Source of the DNA: Candidatus Krumholzibacteriota bacterium
Lineage (GTDB): Bacteria > Krumholzibacteriota > Krumholzibacteriia > Krumholzibacteriales > Krumholzibacteriaceae
DNA length: 32,793 nucleotides
NCBI GenBank assembly: GCA_030609325.1
Contig: JAUWCL010000031.1
Span: forward strand, 1-32,793
Direction of reading: 5' to 3'
The notes under the pieces are model-generated. The model was not told the origin of the DNA, made no database searches, and saw nothing but the letters and a program-made list of their open reading frames with translations. Shown piece by piece: positions 1 through 32,793 of the stretch. A program made the position numbers and the translations under genes. The first letter of the stretch is position 1. Each line of letters begins with the position of its first letter.

Positions 1-1
1 G

Positions 2-385
2 AAAGAGAGGCCGGAATCCGGGCTGGATTTACATAAACGGCGTGGAAGTCCCGGGGAGAGTGGGAAAGAGGCGCCGAAACGCCGGCCTCTGAAGCGTCCG
101 CAGAAGCCATCTGTACCCCCGCAGAAGCGGGAAGAGTCGCGCTATATCCCCAGGTCTGTGCGCGATGAGGTCTACGCCAGGGACAGGGGGCGGTGTACGT
201 TTGTGGCGCCCGGGGGAAAGCGGTGCGGCTCGACGTGGGACCTGCAGATAGACCACATCGTCCCATTTGCAAGGGGCGGGGATAACTCGCCATCCAACCT
301 GAGGCTGTTATGCGCGAAGCATAACCGCCTGGAGGCTAAAAGAGCTTTCGGGGAAAAACACATGGAACAGTACTGCGATACATGA
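2..385 (+). CDS. HNH endonuclease, C-terminal part (5' end outside window)
   Basis: The frame is open from the first bases of the window to a TGA at 383-385, so this is the 3' end of a longer gene; a GTG at 158 could start a 75-residue protein but the frame before it has no stop. The C-terminal about 75 residues carry an HNH fold: a CTF...KRCG Cys pair, then DHIVPFARGG (the D-H of the HNH motif), an Asn in SNLRLLC, and a final CAKHN with the metal-binding Cys and His. The upstream part is rich in Arg, Lys and Pro and looks like a linker. Such HNH domains are metal-dependent nucleases found at the C-terminus of many uncharacterised bacterial proteins. The biological role (mobile element, defence or repair) cannot be told from this fragment. 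Confidence 0.75.
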   Translation, partial: KERPESGLDLHKRRGSPGESGKEAPKRRPLKRPQKPSVPPQKREESRYIPRSVRDEVYARDRGRCTFVAPGGKRCGSTWDLQIDHIVPFARGGDNSPSNLRLLCAKHNRLEAKRAFGEKHMEQYCDT

Positions 386-420
386 AGCCGTTTGATCCAT
401 GAAAAACCCGGCCGCCGAGA

Positions 421-564
421 CTAGAATATCTCTACAGACTGGTTCACACGATCTGCACACTCGGGTGTCAGATCGCGCTTCCCGTGCTCGGCGACTTTCT
501 GTAAAATGCCCTTCAGCTAGACCACATAGTCCCGCGCCTCGCCGTCATGCGGAGGGCGCACGAG
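421..564 (-). pseudogene. possible decayed coding segment
   Basis: Read on the minus strand, 564 down to 421 gives a protein-like stretch with a hydrophilic pattern (for example LKGILQKVAEHGKRDLTPE) interrupted by one TAG and ended by another TAG. No start or ribosome-binding site was seen. It may be the remnant of a gene, since the segment reads like normal protein, but I do not recognise the family and the match could be chance. The rest of the 205-base gap before the phosphoesterase gene shows nothing recognisable. Confidence 0.18.
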
Positions 565-590
565 TTGATTTGCTAAAAAGGAGACTGCAG

Positions 591-1508
591 ATGGCACGAA
601 GGTTCACGAGGATCCTCATCGTACTCCTGCTCGCAGGGATCATCGCTTCCGTTGCGGTGCCTGGACCGCTCTGCGGAGAAAGCCGCGGCTCGTTCCGCTT
701 CGTCTTCATGGCCGACATCCACGTGATGCCCGAGCGTCGCGGCGCGCAGGGTTTCGAGGCGGCGATCGAGAAGGTCAACGAGCTGGCCCCCGACTTCGTG
801 ATAACCGGCGGCGATCTGATTTATGATGCTCTGGGAGTGAGTTACGAACGGGCCGATTCGCTGTACAGGCTGTTCGGGGATCTCTGCGAAAAGCTCGAGA
901 TGCCCGTCCACCACACTATCGGCAACCATGAGGTCTTCGGGCTCTATATCGGGAGCGGAGTCGATCCGACACACCCTGAATTCGGCAAGAAGATGTTCGA
1001 GAAGAGATTGGGTGGGGGCTCGACGAGTTCTTCGTTTGATTTCGGCGGCTGGCACTTCATCCTTCTCGACACGATAGGATTCACCGGAACGAGGCGCTAT
1101 TTCGGCCATGTCGGGCAGGAGACGCTCGAATGGCTCGCCCGGGACCTAGAAAATACCGCTCCAGACACGCCGATTGTGCTATGTGTCCATATTCCACTAG
1201 TATCTCCTTCCATCCAGACCAGTTACGGGACAACCGAGACGGTCCCGCCGGCAGAGTTGGTGGCCAACGCCCCCGAGGTCCTCTCAATGTTCGAGGGCCG
1301 CGACCTGAGACTCGTTCTCCAGGGACATCTTCACATTGTCGAGCAGGCGCAGGTAAAGGGCACCAAATTCGTTACGGGCGGCGCGGTCAGCGGCGCCTGG
1401 TGGAAAGGGCCGCACAGGGGATTCCCCGAGGGATTCGTTGTGGTGGATGTCACAGGCGGAAGGCTCGACTACAGATACGAGACCTACGGCTGGGAGGCGG
1501 GAGAATGA
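591..1508 (+). CDS. exported calcineurin-like metallophosphoesterase
   Basis: A 305-residue protein starting at the ATG at 591, chosen because AAAAGGAG lies just upstream and because a hydrophobic signal segment (residues 6-23) follows; the frame is open further upstream to 399, but that part does not look coding. The binuclear-metal motifs of the calcineurin-like phosphoesterase family are all present in order: DIH (42-44), GGD (73-75), GNHE (111-114), an isolated His in CVHIP (200) and GHLH (245-248). These bind two metal ions and hydrolyse phosphomono- or diesters. The leader suggests action outside the cytoplasm. Substrate is not predictable; the family includes purple-acid-phosphatase-like and phosphodiesterase-like enzymes. 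No partner gene is obvious. Confidence 0.85.
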   Translation: MARRFTRILIVLLLAGIIASVAVPGPLCGESRGSFRFVFMADIHVMPERRGAQGFEAAIEKVNELAPDFVITGGDLIYDALGVSYERADSLYRLFGDLCEKLEMPVHHTIGNHEVFGLYIGSGVDPTHPEFGKKMFEKRLGGGSTSSSFDFGGWHFILLDTIGFTGTRRYFGHVGQETLEWLARDLENTAPDTPIVLCVHIPLVSPSIQTSYGTTETVPPAELVANAPEVLSMFEGRDLRLVLQGHLHIVEQAQVKGTKFVTGGAVSGAWWKGPHRGFPEGFVVVDVTGGRLDYRYETYGWEAGE

Positions 1509-1540
1509 GGCGTGCGACGAAATAGCGACGAAATAATTGG

Positions 1541-1570
1541 TGGAACCTGCGGCGGTTAATATTATATAAT
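1541..1570 (+). promoter_or_regulatory. putative sigma-70 type promoter for the DUF1573 gene
   Basis: A perfect TATAAT (1565-1570) sits in an AT-rich island in otherwise GC-rich DNA; a weak -35 (TGGAAC, 1541-1546) lies 18 nt upstream. It would give a leader of about 140 nt before the ATG at 1718. Nothing recognisable was seen in that leader apart from the GGAGG ribosome-binding site. Confidence 0.4.
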
Positions 1571-1717
1571 ATACTATTGGCTGATATGGGAGAGTCCCGG
1601 TTCCTCCCGACCGGACAAGATGGTGTCGGTGGGGGGTATCGGGTTTGTTTTCATTTACTGAATTCTGTGAAGGCGGGCAAGGCTGCGAACCAGTGCCTGT
1701 CAGACGGAGGATACTCT

Positions 1718-2779
1718 ATGAGCCTTTCGAGAAAGCTGGGCCTGTCGGTCGTGACCTTCGCCGTGATGGCGACGGTCCTCGCGTCGGCGGCCGCGGCGGG
1801 GCAGAAAGACCCGCCGAAGATGTACATAAAAAACAAGGCGCCTGATCTGGGCACTTACTACGAAGGCGTGGACATCGAGTATGAGTTCACGGTGAGGAAC
1901 AACGGGGTGGCGGAGCTTCACATACTCGGCGTCCGCCCCGGGTGAGGCTGCTCGGTGGCCGACTATGACGAGGTCATCCCTCCCGGGTCGGAGGGAAAGA
2001 TAGGCGTAAAACTCATAGGACACAAACTTCACCCCGGACGCTTCAAGAAGAGCTTCACGGTGAAGACGAACGATCCCGAAAACGCGAAGGTGACGCTCAG
2101 CGTCATCGGGCATATCAAGCAGGTCTTCCGGGTCTCCAAGGGTCTGTCCCTTTCGGGGTACAAGGGCGAAGATCTCAAGGAAGAAGTGATCCTCACATTG
2201 GCTCTCGAAGAGGGAATCGACCTGACCGGATATCACTGGTCAAAGAAGAGCAGGGACAGAAAGGCCCTCGAGGAGAGCGTCGGCGTCAAGATCACGCCGA
2301 TTGAGAAAGGAAAGAAGTACAAGATCGAGACGTGGCTGAAGAAAGACCTTCCGCCGAGGCAGTACTTCGCCGACCTGTTCATCGAGACCGATTTCGACGA
2401 GCTGCCAGAAAAGAAACTGGCGTTCCGGCTTCATATCATGGACGACGTCGAGCTCCATCCGAGCACGATATACATGAGGGAGCTCCTGATGGCCGAGGGA
2501 ACGACGAAGAGCTTCGAGAAGGTAGTCTCGGTCATCTCGGCAAGGGGAGACTCGCTGAAGATCCTCGACGTGATCCCGAGCGACAAGTCGATAACCTGGA
2601 ATATCAGGGAGGTCAAACCAGGCAAGGCGTACACGTGCAGGTTCCAGATCCGTCCGCGATCTGAGCCTGGAAAGTACGAGGCCTCGCTGAAGTTCCTGAC
2701 AAATTATCCCGGATATGAGGAGCTCGTGGTCCCGATCAAGGGATCCGTGAGATTGACGAAGGATACGCGAAAGAAATAA
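1718..2779 (+). CDS. DUF1573-domain exported protein with in-frame TGA; candidate selenoprotein
   Basis: ATG at 1718 is preceded by GGAGG (1706-1710) and followed by a signal peptide (residues about 1-27, ending ASAAAAG). The frame runs to TAA at 2777 but is crossed by one TGA at 1943-1945, codon 76. The reading is GVRPG-(TGA)-GCSVADYDEVIPPG. DUF1573 proteins have a conserved CGC motif here (typically SCGCTVA), so the TGA stands for the first Cys and gives U-G-C. There is no frameshift, and the next 277 codons stay open with the same codon style. The N-terminal region (about 35-120) is the Ig-like DUF1573 domain; the rest (to 353) looks beta-rich and also exported. The family's role is unclear. 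A TlpA-like thioredoxin gene follows after a terminator. Alternatives are a nonsense mutation or sequencing error, giving a pseudogene split at 1945. Confidence 0.7.
1946..1991 (+). promoter_or_regulatory. candidate bacterial SECIS hairpin
   Basis: Immediately after the TGA at 1943-1945, ATGAC (1965-1969) pairs with GTCAT (1973-1977) around a GAG loop that starts 24 nt after the TGA. An outer stem CCGAC (1959-1963) with GTCGG (1987-1991) can form around it. A short stem, a small apical loop beginning with G and a distance of roughly 16-37 nt from the UGA are the published features of bacterial SECIS elements. The asymmetrical internal loop (9 nt on the 3' side) makes the outer stem less sure. 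Seen by eye, not folded by software. Confidence 0.45.
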
Positions 2780-2809
2780 CAGCCCCGTCTCCCGACGGAG
2801 AGAGTTGTC

Positions 2810-2845
2810 CGGGACGCGACCGGGATTCGGCGCGTCCCGTTTTTT
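2810..2845 (+). terminator. rho-independent terminator after the DUF1573 gene
   Basis: A perfect 9-bp stem, CGGGACGCG (2810-2818) with CGCGTCCCG (2831-2839), has a 12-nt loop and is followed by six T. It separates the DUF1573 gene from the thioredoxin gene 15 bases downstream. Confidence 0.85.
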
Positions 2846-2860
2846 GAAAGGGCGGAAAAG

Positions 2861-3787
2861 ATGACAGATAAAATAAGGATTCTTGTACTGGCCCTGACGG
2901 CCGTGGCGGTCTTCGCCGGCGCGGCCGGCGCCGACGCTGCCAGGGAGGCCGCGGCGAAGGAGGTGTACGAGCAGCTGATGGCCGAGATCCAGCGGGGCCG
3001 GAACACGGTTCCGATGGATCAGCTCGTCGTCAAGGCCGAAGAGGAGCTGAAGGGCATCATCGAGGCCTACCCCGGCACGGCAGCATCGGGCAGCGCGATG
3101 GTGGTGCTCGGGCAGATCTATTCACAGATCGGACGGGGCGTGGACGCGATGGAGATCCTGAAAAAATACCACGCCGGCAGTTTCCCGAAGGAACCATCGG
3201 AAAAGGGGATGGCGTGGATGTCGGTCGGCAACGCCTGCCTCGCCGAGGACGATTTCGATGGGGCCGAGAAGGCCCTGCGAAAGGCCGTCGCCGTCAAGGG
3301 CATCAAGCCGGGTATGAAGAAATCGGCCGAAGGGATGATCGCGCGCCTCGAGACGATGAAGAAGCTCAGGATCGGCGCCGAGGCGATCGACTTCAGGACG
3401 ACGGACATCGCGGGCAAGGGGATCAGCCCTGCCGACTACAGGGGCAGGGTCGTCCTCCTAGACTTCTGGGCAACCTGGTGCGCTCCCTGCCGGGCGGAGA
3501 TGCCCACCGTCAAGAAGATCTACTCGACCTATCACGAGAAGGGTTTCGATATCATCGGCGTTTCGATGGACAACAACCGCAACGCCTTCTATTCCTTCCT
3601 GAAAGACCAGGACATGAAGTGGCGCCAGATCTACGACGGCAAGGGCTGGCAGGCAGAGATAGGCCAGCTCTACGCGGTCAGCTCGATCCCCTCCACCTTC
3701 CTCATCGACAAGCAGGGAAGGATCCGGTACAAGAACCTCCGCGGCAATGAGCTTGAGAAGGCGGTCGAGAAGTTGCTGAAGGAGTAG
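2861..3787 (+). CDS. exported TlpA/ResA-like thioredoxin with N-terminal helical repeat region
   Basis: 308 residues. A signal peptide (about 1-25, with AVFAGAAGADA) is followed by an alpha-helical, TPR-like region (30-165) and then a redoxin domain (about 170-308). The active site WATWCAPC lies in the stretch after YRGRVVLLDF, and a cis-Pro region SSIPSTFLID is present, as is usual for the TlpA/ResA/AhpC-TSA group. Such proteins act outside the cytoplasmic membrane as disulfide reductants for cytochrome maturation or other thiol proteins. It directly follows the DUF1573 gene, which carries a Cys/Sec redox-type motif, so the two may be functionally linked; this is inference. It lies between two terminators, so it is probably a single-gene unit. 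Confidence 0.85.
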   Translation: MTDKIRILVLALTAVAVFAGAAGADAAREAAAKEVYEQLMAEIQRGRNTVPMDQLVVKAEEELKGIIEAYPGTAASGSAMVVLGQIYSQIGRGVDAMEILKKYHAGSFPKEPSEKGMAWMSVGNACLAEDDFDGAEKALRKAVAVKGIKPGMKKSAEGMIARLETMKKLRIGAEAIDFRTTDIAGKGISPADYRGRVVLLDFWATWCAPCRAEMPTVKKIYSTYHEKGFDIIGVSMDNNRNAFYSFLKDQDMKWRQIYDGKGWQAEIGQLYAVSSIPSTFLIDKQGRIRYKNLRGNELEKAVEKLLKE

Positions 3788-3817
3788 TGGAAAACCTCTC
3801 GTTACGGAGTTTGCGGT

Positions 3818-3849
3818 GGACGGGCCCGGCGGCCCGTCCGATTTTCTTT
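3818..3849 (+). terminator. rho-independent terminator after the thioredoxin gene
   Basis: GGACGGGCC (3818-3826) pairs perfectly with GGCCCGTCC (3831-3839) around a CGGC tetraloop, and is followed by GATTTTCTTT. Confidence 0.8.
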
Positions 3850-3914
3850 ACGTCCGGCCCGATGCTCCAGTTGGTTGAGAAAACCGGCTGTTACAGTTTT
3901 CCGAAAAAATAATA

Positions 3915-3944
3915 TTGACATTTTCGGCCTTCTTGTGGAATGGT
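3915..3944 (+). promoter_or_regulatory. putative promoter of the hydrogenase operon
   Basis: A perfect -35 hexamer TTGACA (3915-3920) is followed 18 nt later by AATGGT (3939-3944), a poor -10. The remaining 100 nt to the first gene hold a CATGCC/GGCATG hairpin (3963-3980, loop GAAGGT), which could be an operator or RNA element. No other promoter-like sequence was noticed inside the operon, which fits one long transcript. Confidence 0.35.
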
Positions 3945-4047
3945 ACACCCTGCTGTCTCGGGCATGCCGAAGGTGGCATGTTGCTGGTAAGGTGAATTAA
4001 GGCCTCCGTGTCCACGGCTGCCGATTTCTTATTACGGAAAAAACCAC

Positions 4048-5097
4048 ATGCAGTTTATCGACTCGACAAACTTCGAGAGGTTGCTCAAGAAGCTTTCCGG
4101 TGAGGGAGAGCTTTTTGTGCCCGTCACGGAAAAAGACACCGGAAAACTCCATATAGAGCGAGTCGAAGCCTTTCCTCTTCCCGAAGGGATGAGCGTCGAA
4201 GGCTACCGTACGGTCGAGACGCTGAAAGGATTCGCACAGCTCCTCCGTTCGACAGTCGCAGAATATCCCTCGGAGGAGCTCGACGAGTTCGAGGCCGATG
4301 AAAACACGCTTTCATACATAGTGGTCGGCGCGAGGGCCTGTGACGTCGCAGCCATGGAGCTGGTAGACAGGGTGCAGATCGAGGGAGAATTCGAGGACCC
4401 GTTTTACCGGATCCGCAGGGAGAAGATGTTCACGATAGCCGCCGATTGCACCGACTGCGGCGAGTCGTGCTTCTGCACCCTGCTCGGCAGGAAGCCATGG
4501 CCGGAGAAGGGTTTCGACCTGGCGATCTCAAAGGTCGACGCGGGGTATCTCATCGAGGCGGGATCCGAGCGCGGTGAAAAAGTCATCTCGGAGAACGGCG
4601 ATCTTTTCATCGCTCCGCGCGACGGTCAGGAGAAGTCTAGGGACGAGGCGCGGGCGAAGGTCGTCGCGAAACTCGAGAAAAACAACAGGGATTTCCCCGA
4701 CGCGACGAAGATGACCGAGCCGCTCAGGAAGGCGCTGGCCGACGGGCTCTGGGACAAGGAGTCGGCGAAATGCGTCGAGTGCGGCGCCTGCACCAATATC
4801 TGCCCGACCTGCTACTGTTTCCTCCTGTTCGATACGGTGGAGGGAGAGAAGTACAGGAGAGTGATGTCCTGGGATAGCTGTCAGGTCACCGGATACGCGA
4901 GGATGGCAGGGATGGGCAACCCGAGGCCGCGCCTGAGCGACCGCGTCAAACACAGGTTTTATCACAAGTACGATTATCTGCCCCTCAGCCACGGCGAGAT
5001 CTTCTGCACTGGCTGCGGCAGGTGCATCGACGCCTGTTCGGCCGGGATAGACATGCGTGCAGTGTTCCGGAATGTAATGAGCAAGGTAGCCAAGTAA
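4048..5097 (+). CDS. sulfhydrogenase beta (HydB/AsrA)-like iron-sulfur subunit
   Basis: 349 residues, resembling HydB of archaeal sulfhydrogenases and AsrA of anaerobic sulfite reductase. The family hallmark GARACDVAAM is at 94-103. A Cys-rich site C134-x2-C137-x3-C141-x-C143 follows, and the C-terminus carries two [4Fe-4S] ferredoxin-type motifs: C242-x2-C245-x2-C248-x3-C252 (with two extra Cys, 255 and 257) and C320-x2-C323-x2-C326-x3-C330. The role in the family is to pass electrons between the flavin subunit and the rest of the enzyme. It is the first gene of the operon, 13 nt before the flavin subunit gene. In this operon it should form the entry arm for NAD(P)H electrons; that pairing with a group 4 hydrogenase is inferred. 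Confidence 0.85.
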   Translation: MQFIDSTNFERLLKKLSGEGELFVPVTEKDTGKLHIERVEAFPLPEGMSVEGYRTVETLKGFAQLLRSTVAEYPSEELDEFEADENTLSYIVVGARACDVAAMELVDRVQIEGEFEDPFYRIRREKMFTIAADCTDCGESCFCTLLGRKPWPEKGFDLAISKVDAGYLIEAGSERGEKVISENGDLFIAPRDGQEKSRDEARAKVVAKLEKNNRDFPDATKMTEPLRKALADGLWDKESAKCVECGACTNICPTCYCFLLFDTVEGEKYRRVMSWDSCQVTGYARMAGMGNPRPRLSDRVKHRFYHKYDYLPLSHGEIFCTGCGRCIDACSAGIDMRAVFRNVMSKVAK

Positions 5098-5110
5098 GGG
5101 AGCAAATGGG

Positions 5111-5938
5111 ATGAAAAACCCGTATTATCCCATCGATACCGTTGTTGAAGATATCATAACGGAAACCCCGACGATCAAGACGTTCGTCCTCAAGCCGGTC
5201 AGGCCTGTCAAGTTCCGTGCCGGCCAGTTTATGCAGCTTACCGTCCCCGGACTGGGCGAGGCGCCGTTCACGCCCAGCTCCGATCCGAACATCACTGAGA
5301 GGATGGAGATCAGCATTCTCAAGACGGGAAAGGTGACGAACGCGCTGCACGAGCTCGGTCCCGGCGCGAAGGTCGGGCTGAGAGGGCCGTTCGGCAAGGG
5401 ATACCCGCTCGAGAAGCTCGTGGGCAAGGATGTCCTCGTGGTGGGCGGCGGCGTGGGCCTCGCCCCGATGAGGGCGCTGCTCTACGCCCTCTTCGACGAT
5501 CCGTCGAAGTACAGGAAGATCGTCATCAGGTTCGGCGCCAGGGAGCCGGCGGAACTCAGCTTCCGCAGGCAGTACGACGAGTGGCGCGCCCTTGCAGGCA
5601 ACATATCGCTGAAGACCACGATCGACGTGCCGCATCCCGACTGGAGCGGGCACGTCGGCCTGGTGACGACGCTGCTGGAGCCCGACAAGCTCGAGGGCAT
5701 AGACATAGTCGACAGCTACGCACTTTCGTGCGGCCCCGAGATCATGCTCAAGTTCGTTACACTGAAGCTTCTCGAGATCGGCTACAAGCCTCCGCAGATC
5801 TATCTTTCAATGAACAGGAAAATGTCGTGCGGCATGGGCAAGTGCGGACGGTGCAACGTCGGCCACTACTATCTGTGCGTCGACGGCCCTGATATGTGTT
5901 ACGACAAGATCAAGCACGTTCCGAACGTGTTCGGCTAG
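5111..5938 (+). CDS. sulfhydrogenase gamma (HydG/AsrB)-like FAD/NAD(P)-binding subunit
   Basis: 275 residues of the ferredoxin-NADP reductase superfamily. An FAD-binding barrel (about 10-100) includes FRAGQFMQLTVPG (35-47) and the APFTPSS turn (51-57), which replaces the classical RxYS as in HydG/AsrB and dihydroorotate dehydrogenase electron-transfer subunits. The nucleotide-binding part starts with LVVGGGVGLAPM (109-120) and has the SCGPE motif (206-210). The C-terminus binds a [2Fe-2S] cluster through C240-x4-C245-x2-C248-x7-C256. It should exchange hydride with NAD(H) or NADP(H) and single electrons with the HydB-like partner encoded just upstream. Cofactor preference cannot be settled by eye. 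Confidence 0.87.
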   Translation: MKNPYYPIDTVVEDIITETPTIKTFVLKPVRPVKFRAGQFMQLTVPGLGEAPFTPSSDPNITERMEISILKTGKVTNALHELGPGAKVGLRGPFGKGYPLEKLVGKDVLVVGGGVGLAPMRALLYALFDDPSKYRKIVIRFGAREPAELSFRRQYDEWRALAGNISLKTTIDVPHPDWSGHVGLVTTLLEPDKLEGIDIVDSYALSCGPEIMLKFVTLKLLEIGYKPPQIYLSMNRKMSCGMGKCGRCNVGHYYLCVDGPDMCYDKIKHVPNVFG

Positions 5939-5986
5939 TTCACTTGTGGTTGGGCCGTACCGGCGGCCCGGGAAGAAAAGTCGTCT

Positions 5987-7774
5987 ATGAGTGAAATACG
6001 CAGCAACTGTTCGATCTGCTCCCTCGCCTGCCCCCTGATCCTCAAGGGTGGCGGGAGGAGCCCGATCTTCACGAACAAGTCGATTCTCTCTCTGGAGTGG
6101 GACGACAGTGAAGACTCGAAGTACGGCGGAAGTCTCTGCGCCCGCGGGGCGGCGATGGTGGAATTCGTCTCCCACCCCGACAGGCTCAACTACCCGTTCG
6201 TCCTCGGAGAGAGGTCGACCTATGAGGCGGCAGTCAAGGAAGCGGCGAAAAACCTCTCGGTCGTCAAGGGCGAGGCCGGCGGCGACGCGATCGGCGTCAT
6301 GATCGGCGACAACCTGACGAACGAGGAGGCTGCGCTCGCGCTGAAGTTCGCCAGAGATGTGATTGGAACCGAGAACATCGCTCTAATGGCCCCCGACGAC
6401 GTCCCGCTGTTCAGGGCGTGGATGGAGTACGACCTCTCCGGTCTCGGCCCCGCCGGGCAGAAGCCCGTCGGTGAGAAGCAGGTCTTCCTGCTCGTCGGAG
6501 ACCCCTTCTCCGAGCACCCGTGCACGGCCAGGGCCGTTGCGGCCGGCAAGTACGCGGGCAGGGGCAACGAGGTCATCGCGATAGGTCCGGAGAAGAATCA
6601 CTCGGCGTGGTTCGCCAACAGGCACCTCAGGTGCCGGCCGGGCGGTGAGCCGGCGGTCCTCGCGGGATTGCTCAAGGCGGCGGCCGCAAAGAGCGGCGCG
6701 CGGCTGACTGGCGAGCTCGGGAAGCTGATCGGCTCGCTGGACTGGAACGAGATAGAACGTCTCGGCGGCATCTCGAGGGACGACCTCGAGGGTGCTGCCG
6801 GCTCCATGCTCGGGGCCGCCTCTGTCGAGACATATGTTTCGAATATATTCGGACGATTCGGAGCGCCCGGCCTGACATCGATCCTGGCCGAGGCGGTGAC
6901 GCGGATCTGCCCCGGAGAGACCGTCTTTAACGCCCAGTTCGTTCAGCAGAACACCTGGGGGATCTACTCGGTCCTCGCCGGCGCTGGAAACGGAAAGGCC
7001 CTCGCCAACATCGCCTCCGGCGGCGTGCAGGCATTTGTGCTGCTCGGGCTCGATCCGGCTTCCGTTTTCCCCGCCGCACCGGTGGAGAAGGCGCTTCGCA
7101 ACAGCAAGTTCACCGTCGCCACGCAGCTGTTCAGGGGACAGGCCGCATCCGGCGCCAACGTCGTGATCCCCGCGGCGACCCTGGTCGAGAAGAAGGGCAC
7201 CGTGTCGCCATCGTTCGGAGAGGACATAGTCCGCGAAGAGACGATAGCCCCGCTCGCCGGCACTGTCAGCGACGGGCAGTTTCTCACCGATCTGGCGAAG
7301 GAGATGGGAGTCGGGCTTGCGGCGGCATCCGTGGAGAGAAAGACGGCAAGGACCGGTGCGGGAGAGAGCCTCGCCGCGGACTGGGCGGGCTACGCGGCGG
7401 AGATCAAGAGCCTGGAGAACGCGGATACCGTCCTCATCCCGTGGAGCGAAGCGGTTCATGCCGCCGACGGATCGATCAGCAGGAACCTCCTCTGGTCAAA
7501 GATCACATGCCCCGAGCCGGAGCTGATGGTGTCCAGGCAGATCGCCGAAGAGATGAACATTAGTGACGGCGATCTCCTGAAGGTCGTCTCCGAGGGCGGA
7601 GAGGCTGTGCTCGCGGCCAGGCCGACGGGCAAGCTCGAGGGAAAGACTGTCGCGGCGACGATACACTTCCCCTCGGTCCGCAAGCTGTTCCCGTGGAAGC
7701 TGAATGAACGACATGGTGAGATAAGCCTCGCCCCGGTCGCGGTGACCCTGGGCAGGCAAAGTGAGAAGAACTGA
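5987..7774 (+). CDS. formate dehydrogenase alpha/NuoG-like molybdopterin-fold subunit without the catalytic Cys/Sec
   Basis: 595 residues. The N-terminus has the FdhA/NuoG [4Fe-4S] motif C8-x2-C11-x3-C15 ... C51 in the context LCARG, then FVSHPDRL. The next FDH landmark, TNEEAALALKFARDVIGTEN (111-130), is well kept. In FdhA it is followed by ARL(C/U)H with the Mo/W-ligating Cys or Sec; here the sequence is IALMAPDDVP (131-140), with no Cys and no TGA in the DNA. The C-terminal molybdopterin-dinucleotide-binding domain (about 480-590, with NISDGDLLKVVSEGG) remains. So it is built like an FDH alpha subunit but should not catalyse formate oxidation; an electron-transfer or structural role like NuoG is more likely. 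It lies between the HydBG-like genes and a HycB-like ferredoxin. Confidence 0.8.
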   Translation: MSEIRSNCSICSLACPLILKGGGRSPIFTNKSILSLEWDDSEDSKYGGSLCARGAAMVEFVSHPDRLNYPFVLGERSTYEAAVKEAAKNLSVVKGEAGGDAIGVMIGDNLTNEEAALALKFARDVIGTENIALMAPDDVPLFRAWMEYDLSGLGPAGQKPVGEKQVFLLVGDPFSEHPCTARAVAAGKYAGRGNEVIAIGPEKNHSAWFANRHLRCRPGGEPAVLAGLLKAAAAKSGARLTGELGKLIGSLDWNEIERLGGISRDDLEGAAGSMLGAASVETYVSNIFGRFGAPGLTSILAEAVTRICPGETVFNAQFVQQNTWGIYSVLAGAGNGKALANIASGGVQAFVLLGLDPASVFPAAPVEKALRNSKFTVATQLFRGQAASGANVVIPAATLVEKKGTVSPSFGEDIVREETIAPLAGTVSDGQFLTDLAKEMGVGLAAASVERKTARTGAGESLAADWAGYAAEIKSLENADTVLIPWSEAVHAADGSISRNLLWSKITCPEPELMVSRQIAEEMNISDGDLLKVVSEGGEAVLAARPTGKLEGKTVAATIHFPSVRKLFPWKLNERHGEISLAPVAVTLGRQSEKN

Positions 7775-7778
7775 GTTT

Positions 7779-8258
7779 ATGGAGAAGAGAATCTATATCA
7801 ACATGAACCTGTGCACCGGATGCCGCGCGTGCGCCGCCGCCTGCGCCCAGGGACACCATGACCAGGGATTGCTCAAGCACGGAGCCGTGGAAGAGGTCGC
7901 ACTCATGCCTCTCCAATGCAGGCACTGCGACACGCCGCTCTGTCTCGAGGTATGTCCCCAGGGTGCGATCAAGAAGGACGACAACGGCACAATCGTGCGC
8001 ATGAGCCAGCTCTGCATCGGCTGCAAGTCGTGCATCATGTCCTGTCCCTTCGGTGTGATGTTCATGCATTCGACATGGCACTTGTCGCCGAAGTGCGATC
8101 TCTGCTATGACCGGCTTGAAGAGGGAAAGCAGCCGCGCTGCGTCGTGACATGTACGTCGGGAGCTCTCGTGTTCGAGGAGCTCACCGAGCTGGAGAAGAA
8201 ACACAGACACGCCGCTGAAGGCGGGCGCTATTTTGCCCGCTGGATGCTGGAGCGTTAG
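7779..8258 (+). CDS. HycB/CooF-like ferredoxin subunit with four [4Fe-4S] motifs
   Basis: 159 residues from the ATG at 7779; the frame is open back to a GTG at 7761, but MEKRIYINMNLCTGC is the usual start of this family. The Cys groups are CTGCRACAAAC, CRHCDTPLCLEVCP, CIGCKSCIMSCP and CDLC...RCVVTC, the pattern of FdhB/HycB/CooF/HydN electron-transfer proteins that carry four cubane clusters. In known systems these link a formate dehydrogenase or CO dehydrogenase to a membrane hydrogenase. Here it should connect the pseudo-FDH and HydBG-like subunits to the hydrogenase core encoded next. It lies 4 nt after the upstream gene and 12 nt before the next. Confidence 0.88.
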   Translation: MEKRIYINMNLCTGCRACAAACAQGHHDQGLLKHGAVEEVALMPLQCRHCDTPLCLEVCPQGAIKKDDNGTIVRMSQLCIGCKSCIMSCPFGVMFMHSTWHLSPKCDLCYDRLEEGKQPRCVVTCTSGALVFEELTELEKKHRHAAEGGRYFARWMLER

Positions 8259-8270
8259 CGGAGAGGACCT

Positions 8271-9203
8271 ATGGACGCTGCGAAATATCTGTTCAACTAT
8301 CTGATATTTCCCGGGTTTCTTTTCACGGCGGTAGTCGGCCTCCTGGCGACGTGGGTGGACCGCAAGGTCACCGCGAGGGTGCACTGGAGAGTAGGGCCTC
8401 CCTGGTACCAGCCGTTCGCCGATACCGTGAAGCTGCTCGGGAAGGAAGTCATCGTCCCCGCCGGGGCCAGGGCGACCGGATTCCTCATCGCTCCCGTCGT
8501 CGGCCTCGCCGCGGCCACTCTGGCTTCGGCGATCCTGTGGATGGCCAACCTCTATCCGTCGTCGTCGTTTGTCGGCGACTCCATCGTTGTCCTCTACATC
8601 ATGACGATTCCTGCGATCTCGATGATCATCGGCGCGAGCGCCTCAGGCAACCCGCTGGGGATTCTCGGGGCCGCTCGCGAGATGAAGCTGCTCTTCGCCT
8701 ACGAGCTGCCTCTCGTTATCATCATGCTGACGACGGTAGTCAAGGTCGGCAGCTTCTCCTTCGAGGAGATACTCGGCTACCAGAGCGCAAACGGAATCAT
8801 GCTCGGAAGCGTCTCGGGAGTGATCGCGTTCATCGTCGCGATATTCTGCGCCCAGGCGAAGTGTACGATGATTCCGTTCGATATCCCCGAGGCGGAGACG
8901 GAGCTGGCCGGAGGCACCCATATCGAGTATTCGGGCGCCCCGCTCGCCGTCGTGAAGCTGAACATGGGCATCATGTTCTTCGTCATGCCGATATTTATCA
9001 TCACGATGTTCTGGGGCGGCGTCTCGTTCGCCGGCTTGAGGATCCTAACGACGATCCTCAAGTATGTCGCGATTATAACGATAATGATCCTTATAAAGAA
9101 TACGAACCCCAGAGTGAGAATCGACCAGGCTGTGCGGTTCTTCTGGGGTCCGATGCTTGTCCTTTCGATTATCGCATTGATCCTGGCGGTGCTGGGGTAC
9201 TAG
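8271..9203 (+). CDS. mbhM: group 4 hydrogenase membrane subunit, NuoH/MbhM/HyfC-like
   Basis: 310 residues with about eight hydrophobic segments. Conserved features of the NuoH family are present: WVDRKVTARVHWRVGPPWYQ near the start (about 28-47), AREMKLLFAYELPL on the cytoplasmic side, and PFDIPEAETELAGG in the loop that contacts the hydrogenase arm, followed by THIEYSG. In complex I and Mbh this subunit joins the peripheral redox arm to the ion-pumping arm and holds the chain of charged residues at their junction. Gene order NuoH-, NuoB-, NuoC-, NuoD-like is typical of a group 4 hydrogenase core module. Confidence 0.9.
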   Translation: MDAAKYLFNYLIFPGFLFTAVVGLLATWVDRKVTARVHWRVGPPWYQPFADTVKLLGKEVIVPAGARATGFLIAPVVGLAAATLASAILWMANLYPSSSFVGDSIVVLYIMTIPAISMIIGASASGNPLGILGAAREMKLLFAYELPLVIIMLTTVVKVGSFSFEEILGYQSANGIMLGSVSGVIAFIVAIFCAQAKCTMIPFDIPEAETELAGGTHIEYSGAPLAVVKLNMGIMFFVMPIFIITMFWGGVSFAGLRILTTILKYVAIITIMILIKNTNPRVRIDQAVRFFWGPMLVLSIIALILAVLGY

Positions 9204-9220
9204 GTCGCGGAGGCTTGTAA

Positions 9221-9634
9221 ATGTCACTGGCGCTCAAAGCATTAAAGAAATCGCCCTGGGTCTTTCACGTGAACACCGGCGCATGCAACAACTGCGACAT
9301 AGAGATCCTCGATGCTCTCACGCCGAGGTTCGATCTCGAGCGGTTCGGCATCTTGCTCGTGGGCAGCATCAGGCACGCCGACGTGCTGCTCATCACCGGC
9401 CCGGTAACGCGCAACGTCCTGCCCCGCCTGAAGAGGCTGTACGAGCAGGCGCCCAAGCCGATCAAGGTCATCGTGATCGGGGCGTGCGGTTGCCGTTGCG
9501 GCATCTTCCGCGACGGATACAATATCATCGGACCGGTTGACAAGTTCATACCGGTAGATGCGTATGTCCCCGGCTGTCCCCCCAAGCCGGAAGCCATCAT
9601 AGCGGGGGTAGTAAAGGTACTGGGAACGCTTTAG
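9221..9634 (+). CDS. mbhJ: [NiFe] hydrogenase small subunit, NuoB/MbhJ/EchC-like
   Basis: 137 residues. The proximal [4Fe-4S] cluster motif is visible: TGACNNCDIEIL (C22, C25), GACGCRCG (C89, C91, C93) and VPGCPPKPEAI (C119). The shortness and lack of extra Cys motifs match group 4 hydrogenases and NuoB rather than periplasmic uptake hydrogenases. It would pass electrons between the ferredoxin-like subunits and the Ni-Fe centre in the large subunit. Confidence 0.92.
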   Translation: MSLALKALKKSPWVFHVNTGACNNCDIEILDALTPRFDLERFGILLVGSIRHADVLLITGPVTRNVLPRLKRLYEQAPKPIKVIVIGACGCRCGIFRDGYNIIGPVDKFIPVDAYVPGCPPKPEAIIAGVVKVLGTL

Positions 9635-9662
9635 GGATGACGAACACGGGGAAACAGGAAAT

Positions 9663-10184
9663 ATGGAAAGGGAAGAAGTAAAGAAAAGGATCGCGGAGAG
9701 ATTCGGCGGCAAGGTCCAGATAGCCGAGCGGTCGGAGAAGAGGGTCTACATATACGCAGAGAACGAGATCTGGGTCGATCTCGCCTCGTTCCTGTTCAAC
9801 GATCTCGATGCGAGGTTCGATACGGGCGTCGGCATCGACGACCGCGACGGCGTCGAGGTGATGTTCTTTTTCCCCTTCGACCGCGAAGGGTATTACGTGA
9901 CTGTAAAAACGTTCGCGAAGAAGCCTCATCCGGAGCTCGATTCGATCTCGCCGGTAATACCCGGAGCCAAGTGGATCGAGCAGGAGATATTCGAGATGTA
10001 CGAGGTCAACTTCAGGAACCACCCCGACCTCAGGCCCGTACTGCGGTCGGATACTAGGCCCGCCGACTTCTATCCTCACAAACGGGAGATCAAGTGCAAG
10101 CACGAGATGTCCCGCGTGAAGAACGACGGCGAGGAAAGGGCCGACGAGGTGGCGGGAAAGCCTCTGAAGGGACAGAACCCGTAA
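9663..10184 (+). CDS. mbhK: hydrogenase 30-kDa-type subunit, NuoC/MbhK/EchD-like
   Basis: 173 residues. The signature of the complex I 30-kDa family, WIEQEIFEMYEVNFRNHPDL, lies in the middle (about 105-124), followed by a charged C-terminal tail (after about 140) that the family does not need. It is a structural subunit between the large and small hydrogenase subunits. ATG at 9663 follows GGGGAAACAGGAAAT, which has only a moderate ribosome-binding site. Confidence 0.85.
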   Translation: MEREEVKKRIAERFGGKVQIAERSEKRVYIYAENEIWVDLASFLFNDLDARFDTGVGIDDRDGVEVMFFFPFDREGYYVTVKTFAKKPHPELDSISPVIPGAKWIEQEIFEMYEVNFRNHPDLRPVLRSDTRPADFYPHKREIKCKHEMSRVKNDGEERADEVAGKPLKGQNP

Positions 10185-10231
10185 GAGAATTTCAGGCCTG
10201 TAAGGCTGTGTTGATAAAGAGGTGAACAGAA

Positions 10232-11437
10232 ATGGTTAAAAAGATCCCGATCGGCCCGTTCCACCCTGTTCTTGAGGAGCCCGAGTTCTTCGAGCTCCAC
10301 GTCGATGGGGAGAACGTGGTCGATATCGACATAACGATCGGCTGGAGCCACAGGGGGATCGAACTTCTTTCCGAGTCGAAGACCTGGGACCAGGTGCCCT
10401 TCCTCGTGGAGAGGGTCTGCGGCATCTGCTCATGCTCCCATCCGTATGCCTACGTCAAGGCAGTCGAAGATCTGCTGCAGGTCGAGGTCCCGAAACGCGC
10501 CCAGTTCATCAGGATCATCATCGCCGAGCTCGAGAGGCTGCACAGTCACCTGCTCTGGACGGGCCTGGCGGGCCATTTCATCGGGTACAATACGGTCTTC
10601 ATGTGGTGCTGGAAGTACCGCGAGCCCCTTCTTGACATACTCGAGGCCGTGACGGGCAACAGGAACCACTACGCGATGATGCGCATAGGCGGCGTCAGGC
10701 GCGATATACCGCTCGAGGAGTACGGGAACATCCGCAAGATGCTCGATTCCCTCTGGGAAAAGAACGACTTGATCACCAATGCAATCGTCGACGATCCGGT
10801 CATTCACGCGAGGACGAAGACCGTCGGGATCTTCAACAAGGACCAGTGCCGTCTCTACGGGGCGCTCGGACCCACGGCGAGGGCGGGAGGATACGACGTC
10901 GACGCCAGGCGCGATCATCCGATCGACGCATACGGAGAGCTCGATTTCGACGTCATCGTATGTGAGAATGGGGACGTCTTCGACAAGGCCGTCGTCCGTC
11001 AGCTGGAGAACTTCGAAGCGATAAAGATAATCAGACAGTGCCTCGACAGGCTCGAGGAAATGGGTCCGATGAAGGACGACAGCGAGCTCTGCATCGAGAT
11101 AGGCGAAATCCCGCCCGGCGAGGGCATCGGCGTCTACGAGGCCCCCCGCGGCGAGGTGCTTCACTACATACGCTCGAACGGCAAGAACACGCCGATGAGG
11201 CACAAGATCCGCGCCCCGAGTTTCAACAACATCCTCACGAACGAGGCGAGCGTGCCGGGCAACACGGTAGCCGACGCAGGCCTGATCACGGCGGCAGTCG
11301 ATCCCTGTTACTCGTGCACGGAGCGAGTCGGACGTGTCGATGTTAATTCCGGCGAGAGATACGTTCTCTCGGAGGGAGACCTGATAAGGCTGTCCGCGGA
11401 GAAGACCGAGGAGATCCGCAGGCAGCTGGGAAAGTGA
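10232..11437 (+). CDS. mbhL: group 4 [NiFe] hydrogenase large (catalytic) subunit, NuoD/MbhL/HycE-like
   Basis: 401 residues. Both Ni-binding motifs are complete: RVCGIC (C63 and C66) near the N-terminus and DPCYSC (C359 and C362) near the C-terminus. This marks a genuine [NiFe] hydrogenase and excludes NuoD or the sulfur-reducing Mbx/Mbs type, which lose these Cys. The sequence DPCYSCTER then V closely resembles the site where E. coli HycE is cut by HycI, so cleavage after Arg365 with loss of about 36 residues is predicted; a maturation protease gene lies 6.7 kb downstream. The start has AAAGAGGTGAACAGAA just upstream. It should catalyse reversible proton reduction on the cytoplasmic side. 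Confidence 0.95.
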   Translation: MVKKIPIGPFHPVLEEPEFFELHVDGENVVDIDITIGWSHRGIELLSESKTWDQVPFLVERVCGICSCSHPYAYVKAVEDLLQVEVPKRAQFIRIIIAELERLHSHLLWTGLAGHFIGYNTVFMWCWKYREPLLDILEAVTGNRNHYAMMRIGGVRRDIPLEEYGNIRKMLDSLWEKNDLITNAIVDDPVIHARTKTVGIFNKDQCRLYGALGPTARAGGYDVDARRDHPIDAYGELDFDVIVCENGDVFDKAVVRQLENFEAIKIIRQCLDRLEEMGPMKDDSELCIEIGEIPPGEGIGVYEAPRGEVLHYIRSNGKNTPMRHKIRAPSFNNILTNEASVPGNTVADAGLITAAVDPCYSCTERVGRVDVNSGERYVLSEGDLIRLSAEKTEEIRRQLGK

Positions 11438-11464
11438 CTTAACACTTATTTACGCGTAGCGGAG

Positions 11465-11480
11465 ATGAATGAATGAATGA
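11465..11480 (+). repeat. (ATGA)4 tetranucleotide repeat spanning the start codon
   Basis: Four perfect ATGA units lie directly after GGAG (11461-11464). The third unit holds the real ATG (11473), 8 nt from the GGAG. The first two ATGs give only the tripeptide Met-Asn-Glu before TGA, and the fourth gives a five-codon frame. Change in unit number would alter the spacing between ribosome-binding site and start without changing the protein's frame. Confidence 0.6.
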
Positions 11481-13338
11481 GTTGTTGTTTTTAATACTGA
11501 TGCCGGCTGTCGCGGGGCTGGTGCCCCTCTTCATCCCGAGAAAGGGCAAGATCGTGGCGGGGATCGTCGCGCTTGCCGCATCGGTGTGGATGCTCGTCAA
11601 TGCGGTCAGGATATTCGGCGCAGGAGCGAAGGAGTACAGCGTAAGGCTATTCACGATCGGTGGTGAGCTTCCATTCGACTTCTCCCTTCGCCTCTACCAG
11701 TTCAACGCGTTCATACTGCTGTTCATCGCCCTGTTCGGGGTCCTCGTGATTTTTTATTCCATCGGATACATGCGGGGCAAGGACAGGTCGAGCATCTATT
11801 ACTCGTTCATACTGTGGACCCTGTCCGCAGCGGCCGGCGCCGTACTCGCGAACAATCTGCTGATTCTCCTGATGTTCTGGGAGGTGCTCACCGTAATCCT
11901 TTTCTTCCTCGTCAACATGGGCGACGAGGGACACGAAATCGCGGCGGGCAAGACTTTCACAATGCTCGGATTCACCGACGCGGGCATGCTTCTGGCCATC
12001 GTGATTATCTGGGTCACCTGCGGCACGCTCGAGATCTCGTCGCTCAAAATCGCGGCAACTGGCTTTACAGGCGTTCTGACCTTCCTGCTTCTCTTTATCG
12101 GAGCTATCGCGAAGGCAGGCGCGATGCCCTTCCACTCCTGGATTCCCGCAATGGCCGAGCCAACACCTGTCCCGGTGATCGCTTTTCTCCCCGCCTCACT
12201 CGACAAGCTGCTCGGGATATACCTGCTGGCGAGGATCTCCCTCGACATCTTCTCGATCAGGACCGGCTCGGGCCTTTCGCTGATGATGATGATCGTGGGA
12301 GCGGGTACGATAATATTTGCCGTCCTCATGGCGCTCGTCCAGCACAACCTCAAGAAACTCCTCTCATTCCACGCCGTCAGCCAGGTCGGCTACATGGTGC
12401 TCGGCGTCGGGAGCGGGATACCGGTGGCAATCGTCGGCGGGCTGTTCCACATGCTCAATAACGCGATATACAAGTGCGGCCTGTTCCTGGGCGCCGGAGC
12501 GGTGGAATTCAGGACGGGGACAACAGACCTCGAGGAGCTGGGAGGACTTGCGAAACTGATGCCGGTTACGTTTGTAACGATGGCCATCACGGCGTTCTCG
12601 ATATCCGGCGTGCCGCCTTTCAACGGATTCGTATCGAAATGGCTCATTTACCAGGGAATGCTCGAAGGTCCGGGCTACAACGTCATATTCCTCGTCGTAG
12701 CCGTGTTCGGAAGCGCCCTGACGCTCGCCTCGTTCGTCAAGGTCCTGCACTCCGTCTTCCTCGGAAGGCGCCAGGAGAAGTTCGCCGGCGTGCGCGAGGC
12801 GGGCTTTGCCATGCAGGTGCCGATGATATTTCTAGCGATCCTCTGCATAGTCTTTGGCGTCTACGCCAGGCTTCCCCTGGAGAAGTTCATCATTCCGAGC
12901 GTCGCGGGAACGACCGGAGTCAGCGTGGAGCAGATGGCGGTAAGCACCACATCGGGATACTGGAACCCAGTGATCGCGACTGTCCTGTTGTTCGCAGGGC
13001 TGGTCGTCGGACTGATCATATACGCATTTGGAAAGACGAAACACGTTCGTATAGATGAAAACGTGTGGGTCGGCGGAAACATCATGGACAACGAAGAGAT
13101 GAGGATTCCCGGCACGCATTTCTATAAGACTGTGACAGACGACCTGCATCCCGCCTGGTCGGCCCTGTTCAGGGACGGGCAGGAAGGTGCCCTGGACATC
13201 TACAATATCTGGGGTAGAATAGGGTTCAACGTCGTCCAGGTGCTGAGGAGCCTGCACAACGGCATCCTGTCGACGTACCTGTCCTGGGCAATCATAGGGC
13301 TGGGAGTGCTGACGTTCGTGTTGATGTTCGCCTTGTAG
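11473..13338 (+). CDS. NuoL/HyfB-like antiporter-type ion-pumping subunit
   Basis: 621 residues and about 14-16 transmembrane segments. Residues of the complex I/Mrp antiporter family are present: Glu137 in LMFWEVLTV, Lys214 in AIAKAGAMPFHSW with His221, Lys245 in ASLDKLLG, Lys294/Lys295 and His300 in NLKKLLSFHAVSQ, and Lys389 in PPFNGFVSK. A C-terminal extension (after about 480) includes a soluble stretch and a last membrane helix, as in HyfB or MrpA-like proteins. It should carry H+ or Na+ across the membrane. It is a second antiporter-type subunit beside the MrpD-like one at 14830. The start at 11473 is set by GGAG eight bases upstream. Confidence 0.88.
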   Translation: MNELLFLILMPAVAGLVPLFIPRKGKIVAGIVALAASVWMLVNAVRIFGAGAKEYSVRLFTIGGELPFDFSLRLYQFNAFILLFIALFGVLVIFYSIGYMRGKDRSSIYYSFILWTLSAAAGAVLANNLLILLMFWEVLTVILFFLVNMGDEGHEIAAGKTFTMLGFTDAGMLLAIVIIWVTCGTLEISSLKIAATGFTGVLTFLLLFIGAIAKAGAMPFHSWIPAMAEPTPVPVIAFLPASLDKLLGIYLLARISLDIFSIRTGSGLSLMMMIVGAGTIIFAVLMALVQHNLKKLLSFHAVSQVGYMVLGVGSGIPVAIVGGLFHMLNNAIYKCGLFLGAGAVEFRTGTTDLEELGGLAKLMPVTFVTMAITAFSISGVPPFNGFVSKWLIYQGMLEGPGYNVIFLVVAVFGSALTLASFVKVLHSVFLGRRQEKFAGVREAGFAMQVPMIFLAILCIVFGVYARLPLEKFIIPSVAGTTGVSVEQMAVSTTSGYWNPVIATVLLFAGLVVGLIIYAFGKTKHVRIDENVWVGGNIMDNEEMRIPGTHFYKTVTDDLHPAWSALFRDGQEGALDIYNIWGRIGFNVVQVLRSLHNGILSTYLSWAIIGLGVLTFVLMFAL

Positions 13339-13363
13339 CAAACGAAGAGGGAAGTGTATACGG

Positions 13364-13957
13364 ATGGAGATCGTTCTCCTTTTTCTGCTGGCATTCATGA
13401 TAATCGGTTCGATTATCGCGATCGAGACGAAGAACCTGCTTTCTTCGGTCATCTCGGTCGGCGTCGTCGGGTTCAACCTCAGTATCATCTTCCTGATGCT
13501 CGGGGCGCCGGACATCGCGATTACACAGGTCGTGGTCGAGATCCTCATCCTGGTCGTTTTGATCAGAGCGACGATCACGACCGATAATACCTCCATCGAA
13601 GGCCCGAGGGACACCTTCCCGTTCGTTTCGAGCCTCATCTTCTTCGGACTCTTCCTGATGTTCGCCTTTTTCGCGGTTCAGGAAATTCCGAAGTTCGGCG
13701 AGCCCATTATGAAGGTGTCAAAGGAATACCTCAGGACGGGGCCGGAAAAGACCGGTGCGGCGAACGTCGTGACCGCCATACTCCTCGACTTCAGGGCCTA
13801 TGATACACTTGGTGAGGCGACCGTCCTGTTCACCTCGATCATCGGGGCCTTTGTCATCCTGAGGAGAAAGGGCCGCAAGGGCAAGGCCGAGGTCGACGAG
13901 GAGAAATTCGGCATACTCGAGGACGAGGATATCAAGCAGAACTTCGAGGGGTTCTAG
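13364..13957 (+). CDS. fused MbhD-MbhE (MrpA C-terminal type) membrane subunit
   Basis: 197 residues with about five membrane helices. The first part (1-75) is the MbhD/DUF4040 type: LLSSVISVGVVGFNLSIIFL, then GAPDIAITQVVVEILILVVL. The second part (about 120-165) is MbhE-like, with NVVTAILLDFRAYDTLGEAT, the conserved DFR-x-x-DT-x-GE-x pattern seen at the MrpA C-terminus. In Pyrococcus Mbh these are separate genes (mbhD, mbhE); here they form one protein. It belongs to the Na+/H+ antiporter-derived module. Confidence 0.85.
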   Translation: MEIVLLFLLAFMIIGSIIAIETKNLLSSVISVGVVGFNLSIIFLMLGAPDIAITQVVVEILILVVLIRATITTDNTSIEGPRDTFPFVSSLIFFGLFLMFAFFAVQEIPKFGEPIMKVSKEYLRTGPEKTGAANVVTAILLDFRAYDTLGEATVLFTSIIGAFVILRRKGRKGKAEVDEEKFGILEDEDIKQNFEGF

Positions 13958-13967
13958 GGAGCGCTAA

Positions 13968-14465
13968 ATGGACAGACTCGAACAGGAAATCAGGGACACG
14001 AGCAAAGGGATGACCCCTATAGTCAAGACTATCACCAGGTTCGCGATAGGGATCATCGTCATCTTCGGGGCCTATATCATCCTTTACGGACACCTCACTC
14101 CGGGCGGCGGATTCGCCGGCGGCGTGATCCTCGCCTCTTCCTACGTCCTTCTGACGCTGGCCTTCGGCAAAGACATGGCATTGAGCAAGATGGGCAACAC
14201 GGCGGCCTCGATCCTCGACAACTCGGGCGCGCTCGCGTTCGTGGTCATAGGGCTGCTGGGATTTACGGGCGGGTATTTTTTCTACAACTTCCTCCCGAAG
14301 GGAGAGCAGTTCCAGCTGTTCAGCGCCGGATTTATCCCCCTTTTGAATATAGCGATCGGCGTGAAGGTTACGGCGTCGCTCTTCGCGATATTTATGGCCC
14401 TCTCGATCTTCGGAAGGTTCATTTACCAGGCCGCAGAGGGCGAAGAACGGGAAAGCGAGGAATAA
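13968..14465 (+). CDS. mrpB: MrpB/MnhB (MbhF)-like subunit
   Basis: 165 residues with four hydrophobic segments. LYGHLTPGGGFAGGVILASS (about 44-63) is the family signature of MnhB. It is a small membrane subunit of the Mrp cation/proton antiporter, conserved as MbhF in membrane-bound hydrogenases. The gene starts 10 nt after the fused MbhDE gene. Confidence 0.9.
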   Translation: MDRLEQEIRDTSKGMTPIVKTITRFAIGIIVIFGAYIILYGHLTPGGGFAGGVILASSYVLLTLAFGKDMALSKMGNTAASILDNSGALAFVVIGLLGFTGGYFFYNFLPKGEQFQLFSAGFIPLLNIAIGVKVTASLFAIFMALSIFGRFIYQAAEGEERESEE

Positions 14466-14468
14466 CGG

Positions 14469-14819
14469 ATGATCCTGTATTTCCTTTCAATGGTGCTTCT
14501 GGTAATGGGGCTGTACTGCCTCGTCGCCAAAAAGAATATCGTCAAGAAGATCATCGGGATCGTGATCATCGAGTATTCCGTCAACCTATTCCTCGTTCTC
14601 GTGGGTTACAGGAGCGGCGGCATCGCGCCCATTCTTGTGAAAGGCATGCAGGCCGAGGAGCTCGTGCAGAAGGGCGTAGATCCCCTGCCGCAGGCCCTTG
14701 TGCTCACGTCGATCGTCATCGGCCTCGGAACGATGGCCCTCATGGTGGCCCTCTGTCTGAGGATGTACGAGAAGTTCAAGACGTTCGACATGTCAAAGAT
14801 AAACACGCTTAAGGGATAA
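14469..14819 (+). CDS. mrpC: MrpC/MnhC (MbhG, NuoK-like) subunit
   Basis: 116 residues with three transmembrane helices, related to NuoK. Typical features are GLYCLVAKKNIVKKIIGIVI near the N-terminus, then a helix with YSVNLFLVLVGY and a helix starting DPLPQALVLTSIVIG. The PLPQALVLTSIVI string is a strong mark of the family. ATG at 14469 lies 3 nt after the mrpB stop, so the two are translationally coupled. Confidence 0.92.
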   Translation: MILYFLSMVLLVMGLYCLVAKKNIVKKIIGIVIIEYSVNLFLVLVGYRSGGIAPILVKGMQAEELVQKGVDPLPQALVLTSIVIGLGTMALMVALCLRMYEKFKTFDMSKINTLKG

Positions 14820-14829
14820 GAGGAGCCAA

Positions 14830-16332
14830 ATGCAGACGTATTATCCATTGTTCACGGCGATTCCGCTTGCGGCGGCGTTTCTGAACCTTCTCCTGTCGAA
14901 GATCTCGATGAAGGTGAGCGACTATATCGCGTTCCTCGTGACCGGGATACTCGCCGTGATGGCCGTCAGGATGCTCTTCGAGGCTCCCTTTATCTACGCC
15001 GTCGGCAACTGGAGGCCGCCTCTCGGCATCCTCCTCGTCTCGGACGGCCTTAGTTCCCTGATGCTGGTCATTATCAATGTAATCGGCCTGCTGGCCGTGA
15101 TCTTCTCGATGAAGTACATGACGACGTACACGGCCAAGCCGAAGTACTACTCGCTTTTCATGCTGATGATCGCCGGCATGAACGGTGTCGTTATAACGGG
15201 CGATATGTTCAACCTCTACGTCTTCCTCGAGATCGCGTCGATCGCCTCGTACGCCTTGGTGGGATTCGGCACCGGGAAGAGGGAACTCGAGGCTTCGTTC
15301 AAATACCTGGTCCTCGGCGGAGTGGCGAGCACGGCGATCCTCTTCGGCATCGCGTTTCTCTACTCGATCACCGGGACGCTGAATATGCCCGACCTCGCGC
15401 AGCAGCTCGAGACGATAGGCATGACGAGGACGGTGGGCTTCGTGGTTGCCCTGTTCATCATGGGCTTCGGCCTGAAGGCCTCTGCCGTTCCGTTCCACGC
15501 CTGGCTGCCTGACGCTCACCCGAGCGCGCCGGCGCCGATCTCCGCGATGCTTTCCGGCGTCCTGATCAAGGCGCTCGGCATCTACACGATAATGCGGATC
15601 ATGTTCAACATCATCGGCCAGAACGAGCTCATCTCGGCGATCATCATGTTCCTCGGCGCTCTCTCGATGGTCGTAGGTGTCCTGCTCGCAGTGGGCCAGT
15701 CGGATTTCAAGAGGATGCTCGCTTACCATTCGATCAGCCAGATGGGTTATGTCACGATAGGGGTAGGCCTGGGCCTGAATCCGAAAATCGATCCGGCCGT
15801 TGCGGCGCTCGGACTTTTCGGCGGACTGTTCCACCTGGTCAACCACGCCGTCTTCAAGTCGTGCCTCTTCCTCTGCTCGGGGGCGTTCGAGTACAGGACT
15901 GGGACGAGAGAAAAGCACGAGATGGGCGGTCTCGTCAGAAAGATGCCTGTAACGAGCACAACATGTTCAATCGCCTCCCTCTCGATATCGGGGGTGCCGC
16001 CGTTCAACGGTTTCTGGAGCAAGCTCATAATCATCCTTGCATTGATCAAGGCGGGATACTGGATATACGGCCCAATAGCCGTTCTGGTGGCCTTCATAAC
16101 GCTGATATCGTTTATCAGGCTGCAGACGGGCGTTATGTTCGGCAAGTTGCCGGAGAAGTTCTCGGGCGTGAAGGAAGCACCGTTTGCGATGACGCTGCCG
16201 CTGATATTGCTGGCGATTCTCTGCCTCGGTATCGGGATAGCCTATCCCTGGATAGACTATGGGCTTCTGCAGGCTGCCCGGGATGCGCTGCTCGACAAGA
16301 TGGCGTACATGAACTATCTGATCGGTGGGTAA
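14830..16332 (+). CDS. mrpD: MrpD/MnhD (MbhH)-like antiporter subunit
   Basis: 500 residues, about 14 transmembrane helices. The antiporter residues are in place: Glu134 in LYVFLEIASIASYAL, Lys216 in GLKASAVPFHAWLPDAHP with His223, Lys247 in GVLIKALG, Lys294 and His300 in FKRMLAYHSISQMGY, and Lys398 in PPFNGFWSK. The LPDAHPSAPAPISA string is typical of MrpD/MbhH. It should form an ion channel of the pumping arm. Together with the NuoL-like protein at 11473 the operon encodes two such subunits, as in Mbx and unlike classical Pyrococcus Mbh with one. Confidence 0.92.
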   Translation: MQTYYPLFTAIPLAAAFLNLLLSKISMKVSDYIAFLVTGILAVMAVRMLFEAPFIYAVGNWRPPLGILLVSDGLSSLMLVIINVIGLLAVIFSMKYMTTYTAKPKYYSLFMLMIAGMNGVVITGDMFNLYVFLEIASIASYALVGFGTGKRELEASFKYLVLGGVASTAILFGIAFLYSITGTLNMPDLAQQLETIGMTRTVGFVVALFIMGFGLKASAVPFHAWLPDAHPSAPAPISAMLSGVLIKALGIYTIMRIMFNIIGQNELISAIIMFLGALSMVVGVLLAVGQSDFKRMLAYHSISQMGYVTIGVGLGLNPKIDPAVAALGLFGGLFHLVNHAVFKSCLFLCSGAFEYRTGTREKHEMGGLVRKMPVTSTTCSIASLSISGVPPFNGFWSKLIIILALIKAGYWIYGPIAVLVAFITLISFIRLQTGVMFGKLPEKFSGVKEAPFAMTLPLILLAILCLGIGIAYPWIDYGLLQAARDALLDKMAYMNYLIGG

Positions 16333-16350
16333 AAAAAGAAAAGGTAGAAG

Positions 16351-16836
16351 ATGAAACGCTTCGTTCACTTTCTGTTGCTGTTGGGGATATGGATGCTGCT
16401 GACATGGTCGCTGCATTGGCAGGATCTGCTTGTCGGCGCGTTCATCGCGTTCATAGCCGATCTGATGTTCGGTGACATCTACCCGGTCAATGCGGTCAGG
16501 ATCCTGAACCCGGTGCGCTTCTTCTGGTTCGTCGTATACGGCGTCACTTTCCTCGCCTACGTGATCAAGGCGAACTTCGACGTCGCGTACAGGGTGCTGA
16601 ACATCAACATGCCGATACGGCCGGGTATCGTGAAAGTAAGGACCGGGCTCAAGACAGATATGGCCAGGACCTTCCTCGCCAACTCGATCACATTGACGCC
16701 GGGAACGCTCAGCATCGACTTCATCGGGGATCATCTTTACATCCACTGGATAAATATTACCTCCGACGATGCCGTGAAGGAAACGGAGATTATCGTTCAG
16801 CGTTTTGAGCAAATGCTAGAAAGGGTATTCGAGTGA
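16351..16836 (+). CDS. mrpE: MrpE/MnhE (MbhA)-like subunit
   Basis: 161 residues. Two or three N-terminal membrane helices are followed by a soluble region. The MnhE pattern VIKANFDVAYRVL (about 71-83) and NSITLTPGTLSID (about 111-123), then HLYIHWINIT, are clearly present. In Mrp antiporters this subunit is structural. The last codons overlap the following GTG start by four bases. Confidence 0.9.
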   Translation: MKRFVHFLLLLGIWMLLTWSLHWQDLLVGAFIAFIADLMFGDIYPVNAVRILNPVRFFWFVVYGVTFLAYVIKANFDVAYRVLNINMPIRPGIVKVRTGLKTDMARTFLANSITLTPGTLSIDFIGDHLYIHWINITSDDAVKETEIIVQRFEQMLERVFE

Positions 16837-17087
16837 TCGTATTCGTCTCACTGCTGGTCTTCTGTGTCTTTCTCTGTCTGTACAGGGTAGGGAAAGGACC
16901 GACAGCCCCTGACAGAACGGTGGCGATCGACATACTCGGGACGCTCGTGGTAGGGTTCTGCGCGATATACTCGATCGTCACCAAGAAAGACCTGTACATG
17001 AACATCGGATTATCATGGGCGCTCCTGAGCTTCATCGGGACCCTCGCCCTGGCTAAATATCTCGAAGGGAGGGGTTTCGATGAATGA
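16833..17087 (+). CDS. mrpF: MrpF/MnhF (MbhB)-like subunit
   Basis: 84 residues with three membrane helices, starting at a GTG within GTGA that overlaps the mrpE stop. RVGKGPTAPDRTVAIDILGT (about 22-41) matches the conserved GPt-x-DRv-x-a-D region of MrpF. The next gene overlaps its end by 8 bases. Confidence 0.9.
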   Translation: MIVFVSLLVFCVFLCLYRVGKGPTAPDRTVAIDILGTLVVGFCAIYSIVTKKDLYMNIGLSWALLSFIGTLALAKYLEGRGFDE

Positions 17088-17424
17088 GACCATCGGATTG
17101 ATACTGCTGATAGTCGGCATCTCGTTCGATGTCGTAGGGTGTATCGGCCTTGTCAGGCTGCCCGACATCTATAACCGCCTCCAGGCAGCGACGAAGTGCG
17201 TAACGCTCGGGACGTGCATGATCCTGCTCAGCGTCGTCTTCTACACCGGCCTGAACTCGATCGGCGTGAAGGCTCTGCTTTGCATCTGGTTTGTCCTGAT
17301 AACAGCGCCCACCGGCGCTCATGCCATCGCCAGGGCCGCCCACAGGTCGGGGATCCGGCTCTGGGAGGGAAGCGTCATGGACAAGTACGCCGACGACAAA
17401 GAAGGCACTGAGGATACAGCCTGA
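17080..17424 (+). CDS. mrpG: MrpG/MnhG (MbhC)-like subunit
   Basis: 114 residues with three membrane helices. GCIGLVRLPDIYNRLQAATK (about 20-39) is the clear MnhG signature, and TAPTGAHAIARAAHRSGI (about 72-89) is the second. The C-terminal tail is charged. It closes the Mrp-like module; the order E-F-G is the same as in mrp operons. Confidence 0.92.
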   Translation: MNETIGLILLIVGISFDVVGCIGLVRLPDIYNRLQAATKCVTLGTCMILLSVVFYTGLNSIGVKALLCIWFVLITAPTGAHAIARAAHRSGIRLWEGSVMDKYADDKEGTEDTA

Positions 17425-17455
17425 GAATGGCGCTGGTACATCGGGGGTTTTTCAA

Positions 17456-18085
17456 GTGGCGATTCGCAAACCAAAGTTGAGAGAGCTGAAAGAGGCACTG
17501 ACCGCCCTGTTCACGGGGCCGTACACATCGAAGTTCCCGAAGGTGATGCCGGTGATGCCGGAGCACTTCAGGGGGACTCCCACGTATGTGCCCGATGAAT
17601 GCGTGGGTTGCGGCTCGTGCGGCCAGGTATGCCCGGCGGGCGCCATCACGATAGTCGACCGGGTGAACAACGAGGGCAGGATGATCCGCTACATAGAGCG
17701 TCACTGGGGCTCGTGCATCTTCTGCAGCCAGTGCTACGCCTACTGCATCACGGGCAAGGGGATCAAGCTCGACCCCGATTTCGAAAAATCCGCCTTCGGA
17801 CCGGACGACATAATCGATTCCCACGAGAAGGAACTGCTCTTCTGCGAGAACTGCGGAGGAGTCATCACCGCGGTAGATCACGCGAGGTGGTGCACGAGGC
17901 AGCTCGGAGAGCTAGCCTTCGGCAACCAGACGCTCAACGTCCTCAAGTACAAGGACCTCGGGCTTGTGGAGGAAAATACGGGGGTGAACGAGAGGAAATC
18001 GCTCGAGCGGGACAGCTACATGAAAATCATGTGCCCCAACTGCCGCGCCGCCTATATCCTCTCCGACGAGTGGGGAACGAGCTGA
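17456..18085 (+). CDS. mbhN: hydrogenase ferredoxin-like subunit, NuoI/MbhN/HycF-type, with extra C-terminal Cys motifs
   Basis: 209 residues from a GTG at 17456 with GGGGG eight bases upstream; the open frame reaches back into mrpG, but that part is not protein-like for this family. Two [4Fe-4S] motifs are present: C49-x2-C52-x2-C55-x3-C59 (CVGCGSCGQVCP) and C87-x2-C90-x2-C93-x3-C97 (CIFCSQCYAYC). Beyond the usual NuoI/MbhN length it carries CENCG (C130, C133) with C146 and CPNC (C193, C196), which resemble a zinc ribbon or extra metal site. It should carry electrons from ferredoxin or the input arm to the small subunit. It is the last gene before the operon terminator. Confidence 0.88.
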   Translation: MAIRKPKLRELKEALTALFTGPYTSKFPKVMPVMPEHFRGTPTYVPDECVGCGSCGQVCPAGAITIVDRVNNEGRMIRYIERHWGSCIFCSQCYAYCITGKGIKLDPDFEKSAFGPDDIIDSHEKELLFCENCGGVITAVDHARWCTRQLGELAFGNQTLNVLKYKDLGLVEENTGVNERKSLERDSYMKIMCPNCRAAYILSDEWGTS

Positions 18086-18108
18086 TCGTGGACTGTATTC
18101 GATCTTTC

Positions 18109-18136
18109 AAGGCCCCTCACCCTCAGGGGCCTTTTT
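18109..18136 (+). terminator. rho-independent terminator of the hydrogenase operon
   Basis: AAGGCCCCT (18109-18117) pairs perfectly with AGGGGCCTT (18125-18133), loop of 7, then a T-run. The maturation protease gene starts only 25 bases further on, so partial readthrough or a separate start of transcription is needed for it. Confidence 0.85.
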
Positions 18137-18160
18137 CCTGGTAAGGACGGGAGGAACAGG

Positions 18161-18631
18161 ATGAAAGGCCTGGAAGAGGAACTGCTCGAAAGGCTGAAGG
18201 GGAAACGCTTCGGCGTTGTCGGGATCGGGAACGTCATAAGGGGAGATGACGGTGCCGGCTGTATGGTTGTCGAGAAACTCGGCGGAGATTTCACGATGCC
18301 GATTGTCGACTGCGCCGAGGTTCCCGAGAACTATGGAGGCTGGGTGGAGAGGCGCGATCTCGAGGCGGTGGTCTACATCGACGCCGTCGATTTCGGGGGC
18401 GCCCCGGGAGAGGTAAGGATTGTGGAGCTCGAGAAGATGATGGAATCGGCGACAAGTACGCACCATCTCTCCCTGCACTACATGATCAGGTTCCTGAAGG
18501 AAGAGTGGGACGGGGACGCTATGCTCGTGGGTATACAGCCCGTGTCGATAGAGGTCGGGGAAGGAATCTGCGAGGAAGTCGCGGCGGGGGTGGATAGGCT
18601 GGCCGGGATGCTGGCAAAGGCAGCGGAGTGA
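18161..18631 (+). CDS. hycI: [NiFe] hydrogenase maturation protease (HycI/HyaD family)
   Basis: 156 residues; ATG at 18161 follows GGGAGGAACAGG. The family features are GIGNVIRGDDGAGCMV (residues 20-35, with the metal-binding acidic residue), VYIDAVDFGGAPGEVR (with the second acidic ligand) and TSTHHLSLHYM (with the His ligand). This family cuts the C-terminal extension from the large subunit after Ni insertion. The large subunit at 10232 has a HycE-type cleavage context (CTER then V), so it is the likely substrate. The gene lies after the operon terminator, so its level may be set lower than that of the structural genes. Confidence 0.93.
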   Translation: MKGLEEELLERLKGKRFGVVGIGNVIRGDDGAGCMVVEKLGGDFTMPIVDCAEVPENYGGWVERRDLEAVVYIDAVDFGGAPGEVRIVELEKMMESATSTHHLSLHYMIRFLKEEWDGDAMLVGIQPVSIEVGEGICEEVAAGVDRLAGMLAKAAE

Positions 18632-18660
18632 CTGGGATATTATAATGAAAAGATTATTAT

Positions 18661-18689
18661 AAAGGGCGGCCTTTTAGGCCGCCCTTTTT
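18661..18689. terminator. terminator between converging transcripts
   Basis: AAAGGGCGGCC (18661-18671) pairs perfectly with GGCCGCCCTTT (18677-18687) around TTTTA, followed by TT on the + strand. It ends the protease transcript; on the minus strand, a looser T-rich tail could also stop the iorAB transcript. Confidence 0.85.
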
Positions 18690-18723
18690 CATGTTTCACA
18701 GAGGTTGTCGCTCAAAACGCATA

Positions 18724-19302
18724 TCAAGTAGATCGACCTGTGAGGAAAGCCTTTTTATTCAGCTCTCCCGTTCCCTTCGGGGCCATGCGCTTGATCACCT
18801 CGAGCCATTTGTCCTCCGCGAGGTCGATCGACTTCGACATCACGCCGAGGAGAATCGTGTTGACGAGCCTCGGATTGCCCAGTTCCTTCGCGATGTCGGT
18901 GGCCTTGACGAGTTTCGCGTCGGGTACGCGGGCTTTTATCCTTCCCATCGCGTCTTCCGGGTAGAAGAATTTCCCGGTGGAGGTGATCGGCGGAACGAGC
19001 TTGTGATCGTTGACTATGAAGGTGCCGCCCTCGGCGAGCTGGTGGATCCACCTGAGGCCCTCTGCCAGCTCGAAGGCAAGGATGAGATCCGCCTCGCCGG
19101 AGGGGATGAGCGGCGAATAGACCTTCTCGCCGAAACGAACATGACTCGTTACCACGCCGCCGCGCTGGGACATGCCGTGGACCTCGCTCTTCTTGGCGTC
19201 GAGCCCCATGACCTTCGCCACCTCGGTCAGGATCTCGCTGGCGAGGAGCACTCCCTGTCCTCCCACGCCGACGATCAGTACGCTGGTGATACCATTCTTC
19301 AT
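18724..19302 (-). CDS. iorB: indolepyruvate:ferredoxin oxidoreductase beta subunit
   Basis: 192 residues; the ATG at 19302 has AAAGGAG upstream. The fold is the gamma-type domain of 2-oxoacid:ferredoxin oxidoreductases: VGVGGQGVLLASEIL (12-26), SEVHGMSQRGGVVTSHVRFG (with the MSQRGG motif) and a C-terminal region with NTILLGVMS. With IorA it oxidises aryl pyruvates (from Trp, Phe and Tyr) to aryl-acetyl-CoA, reducing ferredoxin. It lies 28 nt after iorA and they form one operon. Confidence 0.93.
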   Translation of the reverse strand: MKNGITSVLIVGVGGQGVLLASEILTEVAKVMGLDAKKSEVHGMSQRGGVVTSHVRFGEKVYSPLIPSGEADLILAFELAEGLRWIHQLAEGGTFIVNDHKLVPPITSTGKFFYPEDAMGRIKARVPDAKLVKATDIAKELGNPRLVNTILLGVMSKSIDLAEDKWLEVIKRMAPKGTGELNKKAFLTGRST

Positions 19303-19330
19303 TACTGATGCAACTCCTTTCCGGGACGGC

Positions 19331-21109
19331 CTACTGCTCGAGCGGGACTATGGCGCCCGCCGGGCAGACCTGCGCGCATATCGTGCAGCCTGTGCATGTG
19401 ATCGGGTCTATCTCTGATTTCGGCTTGCCCTTTTCGTTCTTCTCCTCGCTCGTCGAGATCGACGGGCAGCCTACGCTGAAGCACAGCCCGCAGGCGGTGC
19501 ATTTCTCCAGTATGACGGCGTACGGCTCGTCCTTGATCTTCGACGGGAAGAGCATGCACGGCCTGTTCGTGATGATGACCGAGGGAGCGTCGCGCTCCGT
19601 CTCCTCCTTCAGGACGCCGATCGTCTCTTCGAGATCGTAGGGATCGACGACGCGGACGTGCTCGACGCCGAGGACCTTGCAGAGGGCGCCGAGGTCGATC
19701 GCATGCGTTTTCTCTCCCATAAGGGTCTTCGCCGTCCCCGGATGGTCCTGCCCGCCCGTCATGGCGGTGATCCTGTTGTCGACTATGATGTTCGTCGTGT
19801 TCGTCTTGTTGTAGACGGCAGATGCCAGCGCCGTGATGCCGCTGTGGAGGAAGGTGCTGTCCCCTATGATAGAGACGACCTTGCCGTCGGTCTTGCCAGC
19901 CTTCGTTATTCCGAAGGCGTGCCCGATTGATGCTCCCATACAGAGGCAGGTATCAATCTGGCTCAGGGGCGGAAGGGCTCCCAGGGTATAACACCCGATG
20001 TCGCCCGTCGTGTAGAGCTTGAGCTTCTTCATCGCGACCAGCATGCCTCTGTGCGGGCAGCCCGAACAGAGCACCGGAGGCCTTGGAAGGACTTCCTCAG
20101 GCTCGGCCGACGAGGTGGGCGATTTGACGGACGCGTCGAGAAGCCCCGCCTCGATAAATCCGTCCCGGACCCGGTCGACATTAAGCTCGAGATGGTTCGA
20201 GAAGTACTTCTTGCCCTCGACCTCGATGCCTGCGGCCCTGATCTGCTCCTCGTAGAAAGGCTCGAGCTCCTCGACGACGAAGAGGTTCTTCACCTCGGCG
20301 GCGAAGCTGGCGATCTTCTTCATCGGGAGGGGATAACCCATGCCGAGTTTGAGGATGCTCGCGTCGGGCATAGCCTCTTTCACGTGCTGGTACGAGATGC
20401 TGCCCGTTATGATGCCGACATCGGCGCCGTTCCGCTCGATCCGGTTAAGGTCGGTTGTCTCGGCATACTCCTTGAGGCTCTCCAGCCTGTCGATCACCAC
20501 CTTGTGGCGTGTGGCCGCATAGGCGGGGACCATGACGTATTTGGTGATATTACGCTCGAAACCCCCGTGCTCGACCGTCTCACGCTCGCCTATCTCGACG
20601 ATCCCCTTGGAGTGTGAGATGCGCGTCGTGATGCGAAGCATGACGGGAGTGTCGAACTGCTCACTGATCTCGAAAGACGCCTTGACGAAATCCTTCGCTT
20701 CCTGGCTGTCGGAAGGCTCGAGGACGGGGATCGAGGCGAACTTGCCGTAGTAGCGGTTGTCCTGCTCGTTCTGGGACGAGTGAAGACTCGGATCGTCGGC
20801 GCTCACGAGGATCAGGCCCGCGCCGACCCCCGTGTAGGTGAGCGACATGAGCGGATCGGCGGCGACGTTGACGCCGACGTGCTTCATGACGGCGATGGTC
20901 CGCGCGCCCCCGTAACTGGCGCCGACGGCGGCCTCGAGGGCGACCTTCTCGTTGATCGCCCACTCGGCGTAGATGTCGTCCTTGAAGAACTTCGCGATAG
21001 TCTGCAGAATCTCGGTGCTGGGCGTACCCGGGTAAGCCGAGGCGAACTCGCCGCCGTATTCAAACACGCCGCGTGCAAGAGCCTGGTTTCCGGACAGAAG
21101 CATCTCCAT
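19331..21109 (-). CDS. iorA: indolepyruvate:ferredoxin oxidoreductase alpha subunit
   Basis: 592 residues. The N-terminal pyrimidine-binding part has LLSGNQALARG and AYPGTPSTEI (24-33); the central part has the thiamine-diphosphate-binding stretch GDIGCYTLG and GDSTFLHSGITAL with CSGCPHRG before it; the C-terminus carries two [4Fe-4S] motifs, CTACGLCFSVGCPSI and CTGCTICAQVCPAGA. This is the full domain order of IorA. The start has GGGAGG nine bases upstream. The reduced ferredoxin it yields could feed the membrane hydrogenase encoded on the other side of the terminator, a metabolic link that is inferred. Confidence 0.95.
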   Translation of the reverse strand: MEMLLSGNQALARGVFEYGGEFASAYPGTPSTEILQTIAKFFKDDIYAEWAINEKVALEAAVGASYGGARTIAVMKHVGVNVAADPLMSLTYTGVGAGLILVSADDPSLHSSQNEQDNRYYGKFASIPVLEPSDSQEAKDFVKASFEISEQFDTPVMLRITTRISHSKGIVEIGERETVEHGGFERNITKYVMVPAYAATRHKVVIDRLESLKEYAETTDLNRIERNGADVGIITGSISYQHVKEAMPDASILKLGMGYPLPMKKIASFAAEVKNLFVVEELEPFYEEQIRAAGIEVEGKKYFSNHLELNVDRVRDGFIEAGLLDASVKSPTSSAEPEEVLPRPPVLCSGCPHRGMLVAMKKLKLYTTGDIGCYTLGALPPLSQIDTCLCMGASIGHAFGITKAGKTDGKVVSIIGDSTFLHSGITALASAVYNKTNTTNIIVDNRITAMTGGQDHPGTAKTLMGEKTHAIDLGALCKVLGVEHVRVVDPYDLEETIGVLKEETERDAPSVIITNRPCMLFPSKIKDEPYAVILEKCTACGLCFSVGCPSISTSEEKNEKGKPKSEIDPITCTGCTICAQVCPAGAIVPLEQ

Positions 21110-21217
21110 ATCAGGGTCCCTCCCGGTTTTCTGAATGTATTGAATCCAAGGTTGCGATAATCAGAGGTTGAGACATAGCCACTGAAAACTAAACGAAATA
21201 ATGGAAATATTCAACTG

Positions 21218-21247
21218 TTTATAGGAAGGAAAAGAGGAAAAAAACAA
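21218..21247 (-). promoter_or_regulatory. putative promoter of iorAB
   Basis: On the minus strand TTGTTT (21247-21242) and TATAAA (21223-21218) are 18 nt apart, about 110 bases ahead of iorA in an AT-rich patch. Apart from this, the 200 bases ahead of iorA (21110-21310) show nothing recognisable. Confidence 0.4.
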
Positions 21248-21310
21248 TTGTCTGTAGCTGCTGGAATTCCTCGTGATTAAAGAAGTTACTGCATCAGCGG
21301 AAGAAAATGA

Positions 21311-21448
21311 ATGGTTGAAAAGCCCACCTTCGAGACGACAGGGGAAATAACGAAGTTCGACGAGAGGGATACGGTCTTCTCGAGGGAAGCCCTCGTACCG
21401 GGCAGCACCGAGGAGATCGAATATCACAAGCTCAATCCCGAGGCCTGT
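21311..21448 (+). pseudogene. truncated start of an iron-sulfur reductase-like gene
   Basis: ATG at 21311 begins a protein-like stretch with TKFDERDTVFSREALVPGS and then EEIEYHKLNPE, which resembles the N-terminus of a family of 4Fe-4S double-cluster proteins (epoxyqueuosine reductase/reductive-dehalogenase-like), as I recall it. After about 46 residues the likeness stops, and the frame runs on to 21544 only as low-complexity sequence antisense to the next gene. So it appears to be a gene start cut off by a deletion or rearrangement. Ribosome-binding site weak. The family assignment rests on memory of the motif and is uncertain. Confidence 0.35.
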
Positions 21449-21465
21449 GCGGCTCCCACAGTGGC

Positions 21466-21978
21466 TCAGGGCCGCGGAGGAGCGTACCAGAGGGTCCAGC
21501 GGTCGATAGATCCGACCACGGCCTGTACGAAAAACGTGCCGTAGCCCTCCGGCCGTTTCTCCGAGGGACGCAGCCCCGCGAGCGAACCTTCCGTCAGATC
21601 GGACCTGATCTCGGGAAATCTCTTCTCCGATCCCTTCTCGAGCCTGATATCGATGCGGTGGCGGGGCCAGCAGGGCCCTTCACGGATAACGACCAGCTGC
21701 GGCACGCCGCAGATCCCGACTTCGAGAGAATCGAGAAGCGATACGAGGCCTGCCGCCGCCTCCCCATACGTCTCATCCGGTGCGCGTTCGACCGAGAGGA
21801 TGGAGATCCTTACATGGGACGAGGTCTCGTCACAGGAAGGAGCGACAGTCACATCAAGGGGGATGGTGTCGGCGGCGCAGCCGCCGACGCGCCTCGACTC
21901 CGAACGTCCGTCGCCCGTGCACGCGCCTGTGAGGAAAAGGCCGGACAGTAGGGCGGCTATGGTAACGGTAACTCGCAT
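21466..21978 (-). CDS. predicted lipoprotein of unknown function
   Basis: 170 residues from the ATG at 21978, chosen because it gives a lipoprotein signal (ALLSGLFLTGAC, lipobox with Cys20) and lies 7 nt after the upstream gene. The mature part has several Cys (CAADT, PSCDE, ICGVP, GPCWP) and no family I recognise. It is the third gene of an operon with a thioredoxin and an outer-membrane barrel. The DNA also reads open for another 53 codons upstream, but that part overlaps the preceding gene. Function unknown. Confidence 0.65.
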   Translation of the reverse strand: MRVTVTIAALLSGLFLTGACTGDGRSESRRVGGCAADTIPLDVTVAPSCDETSSHVRISILSVERAPDETYGEAAAGLVSLLDSLEVGICGVPQLVVIREGPCWPRHRIDIRLEKGSEKRFPEIRSDLTEGSLAGLRPSEKRPEGYGTFFVQAVVGSIDRWTLWYAPPRP

Positions 21979-21985
21979 GGTCCGC

Positions 21986-22675
21986 CTACTTCCGGCATTC
22001 CCCGTATTTGGATGGCGGCTTGAGCCAGGCCATGATGCCGATCCTGAGGTCGATCGACGTGAACCTCTCGTCCAGGGGGTCGCCGTTGCTGTCGAGGATC
22101 GCGTCGTAGTGGGAGCTCTCGAGAAACGAGGAATCATACTTGTCTTTGTTGAAGGTTGTCAGGAATGTGCTCTCAATGAACATGGTGATGTTGTCCTTGA
22201 TACGGGACTCGAACTGGAGGAGGACCATCCCCTGGAGACCGTCTATCTTCCCGCCCGCCATCGAGATGTTTGTATACCCGTAACCGAACCCTGCGCCGAG
22301 ATATGGCCTGAAGATGTCGTTCGAGGGCCAGAGGTTCCTCTTGCCGACGAGCATGTAGTTGTAGTGTGTCATGTCTCCCTCGAAGTCCTCGTAGTCGTTC
22401 TTGTACTTGAAGCTCTGATAGCGGGTGAAGTCGAACCACAGCTCGAGACCCCACTTTCTGTTGGCAAAGAGCCTTCCGATCGACATGCTGAAGCTGAGTC
22501 CTGTGGAGAGATCGCATCTTCCCTGAGTCTTGAGCTCGTTGTTGAGTTTCTGCATGAAGGGATAGCTTCCTCCGACCGTAGACTTGAAGAAGACGTTGCT
22601 GTCCGCCGCGGCCGCAGGCACCGTCAGCGCGGCGACCAGCAGTGCCGTCGCGGCCATGCTCGAAAAGAATCTCAC
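21986..22675 (-). CDS. outer-membrane beta-barrel protein
   Basis: 229 residues from a GTG at 22675, 5 nt after the thioredoxin stop, with AGGGGATAA ahead of it. A signal peptide (1-24, ending PAAAADS) is followed by alternating amphipathic strands rich in aromatic residues, with the glycine-rich FRPYLGAGFGYGYTN that is typical of OmpA/OmpW-like porin folds. There is no clear C-terminal phenylalanine. No substrate can be named. It supports a diderm cell plan. Confidence 0.75.
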   Translation of the reverse strand: MRFFSSMAATALLVAALTVPAAAADSNVFFKSTVGGSYPFMQKLNNELKTQGRCDLSTGLSFSMSIGRLFANRKWGLELWFDFTRYQSFKYKNDYEDFEGDMTHYNYMLVGKRNLWPSNDIFRPYLGAGFGYGYTNISMAGGKIDGLQGMVLLQFESRIKDNITMFIESTFLTTFNKDKYDSSFLESSHYDAILDSNGDPLDERFTSIDLRIGIMAWLKPPSKYGECRK

Positions 22676-22680
22676 TGTCT

Positions 22681-23100
22681 TTATCCCCTGTCCTGATCCG
22701 TCTCTGATATATCCTGTGCGGCCGTCGCTTCCTCTCCGGGAAGGCGGCTCTCGATCCAGTCTCTAAGTTCCGTTATGTTCATCAGCCCCGCCGTCCTGTC
22801 AATCGCTCCTCCGGGGGAGAAGGCGGCCAGTACCGGCACTCCCCTGATGTTGAGCGCCGTTGCGGCATGCGGGCTCTCGTTTACGTCCATCTTGTAGAAT
22901 CGCGACCGGCCGACATACTCCGGTCCGACCTCATTGAGCAGACCGTGCATCACCTGGCATTCGGAGCACCACAGGTTGAAGAAAAAGACGAACACGGGCA
23001 TATCCGGCTTACTGACGGTCTCTTTAAAGATCTTGTCGGGAAGCGCCTCCGGCTCTCCCGGCTTCGTTTCCAGCCCGATAAGTCTCTTGAAAAATCCCAT
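22681..23100 (-). CDS. thioredoxin-fold protein with WCSEC active site
   Basis: 139 residues from the ATG at 23100, which has GGAG upstream; a start at 23130 is open but adds ten residues without a ribosome-binding site. FVFFFNLWCSECQVMHGLL holds the CxxC redox site, followed by FYKMDVNES and the cis-Pro region IRGVPVLAAF. There is no signal peptide, so it is probably cytoplasmic. The WCSEC centre is unusual in having Ser-Glu between the cysteines, close to WCSxC sequences in other thioredoxin-like proteins. It heads a three-gene operon with an outer-membrane protein and a lipoprotein. Confidence 0.82.
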   Translation of the reverse strand: MGFFKRLIGLETKPGEPEALPDKIFKETVSKPDMPVFVFFFNLWCSECQVMHGLLNEVGPEYVGRSRFYKMDVNESPHAATALNIRGVPVLAAFSPGGAIDRTAGLMNITELRDWIESRLPGEEATAAQDISETDQDRG

Positions 23101-23166
23101 GTCATCTCCGCCGAAAAACGCGTTCAACAAGAAGTATAAGGCGAAAGTACGCCTCGGAATCTATAT

Positions 23167-23195
23167 AATATACAGTAATGGCGAGGATTTAACAA
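23167..23195 (-). promoter_or_regulatory. putative promoter of the thioredoxin/outer-membrane-protein operon
   Basis: On the minus strand TTGTTA (23195-23190) and TATATT (23172-23167) are 17 nt apart, about 70 bases ahead of the ATG at 23100. The same AT-rich patch also contains TATAAT (23164-23169) on the plus strand, but with no -35 at the right distance for the gene at 23208. Confidence 0.5.
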
Positions 23196-23207
23196 GGCGG
23201 TGAAGGA

Positions 23208-24128
23208 ATGAAACGCGCGATATTGCTGCCGGCGGCCCTGCTGACGGTAGCCTTGTCATGGGCAGGGGCGTGTGCCGGCGAGGTCTCGCCGGCGGGGCTG
23301 CTCCCCGGGGAAAATGACCTCGAGGGCTGGAAGAAGAACGGGGAGACGCTCTTTTACGGGCCGGACGATCTCTGGGAATATATAAATGGCCAGGCCGAGG
23401 CTTTCCTCATGTACGACTTCCGCGAGGTCGCGGCGCAGCATTATCTCGACGGCTCGGATCTCGAGATAAAGATCGAGATATACGAGCACGGTAGCCCCCT
23501 GATGACCTTCGGCATATACTCGCAGTTTCGCAGCCCCGAGGTTTCCTGCCTTGATATCGGCAACGAGGCGTTCGGAGACGAGTATTCGCTCCATTTCTGG
23601 AAGGGGCGCTTTTACGTAAAGGTCTACGCCTACGATGAAGGGGAGAAGAGCGGCGCGGAGATGAAGATGTTCGCCGGCATAGTGGCGGGGAGGATCCCCG
23701 ACGAGGGAGGCGAGCCCGCGGAGACGTCCCTCTTCCCCCGCGGCGGGCTCGTCGAAAAAAGTGTGACCTTCGTCAGCGAAGGAGTGATGGGAAGCGGCAA
23801 GCTGCCGCCGGCATTCTCGGGCGATTACACTGTCGGCGACGGGAAGGGCAGGCTGTATATATTCCCTCTCGAGTCGGGCGATGCCGCCGCCGAGATCTTC
23901 GGCTGGTACGTCGGTGAGCTCGGCGCGGCGGCAGGAGAGGCCGGATCGGGGAAGATGAAATATTCCGTGGCCGATGGCGAGGCGCCCTACAGGGGGCCGG
24001 TAAAGGCCTTCATGTGCGGAAGGTTCATGGGCGTCGTCACGGGATTCGGGGCCGGCTCGAAGGCGGCAGGCGCCCTTGCCGGCGAAACGGTGGCGCTGAT
24101 CGAGGGATTCTGCGAGGCGGAGAAATAA
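23208..24128 (+). CDS. exported DUF6599-like protein of unknown function
   Basis: 306 residues; ATG at 23208 has AAGGCGGTGAAGGA upstream. A signal segment (1-23, ending WAGACAG) includes a Cys, so it may be a lipoprotein, although the lipobox is not ideal. The mature part has FYGPDDLWEYINGQAEAFL (about 50-68), a pattern I associate with DUF6599-type proteins of FCB-group bacteria, then mixed alpha/beta sequence. It is separated from the - strand operon by a divergent promoter region and ended by a bidirectional terminator. No biochemical role is known to me. Confidence 0.6.
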   Translation: MKRAILLPAALLTVALSWAGACAGEVSPAGLLPGENDLEGWKKNGETLFYGPDDLWEYINGQAEAFLMYDFREVAAQHYLDGSDLEIKIEIYEHGSPLMTFGIYSQFRSPEVSCLDIGNEAFGDEYSLHFWKGRFYVKVYAYDEGEKSGAEMKMFAGIVAGRIPDEGGEPAETSLFPRGGLVEKSVTFVSEGVMGSGKLPPAFSGDYTVGDGKGRLYIFPLESGDAAAEIFGWYVGELGAAAGEAGSGKMKYSVADGEAPYRGPVKAFMCGRFMGVVTGFGAGSKAAGALAGETVALIEGFCEAEK

Positions 24129-24157
24129 CTCTCCTTCGAATCGACAAGATACAAAAA

Positions 24158-24193
24158 GAGGTGCCGGGAAATCCCGGCCCCTCATCTGTTTTT
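24158..24193. terminator. bidirectional terminator between converging genes
   Basis: GCCGGG (24163-24168) pairs with CCCGGC (24173-24178) around AAAT, extended by GAGG/CCTC across one mismatch. Five A's flank it on the left (24153-24157) and five T's on the right (24189-24193), so it can act in both directions for the genes ending at 24128 and 24213. Confidence 0.8.
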
Positions 24194-24212
24194 GGACTTT
24201 CAGCTCCGCGGA

Positions 24213-24779
24213 CTATTCCACGTACATGCTCTTGATGGCTCCCCAGGTCATCTCTGCGGTAGCAGTCTCGCTGCACTCCGGGGCGGCCGGGTCATAGTTG
24301 ATGTAGAGGCTGTTGAATATCTTCGCAACGTAAATGGGGCGAAGTCCCTCGCACTCGGTGAAGTTCGGGCCTCCGGCTTCGGGATGCGGGGCGATCGAGA
24401 TTATACCCTGGTTAGTACTCGTCGTGATGATCAGCTGGCTGGCTATCATGAGCCACCCGGTCCTGCATTCGGCGTAGCAGGCGCTGACCCCAGTGGCGAG
24501 GTCGCCCATTACGATCGGCATGGCGGGATCAAAGTTCCCCGCTCCCGTAATAATTGTGGGATCGTTGGGGTAATTGAGCATGAACTCGGCGCAGAATGTC
24601 CCGTCGGCTCTCGGCAGACAGTAGATGTACATCGTGAAGCTGCCCGGGATCGAGGCAGCAGCGCCGCACCACGTGGTGTGATCGACGTCGGCGAACAGGC
24701 CTATGTAGCCGTCGGTCTGCGCGGATGCCGCGGTCGAGAACAGAAGCACTGCGAGAAAAACCATTAGATATCTATTCAT
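24213..24779 (-). CDS. small exported protein of unknown function
   Basis: 188 residues from the ATG at 24779, with GGAAGGAACC upstream. A signal peptide (1-20, ending TAASAQT) is followed by a Cys-containing mature part (Cys38, 54, 63, 100, 104, plus two nearer the end), which suggests disulfides or a metal site. No family recognised. The sequence is not repeat-like. Probably exported to the periplasm or outside. Confidence 0.6.
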   Translation of the reverse strand: MNRYLMVFLAVLLFSTAASAQTDGYIGLFADVDHTTWCGAAASIPGSFTMYIYCLPRADGTFCAEFMLNYPNDPTIITGAGNFDPAMPIVMGDLATGVSACYAECRTGWLMIASQLIITTSTNQGIISIAPHPEAGGPNFTECEGLRPIYVAKIFNSLYINYDPAAPECSETATAEMTWGAIKSMYVE

Positions 24780-24899
24780 ATCGGTTCCTTCCGATAGTTG
24801 AGCGCTCTGTCTGAAAAACCAGTATTCCCAGTGCCGGCAACAGGTTTTTTATCGGAAACATACAAGATGTGTGCCATAGGCGCGTCCGGAACCGTTAAG

Positions 24900-25907
24900 T
24901 CACTTTTCCAGAAGCCGTTTGGCCCGTTTCATCAGCTCGGGGATCGGCAGGCTGTAAGGGCATTTTTCGAGGCATTGGCCGCATTCCGTGCAGTCGCTGA
25001 ATTTCATCTCCTGCGTCTTCAGCCTCGATACGGCCCAGTCCTTCAGCTCGTAACGGGTGTAGTACCCCTCGATAAGAAGGAGGAAGGGTATGTTGAGCCC
25101 CGACGGGCAGGGCATGCAGTATCCGCACCTGCGGCAGAAGAGCTCGCCCCACGCCTCCTTCTCTCTCGACAGGGCTTCGAGCTCCTCGGGAGAGGGCGGC
25201 GCCAGATCGGCCGCCGTTAAGTTCTCGTCGACCTGTCCGATGGAGTCCATGCCGGGGATCGAGATGTCGATCCCGCGCGTGAGGGTGAACCTGATCGCCG
25301 GCGGGACGTCCGCGAGGGCGCCGCCCGCGATCGGCTTCATCCCGAGCGTTCCCATCCCCGCGGCGTGCGCGGCGGGAAGGACCTTGTCCTCCCACTCCGT
25401 CTCGATCGCGTTGAAGGGAAGCTGGACCGTGTCGAACACGCCGAGACCGGTCGACTCGAGAAGGATGTCGCGCGAATGCCCCGTTATCCCTATCCACCGG
25501 ACCTTGCCCTCGTCGCGGGCCTTCGCCAGCGTTTCGTACGCGCCGCCCGGGCCGAGTATCCTCTCGAGCTGCTGTCTGCTCCCGACCGCGTGAAACTGGT
25601 AGAGGTCTATCATCCCCGTGCGGAGGCTGCGCAGGCTCGTCTCGAGTTCGCCCTTCATTCCCGCGGCGTCTCTCGACATCGCCTTCGTGGCGATATAGAC
25701 AGAGTCCCTGCGCGATTCGAGAGCCCGGCCGATCTTTTTCTCGCTGTTGGTATACCCCCGGGCCGTATCGTAGAAATCGATCCCGTTGTCGAATGCGTGA
25801 AGGAGAACGCGCTCGGCCTCGGCGAACGAGAGCCCCTGGATGGGGATGCCGCCGAACCCGACTACAGATGCCTTTATGTCAGTCCTGCCGAGTGTTCTCT
25901 TCTCCAT
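24900..25907 (-). CDS. aldo/keto reductase with C-terminal double [4Fe-4S] ferredoxin-type domain
   Basis: 335 residues from the ATG at 25907 (AAGGATGAG upstream). The aldo/keto reductase barrel (1-240) has the catalytic tetrad residues Asp47 (DFYDTARGY, 44-52), Tyr52, Lys75 and His107 (DLYQFHAV). The C-terminus has C259-x2-C262-x2-C265-x2-C268 and C307-x2-C310-x2-C313-x3-C317, two [4Fe-4S] motifs. This AKR/ferredoxin fusion is common in anaerobes and usually binds NAD(P)H; substrates are unknown. It is transcribed away from pyruvate kinase. No terminator was seen downstream, and the 120 bases to 24779 show nothing else. Confidence 0.9.
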   Translation of the reverse strand: MEKRTLGRTDIKASVVGFGGIPIQGLSFAEAERVLLHAFDNGIDFYDTARGYTNSEKKIGRALESRRDSVYIATKAMSRDAAGMKGELETSLRSLRTGMIDLYQFHAVGSRQQLERILGPGGAYETLAKARDEGKVRWIGITGHSRDILLESTGLGVFDTVQLPFNAIETEWEDKVLPAAHAAGMGTLGMKPIAGGALADVPPAIRFTLTRGIDISIPGMDSIGQVDENLTAADLAPPSPEELEALSREKEAWGELFCRRCGYCMPCPSGLNIPFLLLIEGYYTRYELKDWAVSRLKTQEMKFSDCTECGQCLEKCPYSLPIPELMKRAKRLLEK

Positions 25908-26031
25908 GTCTCATCCTTCCATTGTTTTACTTCGGCGCGACTCTCGATAGTGATAGTATACACGGGCGGCACGGCGGTGCGCAATCACGAGGCGCCGGCC
26001 GCCTGACTCGATGAGAAAACGGAGGTCGCCG

Positions 26032-27438
26032 GTGAAGAGGGCAAAGATCGTCTGCACGATCGGACCCGCCTCTAGGGATGGGGCTACGCTGGAAAAGCTC
26101 GCCGCGGCGGGAATGAACGTAGCGCGGATCAATTTCTCCCATGGAACGCACGAGGAGCACGCAGAGGTCTGCCGCCGGGTAAGGAGTATCGGAGCGAACA
26201 TTGCGGTGATGCAGGACCTGCAGGGCCCGAAGATACGCGTGGGAGAGATAGACGGCGAGCTCGAACTGACCAGGGACGAGACGCTTGTGCTGACTGTGGA
26301 AGACCCCGCGGGAAGACCCGGTGTGGTGCACGTCGATTACCATGAGCTGGCCGACGAGGTGAAGCCGGGAAACGACATATTCCTCGCCGACGGGATTATC
26401 CATCTCGTAGTAGACAGGATCGACGGAGGGGACGTGCGCTGCCGCGTTGTGCATGGAGGCCTGCTCACGTCGCGGAAGGGTGTCAATCTCCCCGGCGTCA
26501 GCATCAGCGCCCCGGCGCTGACGGCCAGGGACAGGGAGGACCTCGATTTCGGTATCGAGCTCGGCGTCGATTACGTCGCCCTGTCGTTCGTCAGGAGCGC
26601 AGACGAGGTCAGGGAGCTGAGGCGGATCCTCGAGGCGGCCGGGTCGCACGCGAAGATCGTGGTGAAGATCGAGAAGCGCGAGGCGATCGACAATCTTCCC
26701 GGGATACTGGCCGAGACGGACGGGTTGATGATCGCGAGGGGAGACCTCGGAGTGGAGATCCCGATCGACAATGTCCCGGTCATCCAGAAGGAGCTGATCG
26801 ACAAGTGCCTGTCGGCGGGGAAGCCGGTGATTACGGCGACGCAGATGCTCGAATCGATGACGGTGTTCAAGCTTCCCACGAGGGCCGAAGCGAGCGACGT
26901 CGCAAATGCCGTAATCGATGGAAGCGACGCCTTGATGCTCTCGGCCGAGACGGCGACGGGGAAGCACCCCGTCGAAACGGTATCGATGATGAGCAGGATA
27001 ATCGGGACGGCCGAGGAATACGCGCGGGCCCTCCCGCGCGACGAGTCCTCGACCTGTGCCCTGGCCGGGGCGGAGACAGCGCTCGATATGGACACCGACG
27101 CGGTGGCCTCGGGAGCGGTGAAGATCGCGCACGAGGTCGGCGCGCGGGCCATCGTCGTCCTCACGCATTCGGGCAGGACCGCCAGGCTGGTCGCCAGACG
27201 GCGCCCGTCGGTCCCGGTGGTCGCCCTGACCGACCTCGAGCATGTCGCAAGGCAGCTCTCCCTCGTCTGGGGAGTGGAGACGATTCATATCGACCGCATC
27301 GAGACGACCGAGGAGATCTTCGCTGTGATAAAAGAGAGGGTCACCAGGGCCGGATACTCCGGCCGGATAGTGCTCACGGCCGGCATCCCGACAAAGGAGA
27401 GGACGCCTACCAACACCGTCCACGTAGTCGACCTGTGA
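26032..27438 (+). CDS. pyk: pyruvate kinase
   Basis: 468 residues from a GTG at 26032, chosen because GGAGG lies 6 nt before it and the protein then starts KRAKIVCTIGPAS as in the family; the in-frame ATG at 26011 lacks a ribosome-binding site. Features: RINFSHGT (active-site Arg/Asn/Ser), MQDLQGPKIRVG, the GDLGVEIP loop with metal-binding residues, ATQMLESM and DALMLSAETATGKHPVE. The B domain (70-165) and the C-terminal allosteric domain are both there. It makes pyruvate and ATP from PEP. The citrate-lyase/PEP-carboxykinase operon 614 bases downstream could supply PEP. Confidence 0.96.
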   Translation: MKRAKIVCTIGPASRDGATLEKLAAAGMNVARINFSHGTHEEHAEVCRRVRSIGANIAVMQDLQGPKIRVGEIDGELELTRDETLVLTVEDPAGRPGVVHVDYHELADEVKPGNDIFLADGIIHLVVDRIDGGDVRCRVVHGGLLTSRKGVNLPGVSISAPALTARDREDLDFGIELGVDYVALSFVRSADEVRELRRILEAAGSHAKIVVKIEKREAIDNLPGILAETDGLMIARGDLGVEIPIDNVPVIQKELIDKCLSAGKPVITATQMLESMTVFKLPTRAEASDVANAVIDGSDALMLSAETATGKHPVETVSMMSRIIGTAEEYARALPRDESSTCALAGAETALDMDTDAVASGAVKIAHEVGARAIVVLTHSGRTARLVARRRPSVPVVALTDLEHVARQLSLVWGVETIHIDRIETTEEIFAVIKERVTRAGYSGRIVLTAGIPTKERTPTNTVHVVDL

Positions 27439-27661
27439 GGAAAGAAAGTTTACGCGGGAGAGGCTTGCGTAAAATAATCTAATTGACAGCTCAGCATTCC
27501 TTTCTTGCTATCAATCAAGAGATTACGTGTTCAGGGCCGTTTCTGTTTTCGCATCCATAATTCCACAGATGCTTGACAGTAGCGAGAATGCGGGGATTTT
27601 CCACAGGCATTCGGGAGTCCCGTTACTGGCGCCTGATCCTCAATTCCGGAACAGCTTGAAA
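27439..27661. other. intergenic stretch without recognised features
   Basis: No gene, tRNA or clear terminator was seen here. There are two TTGACA-like hexamers (near 27484 and 27573) without good -10 partners, and one sequence like a DnaA box (27597-27605). Confidence 0.4.
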
Positions 27662-27678
27662 CTGGCACGGATATTGAT
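27662..27678 (+). promoter_or_regulatory. candidate sigma-54 type promoter
   Basis: CTGGCACG (27662-27669), four bases, then TTGAT (27674-27678) fits the -24/-12 consensus with the exact spacing; the one mismatch is the A replacing the C of the -12 GC. That C is usually invariant, so this is uncertain. Transcription would start near 27690. Confidence 0.35.
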
Positions 27679-27689
27679 AATTAACCGCT

Positions 27690-27864
27690 TGTTAACCTGT
27701 GGTTGAGCCCGCGGAAGCTCTTTGATGCACGGGGCCTCCCCCCCAGCGTTAAGAGAAGGCTCTACAGGTTGCCACGTAGCCGAAGGGGCATTGAGCAGCG
27801 GAAACGAATGACTAAACCTTCGGGACCTGGGGCGGACTCATTTCGGGTCCGTCCTTTTTCTTTT
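27690..27864 (+). ncRNA. candidate structured non-coding RNA or leader
   Basis: Between a sigma-54-like promoter and a strong terminator lies about 140 bases that can fold: CCGAAGG (27780-27786) pairs perfectly with CCTTCGG (27817-27823), and AGGT and CCCC segments upstream (near 27765 and 27741) can pair with ACCTGGGG (27825-27832). No convincing reading frame is inside; a 117-codon frame across it has no ribosome-binding site and no protein-like composition. I do not recognise it as 6S, tmRNA, RNase P, SRP or a known riboswitch. It could be a small RNA or an attenuator. Boundaries are approximate. Confidence 0.35.
27830..27859 (+). terminator. strong rho-independent terminator inside the pyk-citDE gap
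   Basis: A 10-bp stem (27830-27839 with 27845-27854, including G-T pairs), a five-base loop ATTTC and five T (27855-27859) followed by CTTTTC. It lies about 200 bases before citDE and well after pyk. Confidence 0.8.
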
Positions 27865-27893
27865 CCCATAGCCCTATTTCTCTGGTATCCCTA

Positions 27894-27922
27894 TAGACAA
27901 ACCGGTTCGCATTGTTTAGATT
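27894..27922 (+). promoter_or_regulatory. putative sigma-70 type promoter of the citDE-citF-pckA operon
   Basis: TAGACA (27894-27899; 5 of 6 to TTGACA) and TAGATT (27917-27922; 4 of 6 to TATAAT) are exactly 17 nt apart, directly downstream of the terminator. It would give a leader of about 125 nt before citDE. Confidence 0.45.
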
Positions 27923-27932
27923 ATCGACTGGT

Positions 27933-28000
27933 GCTGCGGTCGGCCGGCCGCAGCATGTTGTTTCACCTTGTGAGAAAGGGAATGACTTATCCCTTATCAC
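27933..28000 (+). promoter_or_regulatory. two hairpins in the citDE leader
   Basis: Hairpin 1 is GCTGCGG (27933-27939) with CCGCAGC (27948-27954), loop of 8. Hairpin 2 is GTGA..AAGGGA (27970-27981) with TCCCTT..TCAC (27990-28000), loop of 8. Neither has a T-run. They may take part in translation or attenuation control, or hairpin 1 may be an operator just after the start of transcription. Confidence 0.35.
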
Positions 28001-28052
28001 GAAGGAAAATGCGGCTTAATCATCTTTTTACGATCAATCCCGGAAGTGGACA

Positions 28053-29291
28053 ATGAGTGATTCTGTGCAGACCCGTGCCGGCAGGGAAGGCAAGAAGGGT
28101 GATCTTGCCGTCCGGTTGACGGGAAAGGACGCCGGCGGTATCGAGATATCGATCGAGAGCTCCGTAGGCCACATGTTCAGCCGGCAGATAGAGAAAACGG
28201 CAAGGGAGACACTGAATAGCCTCGGCATCGAGAACTGCGAGATCGCGATCGATGACATGGGAGCCTTTGATTACGTCATCATGGCGAGGATCGAGGCCGC
28301 CGCGAGGAGGCTGAGGAAAATCGACGGTCCCGGATGCCTTCCAGGCCGCAAGGTCGATTACGGCCCTCCCCGCAGGGAAAGGCTGCGAAGGACCCGACTC
28401 TACATGCCCGGCAACAATCCCGACCTGATGCGCAACGGCGGGCTCTACGGCGCCGACAGCGTGATACTCGACCTCGAGGACTCGGTCTCTCCCGGCGAGA
28501 AGGACGCGGCGAGGATCCTCGTGAGGAACACTCTCCTCTCGATCGACTATTTCGACTGCGAGCGTATAGTGAGGATCAATCCTCTGTCGACCGAGTACGG
28601 CGCCGACGACCTCGAGATGGTCGTCCCGCACGGGGTAGACACGATCCTCGTGCCGAAGTGCGAGTCGGCCGAAGACGTAAAGACGGTGGATAAGATCATC
28701 ACCGGGCTCGAAAAGAAGCATTCCCTCGGATACGAGATTCTGATAATGCCGCTTATAGAGACGGCGAAGGGGATATTGAACGCATACGAGACAGGCTCCG
28801 CGAGCGACCGCGTGGTTGCGCTCTGCTTCGGGGCCGAGGATTTCACCGCCGACATCGGCGCGGAGAGGACGAAAGAGGGAACGGAGAGCTTCGCGGCGCG
28901 GTCGATGCTCGTTCTCGGCGCCAAGGCTGCCGGCGTGCAGGTGATCGACACGGTCTTCTCCGACGTTCAGGACGAGGAGGGCCTCATCGAGAACACGAAG
29001 GAGGCGATGGCGCTCGGGTTCGAAGGCAAGGGCGTGATCCATCCGGCGCAGATCGCTCCGATACATGCTGTTTTCAGTCCGGCCCCCGAGCGGATCGAGT
29101 ATGCGAAGAAGGTCGTGGCGGCGATAGAGAAGGCCCGATCTGAGGGCAGTGGGGTCGCGACGATAGGAAGCAAGATGATCGACGCACCGATCGAGACGAG
29201 GGCACGGAAGATTCTCAGGCTCGCCGAGGCGCTCGGGCTCCTGGAAGAAGAGAATAAGGAACTGAACGCTAAAACAGGGGGAGGATCATGA
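28053..29291 (+). CDS. citE: fused citrate lyase gamma-beta (CitD-CitE) protein
   Basis: 412 residues. Residues about 9-90 align with CitD (GGIEISIESSVGHMF, RETLNSLG, AIDDMGAFDYVIMARIEAA). Residues about 110-400 are CitE: LRRTRLYMPGNNPDLM, YGADSVILDLEDSVSPGEKD, PLIETAKGILNA and CFGAEDFTADIG. CitD normally carries the prosthetic group on Ser14 within AGTLESSD; here the equivalent segment is AGREGKKGD (residues 9-17), with no Ser between residues 5 and 32. So the carrier domain may be unable to take the prosthetic group. CitE cleaves citryl-carrier to oxaloacetate. The ribosome-binding site (GGAAG) is weak. Its stop overlaps the start of citF (ATGA). Confidence 0.9.
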   Translation: MSDSVQTRAGREGKKGDLAVRLTGKDAGGIEISIESSVGHMFSRQIEKTARETLNSLGIENCEIAIDDMGAFDYVIMARIEAAARRLRKIDGPGCLPGRKVDYGPPRRERLRRTRLYMPGNNPDLMRNGGLYGADSVILDLEDSVSPGEKDAARILVRNTLLSIDYFDCERIVRINPLSTEYGADDLEMVVPHGVDTILVPKCESAEDVKTVDKIITGLEKKHSLGYEILIMPLIETAKGILNAYETGSASDRVVALCFGAEDFTADIGAERTKEGTESFAARSMLVLGAKAAGVQVIDTVFSDVQDEEGLIENTKEAMALGFEGKGVIHPAQIAPIHAVFSPAPERIEYAKKVVAAIEKARSEGSGVATIGSKMIDAPIETRARKILRLAEALGLLEEENKELNAKTGGGS

Positions 29292-30838
29292 AGATGGTCC
29301 CGAACGCTCTGGGAAGGTTGATCCCGGAGGAGATAGACGGAAAGAAGCTCAAGCCCTTCATGGGCGCGCACGCCGGGCACGGTGGAGGCCGCAAGGCGGC
29401 GCCGCCGATAAGGGCGGTCCCGGATTATGCGAAAAAGCTCCGGGCTTCGCTAGATGAGACTATCGACGCGTGCGGGATAAAGGACGGGATGACGATCTCG
29501 TTCCATCACCACCTGCGCAACGGCGACTACGTCGTCAACATGGTAGTCGACAAACTCGCCGAACGCGGTTTGAAGGACCTGACCCTCGTGCCGTCGGCCC
29601 TCTTCCCGATCCACGAGCCGCTCATAGGGCATATCGAGAACGGTGTCATCTCGCACATCGAGGGATCCATGAACGGTCCTGTCGGCAGGGCATGCTCGCT
29701 CGGAAAGATATCCAAGGCATGCATCCTCCGCTCTCACGGTGGAAGGTACAGGGCGATCCAGGACGGCGACATACAGATCGACGTCGCGTTCATCGCCGCG
29801 CCGGCCGCCGACCATTTCGGCAACTGCAACGGGCACAGCGGTCCTTCGGCCTGCGGCGTGATGGGATACGCGCTGGCCGATTCGCTGTACGCCGACAAAA
29901 CGGTCGTTCTTACCGACAACCTCCAGCCCTTCCCCGTATTTCCGTGGGTGATCAGGGGCGGGAATGTAGATCATGTCTGCACGGTCGAGAAGATCGGTGA
30001 CCCGGAACTGATCATCTCCGGAACGACGAGGATCACGCGAAGTCCTACCAGGCAGCTGATCGCCGAGTACGCGGCGAGGTTCGTCCGGGACATCGGGATG
30101 CTCGACGAGCCCGATTTCTCCTTCCAGTCGGGAGCGGGAGGCATTTCGCTCGCCTTCCTCAAGTATCTCGGCGACATCATGCGGGAGAAAGGCGTCGTGG
30201 CCCGGTTTGCGCGCGGAGGATCGAACAGGTACCTCGTCGACATGCTCGAGGAGGGCCTGATCGAGTACATCCTCGATGGCCAGTGCTTCGACCTTGCTGG
30301 AGTGAGATCGCTGAGGGAGAACCCGAGGCATCTCGAGACTGATCCCTTCACCTCGTACTGCTACCACACGAAGGGCAACTTCGCCCCGATGGTGAAGGTC
30401 GGGATTCTCGGCGCGACCGAGATCGATATAGATTTCAACGTCAATGTCAACACGCACACCGACGGCTGGCTGCTGCACGGCATCGGCGGCTTCACCGACG
30501 TGACCGATTCGCAGATCACGATGATCACGGCGCCGCTTCTGCGCGGGAGGCTGCCGGTGATCACCGACAGCGTCACGACGGTCACCGCTCCGGGCGAGGT
30601 CATCGATGTGCTCGTCACGGAGCGTGGAATAGCGGTCAATCCCGCTCGCGAAGATATCCTCGCGCGCCTGAAAGGGAGCGACCTGCCCGTCAGGACGATA
30701 GGCGAGCTGAGGGACATGGCCGTCAGCCTCTCCGGGGTCCCCGAGAAGCCGGAATACGAGGACAGGGTCGTGGCCCTGATCGAATGGCGGGACGGCACGG
30801 TGATCGATACGGTCAGGCAGCTTAAGGTACAGGCATAG
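29288..30838 (+). CDS. citF: citrate lyase alpha subunit (citrate:acetyl-ACP transferase)
   Basis: 516 residues, the usual length for CitF. Typical stretches are PNALGRLIPEEIDGK at the start, TISFHHHLRNGDYVVN, NGPVGRACSLG, RSHGGRYRAIQDG and AAPAADHFGNCNG, and the coenzyme A-transferase-like end (TTVTAPGEVIDVLVTERGIA). It exchanges acetate for citrate on the carrier thioester. It overlaps the CitDE frame by four bases, so they are translated together, and pckA follows 21 nt later. CitC, CitG and CitX, needed to charge the carrier domain, are not in this window. Confidence 0.95.
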   Translation: MKMVPNALGRLIPEEIDGKKLKPFMGAHAGHGGGRKAAPPIRAVPDYAKKLRASLDETIDACGIKDGMTISFHHHLRNGDYVVNMVVDKLAERGLKDLTLVPSALFPIHEPLIGHIENGVISHIEGSMNGPVGRACSLGKISKACILRSHGGRYRAIQDGDIQIDVAFIAAPAADHFGNCNGHSGPSACGVMGYALADSLYADKTVVLTDNLQPFPVFPWVIRGGNVDHVCTVEKIGDPELIISGTTRITRSPTRQLIAEYAARFVRDIGMLDEPDFSFQSGAGGISLAFLKYLGDIMREKGVVARFARGGSNRYLVDMLEEGLIEYILDGQCFDLAGVRSLRENPRHLETDPFTSYCYHTKGNFAPMVKVGILGATEIDIDFNVNVNTHTDGWLLHGIGGFTDVTDSQITMITAPLLRGRLPVITDSVTTVTAPGEVIDVLVTERGIAVNPAREDILARLKGSDLPVRTIGELRDMAVSLSGVPEKPEYEDRVVALIEWRDGTVIDTVRQLKVQA

Positions 30839-30859
30839 CAACCTGCAGGAGGAAACTTC

Positions 30860-32793
30860 GTGAGCAGCATTGACGGCGCTCTTGCAAGGGAACTTGCCGC
30901 GAAAATCACCGCCCTGGCCGAGGACAGGGGCAGCTTTATCAGCGATCGCGGCGAGATCTTCGAGCTCGCCCTGAAGGACAGGGTCACCCTGGAGACGAGG
31001 GGAACGGACGACGTTCTCAACAGTTTCGGCAGCCTGTCGTTCGTTACGAAGGTCACGAGCCGCTCGGCTGCGATGACCGAGGTCTTCTTCGGCGAGCCGG
31101 ACGAACGTCAGGCGGAGATCCTCCGGGAAGCATACGGCTGGCTCGAGAGGCATGTCGAGGCGGGCGGAAAGCTTCTCGTGATGGACAAGGTGATGGGCCT
31201 TCATCCCGAGCATTCACATCACTGCAGGACGATCATTACGCCGGAATATGCGCGGTTGCTCGTCCTGTGGGACAAGCTGATCTTCGATCTTCCCGCGGAG
31301 CGCGAGGGGAACGAGCCCGATCAGATCCAGATAATGATCCCAGAGTGGGAAGGATACGCCGAGTCAAAGGGCCTGCCGCCGATCAGCATACTCGACGACG
31401 CAGATAACAGGGCGACCTGGGCGCTGGGGACCGATTACTTCGGCGAGGTCAAGAAGGGCCACCTCCGGATGGCGATGTACCGTGAGAAGGTCCTGATGAA
31501 AGAGGACAGGGGCGGAGGCCTGGGTATACACGCCGGCGGCAAGCTTATCAGGGCAAGGGACGCCGCCAGCGGAGAGCTCGTCGAGAAGGGCGCGATATTC
31601 TTCGGGCTGAGCGGAACGGGAAAGACGACCCTCTCGGTCCATCACTTCTGGCTCGATCCGGAGAAGGACGAGACTGTCGTCATAAGGCAGGACGATTTCT
31701 TCGTATTGACCGATAAGGCCCAGGCGTTCGGCACCGAGGACAACGCGTACATCAAGACCGAGGGGCTCGAGGGAGAGGGGCAGCCCCTTCTCTACACCGG
31801 CGCGACGAGCACGAACGCGGTCCTCGAGAACGTATACGTCGATCCGGAGACGCGCAATGTCGACTTCTTCAGGTACGACCACCCCTTCGTCCCCGGCGGG
31901 AAGTGCCTCAACGGCCGCGGCATCGTGATTCGCCGCGAGCTCGATTTCACCGACGACAAAGTCGACCTCGACCGCGTCGACATGATCTTCTTCATAACGA
32001 GGCGCGAGACGATCGTTCCGCCGCTCGCGAAGCTCAACATTGAGCAGGCCGCAGCCTTCTTCATGCTCGGCGAGTCGATTCTTACCTCGGCCGCCGACCC
32101 GACGAAGGCAGGCCAGACGGTACGTTCGGTCGGAACCAATCCCTTCATTGTCGGCTCGCGGGGCGATGAGGGAAACATCTTCTTCGATATCCTGAAAAAG
32201 AACCCCGACATACGGTGCTTCCTCTTCAACACGGGCGGATTCGGCGGCAGGCAGGTCGACAACGAGAGGGAAAGCCTGGCCAACCCCGGTGCTATGGAGA
32301 TCCTCCGCCGCTACCTCGGCGGGTTCTGGCACCTGGACAAGGGGCTGGGGATCAAGAGAGAGCTCCGCGACGGCACGGAGGAGTGGTTCCGCGTCAACCA
32401 GGTGCGTTTCGAGCTGATCGATCACGGCACAAAGCGTCTGCGGATGAAAGAGGATATCGAGAACGTATTCGAGGATATCGACCACGGTCGCAAGAACGCC
32501 GCCGACTATGAACTTGTCAAGACGTATTGCCTCGCCGGCCAGAAGATCCGGATCCAGGATTCCGCCGCGCTGATAAGGGAGGTCGCCCGCGGAAGAATCA
32601 AGTGGACCTCCGAGGACTACTGGGGCTACGAGGTCCCCGCCGAGGTGCCCGGACTCGACCTGCACAGGTTCGACGAACACCGGTACTATACCGACGACGA
32701 GATCAGGAAGCTGAAGGATCGGCTGCGCGACGAGCGCATCGAGTGGCTCCGCTCGTTTGATGATCTCGATCCGGAGATAAGGGAGATATTCAG
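30860..32793 (+). CDS. pckA: phosphoenolpyruvate carboxykinase (ATP-type family), cut by window end
   Basis: GTG at 30860 has CAGGAGGAAAC ahead of it; the frame stays open to the last base (644 codons). The P-loop is GLSGTGKTT (249-257, Lys255), matching Lys254 of the E. coli enzyme. RQDDFF (277-282) holds the Asp pair of kinase motif 2, YIKTEGL resembles the family's AKTI-x-L, and FFITRRETIVPPLAKL the R-x-x-x-PP region. ATP-type enzymes are usually 530-550 residues, so this one has at least 100 more, all after the P-loop. It should convert oxaloacetate to PEP and CO2; in this operon it would use the oxaloacetate from citrate lyase. The 3' end is outside the window. Confidence 0.9.
   Translation, partial: MSSIDGALARELAAKITALAEDRGSFISDRGEIFELALKDRVTLETRGTDDVLNSFGSLSFVTKVTSRSAAMTEVFFGEPDERQAEILREAYGWLERHVEAGGKLLVMDKVMGLHPEHSHHCRTIITPEYARLLVLWDKLIFDLPAEREGNEPDQIQIMIPEWEGYAESKGLPPISILDDADNRATWALGTDYFGEVKKGHLRMAMYREKVLMKEDRGGGLGIHAGGKLIRARDAASGELVEKGAIFFGLSGTGKTTLSVHHFWLDPEKDETVVIRQDDFFVLTDKAQAFGTEDNAYIKTEGLEGEGQPLLYTGATSTNAVLENVYVDPETRNVDFFRYDHPFVPGGKCLNGRGIVIRRELDFTDDKVDLDRVDMIFFITRRETIVPPLAKLNIEQAAAFFMLGESILTSAADPTKAGQTVRSVGTNPFIVGSRGDEGNIFFDILKKNPDIRCFLFNTGGFGGRQVDNERESLANPGAMEILRRYLGGFWHLDKGLGIKRELRDGTEEWFRVNQVRFELIDHGTKRLRMKEDIENVFEDIDHGRKNAADYELVKTYCLAGQKIRIQDSAALIREVARGRIKWTSEDYWGYEVPAEVPGLDLHRFDEHRYYTDDEIRKLKDRLRDERIEWLRSFDDLDPEIREIF

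Follow-up and report, generated by a model that had tools for sequence, protein, structure and literature searches.

A DUF1573 gene of Krumholzibacteriota crossed by a single in-frame TGA very probably encodes a divergent selenoprotein

A gene of a Candidatus Krumholzibacteriota bacterium that appears to be broken by a stop codon is very probably intact, with its in-frame TGA decoded as selenocysteine (Sec). The gene lies within the window, by which we mean the whole stretch of 32,793 nucleotides analysed here (contig JAUWCL010000031.1 of assembly GCA_030609325.1). From the sequence evidence laid out below, we are highly confident that 1718-2779 is a genuine selenoprotein gene in which the UGA at 1943-1945 is read as Sec. 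Its product falls in the DUF1573 family and, judged by its sequence, is a new, divergent branch of the known Sec-DUF1573 proteins. The features that bear on this reading are as follows.

1706..1710, + strand: ribosome-binding site GGAGG (by sequence), seven bases before the ATG
1718..2779, + strand: Sec-DUF1573 gene, 353 codons and TAA; putative signal peptide, three predicted Ig/ASH-like domains, DUF1573 at residues 37-131
1943..1945, + strand: in-frame TGA, very probably read as Sec76 of a Sec-Gly-Cys motif
1955..1977, + strand: conserved, almost invariant hairpin GUGGCC/GGUCAU adjoining the SECIS hairpin
1978..1995, + strand: probable SECIS hairpin with the stem CCCUCC/GGAGGG; its loop, CGGGUC, lies 38 nt from the UGA, and 1977-1996 folds at -12 kcal/mol
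2861..3787, + strand: gene for a TPR and TlpA-like thioredoxin protein (active site CAPC); a conserved neighbour on the downstream side, proposed as redox partner

The frame is single and continuous from the ATG at 1718 to the TAA ending at 2779, and its sole in-frame stop is the TGA at codon 76, which is followed by 277 more codons before the TAA. Read through, the sequence around this codon becomes RPG-U-GCSVADYDE. The Pfam DUF1573 profile (PF07610) matches residues 37-131, a segment that spans the TGA, with an E-value of 6e-18 and a score of 65 bits against a gathering cut-off of 26.1. At its N-terminus the protein has a hydrophobic stretch that ends in an AxA-type sequence, as a signal peptide would. 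A first-pass annotation of this DNA had described the same frame, ribosome-binding site, signal peptide, 353 codons and single TGA, and that description stood up when the reading frame was checked and PF07610 was found to cross the TGA.

We surveyed homologues in 118 related genomes and in 80 from the phylum itself, and in each homologue we read the codon in the aligned column of residue 76. A TGA occupies this column in 26 copies from 25 Krumholzibacteriota genomes, which are spread over three families and reach down to about 28% identity. Nearly all of these copies have no other stop in the matched stretch; the exception is G012, with an additional TAG. The motif columns C76 (U), G77 and C78 are invariant in 25 alignment rows. 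Cys codons (TGC/TGT) stand in the same column in copies found in tandem with Sec copies in three genomes (G014, G017 and G045), and in G044 both DUF1573 copies have Cys and there is no Sec copy. Distant DUF1573 proteins in other families of the phylum also keep the Cys. The first-pass annotation had placed the TGA at the first Cys of a CGC motif and had suggested looking among relatives for TGA/TGC alternation and for genes with several stops; the column indeed holds TGA or TGY, the alternation is there, and several stops were seen in G012 alone.

This distribution bears on two of the alternatives. If the TGA were a true stop, the locus would be a pseudogene, or else would encode a 75-residue fragment and a separate protein beginning at GTG 1955, and an open reading frame of 274 codons with a GTG start does exist past the TGA. 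Against this stand the identical TGA column in 26 copies from three families, nearly always as the sole stop, the DUF1573 match that runs across the TGA, the Cys copies, which are single open frames across residue 76, and the strong purifying selection on both sides of the codon that is described below; we regard a true stop as very improbable. A sequencing or assembly error is conceivable in that one base separates the Cys codons from TGA, but the same TGA is common to assemblies of many different species, by which an error in this assembly is already refuted, and we give it a negligible chance.

On a tree built with the residue 76 column masked, the Sec/Cys label changes five times on the best tree and at least three times on well-supported branches. 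The Cys copies of G014 and G017 nest within the Sec clade of that tree, so that a replacement of Sec by Cys following duplication is the most likely history of these sequences. The Cys copy of G014 (L036:409-1404) is paralogous to the window gene and resembles it in its three-domain length and CGC motif, but differs in having TGC/TGT for TGA and in not retaining the downstream hairpin.

Selection was assessed with dN and dS computed against the nearest relative, whose protein is 85% identical. Before the TGA, dN/dS is 0.13/0.76 = 0.17, and after it 0.064/0.67, or about 0.10. Coding constraint past the TGA is one of the marks of a bacterial selenoprotein, and the downstream value of 0.10, together with the DUF1573 match at residues 37-131, bears out the earlier claim that the 277 downstream codons keep the frame and the features of the family. 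Synonymous change also drops about fivefold across the TGA, from a dS of 1.15 over the 40 preceding codons to 0.21 over the next 40, as would be expected of an RNA element within the coding sequence.

The window genome, assembled into 2.63 Mb on 56 contigs and 95% complete, encodes the machinery for Sec insertion. All four components that the first-pass annotation had proposed searching for were found: one copy of selA (499.8 bits), one full-length copy of selB (351.1 bits), selD (365.9 bits) and tRNA-Sec (71.5 bits), the last of which was also called by ARAGORN, with anticodon TCA. Two further marks of a bacterial selenoprotein, a single in-frame TGA where homologues have Cys and a full set of selA, selB, selC and selD, are thus both present. 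The selD gene is itself crossed by an in-frame TGA, within MASCSGUASKL (G000:C1:14639-15565, L017), which we take to be the usual Sec position of SelD; this provides an independent second selenoprotein in the window genome. Among the genomes carrying the Sec form, tRNA-Sec was found at strict settings in most, and a complete tRNA-Sec was lacking in four. In two of these, which belong to one genus, a contig end truncates the match (L097, G009:C36; L096, G015:C4), and in the other two, G001 and G042, tRNA-Sec was not found, the best matches being other tRNAs. All four have a selB match above the cut-off, which in G042 covers the N-terminal third only. Because the assemblies are incomplete (80-95%), the missing tRNA-Sec does not contradict the use of Sec.

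The frame is open when the TGA is read through, and this would also be seen if the genetic code were changed so that TGA specified an ordinary residue rather than Sec. However, 12 of the 31 window genes terminate at TGA, so the codon is not simply reassigned and a changed code is already excluded by its use as a stop. The full set of sel genes in the genome also speaks against it, as does the fact that the window has only one convincing in-gene TGA: a scan of all window TGAs revealed no other that could convincingly be read through within one coding frame. The chance that the code is changed is, in our estimate, vanishingly small.

We analysed an ungapped alignment of the 26 Sec copies with RNAalifold, with 500 shuffles as a control. 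Two adjoining hairpins were predicted, the second of which, at 1978-1995, lies 33-50 nt past the UGA and is the probable SECIS of the window gene. In this hairpin 98% of cells are paired and two pairs have changed on both sides (12 such cells), and its paired percentage, doubly changed cells and covariation score were matched by none of the 500 shuffles and by no slid version. The covariation can be followed at the codon level: in ten sequences Leu CTT replaces a Pro codon CCT, and each of these ten has GAA where most others have GAG; in two sequences the Pro codon ends in G instead of T, and these are exactly the two in which the facing base is C. A facing codon that varies between Ser, Lys, Gln, Glu, Arg and Met has G as its third base in 26 of 26 copies. 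By comparison, each of the five Cys copies examined has at least one broken pair in the stem. The strongest covarying pair, a C-G to U-A switch, accounts for only four changes on the tree, which does not suffice for phylogenetic significance testing, and the independent covarying pairs on well-supported branches number only two. The first hairpin, at 1955-1977, is nearly invariant in relatives, and covariation speaks neither for nor against it. Folding energy alone was not unusual (z 0.35 for 1940-1995 and -0.39 for 1946-1995).

The model for bacterial SECIS elements calls for a stem of 4-16 bp, a loop of 3-9 nt with a G in its first two places and an energy of -7.5 kcal/mol or lower, and the UGA lies 16-37 nt from the apical loop in most such elements, though not all (PMC13188914). 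The hairpin at 1978-1995 has a 6 bp stem, the loop CGGGUC (GGUC in the most distant family) and an energy of -12 kcal/mol when the closing U-A pair is included, values that fit the model; its spacing, 38 nt in the window and 38-39 nt overall, falls just outside that range, in the window by a single nucleotide. A different hairpin, at 1965-1977 with its loop 24 nt past the TGA, had been put forward in the first-pass annotation. It can be formed, but it is weak (-1.9 kcal/mol), is paired in 81% of cells across the 26 relatives and shows no compensatory change, and we rejected it as the SECIS; the conserved hairpin is that at 1978-1995.

The same annotation had proposed a new selenoprotein family, and in this it was not upheld. 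A DUF1573 domain-containing protein (PF07610) with the motif UGC is a catalogued selenoprotein family, credited by two reviews to Zhang and Gladyshev 2007, from an Olavius algarvensis symbiont (PMC9312934; PMC13188914). There is also an NCBIfam model for Sec-DUF1573, NF041425, "OS_HP2 family (seleno)protein" (OS_HP2_seleno), and we presume that its OS_HP2 family corresponds to the DUF1573 selenoprotein known from the Delta 1 symbiont of Olavius algarvensis. The review entries and the model together make Sec-DUF1573 an already known kind of selenoprotein. The window protein and that of the Delta 1 symbiont share the Pfam family and the U-G-C motif with Sec first; the UGC/CGC motif of the NF041425 family, published as UGC, is present in the window DUF1573 domain. 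In contrast to the symbiont family, the window protein falls below the model's cut-off, matching positions 10-98 of 98 with an E-value of 4.9e-24 and 84.5 bits against 100; two further Ig-like domains and the TPR-TlpA neighbour are stated for the window side alone. No genome among the 80 from the phylum reaches the cut-off, so these genes are likely to appear in annotations as truncated or split in two, and pipelines relying on this cut-off may miss them. Indeed, current models, with the NF041425 cut-off and a SECIS spacing of 16-37 nt, would miss them. In the literature searched we found no report of an occurrence in Krumholzibacteriota, of a TlpA partner or of the hairpin, and the present genes extend the range of the family to much of this uncultured phylum. 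Separately, one genome outside the phylum, G080, has a Sec-DUF1573 with TGA (L049/L064) that is followed by sequence not fitting this hairpin; its phylum was represented in the search by that genome alone.

The AlphaFold model of the window protein (mean pLDDT 88.9) has Ig-like beta domains behind a hydrophobic N-terminus, three of them by our reading of the strand order, with Sec76 in the turn that joins strands 67-74 and 79-83. A fold search returned only generic Ig/ASH-type and other Ig-like chains, and a sequence search of solved structures with the window protein gave no match. The predicted fold is like that of the ASH/Hydin-type Ig domains (PF22544; cilia central-pair proteins, Porphyromonas 2qsv), at an identity of 7-14% in the fold search, which makes this a likeness of fold only. 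We know of no Sec in domains of the ASH/Hydin type.

A redox role for the DUF1573 protein, which the first-pass annotation had seen as fitting its TlpA-like neighbour, gains from the conservation of that neighbouring gene: a TPR-TlpA gene with CAPC lies downstream in 21 of the 26 Sec loci, including the window. Contig ends come first in three of the other five (L043, L048 and L056), and none was found nearby in L042 and L045. The Cys-only genome G044 also has the gene, and none was found beside the distant Cys-DUF1573 of L091-L094. The likeliest function, taking together the gene pairing, the predicted export and the position of Sec-Gly-Cys in a surface turn, is a periplasmic thiol/selenol relay. 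SelA, SelB, SelC and SelD would insert Sec at UGA 1943-1945, directed by the hairpin 33-50 nt downstream, and the product would be an exported periplasmic protein of three Ig-like domains. The Sec-Gly-Cys in the tight beta-hairpin turn of its first domain could form a selenenylsulfide, and the adjoining TPR-TlpA thioredoxin would reduce or oxidise this pair. On such sequence-based grounds we lean towards Sec-DUF1573 and TPR-TlpA forming a thiol/selenol redox module of two proteins in the cell envelope; the enzymatic function is one that we infer, and the TPR-TlpA partner gene makes the reaction of Sec-DUF1573 testable. More tentatively, the module may be phylum-wide, with a catalytic Sec-Gly-Cys borne on an Ig/ASH rather than a thioredoxin fold and a SECIS beyond the standard spacing. 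If so, it would represent a new kind of selenoenzyme scaffold.

The main rival to the redox relay is that the protein does contain Sec, but that its Sec-Gly-Cys binds copper, mercury or another soft metal in place of taking part in thiol-disulfide exchange. In its favour, Sec and Cys are good ligands for soft metals. Yet the conserved neighbour is a thioredoxin (TlpA) gene, alternation of Sec and Cys is typical of redox sites, and there are just two invariant candidate thiol/selenol ligands, and we consider metal binding unlikely beside the thiol/selenol relay.

Three loci (L036, L056 and L057) have tandem DUF1573 genes in which at least one copy has exchanged Sec for Cys or the reverse, and the Cys copies do not retain the hairpin; with both forms in one genome, these are natural Sec/Cys pairs for asking what Sec adds. 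Elsewhere in the window, and read from translations only, 4048-18631 is a long cluster for a membrane-bound complex of the energy-converting [NiFe]-hydrogenase/Mrp-antiporter type that also includes iron-sulfur, FAD/NAD-binding and hydrogenase maturation protease-like genes. At 10232-11437, the large subunit of the hydrogenase ends by the same reading in the Cys-form DPCYSCTERV, not in a Sec form.
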